NCBI GenBank assembly: GCA_019244235.1 | Contig: JAFASY010000270.1 | Coordinates: 1-43,577, forward strand | DNA from: Chroococcidiopsidaceae cyanobacterium CP_BM_ER_R8_30 | GTDB lineage: Bacteria > Cyanobacteriota > Cyanobacteriia > Cyanobacteriales > Chroococcidiopsidaceae | Length of the DNA stretch: 43,577 nucleotides | Direction of reading: 5' to 3' | In this document: piece by piece, positions 1-43,577 of the stretch | Layout of the letters: each line of letters opens with the position of its first letter | Position numbering within the stretch: position 1 is the first letter of the stretch | Program-made: the position numbers and the translations under genes | The notes under the pieces: generated by a model | What the model was told of the DNA's origin: nothing | The model's database searches: none | Seen by the model: the letters and a program-made list of their open reading frames with translations, nothing else

Positions 1-33
1 TGCAGATGTTATCTCTCCAGAGTTAGATGTATT

Positions 34-723
34 TTATAAATCATCCTTCCGTAGTATGGGTTCAAGGGGACCCACAAAAATGCGATTTATCGCTTCTAAA
101 TCAGTAGGTGTGTTGCAATTAAATAACATTGGGTCATTCTCTGGCAGGGGCAGCAGTTGTACTGAATGTTGTGTTAGCCACTGCTGAAACGATCGACCAC
201 CTTGATGAATAAAGTCTGTCAAAGTCGGTAGACAACTGTAGCGGTAGAAACCGCATAAGGGTTCCCATCCCTTAGCATGTCGCGGCAGTAAGGCAATAGC
301 ATCTTGACTCACACTATGTAGTCTATCTGCCCAGGCTTGCAACACCTCAACCCGTAGTCGCGGTAGATCGCAAGCCAACAAAAGAACCCAGTCTGTTTGA
401 ACTTGAGCTAGTCCCTGCGCAAACCCAATAAGTGGACCGTGGGATAGGGGTATTGCTTTGCTGGATGAGGATAAAACTTCGCCTTTACTCTCTCCTAGTA
501 GAGAAACTTCCTGGATCAAGTGACAACTTGTCGGAAGCAAATGCTGATAGCGTTCCGGCCAAGGTGTAACAACATAAATTGAACTGGTACAGCTCTGAGC
601 AACTCCACAAACCCGCCGGAGCATTGGAACGCCTTGAATCGGCAACAAGGCTTTATCCTGACCCATACGAGAACTACGTCCTCCAGCAAGTACAATAGCT
701 GAGAGTGATATGGAATTGACCAT
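34..723 (-). CDS. mobA: Molybdenum cofactor guanylyltransferase MobA
   Basis: MobA transfers GMP from GTP to molybdopterin to make the guanine dinucleotide form of the molybdenum cofactor in the cytoplasm. The 229-residue product opens with the nucleotidyltransferase signature LAGGRSSRMGQDKALL at residues 12-27, which binds the nucleotide. A second motif, LLLACDLPRL, near residue 115 carries the Asp expected to bind magnesium. Length is normal to slightly long for MobA (about 190-220). The start is the ATG at 723; no better upstream start is visible. No other molybdenum cofactor gene is next to it, and its 3' end is 33 bases from the window edge. MobA is clearly preferred over MobA-like (CoxI/PucB) transferases because of the RMG.DK signature, but not proven. 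Confidence 0.88.
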   Translation of the reverse strand: MVNSISLSAIVLAGGRSSRMGQDKALLPIQGVPMLRRVCGVAQSCTSSIYVVTPWPERYQHLLPTSCHLIQEVSLLGESKGEVLSSSSKAIPLSHGPLIGFAQGLAQVQTDWVLLLACDLPRLRVEVLQAWADRLHSVSQDAIALLPRHAKGWEPLCGFYRYSCLPTLTDFIHQGGRSFQQWLTQHSVQLLPLPENDPMLFNCNTPTDLEAINRIFVGPLEPILRKDDL

Positions 724-842
724 ACATTCAAGGAGCGTACTTCTTCTAGTTTAAAAGCTGGAAACAAAATCAACCGCAAGAAAGTGCAAAATTGCACAAA
801 TGCCTTGTAAACTTGTTAATACGAACGTAGGAGAAATCCAAG

Positions 843-980
843 ATGGAAGGCTCTGGCAGTAGTAGCAGCCAGGTCAGTGTTCAGATTGGCTTAGCATTTG
901 AGGAAACTACAACGGAGGTTCCTCTGCACAGCCATCTGGCGGTATATCTGATGGACTTACCTGTGTTGACTCTGTTCTAG
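843..980 (+). CDS. Possible 45-residue small protein
   Basis: An ATG at 843 opens a 45-codon frame ending in TAG at 978-980. An AGGAGA ribosome binding site (829-834) sits 8 bases upstream. The product starts MEGSGSSSSQVSVQIG and ends in a hydrophobic stretch (LAVYLMDLPVLTLF). I do not recognise the family. The region is otherwise empty, and the site strength is the main reason to list it. It could equally be a chance frame in a long leader, because short frames with a plausible start are common. Confidence 0.33.
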   Translation: MEGSGSSSSQVSVQIGLAFEETTTEVPLHSHLAVYLMDLPVLTLF

Positions 981-1071
981 AGTTTTCCAGTTCATCTTTA
1001 GACCGCCAGTGTAGTTGACGGTCGATCGTAAAGGAGATGAACATATGGAAAGTTTGAGTCTTGGGTTATAA

Positions 1072-1125
1072 CCTGATTGGGTGTCTTCCTGTCGAAAAAA
1101 GACAGTATGAAAGTCTCCAATCAGG
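1072..1125. repeat. Nested inverted repeat, possible structured RNA
   Basis: CCTGATTGG at 1072-1080 pairs perfectly with CCAATCAGG at 1117-1125. Inside it CTGTC (1089-1093) pairs with GACAG (1101-1105) around a GAAAAAA loop. A further palindrome AGCCATGGCT follows about 15 bases downstream. There is no clear T-run, so this is not an obvious terminator. It may be a structured leader or small RNA; its function is unknown. Confidence 0.4.
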
Positions 1126-1326
1126 CTATGGCATTATAAGCCATGGCTATAAAGTTACTTAGTAGAGTAATTGGCTATCAGCAAGGGAGGAAATCTCTGT
1201 CCTCCTAGTAGACGAAGAGCTGTTTTCTGTCATGACTTTGTTTCCCAACGCTAAATGTAAGGGAAATAGCCGTAAATCTGCAATTTTCAACCACTCTGTT
1301 TGTTCCCCTTTAAGAGGTTAGAGGAT

Positions 1327-1839
1327 ATGAATGCCGTTGAATTATTAAAGCAACATTCTACAAAAAAACGCGATTTTTCTGGAGTTAATTTGAGTACAAG
1401 CAATCTTAATGATGTAGATCTGAGTCAGGTAGATTTAACAAAGGCAAATTTGAGTGGTGCACAGCTAAAGGGCGCTAGGTTAAGTGGGTCTGAACTCAAG
1501 GATGCAAATCTTGTTAATGCTGATTTGAGCTATGCTAACCTCAGCAATAGTAATTTAGAGGGGGTTGACTTAAGTGGCGCAATTCTAAGAGGTGCTAACC
1601 TGAGAGGAGCTAACTTGAGGGGTGCTAATCTGAGGAATGCTAATTTAATGTATGCAAACTTAACTAATAGCAACTTGAGCAGTGCCGAGCTAAAAGGTAC
1701 TAATATCAAAGGAGCAATTGGGCTTGATGCAAAAGTCGTTCCTTTGTTGTCTGGTAGCCGAGTCAACCAATCTTTCAGCACAGTGAAATATAGTGAAAGG
1801 TTTTTTGATGGCTCAGCTAAGATCTATTTCACTCTTTGA
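1327..1839 (+). CDS. Pentapeptide-repeat protein
   Basis: The 170-residue product is built largely of A(N/D)LXX five-residue repeats running from about residue 20 to 130 (for example NLRGANLRGANLRNANL), which predict a right-handed quadrilateral beta-helix. The short N-terminal part (MNAVELLKQHSTKKRDF) and the roughly 40-residue tail are not repeats. Start choice: the frame is open to a TTG at 1300, but the ATG at 1327 has an AAGAGG site 9 bases upstream and gives a more natural N-terminus. Cyanobacterial genomes carry many such proteins, mostly of unknown function; a few bind gyrase or act in membranes or the lumen. No signal peptide is seen, so the protein is probably cytoplasmic. No specific role can be assigned. 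Confidence 0.85.
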   Translation: MNAVELLKQHSTKKRDFSGVNLSTSNLNDVDLSQVDLTKANLSGAQLKGARLSGSELKDANLVNADLSYANLSNSNLEGVDLSGAILRGANLRGANLRGANLRNANLMYANLTNSNLSSAELKGTNIKGAIGLDAKVVPLLSGSRVNQSFSTVKYSERFFDGSAKIYFTL

Positions 1840-1923
1840 CAACGCAATCTTGTTCGCTGTTCATAAATCAGTTCATCACTTGGAATTACGCCGCTTTTTT
1901 AGCACATCCCGGTACCTCCTGAC

Positions 1924-2799
1924 TCAAACAGCCAGGTAGCGGCGCAAGAAACTCTCAAGGGTTTCTAGCTTCAGGTTAAATATCGACTCTAGCTGTTCAA
2001 TTTCCGCTCGCGTGCAGAAAAATTCATTGCCCAGCAATGTGCGAAAGGTTCCCAATGCTTTCTGAGCTTGAGAATTCAACAATCCTACTGCGCTGCGCAC
2101 CCCATCAACAACAAACAGGGGAGGATTAACAATAGTCGGTTCTTGGTTAAAGATGCGACCAAAAATCCGAGGAATGTCTTCCCGCAACAAGATCTCCGGT
2201 CCTCCTACTGGCAGAATTTGGTTACGAGCACCTGAAACAGTGATTGAGTCTATAGCTATTCGTGCTAAGTCATCGGTGCTAACAATCGAAGTACGGTTCT
2301 TAGGATCGCCTATAAGTAGATAAATTCCCGTTTGCCGGAACCGTTCCGCTAGCGGTAGGAGATTTGATGCTAGTCCAGATGGTCGCAGAATAGTGTAATT
2401 CAATCCACTAGCTTGCAAATACTTTTCTACTGCTCGCTTAGCCTTAAATACTGGTGCATCCTCATAGCCTCGGTCAGCTCCTAACACAGAGTTAAACACA
2501 AAGTGCTGCACTCCGACTGCCTTAGCCTGATCGATTAATTCGATATTAGCTCTATAGTCTAGCGCCAAAGCATCGCTATCTGAACCGTGAGCGCTAATGA
2601 TATACTTTACTCCTCGACAAGCTTTTTGGATATCCTGTTCTCGCCGCAAATCGCCGATGAAAATTTCGGCTTCTCGATGTTCCAGTTCGCTGTAGCGAGA
2701 AGTGAGGCGGACAAAGGCTCGTACCAACATGTCTCGCTCACGCAGCTGTCGCACAATCCTGCGACCTATTCCTCCAGTTGCTCCAGTGACTAGAAACAT
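1924..2799 (-). CDS. NAD(P)-binding NmrA-like SDR-family protein
   Basis: The 291-residue protein begins with the Rossmann dinucleotide motif TGATGGIG at residues 5-12. Typical atypical-SDR elements follow: D-L at about 50 (FIGDLRR), FNSVLGAD near 105 and LNYTILRPSG near 136. The K of FKAKRAVEKYLQ sits where the catalytic Lys would lie, but the Tyr of a classical YxxxK is absent, so it may act as a redox sensor or a binding protein rather than a reductase. The family includes NmrA, Ycf39/HCF244 and isoflavone-reductase-like proteins, and the substrate cannot be read from sequence. The ATG at 2799 has an AGGGAG site upstream. It is followed on the same strand by no clear operon partner; xthA lies 73 bases upstream on the same strand. 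Confidence 0.82.
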   Translation of the reverse strand: MFLVTGATGGIGRRIVRQLRERDMLVRAFVRLTSRYSELEHREAEIFIGDLRREQDIQKACRGVKYIISAHGSDSDALALDYRANIELIDQAKAVGVQHFVFNSVLGADRGYEDAPVFKAKRAVEKYLQASGLNYTILRPSGLASNLLPLAERFRQTGIYLLIGDPKNRTSIVSTDDLARIAIDSITVSGARNQILPVGGPEILLREDIPRIFGRIFNQEPTIVNPPLFVVDGVRSAVGLLNSQAQKALGTFRTLLGNEFFCTRAEIEQLESIFNLKLETLESFLRRYLAV

Positions 2800-2872
2800 A
2801 ATTTCTGCTCCCTTTAATTTCTATTGGTATCTTGAACTTGGGCTGCGTTATTTCAAATCTAATGCCTAAAGC

Positions 2873-3661
2873 CTAGAATTCTACTACTACTGGAGTATGG
2901 TCACTGGGCTGAGGCAGCGCTCTGGGAGCAATATCAATTGTGCAACTCTTAGCCTGTTGGTACAGCTTGGAAGTGAGATAGTGATGGTCAATCCGCCAGC
3001 CCAAGTTGCGGCGGAAGGCTCCGGCTCGATAGTCCCACCAACTAAAGTGCCCGTCTTCAGCAGTGAACTTGCGGAAGACATCTGCAAACCCCAATTCGAG
3101 AATTTCTTTCAAAGCTTGACGCTCCAGATCAGTTGCCATAACTTGCCCTTTTGAGGCATCCGGGTTGTGAAGATCTCGGTTTTCTAAAGCAATGTTGAAA
3201 TCACCTGAAATACATATATCTGACGGTTGTTTTGTTAGAAGCGATCGCAAGTATTCCCGCAGGACTTTCAGCCAATAGAGTTTGTATTCATATTTCTCGC
3301 TGCCAACTGAGGCACCGTTGGGGACATAAAGATTGACAATGCGGATGCCATTCGCTACCCCTGTAATCACCCGCTTCTGCTGATCCAATTCCCCTACAGA
3401 ACTAGCTCCCAGTATCGGCTCGAAACCAGTGCTGACATCTGCCAATGGCTCCAAGCTGAGAAGAGCTACTCCATTATAAGATTTTTGCCCTGATACGTAG
3501 AGGTGATAGCCCAGTTGCTCAAAGGGCAAACGAGGAAAGTCTGCATCTGGCACTTTAGTTTCTTGCAGACATAGAACATTGACTGGATTTTGACCCAGCC
3601 AGTCTACAACGTGCTGACTACGGGTGCGAATCGAGTTGACGTTCCAAGTAGCAATTTTCAT
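2873..3661 (-). CDS. xthA: Exodeoxyribonuclease III
   Basis: This is the AP endonuclease/3'-5' exonuclease of base-excision repair. The 262-residue chain shows the whole exonuclease III signature set: MKIATWNVNSIRTR at the N-terminus, LCLQETKVPD at about 30 (catalytic Glu), NLYVPNGASVG near 112, SGDFNIA near 150 (catalytic Asp-Asn), WRIDHHYLT near 222, and the final SDHTPVVVEF with the Asp-His pair. Length matches bacterial XthA. The start is the ATG at 3661, giving the canonical N-terminus. It lies upstream of the SDR gene on the same strand, and a shared transcript is possible but not shown. Confidence 0.95.
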   Translation of the reverse strand: MKIATWNVNSIRTRSQHVVDWLGQNPVNVLCLQETKVPDADFPRLPFEQLGYHLYVSGQKSYNGVALLSLEPLADVSTGFEPILGASSVGELDQQKRVITGVANGIRIVNLYVPNGASVGSEKYEYKLYWLKVLREYLRSLLTKQPSDICISGDFNIALENRDLHNPDASKGQVMATDLERQALKEILELGFADVFRKFTAEDGHFSWWDYRAGAFRRNLGWRIDHHYLTSKLYQQAKSCTIDIAPRALPQPSDHTPVVVEF

Positions 3662-3779
3662 CGAACTCCGGCACTAGCTATGAACTGGTGGTGATGGTTT
3701 GTAAGCAGTTATAGTTTCCTACAAAATCCGGTCAATAGTTTTCTTATGTTCTAGCAAACGTACAAGTACTTGCTATGGT

Positions 3780-4190
3780 TCAGATCAATAAAGATTCCTG
3801 GGCTTGAGACAATTCCCAGAGTTGGTGAATCAGCAACTCTAAACGATGACCTGCGGTTGGTTGGAATCCCTCACTCATCGCTGTAACGAAAATCCCCTCA
3901 TGAGCTGACGTAGCTGCCGCTAGCCAGGTGCCTCGGAGGTTAACTTCGACATCATTAGAATCGACTGGAGTTAGGGCAATACAGTCTGTCTGAGCTTGAG
4001 AGATCGCGATTTGTAAATCCACTAACCCAGGTAAGTCAATTGGCAGCAAGAAGGAGGCACAGCTAGGCTCAACATGAATAGGTTGCCCCGTCCGCAGAGC
4101 TAGAATGACTCGCTGTTCAACCACTACTTCTAGAGAGTCTGCTAGCCACTCTAGGTGTAAGCCCATCTCGGTGTATGTCAGTTTCAGCAT
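3780..4190 (-). CDS. Conserved hypothetical protein
   Basis: The predicted product has 136 residues and starts MLKLTYTEMGLHLEWL. I do not recognise the family. It has no signal peptide or membrane segment, is mildly acidic, and looks like a small alpha/beta cytosolic protein; the end reads HQLWELSQAQESLLI. The frame stays open upstream to 4328, but that stretch is basic, crosses a strong hairpin (4216-4247) and does not look coding, so the ATG at 4190 with GAGGAT upstream is preferred. The hairpin lies in its leader. No neighbour gives a functional hint. Confidence 0.65.
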   Translation of the reverse strand: MLKLTYTEMGLHLEWLADSLEVVVEQRVILALRTGQPIHVEPSCASFLLPIDLPGLVDLQIAISQAQTDCIALTPVDSNDVEVNLRGTWLAAATSAHEGIFVTAMSEGFQPTAGHRLELLIHQLWELSQAQESLLI

Positions 4191-4215
4191 GTTCAGTTTT
4201 ATCCTCAAAAACAAC

Positions 4216-4247
4216 AACCCCCGCCTCTTTCTTTTGAAGCGGGGGTT
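4216..4247 (-). terminator. Terminator-like hairpin in the leader of the 3780-4190 gene
   Basis: AACCCCCGC (4216-4224) pairs perfectly with GCGGGGGTT (4239-4247), a 9-bp stem with a 14-base loop. Read on the minus strand it is followed by GTTGTTTTTG, an imperfect T-run. It lies 26 bases before the start of the minus-strand gene, so it could end an upstream transcript or act as an attenuator for that gene. Confidence 0.45.
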
Positions 4248-4558
4248 AGAAACCTTGTGGGTTGCTCTATTTCTACGTTGATACAGCCACTCTCCGTCTG
4301 TACCTCCTCCCGCTTTGTTCGTTAGCATTGGCCATTTCTGTGCTAACTGCCATTCCGCTAGATTTCCCTGCCCAGCGATCGCTGTCGCTTGCCATATAGC
4401 AGTGATTCCCCCCTAGCAACATTTGTTGCCAGCGATGGGAGCTCTGAATGAGAAATCGTGAGGTTGACATGGACGAGGGGAGGATTTACCGCAATGACTT
4501 TTGTTTTAGATCTTTGGAATCTTACAGTCACCATAATACAACGATATTACAAGATGTC

Positions 4559-4588
4559 AAGAGGGGGAATGCTAGCATTTCCCCTCTT
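4559..4588. repeat. 30-base near-perfect palindrome
   Basis: Positions 4559-4588 form a palindrome of 15 pairs, with one G-T wobble at 4567/4580, centred on GCTAGC. There is no T-run on either side, so it is not a standard terminator. It may be a mobile palindromic repeat or a cruciform/protein site. Confidence 0.6.
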
Positions 4589-4968
4589 TCAGGCACGGAT
4601 TCTTAGTTCAACTAGTCAACCTACTTACTGAGAGTGCGATTTCCGTTCAAGCAGTATGTATGTGTAAACACAATTTTATTCTTAAGAGTTTAAGTTAGAA
4701 AAGTGCGAGTTTATAAGTACTACAACTCCGGTAAAACTACGTCTAAAGAAGTAGATTTTGTAGAGCTAGATAGTGGTGCTGAATACAAACCATCAAAATG
4801 ATTTTTCTGAATTACTTGAGATTTGGACATCGGCTAAAATTGACTATTTATAAAAATTCTATCTAATATATTTGCCTAAAATCCAACCTTAAAGTTCTCT
4901 TACTTCCTACTTAACCTTTCAATCCTATGCTTTGACTGGCTGCTTTAGTTAGTAAAAAAAGGGGACAC

Positions 4969-6099
4969 ATGGTTAAGAGCAAAAGGGCTTCGATTCCTTT
5001 AGTAACGGGTACTGCTGTTCTCTCACTAATAGCATGGTTGCAAGGAAATGGGCAAGCTGCAGTAGCTGCACCTACAGCAACTACTGGCTACAGTGTTTCA
5101 TTATTCGCTTCAAATCCAACAGGTGCTTCTCAACCTGACTCGATTGCTATTTCAGGAAACAATGTCTTCGTAGGCTACGGCAACGGTACTAAATCAGATG
5201 GCTCTGATGGTTTACCAACCACGATAGGTGAGTACACAACAAGCGGACAGTTGGTACAGACTTTCAGTGTGCCAGGACACAACGATGGACTCCGTATTGA
5301 TCCGACGACTGGTCAGGTATTTGCATTACAAAATCAAGATGGAAACCCATCGCTGACGACTATCAACCCCATAACAGGGGCTGAGCAAACCTACGCCTTG
5401 AATTCCATCAATGGTGGTGGTGGCTATGACGATCTGGCATTTCAGAACGGTAATATTTACGTTGATGCTGCAAATCCTACCTTTAGTGGCTCGGTTAATA
5501 ATCAGCCAGTATTGGGTACGCTGAGCGTTAGCGGTGGTCAAGCTACAGTTACGCCTGTGTTATCTAGCGATAATGGTTTAACACAGCTAAACACCGCTAC
5601 AGGACAAACTGAAACATTCAACCTAACAGATCCTGACTCGCTAGGTTTCTCCTCTAATGGAGGATTGACGATTGACGGTGAAGGCGACAAAGCGCTGTAT
5701 ACAATCACAAACCTAGGTACTCCTCAACAACAAGTGAGCGTGCTGCCTCACCCAACTTTTACAGCGGATGACAACGTTGTTGCTCCCACAACTCCAAGCA
5801 GTCTCATAATTGCCGACACCTCTGGTGGAGCTGTTTATCAGCTTAGCGGTCCTTTTGCGGTAGGTGCTACTTACATTTCCTCCTCATCAGGCAATTCTGT
5901 CGGCACTCTCGACCCTACTGGCACACTTACAGCAGCTGTCTCCGGCTTGGGAAGTCCTCATGGACTGGGCTTCTTGCCCAACTCCTCTACCCAGAGCGTT
6001 CCTGAACCTAATTCGGCATTAAGCATATTAGTTTTCGGGGCTTTAGGTGCGGGCTTTATGCTCAAACGCCAGCTGAAGCGCCAGAACCTTGCTGGTTGA
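4969..6099 (+). CDS. PEP-CTERM protein, probable beta-propeller
   Basis: A 376-residue exported protein. It has a signal peptide (residues 1-34, with hydrophobic LVTGTAVLSLIAW and an AVAA-type cleavage region). The C-terminal sorting tail consists of VPEP near 344, a hydrophobic segment (SILVFGALGAGFML) and a basic end (KRQLKRQNLAG). PEP-CTERM tails are processed by exosortases, and the protein is expected at the cell surface or in the extracellular matrix. Between them are repeated short beta units (for example HNDGLRIDPTTGQVFAL and SPHGLGFLPN) resembling an NHL/six-bladed propeller. The ATG at 4969 has AGGGGA upstream. No exosortase lies in the window. The binding partner is unknown. Confidence 0.85.
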   Translation: MVKSKRASIPLVTGTAVLSLIAWLQGNGQAAVAAPTATTGYSVSLFASNPTGASQPDSIAISGNNVFVGYGNGTKSDGSDGLPTTIGEYTTSGQLVQTFSVPGHNDGLRIDPTTGQVFALQNQDGNPSLTTINPITGAEQTYALNSINGGGGYDDLAFQNGNIYVDAANPTFSGSVNNQPVLGTLSVSGGQATVTPVLSSDNGLTQLNTATGQTETFNLTDPDSLGFSSNGGLTIDGEGDKALYTITNLGTPQQQVSVLPHPTFTADDNVVAPTTPSSLIIADTSGGAVYQLSGPFAVGATYISSSSGNSVGTLDPTGTLTAAVSGLGSPHGLGFLPNSSTQSVPEPNSALSILVFGALGAGFMLKRQLKRQNLAG

Positions 6100-6119
6100 C
6101 TTTAAATCAGCCTTGACTG

Positions 6120-6150
6120 ACAGCCTGCAGCCATTGCGGCTACAGGCTGT
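6120..6150 (+). terminator. Hairpin after the PEP-CTERM gene
   Basis: ACAGCCTG (6120-6127) pairs with CAGGCTGT (6143-6150), extended inside by AGCC/GGCT. It lies 20 bases after the stop of the PEP-CTERM gene. The T-run after it is weak (ATTAGTTATC), so it may be a terminator or an mRNA-stabilising stem. Confidence 0.55.
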
Positions 6151-6316
6151 ATTAGTTATCTAAGCTGCAATGGACTAGACTTAACAACCAAAAATGGTTG
6201 TGAATCTGGCTCTTCGAGCTAGGGTTAGGAGACTACGGGAATTGCTACCCCTCATTATCGGGCGATTTCTAGAAATTTCGGTCAAGATGGAAATAGAAAT
6301 ACTTGCGAGGTAGACT

Positions 6317-6499
6317 ATGTTTCCTTTCTGGGGTAACGCTTGCTGGGGTGCTGAGCCTTCCTCTCATAAGACCTATCAAGAACGTAAGCTCAAGTTTCTC
6401 AGGTGGATGCGGGACGACTTAGAGACTAGATTGGCAGGACTTAACGCGGCTATTGATACGATTGAGCGCCAGCTTAACCGAGAAGATACAGCGGCTTGA
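6317..6499 (+). CDS. Small coiled-coil protein of unknown function
   Basis: The 60-residue product ends in a charged helix (RKLKFLRWMRDDLETRLAGL followed by NAAIDTIERQLNRE) that predicts a coiled coil over residues 22-56, while the first 18 residues are aromatic and Cys-containing (MFPFWGNACWG). I do not recognise a named family. The ATG at 6317 has a good site (GAGGT, 6 bases upstream). The 13 bases GAGGTAGACTATG here are identical to those at the start of the nblA-like gene at 27197-27209. A hairpin follows at 6537-6574, consistent with a single-gene transcript. Confidence 0.7.
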   Translation: MFPFWGNACWGAEPSSHKTYQERKLKFLRWMRDDLETRLAGLNAAIDTIERQLNREDTAA

Positions 6500-6536
6500 T
6501 ACAGAACAATTAGGCAGTTAGCCCACATATAAAAGG

Positions 6537-6574
6537 GGCGAAAGCAACTAGGCTAGTCTACGGTTGCTTCCGCC
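6537..6574 (+). terminator. Hairpin after the small coiled-coil gene
   Basis: GGCGAAAGCAAC (6537-6548) pairs with GTTGCTTCCGCC (6563-6574) with one mismatch, leaving a 14-base loop. It sits 38 bases after the stop at 6499. It lacks a clean T-run. Confidence 0.5.
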
Positions 6575-6643
6575 ATAACGCAGCATTTTCGAGCAGGAAA
6601 GCAACGTAATTACCCGAAAGCAACCCAACCTGCGTTCTTTAAG

Positions 6644-7579
6644 ATGCCGAACACACCACAATCAACCGTTTTGACAAACCTGCTGCGATTTCACCCCTCA
6701 GGCTTTGGGCAGCAAGTTATAGAAACATCTTTGGGTTCAATGGTTTACTACACCCAGATGTTTACCTCCTGGTCAATTTCAGACCTGGAGGGGTCAACCC
6801 CCTTAATCTTCCTGCACAGCTTTGGCGGCGGTGCTTCTGCTTACGAATGGTCAAAAGTTTACCCTGCCTTTGCAAGCGATTATCGCATATTAGCTCCAGA
6901 CTTAATTGGTTGGGGTCAGTCGGCTCATCCAATACGAGATTACCAAATTGCTGACTATCTAACGACGCTAACGGAGTTTATCCAGCAGATAGGCCATTTG
7001 CCCGTGATAGCCATCGCCTCTTCCCTGACGGCGGCTTTCACTATCCGTTTGGCAATTCAACAACCAGATTTATTTCAAGCGCTGTTTCTTGTTTGCCCAT
7101 CTGGATTTGATGATTTTGGGCAGGGAGCAGGTCGTCGACTGCCGCTACAGGTGATCAATACACCATTGTTCGACCGCCTAATTTATGCCATAGGTGCTGA
7201 AAATGAAGTCGCTGTGTCCAACTTCTTGCAGCAATTTCTCTTCGCCAAACCAGATCGAGTGTCTCAAGAGATGGTTAAGGCTTATTTAGCATCAGCACAG
7301 CAACCTCATGCTGAATATGCAGCTCTAGCCTTTCTACGGGGAGACCTTTACTTTGACCTAGCGCTATACATTCAGCAACTTACTGTACCCACGGTTATCT
7401 TTTGGGGCGAACAGGCGCAATTTACCAGTGTCAACCTAGGAAGACGTTTGGCACAGCTAAATTCTCAAGCAATTCGGGAGTTTCACACAATACCGCAAGC
7501 AGGAGTGCTACCACATCTAGAGCTACCGGAGGTAGTTGTTGGTCTATTGCAACCTTACTTGCGTTCACACGGCGTTTGA
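6644..7579 (+). CDS. Alpha/beta-fold hydrolase with atypical catalytic motifs
   Basis: A 311-residue alpha/beta hydrolase. The oxyanion-hole motif FLHSFGGG is at 56-63, PDLIGWGQS at 85-93, the nucleophile elbow reads AIASSLTAAF (Ser127 expected) and a His is at 291 (GVLPHLELP). The elbow is ASSLT rather than GxSxG. In the strand that normally carries the acid, the sequence is FWGEQAQFT, so the usual Asp is Ala. It may use a different acid or have low activity; the substrate is unknown. There is no signal peptide. The ATG at 6644 lacks a clear ribosome binding site. It is flanked by secreted-protein genes but not obviously linked to them. Confidence 0.82.
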   Translation: MPNTPQSTVLTNLLRFHPSGFGQQVIETSLGSMVYYTQMFTSWSISDLEGSTPLIFLHSFGGGASAYEWSKVYPAFASDYRILAPDLIGWGQSAHPIRDYQIADYLTTLTEFIQQIGHLPVIAIASSLTAAFTIRLAIQQPDLFQALFLVCPSGFDDFGQGAGRRLPLQVINTPLFDRLIYAIGAENEVAVSNFLQQFLFAKPDRVSQEMVKAYLASAQQPHAEYAALAFLRGDLYFDLALYIQQLTVPTVIFWGEQAQFTSVNLGRRLAQLNSQAIREFHTIPQAGVLPHLELPEVVVGLLQPYLRSHGV

Positions 7580-7768
7580 CAGCCAGGTGTTTGAAACCCC
7601 TTTTACACAAGACTTGGTAAACCAGATAGCACCTCATTACAGCGCGGGCTCTTCCTGGACGACTAGCAATATTTCCTTCAGCCATCCGTTCTCACAGATA
7701 GCCACACCTCGGCTCTTTGAGCCTAAAGATTTGTAAATAAAAACAAAACTAGGCGTAAAAAGTCTGGC

Positions 7769-7814
7769 TTCCCTCTGAGAATGAAGAGCTGGGCTAAATT
7801 GTCAACAGAGGGAA
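7769..7814 (+). promoter_or_regulatory. Stem that would mask the ribosome binding site of the 7818 gene
   Basis: TTCCCTCTG (7769-7777) pairs perfectly over 9 bp with CAGAGGGAA (7806-7814), which contains the AGAGGG ribosome binding site of the PEP-CTERM gene starting at 7818. The loop is 28 bases. Such a stem could hold translation off until opened. This is read from sequence only. Confidence 0.45.
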
Positions 7815-7817
7815 ATT

Positions 7818-8474
7818 ATGGTGCGCTTGTACGTTGTAGGTTTTGTGCAGACTGCTCTTTTATCTCTAGGTCTAGGATTGAATGTTGGTGCGGCTGCTGC
7901 GGCAACATTCAATTTCAGTGGTATTTACAATATCACTGCAACTCTGCAAGAAAATATTCCTCCAAACTTTCAAGCCATATCTCTCTCAGGTACGAGTACC
8001 AATGCCCCGTATGATCTGACCCGAGTCAACAGTCTCTCATACTCTCAAACTGATTTCACGACGGGAGTGTTCAGTTCCAACACAGACCCTACCGCTTTCG
8101 GTTTGCAGGGCTATCAGCCTGGTTATGTAGAGTTCTCTGGAAACGGTAGCAATATTTTAATTGCCTCTGCAAGTGGTGCAGGGGCAATTAATTTTGCCCA
8201 AGGTACAGTAACGACATCTGATACTCTGGCTATCACTGGCGGTCAGGGCATGTTTAGTAGGGCTACTGGTACACTGACTTCAACTCAAGTTGTGCCCGCT
8301 AGTATACAGCCAGGTGTTGCCTTGGAGGGACAATATTCAGTAAGTGGTACTATCGAAACCGTTCCGGAACCAGGATTCGAGATGGCACCGCTAATTATGG
8401 GGGTGATCGCGGCTGGGATTCTGTGGCACAGAGGGCAACCAAACCGTAAAGGTTGTCCCATGACCAGCCCCTGA
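7818..8474 (+). CDS. PEP-CTERM protein
   Basis: A 218-residue exported protein with a signal peptide (VRLYVVGFVQTALLSLGLGL, cleavage probably after AAAAA near residue 30). The body is rich in Ser, Thr and Gly (about 31-185). The C-terminal tail has VPEP near 185, a hydrophobic stretch (APLIMGVIAAGILW) and the basic end RGQPNRKG. This is the sorting tail recognised by exosortases. The body matches no family I can name; it looks beta-rich. AGAGGG lies just upstream of the ATG and is inside a predicted stem. The last 84 bases overlap antisense the 3' end of the histidine kinase gene, so the two transcripts converge and share sequence. Confidence 0.82.
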   Translation: MVRLYVVGFVQTALLSLGLGLNVGAAAAATFNFSGIYNITATLQENIPPNFQAISLSGTSTNAPYDLTRVNSLSYSQTDFTTGVFSSNTDPTAFGLQGYQPGYVEFSGNGSNILIASASGAGAINFAQGTVTTSDTLAITGGQGMFSRATGTLTSTQVVPASIQPGVALEGQYSVSGTIETVPEPGFEMAPLIMGVIAAGILWHRGQPNRKGCPMTSP

Positions 8475-9767
8475 GCTTTCTGCATGGGACAGGCTTGGGC
8501 TCCTAACTTCTATTTCTCCTTGCATCTGCTCGACTAACTCCTTGGCGATTGCCAACCCTAAACCTGTTCCAGGGATTTCGGTTTCTGCCTGTATCCCTCG
8601 GTAATGCCGCTCAAAAATATGCTCTAAATCTTGTGGGGGAATTCCTGGTCCAGTATCACTAATAGCAATCCCCTGCAAATTCCCCCGCTCTTGCCCAGCT
8701 TGGATAGAAATTCGTCCACCAGCAGGGGTGTATTTCAAAGCATTGTCGATGAGATTACTTAAAACTTCCCTTAATGTCCTAGCGCTTGCCCTGACTGGCG
8801 GCAAGTTGGGAGGAATTTTGCTCTGGATATTTAGATGACGCTCTTGAGCAATTACCTGAGCTGACGCTAGCAGTGGTTCTAGCACATCGGCAACTAGGCA
8901 AGAAGCATCTCCCTTACTCTCAGCATCAGGCAACAACAGCATGGGCTTGATGACTGGCTGTAGCGTTGCTTCCATTTGGAGTGGCGCTAGCGGCAACGAT
9001 TTGTGCGGCTTTAGATCGTCTAACGTCAAGTCAATCACCTGGTCAAACTGTTGCAGTAAATCTTGGAGGCGATCGCTCTCCCGCACCAGGTTAGCAGCTA
9101 CTCCATGATTAGCGTCTTCTGGGATGAGACGCTTGAGTAGCAATTTGCCGAATGTCCGCAAAGCCATCAAGGAATTGCGAAACTGGTGCAATAGGTTGTG
9201 GAGCAAATCTCGCTGCTCGGCTTGCAGGCGTTGTTGTTGACTGAGTTCCGCTAGAGCCCATTCTCGGCGCTGATCTAGCAACCTAGCCAGCGTTAGCGTT
9301 TGAGCAATCCGTTCAATCTCCGTACGTTCGCGCTCATTCCAAGCTCTGTCTTCCCGACCTGTTACCAATAATCCCAGCATCAAGCCCTCATGGATCAAAG
9401 GTAAAACGATTTGCCTATTCAGTATCAGGGCGCGATCTGCTTCCTGTGGCTTATTCTTGGCCGTTCTTGCTTCTGGCTTTTGTAAGTGATCGGAGTCTGC
9501 ATCAATTGTCATTTCTGGTGGCGTCCCCAACAGCAATGTGTCATCACTCATGACTTCTCCTGGCAAAAACGCTAAAGCATTCGACCTTTCCCACATAGCC
9601 GCTTCCGGGTAAGCTACCACTGGAATTAGCCCTGTCTTGGGCATCTCCCCCTCCACCAGTTCTTCTGTCAAGTACACGATACTCAGATTCGCTCCTAGTC
9701 CTTGAGTGAGTAAGGCAACTTGGGAGTGGCACAGAGTAATGAACTCAGAACTAGCAGACGTCAGCAT
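8391..9767 (-). CDS. GAF-domain sensor histidine kinase, Hik2-like
   Basis: A 458-residue soluble sensor kinase. Residues 1-180 form a GAF-like sensor region. The H-box is LLHNLLHQFRNSLMALRTFG near 190-210 with the phospho-accepting His in HQFRN. The ATPase region has the N-box LSNLIDNALKYTP (about 340), the D-box SDTGPGIPP (about 376), HIFERHYRG and the glycine-rich GTGLGLAIAKELVEQ (about 403). The ALRTFGKLLLKRL stretch and overall architecture resemble cyanobacterial Hik2 / plastid CSK kinases, but I cannot confirm orthology. No membrane segments are seen, so it is cytosolic. No response regulator lies beside it. Its 3' end overlaps the convergent PEP-CTERM gene by 84 bases. Confidence 0.85.
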   Translation of the reverse strand: MLTSASSEFITLCHSQVALLTQGLGANLSIVYLTEELVEGEMPKTGLIPVVAYPEAAMWERSNALAFLPGEVMSDDTLLLGTPPEMTIDADSDHLQKPEARTAKNKPQEADRALILNRQIVLPLIHEGLMLGLLVTGREDRAWNERERTEIERIAQTLTLARLLDQRREWALAELSQQQRLQAEQRDLLHNLLHQFRNSLMALRTFGKLLLKRLIPEDANHGVAANLVRESDRLQDLLQQFDQVIDLTLDDLKPHKSLPLAPLQMEATLQPVIKPMLLLPDAESKGDASCLVADVLEPLLASAQVIAQERHLNIQSKIPPNLPPVRASARTLREVLSNLIDNALKYTPAGGRISIQAGQERGNLQGIAISDTGPGIPPQDLEHIFERHYRGIQAETEIPGTGLGLAIAKELVEQMQGEIEVRSPSLSHAESSGAGHGTTFTVWLPSVPQNPSRDHPHN

Positions 9768-9991
9768 AGAGTTAACCTTAACTTACCAACTGCATCATGA
9801 CAGTTGCCTGTAACCTAGTCTCTCTATCTTATTCAGACTTTCCCAATTGTGATTTAGAACTTCAGACAGAGGTACTTGCCTAGGAAATAACTCAAATCCT
9901 ATACTTTCGACTCTAATTCTGAGAGTTTGTATCGTAAACTTAACACAACTTGAAATTCTGAATTCAAGCAGATATACTGGCGACGGCTTTT

Positions 9992-10005
9992 GTAACGACA
10001 ACTAC
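9992..10005. promoter_or_regulatory. Possible NtcA site
   Basis: GTAACGACAACTAC matches GTA-N8-TAC, the NtcA nitrogen-regulator consensus, in the divergent gap between the kinase and the DUF3155 gene. A TAAAAT at 10017-10022 follows, but only 11 bases on and overlapping the ribosome binding site, so spacing does not fit an activated promoter. The match is perfect to a short motif and could be chance. Confidence 0.25.
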
Positions 10006-10036
10006 AATCGTCAGTGTAAAATAGGAGGGTAAGAGG

Positions 10037-10354
10037 TTGGCAAGGAGACGGAAGCGCAAAAGTCGTCGTCGCCAAGAGGGGCGTCGAATCCTTGAGCATG
10101 TGCCTCAATATAGCATTGAAAGTGGCGAAGATAAACCCGTCACAGCAGCTCGAAAGTTTATTCAGGCTGAGGGGATCTTGCCACCAGCACTGCTCCTCGT
10201 TAAACGGAATGAACATACAACAGACCGTTATTTCTGGGCAGAGAAGGGGCTATTTGGGGCGCAATACGTGGAAGAAAATCATTTCTTGTTTCCTAGTCTA
10301 CGGGTGTTAGAAAACCCCTTGGAGAAGGAACCTGTCGCTGGGCGCAGCCGCTGA
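10037..10354 (+). CDS. DUF3155 family protein
   Basis: The 105-residue protein starts with a strongly basic run (MARRRKRKSRRRQEGRRIL). A conserved body follows containing SGEDKPVTAARKFIQAEGIL, PPALLLVKRNEHTTDRYFW and AEKGLFGAQYVEENHFLFPSL. I recognise this as DUF3155, a family found in cyanobacteria. Its function is unknown; the basic N-terminus suggests nucleic-acid or ribosome contact, which is inference. The start is a TTG at 10037: AGGAGG lies 9 bases before it and no ATG is available, so the unusual start is well supported. A strong hairpin follows between it and the convergent gene. Confidence 0.85.
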   Translation: MARRRKRKSRRRQEGRRILEHVPQYSIESGEDKPVTAARKFIQAEGILPPALLLVKRNEHTTDRYFWAEKGLFGAQYVEENHFLFPSLRVLENPLEKEPVAGRSR

Positions 10355-10380
10355 AACTGAATTGATGGCTTTAGCGCTTT

Positions 10381-10412
10381 AATCCCTGGGAAACATTGGT
10401 TTCTCAGGGATT
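10381..10412. terminator. Bidirectional terminator hairpin
   Basis: AATCCCTGGGAAAC (10381-10394) pairs with GTTTCTCAGGGATT (10399-10412), a 14-bp stem with one wobble and a 4-base loop. It lies between the stops of convergent genes, and one arm covers the final codons of the minus gene. Confidence 0.7.
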
Positions 10413-10929
10413 ACAACTTTAACGCTTTTCGTAGTTCAATAATTTCGTCACGATGAGCAATAACGGTAAACTGGCTTTGCCGTTTAGATTCGCTACCTAC
10501 TGCTTCTACCTTGAGCAACACCTGTTCTTTGCGTCCCGCTCTTTTCCAGTAAAAAATGCCAGCTATAGGCGATAGCAGCACCAAAGCGAGAAAAAACACA
10601 CCTAGTTTGGGAAACAGTAGCGACAAAACTAGTGCTAGACAAAGAATTCCAGCTGCTGCCAGCACCGAGAGAAAAATGGCTAGAAACACGCTGGGTCGGA
10701 CAAAACCTTCAAACGTAACCTGGTTCTGTAGGGCATCTACCTTCACCACTTGGTAGGAGCGCTCTTGCATGTATTGCTGCAATTGCGCGATTAGAGTTTC
10801 TTGGGCTTGCTCAGACGTCAGTCTAACCTCTTGTGTCCGCTCTTTAACTGAGGCACGGATAAAGAAAAATAACCCGACTGATAACAACGAGGTTAATAGG
10901 AGAGTAGATGAGAAAATAGTAGGATTCAC
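10411..10929 (-). CDS. CCB2/CCB4-like cofactor-assembly protein
   Basis: A 172-residue membrane protein. One segment lies near the N-terminus (STLLLTSLLSVGLFFFIRA) and two follow around 80-125 (FLAIFLSVLAAAGILCLALV and VFFLALVLLSPIAGIFYW). A soluble tail ends in DEIIELRKALKL. It resembles the proteins annotated as cofactor assembly of complex C subunit B, which in plastids and cyanobacteria help attach heme to cytochrome b6. The assignment is by overall resemblance, not by a catalytic motif. The start is a GTG at 10929. It lies 27 bases downstream of the PadR gene on the same strand, so the two may be co-transcribed. Confidence 0.6.
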   Translation of the reverse strand: MNPTIFSSTLLLTSLLSVGLFFFIRASVKERTQEVRLTSEQAQETLIAQLQQYMQERSYQVVKVDALQNQVTFEGFVRPSVFLAIFLSVLAAAGILCLALVLSLLFPKLGVFFLALVLLSPIAGIFYWKRAGRKEQVLLKVEAVGSESKRQSQFTVIAHRDEIIELRKALKL

Positions 10930-10956
10930 GATAGTTTGTTACAGGTGGTAACTTCT

Positions 10957-11319
10957 TCAACTATAGTTCTTCACCCATAGCCCTCGATCCGCGTATTCAT
11001 GCCAAAGACGAGCTAAGTCCTGAGCAGGTATTAGCCATTGAGGAGAGATTCGATACATCCGCCGAGGGCGTCCCCGTCCCTCCACTTTTTTCCAATAGCC
11101 AGTAATTGCCTTTTCATCTTCCAAAAATTTCAGTGCTCCGTAGAGGACTGTATCAGAAAGTCGATAGAGTGAGTGTTCATTCTCTAGTTGTTGTATCAGT
11201 TCTGTACCGTAAGAGTCTTCCCGTAACAACACTGCTAGGACATAGCACACCGCCAGTTCCTGACACAGATAAATGGGAGGAGGGCTTTGAAAGAATTTGT
11301 AAATGTCCTCAAGTTGCAT
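10957..11319 (-). CDS. PadR-family transcriptional regulator
   Basis: A 120-residue DNA-binding protein. The winged helix-turn-helix spans about residues 25-95: LAVCYVLAVLLREDSYGTEL, then LYRLSDTVLYGALKFLEDE as recognition helix region, then YWKKVEGRGRPRRMYRIS as the wing, with the GRPRRMYRIS signature typical of PadR. A short C-terminal helix replaces the longer dimerisation domain of some members. It probably acts as a dimeric repressor; the ligand is unknown. It lies just upstream of the CCB-like gene on the same strand. Start is the ATG at 11319. Confidence 0.85.
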   Translation of the reverse strand: MQLEDIYKFFQSPPPIYLCQELAVCYVLAVLLREDSYGTELIQQLENEHSLYRLSDTVLYGALKFLEDEKAITGYWKKVEGRGRPRRMYRISPQWLIPAQDLARLWHEYADRGLWVKNYS

Positions 11320-11793
11320 AGGCTAGACCTACTAAGCATATACCATCGAGTCTGCCCTTGCTAGAACAGACTCAAGTTTGTTTGGCTCGAAACCCACTCA
11401 TGCTTACTAGTGTTTTGTCACACTTCAATTGCACTACTAAGCAGCAGGCGCCTCGGCAGCTCGATACTTGCTGATCGCTGTATTTTCGACAATATATAAT
11501 ATACAACAAGTACTGAATTTTCTACGTATGCGAATGGTGACAAAGAAGGAGCGGTGAGTATGGCAACTATAGTGCACTGTTATTCTGAAGCTGAATCGGG
11601 TGCCTTAGGATTGCTGATACATTCAGCTTTCTGACGACATGCGTTAAAACACATGTTTCAACAACATGTCGTATGCATGTACTACTTGCAGGTTAGCCAG
11701 ACTACAAAGTAGGAGGTTATCAACTTTTTGGTCACTCAAAGGTCAGCCGGAGCAGAACTCCGGTTGCCTCCTAAGTCTACGAAGAGCGCAATC
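11320..11793. other. Intergenic region with inverted repeats and a micro-frame
   Basis: About 470 bases between the PadR and TetR genes. A 24-codon frame (11560-11634) has an ideal AAGGAG site (11546-11551) but no recognisable product. CGACATG (11635-11641) pairs with CATGTCG (11665-11671). TAGGAGG (11710-11716) pairs with CCTCCTA (11767-11773) around an inner CCGGAG/CTCCGG hairpin. AT-rich DNA near 11490-11510 could be promoter. No RNA gene was recognised. Confidence 0.5.
11710..11773. repeat. Two-level inverted repeat, possible terminator or RNA element
   Basis: The outer 7-bp stem TAGGAGG/CCTCCTA encloses an inner hairpin with CCGGAG and CTCCGG arms and a CAGAA loop. It lies 20 bases beyond the stop of the TetR gene, so on the minus strand it could act as that gene's terminator, though no T-run follows. 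Confidence 0.4.
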
Positions 11794-12471
11794 TCAACGC
11801 TCCAGATAATTTTGGCAACATAGCTCGACCAAGGTATTGACTAAGCGTTCATTGTCCATTGGCATAGACTGTTTGCCGTACAGGATTTGTTGGGACAGGA
11901 TAAAGGCAGATAGAGAACCGAAAAAAATTTGGGCACTTGCTGCTGGATCTGGAAGGTTAAGTTCTGGATGAGATTCAAAATATATAGTTAAACCAAGACA
12001 AATCGGCTGAATTACTGTGCGCGTATAAAGTTTTGCTAACTCTGGAAAGCGGGCTGATTCAGCTACCACAACCCTTAACAGTGCGATGAACTCTTGGTCG
12101 TCCATTTTAGTTAAATAGCCCTTTGCTATTCGTCGCAATAGGTCTCTTGGCTCGCCCTGAAATGGCTCTGCACCAAACTCGATTTGCAACTGGCGCGTCG
12201 TGACTCGCTCAATCAGGGCAGTAAATAGCCCTTCCTTGTCGTGGAAATGAGTGTAAATCGTTTGCTTAGAAACACCTGCTATGGCTGCTACCCGGTCCAT
12301 GCTTGTACCAGCATAGCCGTGCTGAAGAAATACCTGTGTAGCTCCCTTCAAGATCTGCTCGCGCTTCTGAGCAGCACTAGCTTTAGCGTTATCTATCTTG
12401 CTACTTATCAGTGGCGAATCATCAGCAATTGGCTTGCCCTGAGAAAGCTGTTGGGAAGAATGCACCGACAT
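11794..12471 (-). CDS. TetR/AcrR-family transcriptional regulator
   Basis: A 225-residue regulator. The N-terminal helix-turn-helix covers about residues 33-80: REQILKGATQVFLQHGYAGT, SMDRVAAIAGVSKQTIYTHF and HDKEGLFTAL, the classical TetR DNA-binding signature. The remainder is a helical ligand-binding and dimerisation domain like that of AcrR-type repressors, with a TetR_C-like part around FFGSLSAFILSQQ. The frame is open upstream to 12609, but the ATG at 12471 is preferred because the extra residues are not TetR-like. It is divergent from a small membrane protein at 12660 and inverted repeats lie in the shared upstream DNA, suggesting autoregulation. Confidence 0.85.
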   Translation of the reverse strand: MSVHSSQQLSQGKPIADDSPLISSKIDNAKASAAQKREQILKGATQVFLQHGYAGTSMDRVAAIAGVSKQTIYTHFHDKEGLFTALIERVTTRQLQIEFGAEPFQGEPRDLLRRIAKGYLTKMDDQEFIALLRVVVAESARFPELAKLYTRTVIQPICLGLTIYFESHPELNLPDPAASAQIFFGSLSAFILSQQILYGKQSMPMDNERLVNTLVELCCQNYLER

Positions 12472-12498
12472 GAAAAATACAGCTATATGATACCTAAA

Positions 12499-12546
12499 CC
12501 ATACAGTACAGTCTACTCCAGTATGGAAACTTCCTGATATGGAGTA
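12499..12546. promoter_or_regulatory. Candidate operator for the TetR regulator
   Basis: Two overlapping inverted repeats lie just upstream of the TetR start: CCATAC (12499-12504) with GTATGG (12521-12526), and TACTCCA (12514-12520) with TGGAGTA (12540-12546). TetR proteins usually bind such dyads near their own promoter. Which dyad, if any, is bound is unknown. Confidence 0.4.
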
Positions 12547-12659
12547 TAGGGTCTTGCTATGAATTGCGAAATGGAATCTAATAACACTGTTGATTCCATT
12601 GAGAACCATTCAGCGCAATAATCGTCGAGATGAACTAACTGAGTTGTTGAGGGATGAGC

Positions 12660-13016
12660 ATGAAGACAAGTGGTTGGACAAAAGCGCTAGGAACAGTGCT
12701 GGGAATTGTGTTAGTTGGCTTCTCTGCGGCAACTATTTGCACTCTATTCGAGAGAACACCCTACGCTTCAGCACCAGACTTGCCAGAAGTTGACCTTGGT
12801 CAGAAAATTCCTCTTGCTGGGGATACGCCAAATTCTTCCTTAGGAGGGATTCGCCAAGCCCGAACATTGAGAGCAATAGCTCACTCCGTCTTAGCAAACG
12901 ATCAAACCCTAAAGTCTCCCTTCACACATCCACAATCTACGCAGTTTTCTGTCGAGCACCATCTATCTGTAGACCTATACCATCTCAACTCTGAGAATGT
13001 TTGGACAATGCTGTAA
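12660..13016 (+). CDS. Small membrane-anchored protein of unknown function
   Basis: The product is 118 residues from the ATG at 12660. A hydrophobic segment (ALGTVLGIVLVGFSAATICT, about residues 8-27) is a membrane anchor or signal peptide. The rest is a polar, probably extracytoplasmic chain with no recognisable domain. Start choice: an ATG at 12654 abuts the GAGGG site, whereas the ATG at 12660 lies 6 bases after it, so the second is preferred. It is transcribed away from the TetR gene with about 190 bases between the starts and may be its target. No family is recognised. Confidence 0.62.
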   Translation: MKTSGWTKALGTVLGIVLVGFSAATICTLFERTPYASAPDLPEVDLGQKIPLAGDTPNSSLGGIRQARTLRAIAHSVLANDQTLKSPFTHPQSTQFSVEHHLSVDLYHLNSENVWTML

Positions 13017-13102
13017 TTGAGAGCGATCGTTCCAATCAGTTCTGACCTGACCTTCTAAAATGGGATTGGTACCTACTGAAATCAGCAGGATTTGAGACTA
13101 CT

Positions 13103-13501
13103 GTGAACACTTCTTTAGTGACTGACTCTACATCATCAATACAACTTGCACCCAGCTACAAGATCCCTGGTGTACTGGTGATTGCTGCCATTCCCATCCT
13201 GTTTGTGCAAGCTTGGGTAGGAGGTGCGCTGGCACTTTTTGGCTTATTTCTCACGTTTCAAGCCGCCACACTGCGTCTGCAATTTACTGAAAGTGCCTTA
13301 GACATTTATAGAGGGGAAACATTAATCCGACGCTTTCCCTACCAGGAATGGCAAAATTGGCAAATTTTCTGGTCAGCAGTGCCAATTTTATTTTATTTTA
13401 GAGAGGTCAAGAGCATTCACTTCCTACCCATCATATTTGACCCCCGAATATTAAAGACTTGCCTAGAGCAGCGCTGTCCAACTAGATCAGATAGGGGATG
13501 A
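13103..13501 (+). CDS. DUF3119 family protein
   Basis: A 132-residue protein with two adjacent hydrophobic segments around 25-52 (IPGVLVIAAIPILFVQAW and GGALALFGLFLTFQAATLRL), then a soluble part that resembles a PH-like fold: LQFTESALDIYRGETLIRRF, YQEWQNWQIFW and HFLPIIFDPRILKTCLEQRC. This pattern matches DUF3119, found in cyanobacteria and plastids. Function is unknown. Start is a GTG at 13103 with a weak upstream AGGA. DUF3086 and plsY follow on the same strand, so a link to membrane lipid synthesis is possible but only by position. Confidence 0.75.
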   Translation: MNTSLVTDSTSSIQLAPSYKIPGVLVIAAIPILFVQAWVGGALALFGLFLTFQAATLRLQFTESALDIYRGETLIRRFPYQEWQNWQIFWSAVPILFYFREVKSIHFLPIIFDPRILKTCLEQRCPTRSDRG

Positions 13502-13606
13502 GAAGACGCGTCGAACTATAATGATAAAAGAGGCTAGTGGGTCTACGGAATCGAGCAAGCTTAGACTATAGTAAATAAAACAAAAAAGGGCAGTCTGCGC
13601 CTGAAG

Positions 13607-13625
13607 ATCCCATTCCTGATGGGAT
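13607..13625 (+). promoter_or_regulatory. Hairpin covering the start codon of the DUF3086 gene
   Basis: ATCCCAT (13607-13613) pairs perfectly with ATGGGAT (13619-13625) around a 5-base loop. The second arm includes the first two bases of the ATG at 13624. It could limit initiation, or the true start could be further downstream. Confidence 0.4.
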
Positions 13626-14973
13626 GGAAACATTAAGAATAAGAGACGAATACAAAACCCCAAAGTTAGTTGTCGAACCGATGTTAGAGTCAGAAGGGCA
13701 AAGTCCTAAGGAAGAGCCAGTGTTAGATGTTTATGCCGAGTCAACGTTCTCAAAGGAGCAACCTCCGGGGGCTGCGTCGGCTTCGTCAATGATACCAGAG
13801 GCAGAGCAAAAACCCAGAGAAGAAGCGGACGGTTCAGATATCGAGCCTTTGTTTGAACTAGACGAGCAAACTTCCAAATTAAATCAGCCAGAAACGATAG
13901 AAAGTTCAAATGTCGAGCCCACAAATGAAGTAGAAGCACCAATTGCTGCAGCAAAGTCAGAAGTGAAACCTGAGGAGCTATTTGAAACTGCAGCAAGAGA
14001 GCGAATCGCAGATTTGCTTAGTCAGGAGCAATTGCTGAGACAAGAAGTTTCCTCATTGCAAGCCTCCCACACGCAGGTGTCTGAACAACTGGTTGCAACT
14101 CAAAAGTCGTTAGGGAGCTTGGTGAGCGAAACGCTGGTGCAGTTAGAGCAACGTAAACAGGCGTTGCAAATCTCAGTAGAACAACTAGAGCGTCGTCAGG
14201 AACGGATTCGGGCAGAGATGCGAACGACTTTTGCTGGGGCTTCCCAAGAACTCGCAATTCGTGTGCAAGGCTTTAAAGATTACCTGACTGGCAGCTTACA
14301 AGATTTGGCAGTAGCAGCAGAACAGTTAGAACTGGTACCAAAGGCTAAAGTTGAACCAGAACCGCTCATTACAAAACCGCAAAAGGGGAGCCAATCGTCT
14401 TCAACTCCACAGTTTGCCGAACAGCAGTTTCATTCGACTACCAAGCAAATTCGCCGCCTCATTGACCAATACCGGACCAAGCCAGACTACTACGGTCCAC
14501 CCTGGCAACTACGCCGCACTTTTGAACCAGTCCATGCCGAGCGGGTTGCTAACTGGTTTTTCACCCAAGGAGGGCGGGGAGCTTTACGCACGATGGGCAG
14601 CCGCTTACAGAATATCCTGATCGGCTCAGCAGTTATCTCGATATCGTACAGCTTGTATGGCGATCGCCTCCGGACCCTAGTGTTAGCTAATACTCCTGAA
14701 CGTCTGGGGGAATGGCGGAGAGGATTACAAGACTGCCTAGGAATTTCTCGTGGAGATTTTGGTCCAGAGCGTGGTGTAGTTTTGTTTGAAGCAGCAGAAG
14801 CTGTAGCAATGAAGGCAGAGCGACTAGTGAAAGCCAATCAGATGCCCCTGATTGTCGTTGACGACTCTGAAGACCAAATCAGCCTCTCACTGCTACAATT
14901 CCCTTTGTGGCTTGCCTTTGCCCCCGATCCTCAAACGCTGAGAGACAGAGATAGGGATTATTATGACTTTTGA
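13624..14973 (+). CDS. DUF3086 domain protein with coiled coil
   Basis: A 449-residue protein in three parts. Residues 1-115 are acidic and low complexity, rich in Glu, Pro and Ser. Residues 120-235 form a long coiled coil (for example RIADLLSQEQLLRQEVSSLQ and LEQRKQALQISVEQLERRQE). Residues 270-449 are a conserved globular domain (PPWQLRRTFEPVHAERVANW, FTQGGRGALRTMGSRLQNIL and LLQFPLWLAFAPDP) that I recognise as DUF3086, a cyanobacterial family of unknown function. There is no signal peptide. plsY begins 9 bases after its stop, implying a shared transcript. The start at 13624 has no good site and sits in a hairpin. Confidence 0.75.
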   Translation: METLRIRDEYKTPKLVVEPMLESEGQSPKEEPVLDVYAESTFSKEQPPGAASASSMIPEAEQKPREEADGSDIEPLFELDEQTSKLNQPETIESSNVEPTNEVEAPIAAAKSEVKPEELFETAARERIADLLSQEQLLRQEVSSLQASHTQVSEQLVATQKSLGSLVSETLVQLEQRKQALQISVEQLERRQERIRAEMRTTFAGASQELAIRVQGFKDYLTGSLQDLAVAAEQLELVPKAKVEPEPLITKPQKGSQSSSTPQFAEQQFHSTTKQIRRLIDQYRTKPDYYGPPWQLRRTFEPVHAERVANWFFTQGGRGALRTMGSRLQNILIGSAVISISYSLYGDRLRTLVLANTPERLGEWRRGLQDCLGISRGDFGPERGVVLFEAAEAVAMKAERLVKANQMPLIVVDDSEDQISLSLLQFPLWLAFAPDPQTLRDRDRDYYDF

Positions 14974-14982
14974 GTCCAAAAT

Positions 14983-15651
14983 ATGATGACTTGGTTGATT
15001 TTATGCGGGGTGATTTGGCTAATAGCTTATCTATGGGGCTCAATTCCCACAGGATACCTAGCAGGAAGGCTATTGCAAGGTATTGACCTACGCGAACATG
15101 GATCTGGCTCTACTGGAGCAACCAATGTCCTTAGAACTTTGGGGAAAGGTCCAGCATTGTTGGTTTTACTAATCGACATGCTGAAGGGAGTATTGGCGAT
15201 CACAGGTGGCAACTGGGCAATTGCCCTTGCTGCTGAACGTGATCTTATCCCGACAGGAGGAGGAGTGCAGCTTGACTTCTGGTGCCCCTGGATCTTGGCT
15301 GCTGCTGGCTTAGCAGCTTTAGTAGGGCACAGTAAATCTATCTGGTTAGGCTTTACAGGTGGCAAATCTGTGGGAACCAGCTTAGGAGTTTTATTAGCTA
15401 TGTGTTGGCAGGTTGGTTTAGGAACGCTATTGGTGTTTGGCATCGTGTTGGCGCTATCACGCACTGTATCTCTTGGTTCCTTAGCGGGAGCCGTTGTTGT
15501 TTCTATCCTGATGCTCCTCCTAAATCAACCCCTACCTTACCAGTTGTTTGCAGTTGCTGGTGGTCTCTATGTTATTTGGCGACACCAGAGCAATCTCCAG
15601 CGTCTAGTTGCAGGGACAGAGCCACAGCTAGGACAAAAAGTCTCTCTCTAG
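14983..15651 (+). CDS. plsY: Glycerol-3-phosphate acyltransferase PlsY
   Basis: PlsY is the inner-membrane enzyme that moves an acyl group from acyl phosphate to glycerol-3-phosphate, the first step of phospholipid synthesis. The 222-residue chain has the three PlsY signatures: [11 protein letters not shown] near 20, the [16 protein letters not shown] motif near 41-56, and [20 protein letters not shown] near 115-134. Multiple membrane segments surround them. Start is the ATG ATG at 14983, close behind the DUF3086 gene. Its last 24 bases overlap the 3' end of dtd on the other strand. Confidence 0.95.
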
Positions 15652-16083
15652 CAAAAGAGTCACGGGACCATCGTTCTCTATTGAGACTTGCATCATCGCA
15701 CCGAATCGACCAGTTTCAACCCGCAAGCCACTTTGCCGTAGCATAGCAACAAATTTCTCGTAGAGGTTCTGAGCCATGGTGGGAGGAGCTGAGCGGTCAA
15801 AAGAGGGACGGCGACCTTTGCGGCAGTCACCATAGAGGGTGAACTGACTGACGACCAGAAGTTCACCCTCAATCTCCTGCACTGATTTTTGCCAACGGTC
15901 ATCCCCATCCTCATCAGGAAATAACCGCAATTCCAGGCACTTGCGCGCCACCCACTCCAGCTCGGCTGCGGTATCTGTATCGGCAACACCTACGAGCAAA
16001 TTCAATCCTCGCCCGATTTTGCCAACGACTTGACCGTCAATAGTCACCTGAGAGGATTTGACGCGCTGAATCAGCACCCGCAT
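15628..16083 (-). CDS. dtd: D-aminoacyl-tRNA deacylase
   Basis: Dtd removes D-amino acids from tRNA in the cytoplasm. The 151-residue protein begins with [18 protein letters not shown] and carries the family motif [17 protein letters not shown] at about 79-95, with the conserved [16 protein letters not shown] near the C-terminus; length is typical. The frame is open to 16314, but the extra upstream residues come from repeat DNA and from the CobW gene, so the ATG at 16083 is chosen. Its 3' end overlaps plsY by 24 bases in convergent orientation. Confidence 0.93.
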
Positions 16084-16180
16084 GGGAAGAGGATGGGGAG
16101 ATGGGGAACTCGGGATCCCCACGAAGCGGGGATTAGGGGCAATGGGGAGATGGGGGAAATAAGAGGAGAGTCTGTCCCCT
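16084..16180. repeat. G-rich short repeat array upstream of dtd
   Basis: Degenerate repeats of the type ATGGGGAGATGGGG occur at about 16092 and 16140, separated by an ATCCCC-ACGAAGC-GGGGAT hairpin. The 12-mer AATGGGGAGATG also occurs, inverted, in the cobB linker (about 26384-26395). This resembles cyanobacterial short tandemly repeated repetitive (STRR) sequences. It fills the gap between dtd and the CobW gene. Confidence 0.6.
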
Positions 16181-16184
16181 TGTC

Positions 16185-17282
16185 TTATTTTCCAAAGCCT
16201 TTGCCTCGACTGGTTGAAGGTAGACGGACACAGTTTTGCAATTGTGATCGCAATTTCTCGTGGTCTAGATCCTGCCCAATCAACACTAACTGGTTTTTCC
16301 GCTCTCCTTTCCACTCCTCATCTTCAATAGTGAAGCGCTTGCCGCATAGGTGGAAAATATGACGTTTAGGGCTTTCATCAAACCATAAGATTCCCTTGGC
16401 GCGAAAGACGGTTGCAGGCAACTGGTTATCTAAGAAATACTGAAATTTCTTGATCGCCAAGGGTTGGTCACTTTGGAACGATAATGAGGTGAATCCGTCA
16501 TTCTCTAAGTGGTGAGAATGATGCTTGTGGTCGTGACCCTCGTGAGCACAATGCCCATGCTCGTGGTCGCAATCGGCGTGGTCGTGGTGGTGATGCTCGT
16601 GTTCTATCTCAGAATCTTTTGTGAAGTACCGATCGGACTCAAATAAACCTACGCTCAAAACTAATGGTATTGGCACTTGGGAGCGTGTAGTGCGCAAAAT
16701 TCTCGCACCTTCCTTAATATCCCGAATTCTAAGTTCCAATGCATCCAACTCAGCCTCATCAACCAAATCTGCCTTGTTGAGTAGGATGACATCGCCGTAG
16801 GCAATCTGGCTATGAGCTGCCTCGGAGTTAAACAAATCTAGACTGTAATTTGCCGCATCTACTACCGTAATAATTGAGTCGAGACGAGTAAGATCCCGCA
16901 ACTCTGTACCTAAAAATGTCAGAGCTACAGGCAGTGGATCGGCAAGCCCAGTTGTCTCTACCACTAAATAATCCACTTTGTCTTGGCGCTCTAGAACTTT
17001 ATAAACTGCTTGGACCAAATCATTATTAATGGTGCAGCAGACACATCCGTTGTTCAGCTCTACCATATCCTCGCCAGTGGTGACGATTAGCTCATTGTCG
17101 ATCCCAATTTCACCAAATTCATTAACGAGAACTGCTGTCTTAAGACCCTCCTGATTCGTCAGGATGTGGTTGAGTAGAGTTGTTTTACCACTGCCAAGAA
17201 AACCTGTAATGATCGTGACTGGCAGACCCTGTTTCGGGGCCTCCATTGATTCTGAGCGTTTGGTGCTAACTGCTGATTCCAT
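16185..17282 (-). CDS. CobW/P47K-family GTPase with His-rich metal-binding loop
   Basis: A 365-residue member of the CobW/COG0523 metallochaperone GTPases. It has Walker [10 protein letters not shown] (about residues 27-35), the metal-binding GCVCC (about 79-83), [11 protein letters not shown] for switch II and NKADL (about 167-171) for guanine specificity. The CobW C-terminal domain covers about 265-355 ([20 protein letters not shown]). Between them is a loop of about 35 residues made mostly of His, Asp and Glu (for example [18 protein letters not shown]), typical of zinc- or nickel-binding members. It probably delivers a metal such as zinc or cobalt, but the client is unknown. The start at 17282 is an ATG without a clear site; an ATG at 17246 is an alternative. 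Confidence 0.9.
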
Positions 17283-17393
17283 AACTTAGTCAAAAAATAT
17301 TACTGTAGCGTGAAGTGCGGATTAAACACTAGCATAGGGGTGCTGGCTTTCCCCTATTATTGCCTATATTATCGATTCTACCCTTGCCTAGTC

Positions 17394-18845
17394 ATGACCC
17401 TGACACTTTACAATACTCTCACTCGCCAAAAGGAACCCTTTGAGCCGCAGGAACCGGGTAAGGTGCGGATGTACTACTGTGGCGTAACAGTTTACGACTA
17501 TTGCCACCTAGGTCATGCACGGGCTTGCATCGTTTGGGATGTGGTGCGTCGATATTTACAATGGCGTGGGTATGACGTGTGCTACGTGCAGAACTTTACC
17601 GATATTGATGACAAAATTCTCAATCGGGCACGACAAGAACACTCCTCAATGGAAGCTGTGGCTGAGCGCTTTATCCAGGCATATTTTGAGGATATGGATC
17701 GATTGAATGTGAGGGAAGCAGATGCCTACCCCCGTGCTACTCATACTCTGAATGGGATTCAGCGGCTAGTATCTGAATTAGAGCAAAAAGGTTATGCTTA
17801 CCCAGCAGCAGGAGATGTGTACTATGCGGTCCGTCAGTTTGCCGATTATGGTAAGCTTTCAGGCCGCAAGCTAGAAGATTTGCAAGTTGGGGCAAGTGGA
17901 CGGGTTGATGCAGAAGACGAGGGAAGGAAGAGAGACCCATTTGATTTTGCTTTGTGGAAGGCAGCAAAACCAGGAGAACCAGCATGGGAATCGCCTTGGG
18001 GTTTGGGGCGTCCTGGTTGGCATATTGAATGCTCGGCAATGGTGCGCGATCGCTTAGGTGACACTATCGATATCCACGCTGGTGGAGCTGACCTAATTTT
18101 TCCCCATCACGAAAATGAAATTGCTCAGTCTGAGGCTGTGACTGGCGTACCTCTCGCGCGTTATTGGCTGCATAACGGTATGGTGACAGTGGATGGGGAA
18201 AAGATGTCTAAGTCTTTGGGCAACTTCATCACAATTCGGGAGTTATTGGATCGGTCAACTGACCCGATGGCAGTGCGGCTATTTGTACTTCAGGCACAAT
18301 ATCGCAAGCCCATTGATTTTACCGATGAGGCGATCTCCTCAGCTGAGAAAGGTTGGATGACCCTCAAAGAGGGTTTACTCTTTGGACATCGGCGGGGTTT
18401 GCCAATAAGTGAGAATCACAGTCAGATAAACTGCACTGATGAGATGCTGGATCTAGATGCCGTTGAGCGATTCCAGACAGCAGTCGATGATGACTTCAAT
18501 TTTCCTAGTGGTTTAGTCGTCTTGTTTGAGCTAGCTAAAGAATTAAACCATGAGTACAATCTCTTAACCCACACTGGTAAAACAGATACATCTTTAGCAA
18601 TGCTATGGCGACAATGGCGAACACTTGTTTGTCTGGCAGAGGTTTTAGGTTTTGCAGCGTCGCCTGACTCTTTATCGCTTGATAATTTGAGTGATGCGGA
18701 AATTGAGTCTCAGATTCAACAACGGCAAATTGCCCGGAAAGCTCGTAATTTTGCCCAAGCAGATCTCATCCGTGATCAACTCCAAGCTCAAGGCATTACC
18801 TTGATTGACAGTCCTGACGGTGTCACTCGATGGCATCGCCAGTGA
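17394..18845 (+). CDS. cysS: Cysteinyl-tRNA synthetase
   Basis: CysS attaches cysteine to its tRNA in the cytoplasm. The 483-residue class I synthetase has the HIGH-type motif as HLGHARACI (about residues 38-46) and KMSKSLGNF (about 270-278). The zinc-site residues are the Cys of YYCGVTVYD, the Cys of GWHIECSAM and the His of HHENEIAQSEA. The C-terminal anticodon-binding region ends normally (GVTRWHRQ). The frame is open from a GTG at 17310, but the ATG at 17394 gives the canonical start MTLTLYNTLTRQKEPF, so it is preferred. It faces the CobW gene divergently. Confidence 0.96.
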   Translation: MTLTLYNTLTRQKEPFEPQEPGKVRMYYCGVTVYDYCHLGHARACIVWDVVRRYLQWRGYDVCYVQNFTDIDDKILNRARQEHSSMEAVAERFIQAYFEDMDRLNVREADAYPRATHTLNGIQRLVSELEQKGYAYPAAGDVYYAVRQFADYGKLSGRKLEDLQVGASGRVDAEDEGRKRDPFDFALWKAAKPGEPAWESPWGLGRPGWHIECSAMVRDRLGDTIDIHAGGADLIFPHHENEIAQSEAVTGVPLARYWLHNGMVTVDGEKMSKSLGNFITIRELLDRSTDPMAVRLFVLQAQYRKPIDFTDEAISSAEKGWMTLKEGLLFGHRRGLPISENHSQINCTDEMLDLDAVERFQTAVDDDFNFPSGLVVLFELAKELNHEYNLLTHTGKTDTSLAMLWRQWRTLVCLAEVLGFAASPDSLSLDNLSDAEIESQIQQRQIARKARNFAQADLIRDQLQAQGITLIDSPDGVTRWHRQ

Positions 18846-18934
18846 AGAGAGATGGGGGAGCTGCGCGAAGTCCGAGCGGAGGAGACCTCCGCTCGGAACT
18901 TCGTAAGAGAGGGGGAGCTGGGGGAGTGAAGAGA
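18843..18934. repeat. Short dispersed repeat with strong hairpin
   Basis: G-rich units (GAGATGGGGGAGCTG and GAGAGGGGGAGCTGGGGGAG) flank a long inverted repeat. The left arm, 18866-18882, pairs with 18886-18903 except for one bulged T, with an AGA loop. It lies directly after the cysS stop and could also terminate transcription. Its G-rich units resemble those upstream of dtd. Confidence 0.6.
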
Positions 18935-18971
18935 GCGTTAGAATTTGATAAGAAGCATAAGGGGACTATTA

Positions 18972-19190
18972 ATGTTTGTCGATGAACTGACACCGATTTT
19001 CAAACAACTCACTCGCCACCCAGTCTCATTCTTGGGCGGTTTTTGTTCGGGCTTGCTCCGACTTAATCTGACCGACGAACCAGTTAAGAACTGGCTCGAT
19101 CAGCAACTTGGTCATAACACTTCTACTCCATCTGGTAACCAACCACACAATGGCTCTACCAGGGGACCACAATCAATCTCAATTGAGTGA
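18972..19190 (+). CDS. Short conserved-looking protein of unknown function
   Basis: The product is 72 residues, starting MFVDELTPIFKQLTRHPVSF and continuing with LGGFCSGLLRLNLTDEPVKNW and LDQQLGHN, followed by a polar, Ser/Asn-rich tail. The first 48 residues look like a compact helical unit with a short apolar patch. The family is not recognised, though the character suggests a conserved cyanobacterial protein. The ATG at 18972 has AAGGGG 9 bases upstream; an in-frame GTG/ATG region from 18945 is less likely. A terminator-like hairpin follows. Confidence 0.7.
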   Translation: MFVDELTPIFKQLTRHPVSFLGGFCSGLLRLNLTDEPVKNWLDQQLGHNTSTPSGNQPHNGSTRGPQSISIE

Positions 19191-19556
19191 ATAGAAGTAT
19201 GAGTCGGGAAAGATAGCGGCTTCCTTGCCCGACTCTCTATATCTCTATTTACTATTCCCAAGAAGAGTCTTTCCCAATCTTCTAGCTATATCAAATATTG
19301 GCTATTATAATATCCAATATCATATTGTAAGACAGATAACCTTGCTGAGCTAGCGAATAGGTTATGATATGACGGTATGCTTGAGTTTAGCCATATCACT
19401 GGTTGAGTTGTAGACGCTGCTACCGCTTAATATCGTAGTTGCCGAACCTTGAAATTCACCATTGGTAAACCAGACAAGACTTATGCTTTGCTCGCAACGT
19501 CTAACTTATGTCTGTATAGATGAACTTTAGCTCCTCGTTCAGATTCACGTATCGCC
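19191..19556. other. Intergenic region and leader upstream of rbp
   Basis: After the terminator, ATATTGG (19296-19302) pairs with CCAATAT (19315-19321) in an AT-rich block. The remaining roughly 200 bases form a long leader to the RNA-binding protein gene. Cyanobacterial rbp genes are often cold-induced through long leaders; no defined element can be pinned here. Confidence 0.45.
19201..19250 (+). terminator. Rho-independent terminator after the 18972 gene
   Basis: GAGTCGGG (19201-19208) pairs with CCCGACTC (19228-19235), an 8-bp stem, followed by the T-rich TCTATATCTCTATTT. It is placed 10 bases after the stop codon. Confidence 0.65.
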
Positions 19557-19853
19557 ATGACTATTTACGTTGGAAACCTGTCTTACCGTGCCACTGAAGA
19601 AGACTTGAGACTAGTATTTGCCGAATATGGCACAGTAAAGCGAATTGTATTACCCACAGATCGAGAAACTGGTCGGATGCGAGGTTTCGCCTTTGTGGAA
19701 ATGACAGAAGATGCTCAGGAAGACGCGGCAATCACCGAACTGGATGGTGCTGAGTGGATGGGGCGTCAGCTTAGAGTTAATAAAGCAAAACCCCGAGAAG
19801 AAAATAATCGCCGTGGTGGCGGTGGTGGTGGTATGAAAAGAAACGGATTTTAG
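19557..19853 (+). CDS. RRM-type RNA-binding protein Rbp
   Basis: A 98-residue single-RRM protein. RNP2 is IYVGNL (residues 3-8) and RNP1 is RGFAFVEM (about 41-48), with a conserved beta-alpha-beta frame between them and WMGRQLRVNKAKPR after. The tail is glycine-rich (NNRRGGGGGGMKRNGF). This is the cyanobacterial Rbp family, single-stranded RNA binders linked to cold response and, in some species, mRNA localisation at thylakoids. The start is the ATG at 19557; no strong ribosome site is visible, as in other rbp genes with long leaders. It stands alone. Confidence 0.92.
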   Translation: MTIYVGNLSYRATEEDLRLVFAEYGTVKRIVLPTDRETGRMRGFAFVEMTEDAQEDAAITELDGAEWMGRQLRVNKAKPREENNRRGGGGGGMKRNGF

Positions 19854-20223
19854 CTGTACTCGTTGCCTGCAAAAAAATATTGTTCATTGCGGCAAAAGTC
19901 TATAAACTACTAAGACCAACCCCAATCAAGTAACTTATAACGACTATTCCGATGACTTGTGGTGAGAATAGAAAGCACCATAGTTGTCGGTCTTTTATTT
20001 GCTTCTCAATTCTGTGTTGGTGGTAACAGAAGTAGATGTGAGGTATGCCTGTTAATCATTGTGACAGTCCATAAGGCGGTGCTGGTATGGCTTGTTTCTA
20101 TAGTTTATCTAAAGTGGGATTTAATTTCTAGATTCCATTCCTATCATAGAAGGTATAAACGACTGGGTAAGACAAAAGCTCGCGATCTGAAGTTGCAACC
20201 CAAGGGTTGGGAGGATGAAAACA
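19854..20223. other. Intergenic region and fbp leader
   Basis: A weak hairpin after rbp (TTGCC/GGCAA at 19863-19867 and 19891-19895, with GCAA/TTGC inside) is followed by about 300 bases of leader. CAACCC/GGGTTG (20196-20209) forms a stem directly before the fbp ribosome site. A plus frame here (19959-20231) runs into fbp and does not look coding. Confidence 0.45.
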
Positions 20224-21306
20224 ATGGCTGAAGCGCAACAACCTGAGCAACAGGAGTACGCTCTAGAGCGTGATTGTACAACCCTGTCCCGTCACGTCCT
20301 GCAACATCTTCAAAGCTTCTCAGCTGAGGCGCAGGAACTAAGTGCTGTGATGAATCGCATTGCCCTTGCTGCCAAACTCATTGCTCGACATCTTAGTCGT
20401 GCAGGGCTAATGGAGGGGGTTTTAGGGTTTACGGATGACATTAATGTGCATGGAGAAACCGTCAAAAAGATGGACATCTATGCCAATAACGTATTTATCT
20501 CAGTATTTAAGCAAAGCGGTCTTGTCTGCCGCCTAGCCTCCGAGGAGATGGAAAAACCGTACTACATCTCAGAAAACTGCTCCAGAAGTCGATACACTCT
20601 GCTGTATGACCCGATTGATGGCTCTTCAAACATAGATATTAATATGAGTTTGGGTTCCATCTTTGCAATTCGTCAACAGGAAGAAACCGAGGATAGCGAT
20701 GGAGCAGCGCAGGATTTGCTTCAGCATGGACGTAAACAAATTGCTGCCGGATATGTGCTTTACGGTCCGAGTACCGTGCTAGTCTATTCCGTTGGTAAGG
20801 GAGTTCACTCATTTACCCTTGATCCCAGCTTGGGAGAATTTATCATTACGCATGAGAACATTCAAACTCCAAGCCATGGCCCTATCTACAGCGTCAATGA
20901 AGGCAACTTCTGGCAATGGGAGGAAGCAATTCGGGAATATATCCGCTACGTCCATCGCAATCAAGGATACACAGCACGCTACAGCGGAGCACTAGTAGGA
21001 GACTTCCATCGCATTCTTCTGCAAGGCGGTGTCTTTCTTTACCCTGGAACACTAGAGAAACTAGAAGGCAAGTTAAGATTGCTCTATGAGTCGGCACCCT
21101 TAGCGTTTTTGATTGAGCAGGCAGGTGGGAGAGCAAGTACAGGTACTCAGGAGATTTTAGATGTTGTACCAGAGAAACTACACCAGCGCACCCCGCTAAT
21201 CATTGGTAGTGAAGAAGACGTGGCATTGGTGCAATCGTTCATTCAACAGTGGGCTGAGGCGAAAGCGGAGAAGGAAATGATGAGAAGAAGCCGCGTACCC
21301 CAGTAA
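20224..21306 (+). CDS. fbp: Class I fructose-1,6-bisphosphatase
   Basis: This enzyme hydrolyses fructose-1,6-bisphosphate to fructose-6-phosphate in gluconeogenesis and the Calvin cycle. The 360-residue protein has the metal-site motif [20 protein letters not shown] (about residues 133-152), ASEEME (about 103-108), and [11 protein letters not shown] (about 256-267) for substrate. The sequence fits class I FBPases of cyanobacteria. The first ATG at 20215 lies immediately after GGGAGG; the ATG at 20224, 9 bases from it, is preferred. tal, zwf and opcA follow on the same strand, a set known as fbp-tal-zwf-opcA in Nostoc. Confidence 0.95.
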
Positions 21307-21394
21307 ATGGATTTTGGATTGACAGTCTAAGCTGAGGCATGTGAAATCCAAACATACCGCAAACATGAAACGTAGGAGTTAAAAGAGGAAAAAT

Positions 21395-22540
21395 ATGACA
21401 ACTAATCATTTACTAGAGATTAAAAACTTCGGTCAAAGTATCTGGATGGATAATTTGACCAGAGATCTCATTCAGTCTGGCGACCTTAAAGATATGGTTG
21501 AGAACCAGGGGATCTGTGGGATCACCTCCAACCCAGCTATTTTTGAGAAGGCAATTGCTGGCAATGCCATCTATGATGCTGACATCGAAGCTGGGATCAA
21601 AGCTGGGCTGCCAACTTACAAGATTTACGAATCACTGATATTTGCAGATATTCGTAACGCCTGTGACATCTTGCGTCCCGTTTATGAGTCATCGCATGGC
21701 CTAGATGGTTACGTGAGTATTGAGGTGCCGCCAACAATTTCTCATGACACCGAGGCAACAATTAAGGAAGCCCATCGTTACTATGAGTCAATTGGTCGGG
21801 AAAACGTCATGATCAAGATTCCTGGTACGAAAGAGGGCTTGCCTGCAGTTGAGCAAACCATTGCTAACGGGATCAATGTTAACGTGACGTTGCTGTTCTC
21901 GGTGGAGAGCTATATTGAAACAGCAATGGCTTATATCCGGGGCTTAGAAAAACGGGTGGCTGAAGGGAAAGATATCAGTAAAATTGCCTCTGTAGCAAGC
22001 TTCTTCCTGAGTCGCATTGATAGCAACATTGACACTCGTATTGATGCCAAGCTCAAACAAGGTCTTGCTGATCCTAACAGAGAAGCACGACTGATTGAAG
22101 TTAAAGGTAAAGTGGCGATCGCTAACGCGAAAATAGCATACCAAGAGTACAAAAAAATTATTCAAAGTGAGCGATGGAAAGCTTTGTCTGCCAAAGGAGC
22201 CAAAGTCCAACGTTTACTGTGGGCGAGTACCAGCACGAAAGACCCTCACTACAGTGATGTGATGTATGTTGACGAGCTAGTTGGTCCCGACACTGTCAAT
22301 ACCCTACCACCAGTAACGATTGAAGCTTGTGCTGACCACTGCGATGTGCAAAATCGGATCGAAACGAGGGTGGAAGAAGCTTATCAGCTGATAGAAAGCC
22401 TCAAAGACCCAGACATCAACATCAATATTGATGAAGTGATGGATGAACTGCTAGTCGAAGGGATTGACAAGTTTATTAAGCCATTCGAGTCATTGATGAA
22501 GTCTTTGGAAGAAAAAGTCAATCGCTTGTCGCCTGTCTAG
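21395..22540 (+). CDS. tal: Transaldolase
   Basis: Transaldolase moves a three-carbon unit between sugar phosphates in the pentose phosphate pathway. The 381-residue protein starts MTTNHLLEIKNFGQSIWMDN and has the SNPAIFEKA motif near 47-55. The Schiff-base Lys motif, MIKIPGTKEGLPA, is near 139-151, and LWASTSTKDP is near 274-283. Its length matches the long (about 380-residue) transaldolase form used by cyanobacteria and actinobacteria. A good AGAGGA site lies before the ATG at 21395. It sits 88 bases after fbp and 126 bases before zwf. Confidence 0.95.
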   Translation: MTTNHLLEIKNFGQSIWMDNLTRDLIQSGDLKDMVENQGICGITSNPAIFEKAIAGNAIYDADIEAGIKAGLPTYKIYESLIFADIRNACDILRPVYESSHGLDGYVSIEVPPTISHDTEATIKEAHRYYESIGRENVMIKIPGTKEGLPAVEQTIANGINVNVTLLFSVESYIETAMAYIRGLEKRVAEGKDISKIASVASFFLSRIDSNIDTRIDAKLKQGLADPNREARLIEVKGKVAIANAKIAYQEYKKIIQSERWKALSAKGAKVQRLLWASTSTKDPHYSDVMYVDELVGPDTVNTLPPVTIEACADHCDVQNRIETRVEEAYQLIESLKDPDININIDEVMDELLVEGIDKFIKPFESLMKSLEEKVNRLSPV

Positions 22541-22562
22541 TGAAATCGCTAGCTTAGTGGAT

Positions 22563-22584
22563 ATCCAGGGGCTAGCCTCTGGAT
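22563..22584 (+). terminator. Hairpin between tal and zwf
   Basis: ATCCAGGGGC (22563-22572) pairs with GCCTCTGGAT (22575-22584), a stem of up to 10 pairs with one wobble and a very small loop. It lacks a T-run, so it may tune transcription or mRNA processing within the operon rather than stop it. Confidence 0.4.
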
Positions 22585-22666
22585 GTTCTGCATGATTGTA
22601 TACCGTTCCTTCTCCTTGCTGAGGGCAGGATGGAGAGGGATGCAAAATTTAACCTCTTGAACAACT

Positions 22667-24196
22667 ATGGTGACGCTGCTAGAAAATCCTCTGCGCATCG
22701 GGCTACAACAAGAACGGACACCCGAACCTCAGATCATTGTCATCTTTGGAGCATCAGGAGATCTGACTCAGCGCAAGTTGGTACCAGCGCTGTACAAATT
22801 GCGACAAAATCGGCGGATTCCGCCAGAAACCACGATTGTTGGTGTTGCCCGTCGAGATTGGAGCGATGACTTCTTCCGCGAACATATGCGAGAGGGCATT
22901 GAAGAGTTTTCCGATGGCATCGGGATTGAAGAACTTTGGCAAGATTTCTCCCAAGGTTTGTTCTACTGTCCTGGTGACATTGATAACCCAGAAAGCTACC
23001 AGAAACTCAAAGAGTTGTTGAGCGAGTTAGATGGGAAACGAGGAACACGCGGAAATCGGATGTTCTACCTCTCTGTCTCCCCGAAATTCTTTCCTGAAGC
23101 AATTCAGCAGTTAGGAGGGGCAGGGATGTTAGATGACCCCATCAAAACTCGCCTAGTCATTGAAAAACCCTTTGGCCGGGATTTAGGTTCAGCTCGAAAC
23201 CTCAACCGAGTGGTCCAGAAAGTTTGCAAAGAAGAGCAAGTCTACCGAATAGACCACTATTTAGGTAAAGAAACGGTTCAGAATCTACTTGTCTTCCGCT
23301 TTGCAAATGCGATTTTTGAGCCCCTATGGAATCGCCAGTTTGTCGATCACATCCAGATTACCGTAGCAGAGACAGTGGGAGTCGAGGATCGGGCTGGATA
23401 CTACGAAAGTTCTGGTGCCCTGCGGGATATGTTGCAGAACCATCTGATGCAACTATTCTGCCTCACTGCGATGGAGCCGCCTAATGCTTTGGATGCTGAT
23501 AGTATCCGTACAGAAAAAGTGAAGGTCATCCAAGCAACGCATCTGGCTGACATCCAAAATTTGGAGCGTTCAGCAGTTCGAGGGCAATATAGTGCTGGGT
23601 GGATGAAAGGCAAAAAAGTGCCTGGATATCGCGAAGAGCCAGGGGTCGATCCCAACTCTACGACGCCTACCTACGTAGCCATGAAATTTGCCATTGACAA
23701 TTGGCGTTGGCATGGCGTGCCTTTCTACTTGCGTACTGGCAAGCGGTTGCCTAAGAAAGTGTCCGAGATTTCAATTCACTTCCGCGAAGTGCCTTATCTC
23801 ATCTTCCAATCAGCCGCTCAACAAACGCATACCAACATTTTAGCGATGCGGATTCAGCCAAATGAAGGTATCTCTCTCCGCTTTGAAGCTAAGATGCCAG
23901 GACCAAGCCTGCAAACCCGTTCAGTTGATATGGACTTTAGTTACGGCTCAGCTTTTGGCTCAACGAATTCTGACGCTTACGATCGCTTGTTACTCGATTG
24001 CATGATGGGAGACCAAACTTTGTTCACGCGAGCGGACGAGGTAGAAGCTGCTTGGCAGGTAGTGACTCCAGCTCTCTCTGTTTGGGATAGTCCGGCAGAT
24101 CCAGCCTCTATACCGCAGTATGAAGCTGGGACTTGGGAACCAGCTGAAGCGGAGCTGCTGATTGAGCAAGATGGACGTCGCTGGCGTCGCTTGTAA
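22667..24196 (+). CDS. zwf: Glucose-6-phosphate dehydrogenase
   Basis: Zwf oxidises glucose-6-phosphate to 6-phosphogluconolactone with NADP, the entry to the oxidative pentose phosphate pathway. In cyanobacteria it supplies reductant in the dark and in heterocysts. The 509-residue chain has the nucleotide-binding [14 protein letters not shown] (about 27-40) and the active-site [13 protein letters not shown] (about 198-210). Further on come [15 protein letters not shown] (about 245) and the conserved [14 protein letters not shown] (about 347). Start is the ATG at 22667. opcA, encoding its activator, follows after 71 bases. Confidence 0.96.
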
Positions 24197-24267
24197 GAAT
24201 TAGTTTTTTGGTGAACGCACCCTACTGATGCAAAATTCAATCTTTAGTTGCTGCTTGAGAAATCACT

Positions 24268-25644
24268 ATGACGACCCAATCCCCTCCAATTGTTTCACTT
24301 CAGGCTCCAAAGGATGTTTCGCTGACAGAAATCGAGGCGGAACTTGGTAAAATTTGGCAAAGTTATGGTGTTGCTGGTGATGACGCCGGACTGCCTGCTG
24401 CTATACGGGCGGCAACATTTAGCTTGATTGTTTACGAACCTGAAGAAACTCAACAGTTGTTGACGACTCTAGGATTTTACAGTGGTCCGATTGATGGGAT
24501 TCCAGGACCACGTACAGCCGCTGCTTTGCGGGAAGCGCAGAAAAGTTATGGACTCCCAGTGAGTGGCAAGGCAAACACCCAAACATTGGAAAAGCTGCGG
24601 GAAGAACTTGCTAAGAGTCGTGGCAGCGCTAACGGTGAGGCTAGCACCAGCAGTGTCCTCTATGCCTCAGATGCAAAAAGCCCTACCATTGCCGATGCGA
24701 TCGCCAGTCGCAACCCCTGCCGCATCGTTGCCCTCTGCCCAGTTGCTGGGGAAGACGAAGGCGTGACAGCTCAAGTCTCTGCCTATTGCCCAATTCAAAA
24801 GCAGTCATCGCACACACTAGTATGCTGTGAATACATCACTCTTAGGGGTACCGTCGCTGCTTTAGAACGGGTGGGTGGCATGTTCTCTGCCCTGTTGATC
24901 GGTGGCTTACCGAAATTTTTGTGGTGGAAGGCAACGCCCGATCCGAATAATAGTCTATTTAAGCGACTAGCGGCAGCATGTAACTCCATCATCTTCGACT
25001 CTAGCGGCTTTAGTGAGACAGAGACCGATCTACTAAAGGTGCAAGAGCTGATCGAGGCGGGGACACCTGTGGCTGACCTCAATTGGCGTCGCCTATCAGC
25101 TTGGCAAGAGTTGACAGCCGAAGCTTTCGATCCGCCTCAGCGTCGTGCTGCGCTCAAGGAAGTCGATCGAGTGACAATTGATTACCAACATGGTAATTCG
25201 GCTCAAGCGCTGATGTTTTTAGGTTGGTTGGCTAGTCGGTTACAGTGGCATCCCTCTCGCTTGGAACAAGAAGGCGGAGACTACGACATCAAGCGTGTCT
25301 ACTTCATGACTGAGGACCAACGTGAAGTGGAAGCGGAGTTAGCTGCAATTCCTACGGCTGATACTACTGAGATGCGAGGAGACTTGGTTGCCCTGCGTCT
25401 GAACTCGACTAATTCAGAGGCAGATTGTTGTACAGTTTTGTGTTCAGAAACGAGCGGCTGTATGCGGATGGAGGCGGGTGGCGGTGCCCAGTCCTGCCGA
25501 TTCCAACAGGTGACATCACCTATAGACCAAACTCCAGAACTGTTGCTCAGCCATCAGCTACAGCGTTGGGGACGCGAGGCACTGTTTGAAGAAAGTCTGG
25601 CAGTTACAGCCCAAATCCTTCGCTTGAAAAGTGCAACTGCCTAG
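24268..25644 (+). CDS. opcA: Glucose-6-phosphate dehydrogenase assembly protein OpcA
   Basis: OpcA binds and activates glucose-6-phosphate dehydrogenase and is redox-sensitive in cyanobacteria. The 458-residue protein has an N-terminal segment, then a peptidoglycan-binding-like helical unit at about 72-112 (LLTTLGFYSGPIDGIPGPRT and AAALREAQKSYGLPVSGKAN), which is usual for cyanobacterial OpcA. The conserved OpcA core runs from about 140 to the end (ALLIGGLPKFLWWKATPDPN and ALMFLGWLASRLQWHPS). Several Cys residues that could be redox-active are present. Start is the ATG at 24268. It lies directly after zwf, as in Nostoc. Confidence 0.93.
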   Translation: MTTQSPPIVSLQAPKDVSLTEIEAELGKIWQSYGVAGDDAGLPAAIRAATFSLIVYEPEETQQLLTTLGFYSGPIDGIPGPRTAAALREAQKSYGLPVSGKANTQTLEKLREELAKSRGSANGEASTSSVLYASDAKSPTIADAIASRNPCRIVALCPVAGEDEGVTAQVSAYCPIQKQSSHTLVCCEYITLRGTVAALERVGGMFSALLIGGLPKFLWWKATPDPNNSLFKRLAAACNSIIFDSSGFSETETDLLKVQELIEAGTPVADLNWRRLSAWQELTAEAFDPPQRRAALKEVDRVTIDYQHGNSAQALMFLGWLASRLQWHPSRLEQEGGDYDIKRVYFMTEDQREVEAELAAIPTADTTEMRGDLVALRLNSTNSEADCCTVLCSETSGCMRMEAGGGAQSCRFQQVTSPIDQTPELLLSHQLQRWGREALFEESLAVTAQILRLKSATA

Positions 25645-25646
25645 GG

Positions 25647-25672
25647 TTTTGGATTTTAGATTCAATCCAAAA
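25647..25672 (+). repeat. Hairpin between opcA and cobB
   Basis: TTTTGGATT (25647-25655) pairs perfectly with AATCCAAAA (25664-25672). It lies right after the opcA stop and ends only 5 bases before the cobB start, so it may terminate opcA transcription or hide the cobB start. Confidence 0.5.
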
Positions 25673-25677
25673 TTGAT

Positions 25678-27039
25678 ATGGCAATAGTCATTGCAGGAGA
25701 ACGCAGCGGGGTAGGCAAGACAACAGTCACGCTCGCCCTGCTAGCGTCTTTGTGCCGTCGAGGGCTTTTGGTGCAATCATTCAAGGTTGGACCGGACTAC
25801 ATAGACCCAATGTTTCATCAGCACGTTACTGGGCGTCCCTGTCGAAATTTGGATCCAGTGCTAACGTCTGTTAATTACGTCCAACAGTGTTTTGCTCATC
25901 ATACTCAAGGGGTAGACTATGCTCTCGTAGAAGGGGTGATGGGGCTATTTGATGGAGCAACTGGTACGAACGACTGGGCAAGTACAGCGCATGTGGCACG
26001 TTTGCTGCATTTACCTGTGGTACTGGTAGTCGATTGTAGTCGTTTGTCTTATACTGTAGCTGCGATCGTCCACGGCTATCGCTCATTTGACCCACAGCTC
26101 AAGCTGGCAGGGGTAGTGCTGAATCGTGTAGGTAGCGATCGCCATTTAGAACTCCTACAGGCAGCCTTAGAACCCCTACACCTACCGATTCTAGGCATTC
26201 TGCGACGGCAAGATAACATCACGATCCCCGATCGGCACCTGGGCTTAGTTCCCACAGCAGAAATCACCCAGCTCAATCCCCTCATCGACCGATTAGCTCA
26301 GCTAGGAGACAGTTGCTTTGACTGGCAACACCTACTCCCCCTCTTAAAATCCCCCACCTCATCTCCCTACCTCACCATCCCCTCATCTCCCCATTCCCCC
26401 CCTCCCCTGCGGCTGGCAATCGCTCGTGATCGCGCTTTCAGTTTCTACTACCAAGACAATTTGGACTTGCTGCAACAGCTAGGTGCACAGCTGATACCTT
26501 GGAGTCCTCTCAGCGATCGGACTCTACCAGAAAACATCCAGGGACTTTATTTCGGAGGTGGTTTTCCAGAAGTTTTTGCTCAACAGTTGGCAGAGAATTA
26601 TCCAATTCGAGCAGCTGTTCGAGCCGCACTTCAGTCAGGAATACCGACCTATGCTGAGTGTGGAGGGCTGATGTATCTGTGTCAGCAAATTGTAGATTTT
26701 GATGGGAAAGCCTGGGCGATGATAGGAGCCATACCGACAATTGCTGTAATGAGTTCACGTCTGACATTAGGTTATCGACAGGCAACTGCCCTACAAGATA
26801 GCCCTTTGTTAAATGCTGGAACTAAGGTTTGGGGTCATGAGTTTCATCGTTCGCGTCTCACAGAAATACCGATGCATCCCTTATTTCAAATCAGAGGGTA
26901 TGAAGCTCAAAGCTCATCCACATTAGAAGGATGGCAGTTGCACAATATTCATGCCTCCTATGTTCATCTCCATTTCGGTGAGCGATTAGAGATCCCAAGA
27001 CGGTTTTTGCAGCATTGTGCAAGTTTTAGCGTTGCATAA
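25678..27039 (+). CDS. cobB: Cobyrinic acid a,c-diamide synthase
   Basis: CobB/CbiA amidates the a and c side chains of cobyrinic acid with glutamine and ATP in cobamide synthesis. The 453-residue protein has an N-terminal P-loop domain (GERSGVGKTTVTLALL at residues 7-22, KVGPDYIDP at about 37-45, VEGVMGLFDGA near 84). The C-terminal class I glutamine amidotransferase domain carries the nucleophile Cys in YAECGGLMYL (about 321-330) and HEFHRSRL near 387. Between them, residues of about 220-243 (KSPTSSPYLTIPSSPHSPPP) are Ser/Pro-rich and encoded by a short-repeat sequence. The start ATG at 25678 has no clear ribosome site and follows a hairpin. It trails opcA by 33 bases. Confidence 0.95.
   Translation: MAIVIAGERSGVGKTTVTLALLASLCRRGLLVQSFKVGPDYIDPMFHQHVTGRPCRNLDPVLTSVNYVQQCFAHHTQGVDYALVEGVMGLFDGATGTNDWASTAHVARLLHLPVVLVVDCSRLSYTVAAIVHGYRSFDPQLKLAGVVLNRVGSDRHLELLQAALEPLHLPILGILRRQDNITIPDRHLGLVPTAEITQLNPLIDRLAQLGDSCFDWQHLLPLLKSPTSSPYLTIPSSPHSPPPLRLAIARDRAFSFYYQDNLDLLQQLGAQLIPWSPLSDRTLPENIQGLYFGGGFPEVFAQQLAENYPIRAAVRAALQSGIPTYAECGGLMYLCQQIVDFDGKAWAMIGAIPTIAVMSSRLTLGYRQATALQDSPLLNAGTKVWGHEFHRSRLTEIPMHPLFQIRGYEAQSSSTLEGWQLHNIHASYVHLHFGERLEIPRRFLQHCASFSVA
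26335..26409 (+). repeat. Short repeat sequence inside the cobB linker
   Basis: A run of C-rich repeats built on CATCTCCCCATTCCCCCC encodes the Ser/Pro-rich CobB linker without breaking the frame. Its complement contains AATGGGGAGATG, which also occurs upstream of dtd at about 16139-16150. It looks like an STRR-type insert tolerated in a flexible linker. Confidence 0.6.
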
Positions 27040-27206
27040 TGGAGGGATGCAATGTCCTAGATTCCATTTTGCTCTGCGAACGCCGTCATTAGCTTATGAC
27101 GAAAGTCACGTTTGATTCATGACTTTATTTAGATGTAGTGACGCGCCCCTGTTATTAGGATGAAGATATGAAGGGATGTGAGCTTTGTCTAAAAATGAGG
27201 TAGACT

Positions 27207-27434
27207 ATGGAACCGATAGAACTTACTTTGGAACAGCAATTTCAACTGAGAATCTTGAAAGATCATACTCAAGGTTTAAGCCAAAAGCAAGCGCAGGATT
27301 TACTGTTGCTAGCTGTCCGACAAGGCATGATCAAAGACAACATTATCAGACGTTGCAAGCTGGTTGTTGCACTTCCTGAAGAAGTCGCTATACCGCAACA
27401 AGAAAAAATTACGATCGAGTTTAAACCACGCTGA
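27207..27434 (+). CDS. Divergent NblA-like protein
   Basis: A 75-residue protein. The first half, IELTLEQQFQLRILKDHTQG then LSQKQAQDLLLLAVRQGMI, follows the NblA pattern (ELSLEQEF-LR ... LS--QAQ-L----RQM). NblA proteins trigger phycobilisome breakdown under nutrient stress by linking to the Clp protease. The second half is unlike NblA: the usual MVREN-YK--L end is replaced by KDNIIRRCKLVVALPEE and an extra tail (QQEKITIEFKPR), giving a longer protein. It may be an NblA paralogue with a changed target. The ATG at 27207 has GAGGT 6 bases upstream. Confidence 0.68.
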   Translation: MEPIELTLEQQFQLRILKDHTQGLSQKQAQDLLLLAVRQGMIKDNIIRRCKLVVALPEEVAIPQQEKITIEFKPR

Positions 27435-27520
27435 ATGAGTAGGTGGCGCTCGCTTTGGGCTAGCCCTATAGCAATAGTAGGTGACGAGCGTATGATTGGA
27501 ACTGCTTCCCAAGCGGGATT

Positions 27521-28213
27521 TTAAAATAGAACTTCTTTAAGCAGCCGACCGTCTTCCATGTGGATTGTTCGGTCAGCAATATCTAAAATTCGGCTATCGT
27601 GAGTTACCATCAAGATAGAGCATCCCTGTTCCTTAGCCAACCGCTGCATTAGCTCTACGGCATCTCGACCTGACTTACTGTCTAAGGAAGCGGTTGGCTC
27701 ATCAGCTAAGACCAATCGGGGATGACTTACTAAAGCTCGGGCAATGGCTACGCGCTGCTTTTGCCCTCCTGAGAGTTCAGCCGGACGGTAATCCACTCGG
27801 TCACCTAGCTTAACAGACTGGAGCATAGCTTCTGATTTGGTGCGAGCTTCTCTGTCGAGAAGCTCTTTATGTAGTTCAACAGACATTTGTACATTCTGTC
27901 GGGCCGTTAAGAATTCGAGCAAGTTGTGAGATTGGAAAATGTAACCAATATGGCGACGTACTTGCACGAGTTTGTCATGGCTAGCCCCACGAAGCTCCCG
28001 GCCTATAACATTAAGACTTCCCTCTTGGACAGAGCGTAAACCTCCTATCAAAGTCAACAAAGTGGTTTTTCCTGACCCTGATGGTCCAGTCATAATGACA
28101 ATTTCTCCGGATTTTATTTCCAGATTGATGTTGAACAAGACCTGGCTTCTTAGCGATCTTTTGCCCCAGTAGTGATTGAGATTTTCAATAGCAATAACAA
28201 TTTCTTGACTCAT
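27521..28213 (-). CDS. devA: DevA-type ABC transporter ATP-binding protein
   Basis: A 230-residue ATPase with Walker A GPSGSGKTT (about residues 44-52), the signature LSGGQKQR (about 145-152), Walker B LVLADEPTASLD (about 164-175) and the switch His in VTHD. It powers the DevBCA exporter; in Nostoc and Anabaena this system, with TolC, exports heterocyst glycolipids across the envelope. It is last in a minus-strand run devB-devC-devA, 25 bases after devC. It resembles LolD/MacB-type ATPases, and the neighbour devB and devC genes support the Dev assignment. Here it lies beside a lipid-type synthase rather than alone. Confidence 0.87.
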   Translation of the reverse strand: MSQEIVIAIENLNHYWGKRSLRSQVLFNINLEIKSGEIVIMTGPSGSGKTTLLTLIGGLRSVQEGSLNVIGRELRGASHDKLVQVRRHIGYIFQSHNLLEFLTARQNVQMSVELHKELLDREARTKSEAMLQSVKLGDRVDYRPAELSGGQKQRVAIARALVSHPRLVLADEPTASLDSKSGRDAVELMQRLAKEQGCSILMVTHDSRILDIADRTIHMEDGRLLKEVLF

Positions 28214-28238
28214 TGGCTAATTGAATACACATAATAAA

Positions 28239-29417
28239 CTAAAAAATATCAGATGGGTCTGCAGCCCGCAATTTCTGTACAGCAAGAATACCAGAAATGG
28301 AACACATTAGAACTACCACGATTAATACCAGTGAACTTTGATGAATTGTCATGACCATTGGTAAGTGAGTAGCATTCTTTGCTAAGTCGTACAAGCCCAA
28401 AGAAATGATCAATCCCGGAATGTAACCTACAACTGCTAAGATTAAAGCTTGTTGGAAGACCAAGCCTAATAAGTAATTATTTTTATACCCAATTGCTTTT
28501 AGGGTTGCATATGCAACCAAGTGATTAGAAACATTACTATAAAGGATTTGATAGACAACACCTACACCAATAATAAACCCCAGTGTTACCATGAGCTTAA
28601 ACGTAAAACCAACTATCGTTCTGACATCCCAATAGTGTTTTTCTAATGAAGTAAAGCCTTGACGGGTAAGAACTTTAACATCTTTTGGTAGGTAGGCTAC
28701 TAAAGTCGCAAGAGCTTTTTGAGGATCAACACCTGGTTTGAGATTAACTAAACCTATATCTATCTCTTCTGCTATACGATCTATAAATATATTTAAGAAA
28801 GTTGAATAGTTGATAATTAAATCTCCATCAACTCCAAAAGAAGGTCCTATACTGTATAGGCCAGAAATTTTCAATCTGTTAGCTTTAGTTATTGTGTTAT
28901 AGGGAGCTATTTCAATTCGCACAACCTTCCCTTGCTCAAATTCCTTAGCTATAGGTCCGAATAAGTCAGCTCGTGATTCCCGGTCAAAGAGAGCCATATT
29001 AGGAGTTTTTAGTTTATCCAGACTTTGATTTATCTCAGATAAGTTAAAAGTTGGTTTTCCAGGGTCAATACCAAAAACAAATATTGGGTACTTTTGACCA
29101 CTCTCGAGATTTTTCAATTTTCCGAATTGGATATACAAAGGGCTAACAGATTCTACATCATCAAAAGCTAGAGCCTGATACAAACGAGTTCGAGGGAAGC
29201 TTTGCTGGGAGGTCAAAGCATTATATTGAGTGCTGATTAAAAATAAGTCTCCCTGTAAACTCTGATGCACTCGTATAGCACTTGCAAAGAGAGCGTCCTG
29301 GAAACCTAGTTGCATAAATAGAATAATAACAACAAAAGCGATACCCGCCAAAGTCGTTATAAAGCGAACTCTTTGGTGCGTTAGTTGTAGCCAAGCCAGA
29401 GGTACATAAAGAATCAC
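28239..29417 (-). CDS. devC: DevC-type ABC transporter permease
   Basis: A 392-residue FtsX/MacB-like permease. One membrane segment lies near the N-terminus (TTLAGIAFVVIILFMQLGF), a large extracytoplasmic domain covers about 45-260, and three segments are at the C-terminus (FKLMVTLGFIIGVGVVYQIL, LVFQQALILAVVGYIPGLI and SLVLIVVVLMCSISGIL). The end KLRAADPSDIF is typical of DevC. The start is a GTG at 29417 with AGAGGC upstream. It works with the ATPase DevA and the fusion protein DevB, and devB lies immediately before it. Confidence 0.86.
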   Translation of the reverse strand: MILYVPLAWLQLTHQRVRFITTLAGIAFVVIILFMQLGFQDALFASAIRVHQSLQGDLFLISTQYNALTSQQSFPRTRLYQALAFDDVESVSPLYIQFGKLKNLESGQKYPIFVFGIDPGKPTFNLSEINQSLDKLKTPNMALFDRESRADLFGPIAKEFEQGKVVRIEIAPYNTITKANRLKISGLYSIGPSFGVDGDLIINYSTFLNIFIDRIAEEIDIGLVNLKPGVDPQKALATLVAYLPKDVKVLTRQGFTSLEKHYWDVRTIVGFTFKLMVTLGFIIGVGVVYQILYSNVSNHLVAYATLKAIGYKNNYLLGLVFQQALILAVVGYIPGLIISLGLYDLAKNATHLPMVMTIHQSSLVLIVVVLMCSISGILAVQKLRAADPSDIF

Positions 29418-29443
29418 TGTTCAAGCCTCTTGGGAAATTAACA

Positions 29444-30664
29444 TTATTTTTGAGAGAAACTAGGTAAAATGATTACTTGTACCTGTAAATTGCTTAAGCC
29501 AGAAACTTGCAAACTACTTGCTGAGTTAAGACGAATTTTTACTTCAACCACTTTGTTGTCCGTAATGGCTGTTGGATCGTTCTCAAAGATATTCTGTTTG
29601 CTAACTTGCAGACCAATCCGAGTTACTGTACCCCGTAACTTCCCCGAGAAAGCGTCACTAGTAATGATTGCCTCTTGACCTAGTTGTACTTTTCTAATAT
29701 CGGTTTCATAAACTTCCGCAGTCACATACATCTGGTTGGTATGGCCTATTTCGGCAATCCCATCGCTGCCAACAACTTCTCCAGCTCGGCTATAAACTTT
29801 CAAGATTTGACCACTTATCGGGGCTCGAATGTAGGTTAAATCTAGCTGTGCCTGAGCCTGCTTTGCAGCAGCGATCACGCTTTCGAGTTCTGCTTTGGCT
29901 TCTTGCACATCTGTCGGACGAACTTCCGCAATGCTCTCCAGCTTAGCTTTTGCCTCATTTTGCTGCTTTTGATTCGTTGCTATTGTCCGCTGCAGGGTGG
30001 CTTTGGCTTCATTAAGTTGCTCTCGCGCCGTGTCTACACTCAACCGCTTATTGTCTGAATCGTAGGCTGAAATCGCACCGCTTCGGTATAACCGCTGATA
30101 GCGCCAATTAACAGTCTCGGCATTGTGCAACTCATCCTCTAGCCGAGCAATTGTCGCTTGTTGAGTGGCAATTTGTCCGCTCAAATCCGCCTTCAGGTTA
30201 GCAATTGCCGCCTTTTGAGCTGCAATGTCTCCAGCTTTTGCCCCGGCTTCGACCTGTGCTAGACGCGAGCGGTCAACTTCGACATCGGCTTCGGCCTTCT
30301 TGAGGGCTGCCAGTTGGGTCGGCTGAGTATCAAGAATCGCCACCACCTGTCCGGCATGCACTTCATCGCCTTGCTTGACCAGAATGCGCCCAATTCTGGT
30401 CCCCTGAAGCGAAATGGGAGCAGACAAACGAGTGATTTCTCCTTTAGGCTCTAAACGCCCTAGGGCGCCAACAGCTTTGATGGTAGGAGTGATCTTTTGA
30501 GAAGTTGGTGCAGGCCTTTGAGCAGTAGTTTGAAATCTTAAAAGACTGTAGAGAGAAATAGTCCCAATGATTAAAGCAATAACAGCTGTCCAGATTATTG
30601 TCCACCGACCTGGAGACTTTGTCAATAGCTGCCTTTCCTTAGGTTTTGTGGTCATCCGTGCCAT
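29444..30664 (-). CDS. devB: DevB-type HlyD-family membrane fusion protein
   Basis: A 406-residue periplasmic adaptor. It has a single membrane segment at about 23-42 (WTIIWTAVIALIIGTISLYS), a lipoyl-like region (LEPKGEITRLSAPISLQG and KQGDEVHAGQVVAILDT) and a long alpha-helical hairpin at about 115-285 with heptad-like repeats. A beta-barrel region ends in NLQVQVIILPSF. In the DevBCA system it joins the inner-membrane complex to TolC. The frame is open to a TTG at 30679; the ATG at 30664 has GGAAG 8 bases upstream and is preferred. The 117 bases before it separate devB from the docking-domain gene. Confidence 0.87.
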   Translation of the reverse strand: MARMTTKPKERQLLTKSPGRWTIIWTAVIALIIGTISLYSLLRFQTTAQRPAPTSQKITPTIKAVGALGRLEPKGEITRLSAPISLQGTRIGRILVKQGDEVHAGQVVAILDTQPTQLAALKKAEADVEVDRSRLAQVEAGAKAGDIAAQKAAIANLKADLSGQIATQQATIARLEDELHNAETVNWRYQRLYRSGAISAYDSDNKRLSVDTAREQLNEAKATLQRTIATNQKQQNEAKAKLESIAEVRPTDVQEAKAELESVIAAAKQAQAQLDLTYIRAPISGQILKVYSRAGEVVGSDGIAEIGHTNQMYVTAEVYETDIRKVQLGQEAIITSDAFSGKLRGTVTRIGLQVSKQNIFENDPTAITDNKVVEVKIRLNSASSLQVSGLSNLQVQVIILPSFSQK

Positions 30665-30781
30665 AAATATTTCTTCCAAATCGCAGTAGTTCAGTGAATA
30701 AAAACATTGCTAGACAGTATTTTCAACTTAAATAAGGGCTCAAAATATTAAATAGTATACCTTCTTTTTCACAAGTTAAAT

Positions 30782-32647
30782 TCAGTAATTGGCTATTTTC
30801 TCCTTGAGAGAAGTAAAATGCTTTCCACCAAGTTCAATAAGCCCCTGTTCGCACCCGGCTTTCAGTCTTTTTACTAGATAATCTAAATCACTTGCTATAA
30901 CATTTGTGCCATGGTCTGGTTCTATCAAACTGGCTAGGACTATATTTCCACCATATTGATTTGCTAAACTAGAAATGCTTAGAAAATTAAACACTCCTGA
31001 TTCATATGTTCCGCAAGGTACGGAAGGATTATTAACTCCAGCGCCATATTCATTTGGCCTAAACCACTCGAATGCCGGGTAGCCGTGGAAATGTACAATT
31101 GGAGCACCGTTTCTAATGAGTCCTGGTGCATATAACGCTGTAGAAAGAGCTATAGCAAGCATGACATAGACATCATAAGAAGGTTTGATGTCGGCAGTTT
31201 TAGGATCAATTCCCTTAGGAAATTGTAGAAATAGCTTTCCTTTCAAACCAATTCTAACTATATCACGATCGAGATTTAAGTCTGTTTTATTTGAGCCTGA
31301 ACGGGAGCTTACAAGCCAGATGTCGGGAATTTGCTTAAATACATGTTCTGTTCCTATGCTAACTTTTACATACCATCTACCAATTTTATTCTGACGTACT
31401 TCATCAATACTGAATTCCTCAACAGGAAACAGGCTTTCCCATTCATCTTCAGATATCTCCGGAGGTCCAAAGTATTGTGGAGCTTCAGCATAGGCGACAA
31501 AGCCATAAGAGACACCTGTTCTACCATCCATTATGATGCTGACAATATCTCTATGGGACTTTCTTCTAATAAATTCACTAAGCTTTGAACCAGGAGGAAG
31601 TAGATCTGTTTTCGCAAGCTCCTTACTCAAGACAACCAATTTGTCTGCATACTTGGATTGCAGAGGATCATATTGTCCTAACTCAAATCGACTCATTGGC
31701 AGTGGAAATATGGGAACAAAAATTTTTGGGATCAGCGAATGTAATACAAAACCATCTATCTTAGTTCTAGGAAAAATAGAATCTGAAAGATTCATATTTA
31801 AGATTGAAATGTTTGTATTAGAAACGCCAATCACCATTTGTGAGTATGTTCTGATTAGAGTGCTTAAACCAATTTTTATTTTCTTTTGATAGGGTAATCG
31901 AAAATTTGCAAGCTTATTCAGTTCTGTAAGTATAATCGTTTGAGTATTCGTAGGGTCTTCAATGCGTTGACTTGCATGATCCTCAGCCCAACTAGCCAGC
32001 TTAACAATTGTTGGAACAGACATTTTGCGAGCTCTTGCAAAAAAGCGAGAGTATATTTGATATATGGTTTCTGCTATTAAAATTCTCAATTCTCTGATCA
32101 AGGAAGACGGTCTTTCAACATCGATGATTGCATTGATCCCAGTTTTGACTATCCTCGTCTTTATGTTTCTCTTCCATCTAATTAGAGGAAGGTTAAGTTC
32201 ATAACGATATTCTTTTGTAGCTTTGTCCCAGTCTTCAACTTTAACTCCATAGCTTTGAAATTCAGCCTTCAACTCTTCTCTAAATCTAAGAATCTCTTCA
32301 TTTTTGTATCTAGACGGCAAAGGTCTAAAAGTAACTGTTAGTTTTTGAGCCATCTCTCTAGGCTCAATGATGGGTTGCTTATATTCCACAGTTGATTTCT
32401 CGCAGAATCCCCCAATTAAACGACCGATTGTGTACAGGCTTAGTCCCTGACTTAGCGGTACAGTAGTGGATGCAGTGATATTTATCTCGTGCAGAAACGC
32501 TAGGATTTCTCCCTTACGGGCGGCAAGTTCCGCGTGCTGCTCTGGTGTCAGCACCCCCTTTGGCGCTCGAATACAGAGTTTGTCACGCTCGGCCTGTAAG
32601 TGAACACCATGTTGAGTGAGGTTTGCTACAAGCTCAGATACGTTCAT
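30782..32647 (-). CDS. TubC-type docking domain joined to a large unrecognised domain
   Basis: A 621-residue protein. Residues 1-55 match the TubC N-terminal docking domain (LVANLTQHGVHLQAERDKLC and IRAPKGVLTPEQHAELAARK), a small fold that couples NRPS/PKS subunits. The remaining 560 or so residues match no family I know. No condensation HHxxxDG, adenylation, thioesterase GxSxG or glycosyltransferase motif was seen. Notable stretches are SSLIRELRILIAETIYQIYS, ETIY-rich helices, and near the end VHFHGYPAFEWFRPNEYG then ASLIEPDHGTN. There is no clear signal peptide. The ATG at 32647 with GGGAGA upstream is preferred over the TTG at 32665. It lies between the ACP and devB genes, so it probably handles the synthase product or its carrier. 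Confidence 0.75.
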   Translation of the reverse strand: MNVSELVANLTQHGVHLQAERDKLCIRAPKGVLTPEQHAELAARKGEILAFLHEINITASTTVPLSQGLSLYTIGRLIGGFCEKSTVEYKQPIIEPREMAQKLTVTFRPLPSRYKNEEILRFREELKAEFQSYGVKVEDWDKATKEYRYELNLPLIRWKRNIKTRIVKTGINAIIDVERPSSLIRELRILIAETIYQIYSRFFARARKMSVPTIVKLASWAEDHASQRIEDPTNTQTIILTELNKLANFRLPYQKKIKIGLSTLIRTYSQMVIGVSNTNISILNMNLSDSIFPRTKIDGFVLHSLIPKIFVPIFPLPMSRFELGQYDPLQSKYADKLVVLSKELAKTDLLPPGSKLSEFIRRKSHRDIVSIIMDGRTGVSYGFVAYAEAPQYFGPPEISEDEWESLFPVEEFSIDEVRQNKIGRWYVKVSIGTEHVFKQIPDIWLVSSRSGSNKTDLNLDRDIVRIGLKGKLFLQFPKGIDPKTADIKPSYDVYVMLAIALSTALYAPGLIRNGAPIVHFHGYPAFEWFRPNEYGAGVNNPSVPCGTYESGVFNFLSISSLANQYGGNIVLASLIEPDHGTNVIASDLDYLVKRLKAGCEQGLIELGGKHFTSLKEKIANY

Positions 32648-32705
32648 AGTTTCAGAATCTCCCAATAATCGTTATCAAAGTCTTGTTCCGTAACCGCTCC
32701 AGCAT

Positions 32706-33005
32706 TCAGATCTCAAAGATCTCTGACTCCGAAACTTCAGATTCCTCAGCTAAGCGTTGGGCAAGCGCTTCAATCGTGGGGTAATGCAACAGTAGTAAGG
32801 GAGAGAGCTCAAATCCTAGTAATCTCTCGACTTTGCTAACAATGATCATTGCTTGGGCTGAATCCAGGCCATAGCTATCGAAAGGTTCCCGGATGTCAAC
32901 ATAATCAGGGGCAACGCCTAGCTGCTCGGAAATAAGAGAGACCAAATAGGTTTGAATAGCATCTGCAGAGTGAGACTGTTTTGCAGTTGAATTGGACTGA
33001 TTCAT
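32706..33005 (-). CDS. Stand-alone acyl carrier protein
   Basis: A 99-residue carrier protein. The phosphopantetheine attachment site is in FDSYGLDSAQAM, with Ser49 as the expected residue, after a helix QTYLVSLISEQLGVAPDYVD and before LLGFELSPLLLLHYPTIEAL. Both ends have charged extensions (N-terminal Ser/Asn-rich, C-terminal EESEVSESEIFEI). It is 9 bases downstream of the PfaD-like gene and about 60 bases upstream of the docking-domain gene. A discrete carrier besides the carriers of the main synthase suggests an extra transfer or tailoring step. It is PKS/NRPS-like rather than the fatty acid ACP. Confidence 0.88.
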   Translation of the reverse strand: MNQSNSTAKQSHSADAIQTYLVSLISEQLGVAPDYVDIREPFDSYGLDSAQAMIIVSKVERLLGFELSPLLLLHYPTIEALAQRLAEESEVSESEIFEI

Positions 33006-33014
33006 CTGTACACC

Positions 33015-34670
33015 TTATAATGTGAGCGGGACTGGGTAATATTGACTATACTGAGCGGGCATTTGCAACCCCTGGATTTTTAGACTCTGTACGCGGTATA
33101 AAAATGCAGCTCCAGTCATGATGTGAGCGGCTAAATCCACCACTTTCCGATTGTGCGGCTCAGCTAGGTAAGACCCCCTCACCCAGTCATTAAAAGCGCC
33201 CATGGCTGGTCCACACCAAATTTGGTAATCGATCTCCCGTTCTTTTTCTCCAGAGTTGGACCAACGGGACGACAATCCTAAATACCAGCGGAAAATCAAT
33301 GCCATCTTCCGCTTGGGATTGTTGGTTGCCCGGATTATTTGGTCAGGGTCACGTTTGGTAAAGAAATTCACAGTATCTTCCCAAACACCTTCAAGACTCC
33401 TTCGAAAAATTTGTTTTTCCAATTGTTCCCTTTCCTGAAGCGGAATGTCTTCAATCGAGTTATAGCTCCTGTATAAATCAAACAATTTCTGAGCTCGCAC
33501 AGGGAAGAGTGTTCCTCTTTTTAGAACTTGCAGTTTTACGCCCATTTCAAACATGTCTGCCGCCGGAGCCATCATGACGTCAGGCATCTCAGCTTGGGAC
33601 AGCAACTTCTTGGTATGTTGGGATGTTGCAGCTTCAACACAAGACTGATTGATGGAACCGGTCACAACGTAGGCAGCACCCATTATGAAGGCAGCCAATG
33701 CTGATTGGGGTGTTCCAATTCCGCCTGCTACTCCAACCCTCACCAGCCTTTCATAACTATATTTTTGCTGAATTTCATCTCTTAAGCTAAGAATAGAGGG
33801 CAAGAGACAGACCAAGGGCCGATTATCTGTATGACCACCAGAATCTGCCTCCACAGTAATATCATCTGCCATTGGAATTTTTTCGGCCAGGGTTGCCTGT
33901 AACCCAGTGATCAGACCTTGAGCAACTAATTCCCTAAGAATCTTTGTCGGAGCGGGTTGGAGAAATTTGGTTGCAACTTCTCTTCTAGAAATTTTGGCAA
34001 TAACTTTGTTTTTAATCTCGATTTGATGTTCTGCATTGAGTCCAAGCCCAGCAGCCCGATAATAGACAATGTTGGAAGTTAAGTCTAGGAAAGCAGAAGC
34101 TTCTACAGTTCTAACACCATATTTGAGATACAGATCGACTGCACGACGTTCAAGAGCAGGTTCACTAGGACTGTGGATCAAATTAAAAGCGTAAGGTCCG
34201 TTGGGAAGAACTTGTTGAATTCGGTTAATGGCTTCCTCAATCCGGCTAGGAGCGAGGCCACCAGCGCCAAATGAACTCAAAATTCTCTGCTTTCCTAGAG
34301 CAATGACTAACTCCTCAGACGCAATGCCACCCGCCATCGAACCGGTAGCGTAGGGGTATTTCACATTATGAAAAGCAAGGAAACCTGGATCGCCCAACTG
34401 TTCAATCGAAAGCGGTGGAAGAACACTCAGTAATTGTACCTGTCCCACCTTACCACCATTATCAGGGCTCAAGTAGCCTTGGTTGGTTACACCAATCTGT
34501 TCTTGCTTAACAATGTAACAAGGTTTATCGAAGTTTAGCAGTTTAGCTTTGATGCCAACCTCGTCAAAAGATACGTTTTCTATAGGACCTCTCCATGTAT
34601 GGTCATGCCCATTTAGAGTTCCTAAAAAACCTATATTGTTATCGCTTGCTGCCACATATAAATTTGTCAC
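33015..34670 (-). CDS. PfaD-family enoyl reductase
   Basis: A 551-residue FMN enzyme of the PfaD / 2-nitropropane dioxygenase type. It is the trans-acting enoyl reductase of PUFA synthases, and Hgl loci of heterocystous cyanobacteria carry a relative. Visible features are GSMAGGIASEELVIAL with SSFGAGGLAP (about 113-140), VEADSGGHTDNRPLVCLLP (about 275-293), and VGVAGGIGTPQSALAAFIMG with YVVTGSINQSC (about 314-346). The C-terminal WCGPAMGAFNDWVRGSYL motif near 490 is typical of PfaD. The start is a GTG at 34670 with a strong AGGAGGG site upstream, so the unusual start is well supported. It follows the large synthase gene by 50 bases. Confidence 0.92.
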   Translation of the reverse strand: MTNLYVAASDNNIGFLGTLNGHDHTWRGPIENVSFDEVGIKAKLLNFDKPCYIVKQEQIGVTNQGYLSPDNGGKVGQVQLLSVLPPLSIEQLGDPGFLAFHNVKYPYATGSMAGGIASEELVIALGKQRILSSFGAGGLAPSRIEEAINRIQQVLPNGPYAFNLIHSPSEPALERRAVDLYLKYGVRTVEASAFLDLTSNIVYYRAAGLGLNAEHQIEIKNKVIAKISRREVATKFLQPAPTKILRELVAQGLITGLQATLAEKIPMADDITVEADSGGHTDNRPLVCLLPSILSLRDEIQQKYSYERLVRVGVAGGIGTPQSALAAFIMGAAYVVTGSINQSCVEAATSQHTKKLLSQAEMPDVMMAPAADMFEMGVKLQVLKRGTLFPVRAQKLFDLYRSYNSIEDIPLQEREQLEKQIFRRSLEGVWEDTVNFFTKRDPDQIIRATNNPKRKMALIFRWYLGLSSRWSNSGEKEREIDYQIWCGPAMGAFNDWVRGSYLAEPHNRKVVDLAAHIMTGAAFLYRVQSLKIQGLQMPAQYSQYYPVPLTL

Positions 34671-34720
34671 TTTTTATCCCTCCTAAGATCTTGTCAAATA
34701 GTTTTAATAAAATACAAATA

Positions 34721-37700
34721 TTAAAACTGCTTTTCTGATAGCTGAATTCCTAAGTTCTTGATTAATGAAATAATTTTATCATCAAAAATAACAGCAACTT
34801 CTGCTTTAGCAAAGGGTTTTGGCTCCAGCCCAATTTCAGTTACCTCCAACCGATAGGTTAAAATGGCTGAAACAGGCGTGATTTGTCCGCGACTACGTCC
34901 TGACTGTGTAAGACGAGGAATTGGTTGAAATTTGGCATTAGTGGTACATGTCTGCAAGCCCAAATACAGTAGATAAAATAGCAAGGTTTGCACACAACCT
35001 TCGTTAATAATGGTGCCAGGTAGAACTAGGTCATCTTTAAAGTGGCAGTTGAAATACCACTGTTTAGGGTCCAAAGTTTTTTCAGCTACAACCAAGCCTA
35101 ATCCCCAACATCCTCCCCTAGGATCAACAGATATTACCCTGTCGATCATTCTTATAGCTTGTGAGGGCAAGCGTAGCGATGGATTCTTACCTTTTTGGTC
35201 GTAATTATCCCCGAAACAGGCTGCAATATTCCCTAAACTCAACTGTTTTAGGTTTTCATCATTAAAAGCAGACTTATAGCATAGCAGCAATGGTTCGAAA
35301 TGTTTTTTTTGAACTTTGCTTCTCTCTTTTTTTTCCTGAGCAGTTAGGCTAACCCCTTGGCCTTTTTTAAGAACTTCATCAGAAAAAAATCCTGCACCGC
35401 TTGTTGCTTTTAGGAACATTCTGTTACCTACGAAGCACTCATACGAAAAGAAAAACAGCAAAGTATTGCCGCCTCTGGCGAAGGAATTTATCCTGACATG
35501 ACAACGCAGGGTTTCTCCCACTACCGGCGTTTCACCCAAATATGTGGTTGTACCATCTAGTGCACGATAAACCCGCTGACCTTGATTCTCAAAATCGATG
35601 CCTATATAGCTGATCAAAAGCATGTTGCCGTGGCAGGCTTCAACGGGTATTGCGCAGGGAATTTGACCATCAACTGCATACCATGCATCCTGAGGAATGT
35701 CATATTCAGTCTCAATTAAGCAGGGCTCAAAGCACCCTCGTTTGGCTTCAAACTTGGTGACGCGACTGATAAAAAGATAAGGAGGCATAGGCAGGCGCAC
35801 GCGTCTCGAATATGAATCGATGATTTCGTATTCTTTACCGAAGACTCGTGAAATACTCCCTGCAGCAAATTCCAACATGTCTGCTTCGTTAAATATAACG
35901 CTGGCAGGCTTCTGAAGAGGGAGTACAGTGGATTTTGATTGGGTTGAATCAGATGGCTCCTGGAATGTAGAAATCTGACCACTAGAAGCCTGCTTTATCT
36001 GGAGCCTTTCTCTTGCTTGAGAATTCTCCTGAGTAGGCTTTTGGTCTTGCAGGTGCCGCGAAACAGCGATTTGCATCTGAATGAGTTCGCTCATTTGACG
36101 TAATGACTCACGTCGCGCCTGTAAGAAAGCGGTATGGGCCTGAGTTACAATAGATGCCTTTTCACTCAGTTTTTGGTTGTGGAAGCTGTGCAGATCAGAG
36201 AAGGTTCCGGCATGAACATGTTCACTCGTTTCCTTATTGAAGGATGGGATATATTGGTGGTCTTCTTGTTCAGTTTCGGGTGAGTCTTGAGTAAGGGGTT
36301 CTTGAGAATAGAAGTTGTAGTTCGCATTACCATTAGCTTCCCTTTGTTCTACCTTCCCTATGAGTTTGCCTTGGGTGGTACTTGCAACCTCTTTCACAGT
36401 GCTTTGAGCCATTAGTGAGGCTACCTCTTCAATCTCAGGCTTTTGGATCGGCAAGGGCTTGTGCTGCTCTAAAACGCTTTGAGACAGGACTGGTGAAGGT
36501 TGAATTGCAAAGCTTTTCTGATTTTCCTCAGTCAACATCGCAGATACAATCCTGCGACCGCCTAAGGTTACCGCTTTAACGAGGGCTCTCTTAGTAGTAT
36601 AGTTTTTCTCTTGACTATACAGGGGAGATAAATCAACAGGGACCCGATGGCTGAGTAGCTTCGCCAAAACTCTGACGATACCAGTATGATCGTCTACGCT
36701 TCGGCTATTAATAAACATCGTGACATGCTCTTTTTGCTTAAGCGTTTCACGAATCCAGCGAGAACAGGTGCCCCCTGGGCCTAGCTCGATAAAAATGCGA
36801 TTACCATCCTCATAGCTTCGGTTAATTAATCGAGGAAAATCAAGCTGCTTACACAGTGCTTGTGCAATGTTACGGGCGATAGACTGGCTATCGAGTATCA
36901 TGCGTTCATAATGAGCCGCAGAATAAAAATCGAGCTGTGGCTGGCTTTGGACAGGTAAGGTTAACGATTTGACGAATTCACTATATTCGGAGCGCATGGG
37001 CTCACAGTGAATGACATGGCTAGCAGGCGCGCGGAAATGGTCACATTTTAAATTTTTAATGACCCGCATACAGCCTTGTTTATCACCGGCGATGACCACT
37101 TCTAAAGGGGTATTGATATGCGTCAGATAAACATGCTTTTCATGCTTCAAGCTCTCTTTGACCTCAGATACAGTGGCTATGAGTACGTAAGTACTCCAAA
37201 AATCTTCGCTTGCATCCTCCTGCGTTTGGGGCAATCCCCAAGCTTCGCGAACCGCATTTTTGGGACCGGATAACCTTGTTCTGAACAGAGGAGATGATTC
37301 TATACTTTCGGCTGTATCGTCATTGCTAATCCAAACATTCAGCGCATACATCATGCTAAGTTCACCAAGGCTGTACCCAACTGCCGACTTTGGCAGTACT
37401 CGGAAATCATTTCTCATAATCATGGTATAAACTAGCGCAGCGCTGATTCCGGATAGAAACATGACTATCGGGTTATCTGCGAGCTGTCGCTCAAGGACCT
37501 CCATTTGCCGCTTTGATAATCTCTCAAGGCTTCTTGAGTAGAGAAGTTTAGTCGACAGATGCAGATACTTCTTCAGAGATTCCGCAGAAGTAAATTTAAC
37601 GGCCCTATCGTACGTACTAGGGAACAGATGGTGGATATCTCGACCCATGCCAATATAGGAGTTGAACGCGCCAGGGTAGACAAAAGCGACGCTACCTTGC

Positions 37701-40700
37701 TTACCCAGCGGTTTAGCTGTGAAATAACTGCCTAAAGGGCTTTTCCATTCTCCCCCTCCATCAAAAGCCTTGGGCACACCGTTCTGTGCGTACTGGATTT
37801 CTCGAGTCAGCTCGCCTTTATTGTGTCCAACGATTGCCAGTGCATATGTTGGTTGAGAATGCGCATTGTAAGCTGCAAAGGCTTGAGTTGCGGCTACGGC
37901 TAAGGAAGAACAACGATCGATGGTTTCTTGTAGAGCATTCAGCTGCTCCAATAAAGCCGATCGTTCAGCAGCAGCAAGGGGAAACAGATAAAATGGGGTT
38001 TGCTCCAAATAGCGACTGCTGCGATCTTGTTCGCTTACGTCTTCTGATAAAATCAAATGCGCATAGGTCCTATCTATCCCTAGTCCGTTAATAGCAGCAA
38101 CTCTCTTAGCCGATGCTGCTTCTAAAGACCAAGTTCTCGATTCGGTAGCAACATAAAAAGGGCTACCTTGCCAAATCTCTGGCTTTTTGGGACCAGACCA
38201 TTGGGGCGTTGCAGGAATATACCGATGATACAAACAAAGCGCAGTTTTAATTAGGCTAGCCATTCCCGAAGCGGCATAAGTATGTCCGATATTGGCCTTG
38301 ATACTGCCGATTGCACAACTTAATTCGGGTTCGGGGGTTTTATAAGCTTGGATTAACCCACTAATCTCCGCCTCATCTTCTTGATCTACCCCACTTCCGA
38401 AGACTTCTAAATAGCTGATGTCCGCAGGCTTGATACCAGCCTCATTGAAAGCTCTTTGGCATGCTTGGGTGACTACTTCAGCTACTGGTGGCTGTAGTAA
38501 GTTATCTGCTTCTGAGGTGGAATTCCCCTGGACTAAGCTGATCGCGTCAATCACCGAATAGATGCGGTCTCGATCCTGCTTTGCTGTATCAAGGCGCTTT
38601 AAAACTACAGCTCCGGCACCTTCACCAACCATCCAGCCATTCGCATTGCGGTCGTAACTAAGCGTTTGAACGCCAGTGTTGATTGGCATCATTTTGTTGC
38701 GCGATAAAACATTTTCAACACTACCAGACAGATCTACAGCTCCCACAACGACAGCATCTACCTTCTTTTGAGCAAGGAGCATTTGGGCAACTTCTAGTGC
38801 CTTAAAGGTAGAATTCTCCTCAGCTGATAGCGTGAATGAGGGACCAGAAAAGTCCCATAAGCTAGAAATACGACTGGCCATAATATTGCCAATGAAGCTA
38901 AGACACTGGTTGACCTGTATTGGTTTGAGCAAACTATCATTAGCAATTGTTTCTAGTTCAGAGATCTTTTCAGGAGGCAAGGCAATATTAAATTGTTTAA
39001 GGCTTTTGTTGAGCTGCCAAATCAAATCAGATTTGACTCGTGTTTTGTGGGCAGCAAGTTCAGTTCCCATGGCAATGATCACAGCCACGTTTGCCCCTCG
39101 TTCAAGCCTAGCATTTCTGATGGCGTTGTCAGCGACCTTCAAAATCAAAAGTTGTTGGGGAATAGGTTGATCTGCCGCATCAGGAGGGATCTTGAATTGT
39201 AGATAATCCAGTTCAAAATCATTGATGTAAGCACCTAATGGTGCTTCAGCGCCAGCAAAGCCACAGTCTTTCAGCAATTGTTCTTGATCTTCAATTCCTT
39301 GCCATCGGCAAGCAGGAAGGGGAATAAAATGCTGGGTCCCCTCATAAATGCTGCGCTCGAAGGCATCCAAGCTATTACAGAGGCCGAAATAGGCATCCAT
39401 GGCGATGATCGCCATTTTCTCGGTTTGAACTGGTGAATTTGCTTCAGTTCCGGCAGACGGAATGGGTTTTCTTTGATTGCCTCGTTCAAGAATTAGGTGC
39501 GAGTTAGTTCCGCCAAAACCAAATGCACTGATGGCCGCACGTTTAAGTGAAGTTTGACTAGGCCAAGAAGTGACAGAGCTAACGACTTTCTCAGAGGCGA
39601 TCGCATTGTTCAAGGAGGATAAGGGCTCACGCAAATGGATTGTCGGTGGAATGAGACCCTGTGACATACTCAAGATAACTTTGATTGTGCTAGGCATTCC
39701 TGCAGCAGTTAGCAGGTGACCAAGATTAGACTTTACAGAACCTACTAGGGGTGGGTTTCTATATTGACCGAAGAAAGCCTCCATGGAGTTGAGTTCAGTT
39801 CTATCTCCTAGAGGAGTTCCGGTAGCATGACATTCCACGTAATCGATACTTTGTGGATTAATATCTGCCTCAGCATAGGCCCGTTCAAACGCAAGAGCTT
39901 GACCTTTCGGATTGGGGCTAAGAAAGTGTTTTCCTCCTCCATCATTTGATAAACCAACGCCAAGGATCGTGGCGTAAATCTTGTCACCATCCCTGATCGC
40001 ATCACTGTAGCGTTTCAGAACCAGCATTCCAGCTCCTTCACCAGTCATCATTCCAGCGGAAGAGCTATCCAAGGGACGGCTAATACCATCCTCAGGGTAC
40101 GCTTGGAAGAGAGAAAATACTGTATGGGTCATATAAGGATCTGTACAGCTCACGCCTCCAGCTAACATCAAATTAGCTTTACCGAACACCAAGTAATCGC
40201 ACGCGAGCTTAATAGCATACAATGATGATGCACAGGCAGCATCAAGGGAAAAATTAATACCAGATAGAGATAGCGCTTGGGCAACAACTGCTGACGGATA
40301 ACCAGCTGTCAATATATTTAGCGGAGAGATGTTATCAGGTGAAGGCAAGTTCTCCAACCGAAAATCTTGATGATGTAAAAGTGCCTGAAACCCTGAAGCA
40401 ATAGTTCTTTGATAAATAGGAGCAATCAGACGATACGAAAATCTCGTGGGAGAGGAGAGATTGCCCAGTACGATTCCACATTTTGAAAGAACAGAGGTAT
40501 TTCCAAGATAACCACTATCCTGTAAGGCTTGCTTTGAGACATAAAGAGACCACTTATAGATATTATCTAAACCTTCGATAAACTCTGCTGGAAATCTATA
40601 GCCATCTGCCTCAAATTTAAACTTTTTAATATATCCTCCCTTCATGCAATAGTATTTACCAGTTTCTCCTGTTTTTCCTTTTACTGGATCGTAAAATATT

Positions 40701-40840
40701 TCAGGTTCTACTCCCATCTGCTCTTCGGTTGCCAGAGATATAGAATCTTTTTGTGCGATCAGATTCTGCCAAAACTGTTCAGGCGTCTGGGCTTCGGGGA
40801 AGAGGCAAGATAAACCAATAATTGCTATTTTTTCCATCAT
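34721..40840 (-). CDS. KS-CLF-AT-DH-DH polyketide/PUFA-type synthase
   Basis: A 2039-residue iterative synthase. KS1 (about 1-450) has the active Cys in DAACASS near 203, HATGTPLGD, and SNLGHLL. The second KS-like domain (about 470-930) has SAEENS near 673 in place of the Cys site, so it is a chain-length factor. An acyltransferase follows (about 1030-1400) with GYSLGE near 1158. After a polar linker (about 1440-1640) come two FabA-type dehydratases: DH1 (about 1648-1850) lacks the His (WYAVDGQIPCA), while DH2 has CHFKDDLVLPGT near 1933. PfaC proteins have KS-CLF-DH-DH; here an AT is inserted, as if HglC- and HglD-type proteins were joined. Start is the first of two ATGs (40840), with AGGGAA upstream. 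Confidence 0.92.
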   Translation of the reverse strand: MMEKIAIIGLSCLFPEAQTPEQFWQNLIAQKDSISLATEEQMGVEPEIFYDPVKGKTGETGKYYCMKGGYIKKFKFEADGYRFPAEFIEGLDNIYKWSLYVSKQALQDSGYLGNTSVLSKCGIVLGNLSSPTRFSYRLIAPIYQRTIASGFQALLHHQDFRLENLPSPDNISPLNILTAGYPSAVVAQALSLSGINFSLDAACASSLYAIKLACDYLVFGKANLMLAGGVSCTDPYMTHTVFSLFQAYPEDGISRPLDSSSAGMMTGEGAGMLVLKRYSDAIRDGDKIYATILGVGLSNDGGGKHFLSPNPKGQALAFERAYAEADINPQSIDYVECHATGTPLGDRTELNSMEAFFGQYRNPPLVGSVKSNLGHLLTAAGMPSTIKVILSMSQGLIPPTIHLREPLSSLNNAIASEKVVSSVTSWPSQTSLKRAAISAFGFGGTNSHLILERGNQRKPIPSAGTEANSPVQTEKMAIIAMDAYFGLCNSLDAFERSIYEGTQHFIPLPACRWQGIEDQEQLLKDCGFAGAEAPLGAYINDFELDYLQFKIPPDAADQPIPQQLLILKVADNAIRNARLERGANVAVIIAMGTELAAHKTRVKSDLIWQLNKSLKQFNIALPPEKISELETIANDSLLKPIQVNQCLSFIGNIMASRISSLWDFSGPSFTLSAEENSTFKALEVAQMLLAQKKVDAVVVGAVDLSGSVENVLSRNKMMPINTGVQTLSYDRNANGWMVGEGAGAVVLKRLDTAKQDRDRIYSVIDAISLVQGNSTSEADNLLQPPVAEVVTQACQRAFNEAGIKPADISYLEVFGSGVDQEDEAEISGLIQAYKTPEPELSCAIGSIKANIGHTYAASGMASLIKTALCLYHRYIPATPQWSGPKKPEIWQGSPFYVATESRTWSLEAASAKRVAAINGLGIDRTYAHLILSEDVSEQDRSSRYLEQTPFYLFPLAAAERSALLEQLNALQETIDRCSSLAVAATQAFAAYNAHSQPTYALAIVGHNKGELTREIQYAQNGVPKAFDGGGEWKSPLGSYFTAKPLGKQGSVAFVYPGAFNSYIGMGRDIHHLFPSTYDRAVKFTSAESLKKYLHLSTKLLYSRSLERLSKRQMEVLERQLADNPIVMFLSGISAALVYTMIMRNDFRVLPKSAVGYSLGELSMMYALNVWISNDDTAESIESSPLFRTRLSGPKNAVREAWGLPQTQEDASEDFWSTYVLIATVSEVKESLKHEKHVYLTHINTPLEVVIAGDKQGCMRVIKNLKCDHFRAPASHVIHCEPMRSEYSEFVKSLTLPVQSQPQLDFYSAAHYERMILDSQSIARNIAQALCKQLDFPRLINRSYEDGNRIFIELGPGGTCSRWIRETLKQKEHVTMFINSRSVDDHTGIVRVLAKLLSHRVPVDLSPLYSQEKNYTTKRALVKAVTLGGRRIVSAMLTEENQKSFAIQPSPVLSQSVLEQHKPLPIQKPEIEEVASLMAQSTVKEVASTTQGKLIGKVEQREANGNANYNFYSQEPLTQDSPETEQEDHQYIPSFNKETSEHVHAGTFSDLHSFHNQKLSEKASIVTQAHTAFLQARRESLRQMSELIQMQIAVSRHLQDQKPTQENSQARERLQIKQASSGQISTFQEPSDSTQSKSTVLPLQKPASVIFNEADMLEFAAGSISRVFGKEYEIIDSYSRRVRLPMPPYLFISRVTKFEAKRGCFEPCLIETEYDIPQDAWYAVDGQIPCAIPVEACHGNMLLISYIGIDFENQGQRVYRALDGTTTYLGETPVVGETLRCHVRINSFARGGNTLLFFFSYECFVGNRMFLKATSGAGFFSDEVLKKGQGVSLTAQEKKERSKVQKKHFEPLLLCYKSAFNDENLKQLSLGNIAACFGDNYDQKGKNPSLRLPSQAIRMIDRVISVDPRGGCWGLGLVVAEKTLDPKQWYFNCHFKDDLVLPGTIINEGCVQTLLFYLLYLGLQTCTTNAKFQPIPRLTQSGRSRGQITPVSAILTYRLEVTEIGLEPKPFAKAEVAVIFDDKIISLIKNLGIQLSEKQF

Positions 40841-40949
40841 TTATTCCCTAGTGCAAGTTTCTGCTTTGAATGATATATCAAGATAATCGTCTAGCCTCTA
40901 CCCTTGGTGACCAAATGAAAAACCTCCATCGGTTACTTAAGATTTTCCA

Positions 40950-42677
40950 TTACTTCTTCAAGAAGAGATGATTCAGCCGCTTATTAATAATTCCTACAAC
41001 TCCTTCTAGACGTATATATGCTTGCCCCTGACTATCATGGGCTGTAATGTTGCTAACCACCTTAGTATCTGTTTTGGATTGTAATTCCATAGATGTGTAA
41101 AATCTCTTATCAAATGGAATGGGCTGGAATTGCTCAATTTTTTTTATTTCTAAAGGTAGGCATCCTAATTGGTGAAGCTGCATCAGCCAAATCAAGGCAC
41201 TCTGAAGTAGAATGTCAATAATATAGGGGTTGAATGTTTGTACCGCAAACTGACCTTGTTGTCTTTCTGGAATACTCGGCAATATACATTGTATGGTAAT
41301 TTTTTCCGAACTTATGTTTAGAACCTGTTCTACCCCCTGAAAACAAGGTCCATGGAACAAAGTTCCATTTTGATAAAGGGACGGACCAGGAATGGCCCAA
41401 TCGCTCGCTATGTTGAACGAATCATAAGTGGGTACAGGCAGACTGTGCTGCCGCAGTTTGACCTGACCGTTGTAATGGAAACGGATCTTATTTGATTCGT
41501 TTTCGCTCCATATCCTTGCCTCAAATTCTATTTCATTAGAGTCGGTTTTAGCGACTTCTTTCACATCCATAACAAACTCGCTTGCTTGGGTATTATCGAA
41601 AACAATTCCCTTGAGAACCTTAAAATTTTCCATACTGAAAAAGATATGACCGGGATAAAACTGCTCGCATGTACTGGCAATCCACGATGTAGCGCACGCA
41701 GCTGGTAAGACTGGATGACCACCAATCACATGATCCTGTAAAAATGGATTAGATAAGAGCGTTAATTTGCGGTGGATACGATGCGTTCGTAGTTCAGGAG
41801 ATAACTCTCCGGCTTGCGGAAGCATTGGGCTACCGATGATAACTTGCGCAGTGTTATGATTCGTAGTCGCCAGCTCTTCTACTAGCATTTGTGTTCCGAC
41901 TTCAATCGGAATAACCTCAATCCTGCGTTTGGCAAAAGCCTTTTTTAATTCTGGGGTCACCATGCCACTATCCCAAGGTCCCCAATTAATGGCAACTACA
42001 TGACAGGAGGGATAATGCTGCTTCACAAGGTGAGCTGACTTATTGAGAATTTCATTGGCGATTGCGTAATCTGACTGACCACTATTCCCGTAAAAACCAG
42101 AGACAGAAGAAAAGAGGACTAAATAATCAAGTTGACTTGCGTTCGTACAACTGAGGAGGTTTTCCAGCCCTTTGACTTTAGCTGCAAATACAGTTTCAAA
42201 ATCCTGTTCTGTTTTCTTTTCAATCAACTTATCGGCTAAATTTCCCGCTCCATGAATAATCCCCGTAATCGGACCCATGCGCTCAACCGCAACTGCAAGC
42301 TTCTGCTGTAAGGCAAAAGCATCAGTCACGTCCACACTGAGATATTCTGCCTGACCTCCTGCCCGTTCAAGGGTAGAAAGTGTTTTTTTGATTTCTCGCC
42401 TGGATGCAATAGCATTAAATACCCTTTGTACGCTTATAGGTGTTGGCTTCTCACCTTGGGAAAGGAAATCTTCCACAATCCGTTTTTTTAATTCGAATTC
42501 ATCATCACAATTCCGGGCCCAGGTCGGTTCATCTCCCTCCAAAGATGAACGCCCTAGTAGGAGCCATCGGCACTGGTAATGCTGTGCCAGTCTAATTACG
42601 CACTCAGCAGTAATGCCTTTTGCGCCGCCACTGACGAGAAAAACAGACGATGGATCTATCCGGGCCTTTTTAGTCAT
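40950..42677 (-). CDS. Synthase module C-terminus: ketoreductase catalytic half plus dehydratase
   Basis: A 575-residue frame carrying the catalytic half of a PKS ketoreductase and a PKS dehydratase. The KR part has FLVSGGAKGITAE (about 13-25) for NADPH and LFSSVSGFYGNSGQSDYAIA near 185-206, with the Ser and Tyr of the active site. The DH part starts near 325 with DHVIGGHPVLP, which fits the HxxxGxxxxP active-site pattern, and has DILLQ near 487 for the Asp. This is the tail of a PfaA/HglE-like synthase. It is in the same frame as the preceding 42687-43292 stretch, separated by one TAA and three codons, so it probably belongs to one gene. The ATG at 42677 has no ribosome site. Confidence 0.85.
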   Translation of the reverse strand: MTKKARIDPSSVFLVSGGAKGITAECVIRLAQHYQCRWLLLGRSSLEGDEPTWARNCDDEFELKKRIVEDFLSQGEKPTPISVQRVFNAIASRREIKKTLSTLERAGGQAEYLSVDVTDAFALQQKLAVAVERMGPITGIIHGAGNLADKLIEKKTEQDFETVFAAKVKGLENLLSCTNASQLDYLVLFSSVSGFYGNSGQSDYAIANEILNKSAHLVKQHYPSCHVVAINWGPWDSGMVTPELKKAFAKRRIEVIPIEVGTQMLVEELATTNHNTAQVIIGSPMLPQAGELSPELRTHRIHRKLTLLSNPFLQDHVIGGHPVLPAACATSWIASTCEQFYPGHIFFSMENFKVLKGIVFDNTQASEFVMDVKEVAKTDSNEIEFEARIWSENESNKIRFHYNGQVKLRQHSLPVPTYDSFNIASDWAIPGPSLYQNGTLFHGPCFQGVEQVLNISSEKITIQCILPSIPERQQGQFAVQTFNPYIIDILLQSALIWLMQLHQLGCLPLEIKKIEQFQPIPFDKRFYTSMELQSKTDTKVVSNITAHDSQGQAYIRLEGVVGIINKRLNHLFLKK

Positions 42678-42686
42678 GGGCTTTGA

Positions 42687-43292
42687 TTAAATGGATTGTT
42701 TACTAATGAGGGTTGTGCGCCCTTGTGGACCATACCCAACTTCGGTAATATAACGGTTGGGGTCATGTAGCTCGGCGATAATACATTTTGCTGACTGCTC
42801 AGCATCAATATCAGGGCTCAGGTCGATGGCCCGACAAAACACAGGTTCCCACTCAAAGTTCAGTGTTTTAGTCAATCCAAACAGGCCGGCACTGATAACG
42901 CTAAAGTTCATGTCTTGTCTTAGACCAAACGCTCCATCAAGACGAGCAACGGTAAGGAAAAAGCTGCGTCCTTTAAGCGCCGCTTCATTAAGCGATTTTT
43001 TCAGATGTTTGGCCATGAGAAAGACATGCTTGACGATCACCTTCTCCTCTTCGAGAAAGCGGATTCCACCGCTATGATCAGTCAGAAGTAAAGGATGTAG
43101 ATGAACGAAAGCGCCAATGGAACCATAGGTATCTGTAATCGCTGCTAACTGTTGTTTCAGGCAATCCTCGCTTAAGTCTTCAAGCACCACTCGATTGACG
43201 TCGTCCGGCAAAGGGGCTCGTCCCGCAATCAGGGACTGGGGAAAACTGAAAACGACAACTTTCGAGCCCTGCTTTGTTAGAGACTGTGCCAA
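42687..43292 (-). CDS. Synthase module fragment: ketoreductase structural half
   Basis: This is the N-terminal, structural half of a PKS ketoreductase (LTKQGSKVVVFSFP, VHLHPLLLTDHSGG and LFGLTKTLNFEWEPVFCRAI; the end is EVGYGPQGRTTLISKQSI), 201 residues if it starts at a TTG at 43292. The open frame continues to 43463 and holds the first strand (DHHICLLTDDGSFNTTKLA), so that start is almost certainly false. It ends at a TAA (42687-42689) in frame with the next segment. Both ends therefore look like breaks in one large gene, through mutation, sequencing error or recoding. Confidence 0.6.
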   Translation of the reverse strand: MAQSLTKQGSKVVVFSFPQSLIAGRAPLPDDVNRVVLEDLSEDCLKQQLAAITDTYGSIGAFVHLHPLLLTDHSGGIRFLEEEKVIVKHVFLMAKHLKKSLNEAALKGRSFFLTVARLDGAFGLRQDMNFSVISAGLFGLTKTLNFEWEPVFCRAIDLSPDIDAEQSAKCIIAELHDPNRYITEVGYGPQGRTTLISKQSI

Positions 43293-43417
43293 TTTTGTGG
43301 TATTGAACGAACCATCATCGGTAAGTAAGCAAATGTGATGATCAGGTAAGGTGAAATCTAAGTAGTCAGGTTCAGGCAGAACTTTGAGTTCGATCAGACT
43401 GCGGTGAATATTATGAT

Positions 43418-43577
43418 TTAAAGTTGGTTGCTGACTGTAAGTCGCATCTCCAAATTTTTTTTTTCAGCCACCTGTTGTTTCATCTGCTCAATGATTTGAC
43501 CGAGGGTACGCAATTCTCCCAAATCTTCTGGATCCAACTTGGGTAAATCGGGAAATTGCTCCTGCATTGCCACTAAG
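43418..43577 (-). CDS. Partial synthase: acyl-carrier-side linker (cut by window edge)
   Basis: The frame enters from beyond the window and reads VAMQEQFPDLPKLDPEDLGE and LRTLGQIIEQMKQQVAEKK, then ends at a TAA (43418-43420). The DPEDLGELRTLGQIIEQM pattern is the linker usually found after acyl carrier domains and before the ketoreductase in PfaA- and HglE-like synthases. It changes frame at a run of ten A residues (43455-43464 on the plus strand as T). The last 14 or so residues after the run are probably not real. Confidence 0.65.
   Translation of the reverse strand, partial: LVAMQEQFPDLPKLDPEDLGELRTLGQIIEQMKQQVAEKKNLEMRLTVSNQL
43455..43464 (-). other. Ten-A homopolymer at a synthase frame change
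   Basis: Ten T on the plus strand, so ten A in the coding strand. Before it the synthase frame is GCT GAA AAA..., after it the frame that continues the ketoreductase is AAA TTT GGA. One more A (or two fewer) would join the two. It may be a real mutation, a slippage site or a sequence error. Confidence 0.7.

Follow-up and report, generated by a model that had tools for sequence, protein, structure and literature searches.

A TubC-docked protein with a predicted aldolase fold accompanies the last carrier protein of two kinds of cyanobacterial lipid synthase

We describe TUB, a 621-residue protein that carries an N-terminal docking domain and follows the final carrier of lipid synthases of two kinds. 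TUB is encoded on contig JAFASY010000270.1 of Chroococcidiopsidaceae cyanobacterium CP_BM_ER_R8_30 (NCBI GenBank assembly GCA_019244235.1), of which the whole stretch of 43,577 nucleotides, hereafter the window, was analyzed. The dock, the conserved tail of the adjoining carrier (with controls from the same loci), the predicted aldolase fold and a set of conserved residues, all obtained by computation, lead us to propose that TUB is an accessory enzyme, recruited through its dock to the chain-release end of these synthases, which releases or transfers the chain. We give this reading an even chance. TUB probably acts on finished lipid chains and may release them; the binding of tail to dock, the binding of metal, catalysis and release are what we infer.

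Genomic context of TUB in the window

The genes of the locus are arranged as follows.

27521..28213, minus strand: DevA-family ATPase (TIGR02982, E 6.2e-112)
28239..29417, minus strand: DevC-family permease (TIGR01185, E 1.5e-133)
29444..30679, minus strand: DevB-family membrane fusion protein (TIGR02971, E 2e-108)
30782..32647, minus strand: TUB gene, 621-residue docked protein with a predicted aldolase fold (ATG at 32647, stop codon 30782-30784)
32706..33005, minus strand: free acyl carrier protein (ACP) of 99 aa, predicted dock partner (PP-binding, E 9.1e-16)
33015..34670, minus strand: PfaD-like enoyl reductase (TIGR02814, E 8e-202)
34721..40840, minus strand: PfaC/PfaB-like protein of 2039 aa with KS, second KS-like domain, AT and FabA-like DH (profile matches)
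40950..43576, minus strand: PfaA-like C-terminal part (linker, KR, DH), spread over three ORFs where the contig ends (profile matches)

The sequence-only reading of this DNA had placed the protein between a free carrier protein and an ABC exporter in a lipid-synthase locus, and the ACP, DevBCA and Pfa-like genes identified here agree with that placement. By Pfam, the window's synthase proteins gave no thioesterase match (the N-terminal part of PfaA lies off the contig), and no PapA-like or other release gene was present among the window genes scanned near the synthase. The cluster has no SDR in its vicinity; outside the synthase, the one SDR-like gene found is located at 1924-2799. This absence counts against the chain-release reading. 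Immediately past DevA, the window carries FBPase, transaldolase and G6PD genes.

The hgl type F and type G synthases are reportedly classes of Shulse and Allen. With its PfaA-, PfaC/PfaB- and PfaD-like genes, the window resembles the cyanobacterial secondary lipid synthases (hgl type F, type G; clade II of PMC13291983), the available text of whose descriptions mentions neither a TUB-like docked protein nor an adjacent tailed ACP. By family names only, the DevBCA-family exporter is akin to that of heterocyst glycolipid export. A heterocyst-glycolipid (hgl) island was considered but not adopted, the DevBCA-family and Pfa-like genes identified being insufficient for such an island.

Distribution of the TUB family

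TUB relatives were found at 52 loci in the searched genome contigs, 51 of them near full length at 57-68% identity and one cut off by a contig edge. Together with the detection of TubC_N by Pfam in 41 of 41 aligned members, this places the observation far beyond chance. Of 388 genomes sampled across the class, 31 encode TUB; 34 matches were obtained in 32 of 386 genomes, every frame being at least 623 residues long, and in all 20 of these matches that were retrieved as loci the alignment began at residue 1. Homologs demonstrably free of the dock, which, if located in unrelated loci, the sequence-only reading had named as evidence against its proposal, were not seen among these 34 matches, truncated copies (e.g., L054 and L083) having been set aside when dock presence was scored.

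Across 35 sequences less than 86% identical, 133 residues were invariant. The single annotated family record examined bears the label "hypothetical protein". Searches of NCBIfam with TUB gave no match, and TubC_N was the sole Pfam family above cut-off; beyond it, the 41 aligned members showed scattered weak Pfam matches only. NIR_SIR_ferr, the one further Pfam match on TUB and seen in one of the 41 members at E 0.014, below cut-off, was dismissed as a chance match. PDB sequence searches returned docks and chance-level matches only.

A docking domain and its predicted carrier-tail partner

The two elements considered here are the dock and the end of the adjoining carrier.

32474..32647, minus strand: TubC_N / beta-hairpin docking domain of TUB, residues 1-58 (Pfam TubC_N; match to AerJ dock 8aqq)
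32706..32732, minus strand: C-terminal tail of the ACP, SESEIFEI plus stop, predicted dock-binding SLiM (tail motif across loci)

The TubC-type dock claimed for this protein proved to be real, with TubC_N (PF18563) matching residues 3-54 at E 5.8e-17 and 62 bits against a cut-off of 26 (Pfam). In the predicted model, its secondary structure runs H3-12 E16-20 E23-27 H35-43 H45-59, and by Foldseek it was matched by the AerJ dock 8aqq with a TM of 0.82, normalized to target. The basic residues K23, R27 and K30 lie on or beside strand 2. Among 72 distinct dock-tail pairs, K23 and R27 are each present in 62. Kj12B, a known dock partner, binds via its last five residues, the penultimate Glu pairing with R24 of the dock (available text of PMC6195595); if the match is ungapped, K23 of TUB would be the counterpart of this R24. 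We also searched for a covariation contact linking dock and tail, but such evidence is confounded by the relatedness of the sequences and is not used here.

Like the SLiM / beta-hairpin pairs TubB-TubC, EpoA-EpoB, the Kj12 rhabdopeptide NRPS and enacyloxin Bamb_5917-Bamb_5915, TUB has an N-terminal TubC_N dock and its carrier ends in a short acidic-hydrophobic tail, which shares with Kj12B a Glu next to last. The earlier statement that such docks normally sit at the start of NRPS or PKS subunits was too narrow: the available text of a review (PMC9113145) also lists TE, MT, thioester reductase and halogenase proteins as dock carriers. The body of TUB, however, is not among the C, E, Cy, TE, MT, reductase and halogenase types given there.

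Of all our results, that on the carrier tail is the strongest. A strict tail motif, [ED]x[FIL][EQ][ILFM]-COOH, terminated 51 of the 1036 ORFs from loci L003-L054; every one of these encodes the carrier adjoining the TUB gene (one gene earlier in L022). The other ACP-like ORFs counted in these 52 loci were without the tail motif in eight of eight cases. During the analysis, after more loci had been seen, the motif was loosened to [ED]-x-[FILV]-[EQD]-[ILFMV]-COOH; this form held for every one of the 77 distinct sequences for which a carrier was found and, with L078/L080 and L164/L165 included, for the carrier of all 81 loci whose partner is visible. The own-genome background for the tail comprised 12 carrier ORFs, rather than a whole-genome count. 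Judged by its sequence, the tail resembles known SLiMs that bind such docks and appears to be a putative docking signal for TUB, so that tail and dock form a predicted pair.

Predicted domains of the TUB body

Downstream of the dock, the following domains and residues were delineated.

31700..32365, minus strand: Rossmann-like domain, weakly CoaB/PPCS-like, residues 95-316 (separate model and VIA-align)
30785..31669, minus strand: predicted class II aldolase-fold domain, residues 327-621 (VIA-align Z 13.6; Foldseek)
31172..31174, minus strand: D492, proposed acid (PSYD in 71/71 sequences; caps helix 493-506 of the model)
31085..31093, minus strand: H519-F-H521, proposed metal ligands (H.HGYP in 71/71; end of strand 515-520)
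31013..31015, minus strand: C545 in PCGTYES, invariant (PCGT.ES in 71/71)
30911..30913, minus strand: H579 in EPDHGTN, third of the proposed metal ligands (70/71; hairpin between strands 571-576 and 580-585)

The body had previously been described as unrecognized and devoid of a catalytic motif. Both descriptions have to be revised, given that a conserved HxH...H pattern is present and that structure prediction combined with fold search made the fold recognizable: residues 327-621 of the AlphaFold2 model aligned with class II aldolases at Z 13.6 (VIA-align). Foldseek matched rhamnulose-1-phosphate aldolase (E 1.9e-4), with a poor superposition (TM, normalized to target, 0.46; rmsd 10 A). This predicted fold is visible by structure only. 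Pfam gave no Aldolase_II (PF00596) match on TUB, and hhalign of the body against 15 Aldolase_II sequences returned a non-significant probability of 0.2; the missing profile support and the poor Foldseek superposition count against our best explanation. What the fold search matched were sugar aldolases and no known PKS tailoring enzyme; a clear match to a known tailoring enzyme had been put forward as grounds for abandoning a new function.

Among the 71 sequences, the sole exception at H579 is L076, whose frame ends before that position. The spacing between the HxH and the third His is 60 in TUB vs 64-76 in the cyanobacterial set, and the secondary structure of the model fits. D492 we take to be the equivalent of FucA E73 and AraD D76. 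H519, H521 and H579 are candidate metal ligands, and the body looks like a putatively catalytic, probably metal-dependent enzyme. TUB resembles members of the class II aldolase / adducin superfamily (FucA, RhaD, AraD, MtnB/APIP, NovR, POD and TqaM) in predicted fold, HxH...H pattern and preceding acid, but differs from them in showing no significant sequence similarity and in its 621 residues with dock and Rossmann-like domain. As substrate, an acyl-ACP is proposed for TUB in place of a sugar phosphate.

The separate model of residues 95-316 (pLDDT 71, pTM 0.68) is weakly CoaB-like. VIA-align matched it to CoaB/PPCS at Z 9.2 over 151 residues and 4.0 A, with the unrelated AmiR at Z 8.1, and 19 of the top 20 rows were CoaB/PPCS. 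Foldseek gave no match with E <0.001 for these residues, Pfam no DFP match on TUB, and hhalign against eight DFP sequences aligned only 23 columns, with a non-significant probability of 0.2.

Synthase context in other loci

Two synthase types accompany TUB, i.e., a free-ACP, PUFA-type (Pfa-like) synthase and, in a second clade, a modular PKS that bears the tail at the end of its terminal KS-AT-ACP module. The terminal KS of the second clade was without the catalytic His in 12 of 12 loci, reading QGTGT in 11 and NGTGS in one, while HGTGT was kept in all six upstream KS domains checked; the AT of the terminal module was degenerate where examined. Enacyloxin reportedly has a release junction made up of a non-elongating KS, a SLiM-bearing carrier and a docked C domain. 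Second-clade loci are alike in that a KS without catalytic His feeds a tailed carrier beside a docked enzyme, and differ in having a predicted aldolase fold in place of the C domain, and lipid synthases. The enacyloxin release junction is mentioned briefly in the available text of PMC13324335.

The surroundings of TUB vary. An SDR follows TUB in 12 of 12 second-clade loci (directly in 11). Of 51 loci scanned for neighbors up to 5 kb away, only 27 have an SDR and 36 have a PapA-like acyltransferase; in the other 15, no PapA-like gene is present as far as the contigs extend. In four loci (L014, L020, L159 and L161), the chain could be released by a thioester-reductase-like protein encoded there, which counts against TUB as the releaser in those four. 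No Pfa-like gene was found in the ~10 kb upstream in five free-ACP loci (L003, L005, L006, L016 and L023), whose genomes each have a PfaD-family gene elsewhere, and the lack of a nearby synthase in these five likewise counts against the chain-release reading. Finally, the chain-delivering modules differ, with KS-AT-KR-ACP in L028 vs KS-AT-DH-ER-KR-ACP in L132.

Discussion

The sequence-only reading had suggested a new tailoring, release or transfer enzyme recruited through the dock. Recruitment is probable and release or transfer fits the position of TUB, but the body, then unrecognized, has a recognizable fold. We envisage that the finished acyl chain reaches the dedicated carrier protein, the C-terminal tail of which (SESEIFEI-COOH here) would add a strand to the beta-hairpin dock of TUB. 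Docking would bring the acyl-phosphopantetheine to the probably metal-dependent aldolase-fold domain (H519, H521 and H579, with D492 near), which would release or transfer the chain. Reduction by an SDR, PapA-like acylation or other decoration could follow in many loci, as could DevBCA export in some. As to chemistry, we can offer only a guess, the least certain part of our explanation: an enediolate would attack the acyl thioester to form a C-C bond and a ketone lipid. That a metal-dependent aldolase-fold enzyme, recruited by a SLiM-dock pair, joins an ACP-bound long acyl chain to an enediolate in both PUFA-type and modular synthases, the keto lipid then being reduced by an SDR, is decidedly unlikely to be correct in all its parts. 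Such a TUB would be a non-PLP counterpart of serine palmitoyltransferase and would introduce a new chemistry of chain release.

TUB might instead act on-line, modifying the ACP-bound chain before a PapA-like acyltransferase or a reductase releases it, for example by dehydration, epimerization, decarboxylation or an Fe(II)-dependent oxygenation as in NovR and pyruvic oxime dioxygenase, which have this fold in common. We regard this as possible but not probable. The fold is common to epimerases, dehydratases, decarboxylases and Fe-dependent oxygenases (VIA-align rows AraD, APIP, HMPDdc, POD and NovR), docked halogenases are on record (available text of PMC9113145), and the five loci with ACP and TUB but no synthase nearby would suit a self-standing tailoring pair. 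The PapA-like acyltransferases near TUB in 36 of 51 loci could accept the chain directly, and the thioester-reductase-like proteins of four loci also favor tailoring. However, the arriving chain varies at the beta position (L028 vs L132), which makes a reaction tied to the beta group less likely, and a PapA-like gene is absent among the window genes scanned and, as far as the contigs extend, from the 5-kb surroundings of 15 of 51 loci. In addition, the enacyloxin release junction is reported to have this arrangement, with a non-elongating KS that feeds a carrier bearing a tail.

Release could also take a narrower form, with Cys545 or a metal-bound water attacking the acyl-ACP to yield a free acid or ester and no C-C bond. 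The invariant C545 (71/71), located between the proposed ligands in the sequence, and the missing thioesterase match in the window's synthase proteins are consistent with such a hydrolase or transesterase, yet the metal triad and acid of class II aldolases are typical of enolate chemistry, the downstream SDRs of many loci suggest a carbonyl product, and we know of no thioesterase with this fold; we consider it unlikely. Very unlikely, in our view, is a non-catalytic scaffold, in which the dock binds the carrier and the aldolase fold, having become a structural or positioning module as in eukaryotic adducin, passes the chain on to PapA or a reductase. Within the fold, members of the adducin type are non-catalytic, a spectrin-actin junction chain appears in the VIA-align rows at Z 10.6, and the TUB sequence is too divergent for profile detection; a scaffold would not, however, need the proposed metal ligands and acid, each conserved in at least 70 of the 71 sequences, and the 133 invariant residues also argue against it.

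We found no published description of the TUB family in the open-licence literature, which is weak evidence of absence. The docking principle is already known; of its use to recruit an aldolase-fold protein we found no description in that literature. For the recruited enzyme that we propose, the tail provides a simple rule for identifying which carrier protein TUB serves, and the tail-dock pairing makes chain release by these synthases testable with two small proteins. Positioned beside two synthase types, TUB may determine which head group is borne by a class of cyanobacterial lipids not yet described.

Residues 327-621 of TUB are predicted to adopt a class II aldolase fold

The docked protein under study, TUB, is encoded by one reading frame:

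30782-32647, minus strand: TUB ORF, 621 residues, ATG at 32647

By Pfam searching, a TubC_N docking domain (the dock) was identified at residues 3-54 (E 5.8e-17), with no other match above the cut-off; NCBIfam gave no match. The upstream genes encode a 99-residue carrier protein (ACP) and PfaD-, PfaC/PfaB- and PfaA-like proteins, and downstream lies a DevB-DevC-DevA exporter. A sequence-only reading had described the dock and this neighbourhood correctly, apart from seeing no known catalytic motif in the protein. DevA is apparently the last gene of the cluster, as it is followed by a CobB/CobQ-like gene and by genes for OpcA, G6PD, transaldolase and FBPase. At the contig end, the PfaA-like gene (42687-43576) does not read through in one frame: ORFs 43418-43576 and 42687-43292 are in separate frames, yet both match a single continuous protein in L035, one of the loci encoding TUB relatives. 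The frame seems broken here, whether genuinely or through faulty assembly. The ORF at 40950-42677 is separate, and the same split occurs in L010, L035 and L042.

The AlphaFold2 model of TUB (41 aligned sequences) had a pLDDT of 83 and a pTM of 0.82. Its best PDB match by Foldseek was rhamnulose-1-phosphate aldolase (E 1.9e-4), with poor superposition (TM 0.46 by target, rmsd about 10 Å). In the remainder of the protein (the body), re-examination by VIA-align of the candidates already picked by Foldseek aligned residues 327-621 of the predicted model with class II aldolases, at Z values as high as 13.6. The eight top rows cover 165-189 residues at 2.8-3.6 Å; lower down, epimerases, decarboxylases, dehydratases and Fe-dependent oxygenases of the superfamily appear. 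In the model, strand 515-520 terminates in an HxH motif, hairpin 571-585 contains H579 and helix 493-506 is capped by D492, an arrangement that fits the metal-site layout of the class II aldolase superfamily. The motifs H.HGYP, PSYD and PCGT.ES were each present in 71/71 distinct sequences and EPDHG.N in 70/71, the exception (L076) being a frame that ends before that point. The H519-H579 spacing is 60, versus 64-76 in 15 cyanobacterial Aldolase_II sequences. Alignment of the TUB body to these 15 by hhalign was not significant (probability 0.2); this same non-significant alignment sets HxH and the later His on their Aldolase_II counterparts. The predicted fold and the conservation argue that TUB is a metal enzyme.

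Residues 61-320, modelled separately, had a pLDDT of 71. CoaB/PPCS accounted for 19 of the top 20 VIA-align rows (best Z 9.2; the exception was AmiR, Z 8.1), Foldseek returned no match under E 0.001 for this segment, and sequence support for the likeness was nil. The modelled resemblance to CoaB/PPCS is a weak hint.

TUB relatives are mostly cyanobacterial by title, with no dockless member demonstrated

A pattern scan of genome contigs located relatives of TUB in 52 loci, 51 of them cyanobacterial by title. The other (L054), on a contig labelled Candidatus Gracilibacteria, holds a 65% identical copy cut off by the contig and is probably a mis-binned cyanobacterial contig. The body was matched in 31 of 388 genomes drawn from the class; other matching genomes in that set matched in the dock region only, except for one weak match reaching residue 136. 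A body-only profile gave 34 matches in 32 of 386 phylum genomes. Because every matched frame has at least 623 residues, and the 20 matches fetched as loci align from residue 1, no dockless member is demonstrated among the body-profile matches in these 386 genomes. TubC_N was present in 41/41 aligned members, and 133 residues were invariant across 35 sequences less than 86% identical. Two matches lie in plasmid records: that of Gloeothece verrucosa PCC 7822, whose annotation reads 'hypothetical protein', and that of Nostoc sp. UHCC 0926 (identical to the G375 record). No published description of the family was found in the open-access literature.

The predicted partner carrier ends in a conserved tail

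The carrier upstream of TUB bears a conserved C-terminal tail (SESEIFEI-COOH in the window). Loci L003-L054 hold 1036 ORFs with 80 or more residues; 51 of them end in [ED]x[FIL][EQ][ILFM]-COOH, and every one of the 51 is the carrier belonging to TUB (45 free ACPs and six ACPs ending a megasynthase), a perfect fit that is partly by construction because the motif was composed after the tails were seen. As a control, 8/8 other ACP-like ORFs in these loci were without it. Outside this set of loci, the strict motif failed in L059 and L133 (final residue Val) and in L065 (TETVDV), after which it was relaxed to [ED]x[FILV][EQD][ILFMV]. Collapsing identical sequences but keeping close strains left 83; for 77 of these a carrier could be recognised from its own signature, with the relaxed tail in 77/77. 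The six without a carrier found include L054 and L083, both truncated. In L078 and L080 the pattern missed the signature and the tail is present; in L134 and L142 the ACP, one gene further upstream, is also tailed (L164, L165). In all, 81/81 visible partner carriers have the relaxed tail.

The window's own genome contains two TubC_N docks and 17 PP-binding stretches. Among 12 carrier ORFs with a visible C-terminus, two are tailed: the window ACP and, on contig C169, a large ORF that includes a carrier and ends in GEREEIEF. The only other dock starts a large ORF on contig C299, where the next upstream ORFs are on the opposite strand; this dock and the C169 tail may be a pair split over contigs.

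Published docks of the TubC_N class recognise the last five residues of a carrier tail, using salt bridges as well as hydrophobic residues (PMC6195595, PMC9113145), the next-to-last Glu of the Kj12B tail pairing with R24 of the dock (PMC6195595). Relative to the Kj12 dock, TUB would have K23 and R27 at matching places, provided the match is ungapped; each is retained in 62 of 72 dock-tail pairs. For R27 the matching tail position, most often Ile, offers no acidic partner, and the register may therefore not be the same. For another, recently described system, the tail is reported not to be needed in vivo, the dock holding on to the ACP directly (PMC13324335); the tail may therefore be only part of the contact.

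TUB loci are of two types

In the larger group the tailed carrier is a free ACP, and a PfaD-like gene was visible within the sequence available in 39 of 45 such loci (among L003-L053). The six others include L008, with just 3 kb upstream, and L003, L005, L006, L016 and L023, in which no Pfa-like gene lies in about 10 kb upstream of the tailed ACP and TUB. All five of the latter genomes have a PfaD-family gene elsewhere. These five loci indicate that it is the pairing of tailed ACP and TUB, not the synthase, that stays constant. L014 and L020 contain a second, tail-less ACP-like ORF (158-175 residues) near a thioester-reductase-like gene.

In the smaller, fused type the tailed carrier ends a KS-AT-ACP protein. 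In a tree of 54 of the 79 sequences (near-copies dropped), the eight fused-type rows fell on one side of a 100/100 branch. The terminal module is represented by:

L132, 12744-15758: terminal PKS module, KS without the HGTGT His, degenerate AT; counterparts elsewhere

Across 12 fused-type loci, the KS of this terminal module retains the active-site Cys and lacks the His of HGTGT (QGTGT in 11, NGTGS in one), whereas 6/6 upstream KS domains checked retain it. The terminal AT matches just the first third of the Pfam model (two scanned), about 78 residues are missing in L132 relative to CurL, and, where this motif was read, GHSxG is replaced by GNDxG or GNNxG (six loci), by GPHPI (L078) or by GQSVG (L132). 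A module of this kind could not extend the chain by the usual route, and it looks like a hand-over step without elongation, as at the enacyloxin release junction, here within a PKS whose ATs are built in. Between ACP and first PKS, fused-type loci encode a 454-465-residue protein without Pfam or NCBIfam matches (L132 4420-5784, L028 483-1877, L133 6507), accompanied in L132 by a fatty acyl-AMP ligase; its position resembles that of CylC-type halogenases (cf. PMC8406957).

Within 5 kb of TUB (51 loci; neighbour classes are BLAST clusters, with one or two members each checked by Pfam), PapA-like acyltransferases occur in 36 loci and SDRs of two kinds in 27. An SDR follows in 12/12 fused-type loci, directly in 11. 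That of L132, an extended SDR, is similar to the 2-alkyl-3-oxoalkanoate reductase OleD, though at a score far below the cut-off (101 of 580 bits). Some loci have glycosyltransferase-like, methyltransferase or sulfotransferase genes, and four encode thioester-reductase-like proteins. In the window, whose contig ends at the PfaA side, the genes scanned include no PapA-like gene or SDR near the cluster; the sole SDR-like gene outside the synthase (1924-2799) is separated from the cluster by about 25 kb, and 6644-7579 encodes an alpha/beta hydrolase.

Possible functions of TUB

Together, the dock, the tail and the gene's position argue that TUB works on chains bound to its dedicated carrier; in the fused type these would be completed chains. 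TUB may hydrolyse the carrier-bound chain, may be an on-line tailoring enzyme or may serve as a scaffold. The module preceding the hand-over is KS-AT-KR-ACP in L028 and KS-AT-DH-ER-KR-ACP in L132, so that chains reach TUB with different beta positions; this makes a chemistry tied to that position less likely. Enolate chemistry is known for the class II aldolase fold. On the boldest reading, TUB would release the chain by carbon-carbon bond formation, a proposal made because it would use this chemistry of the fold and explain the SDRs of the fused type.
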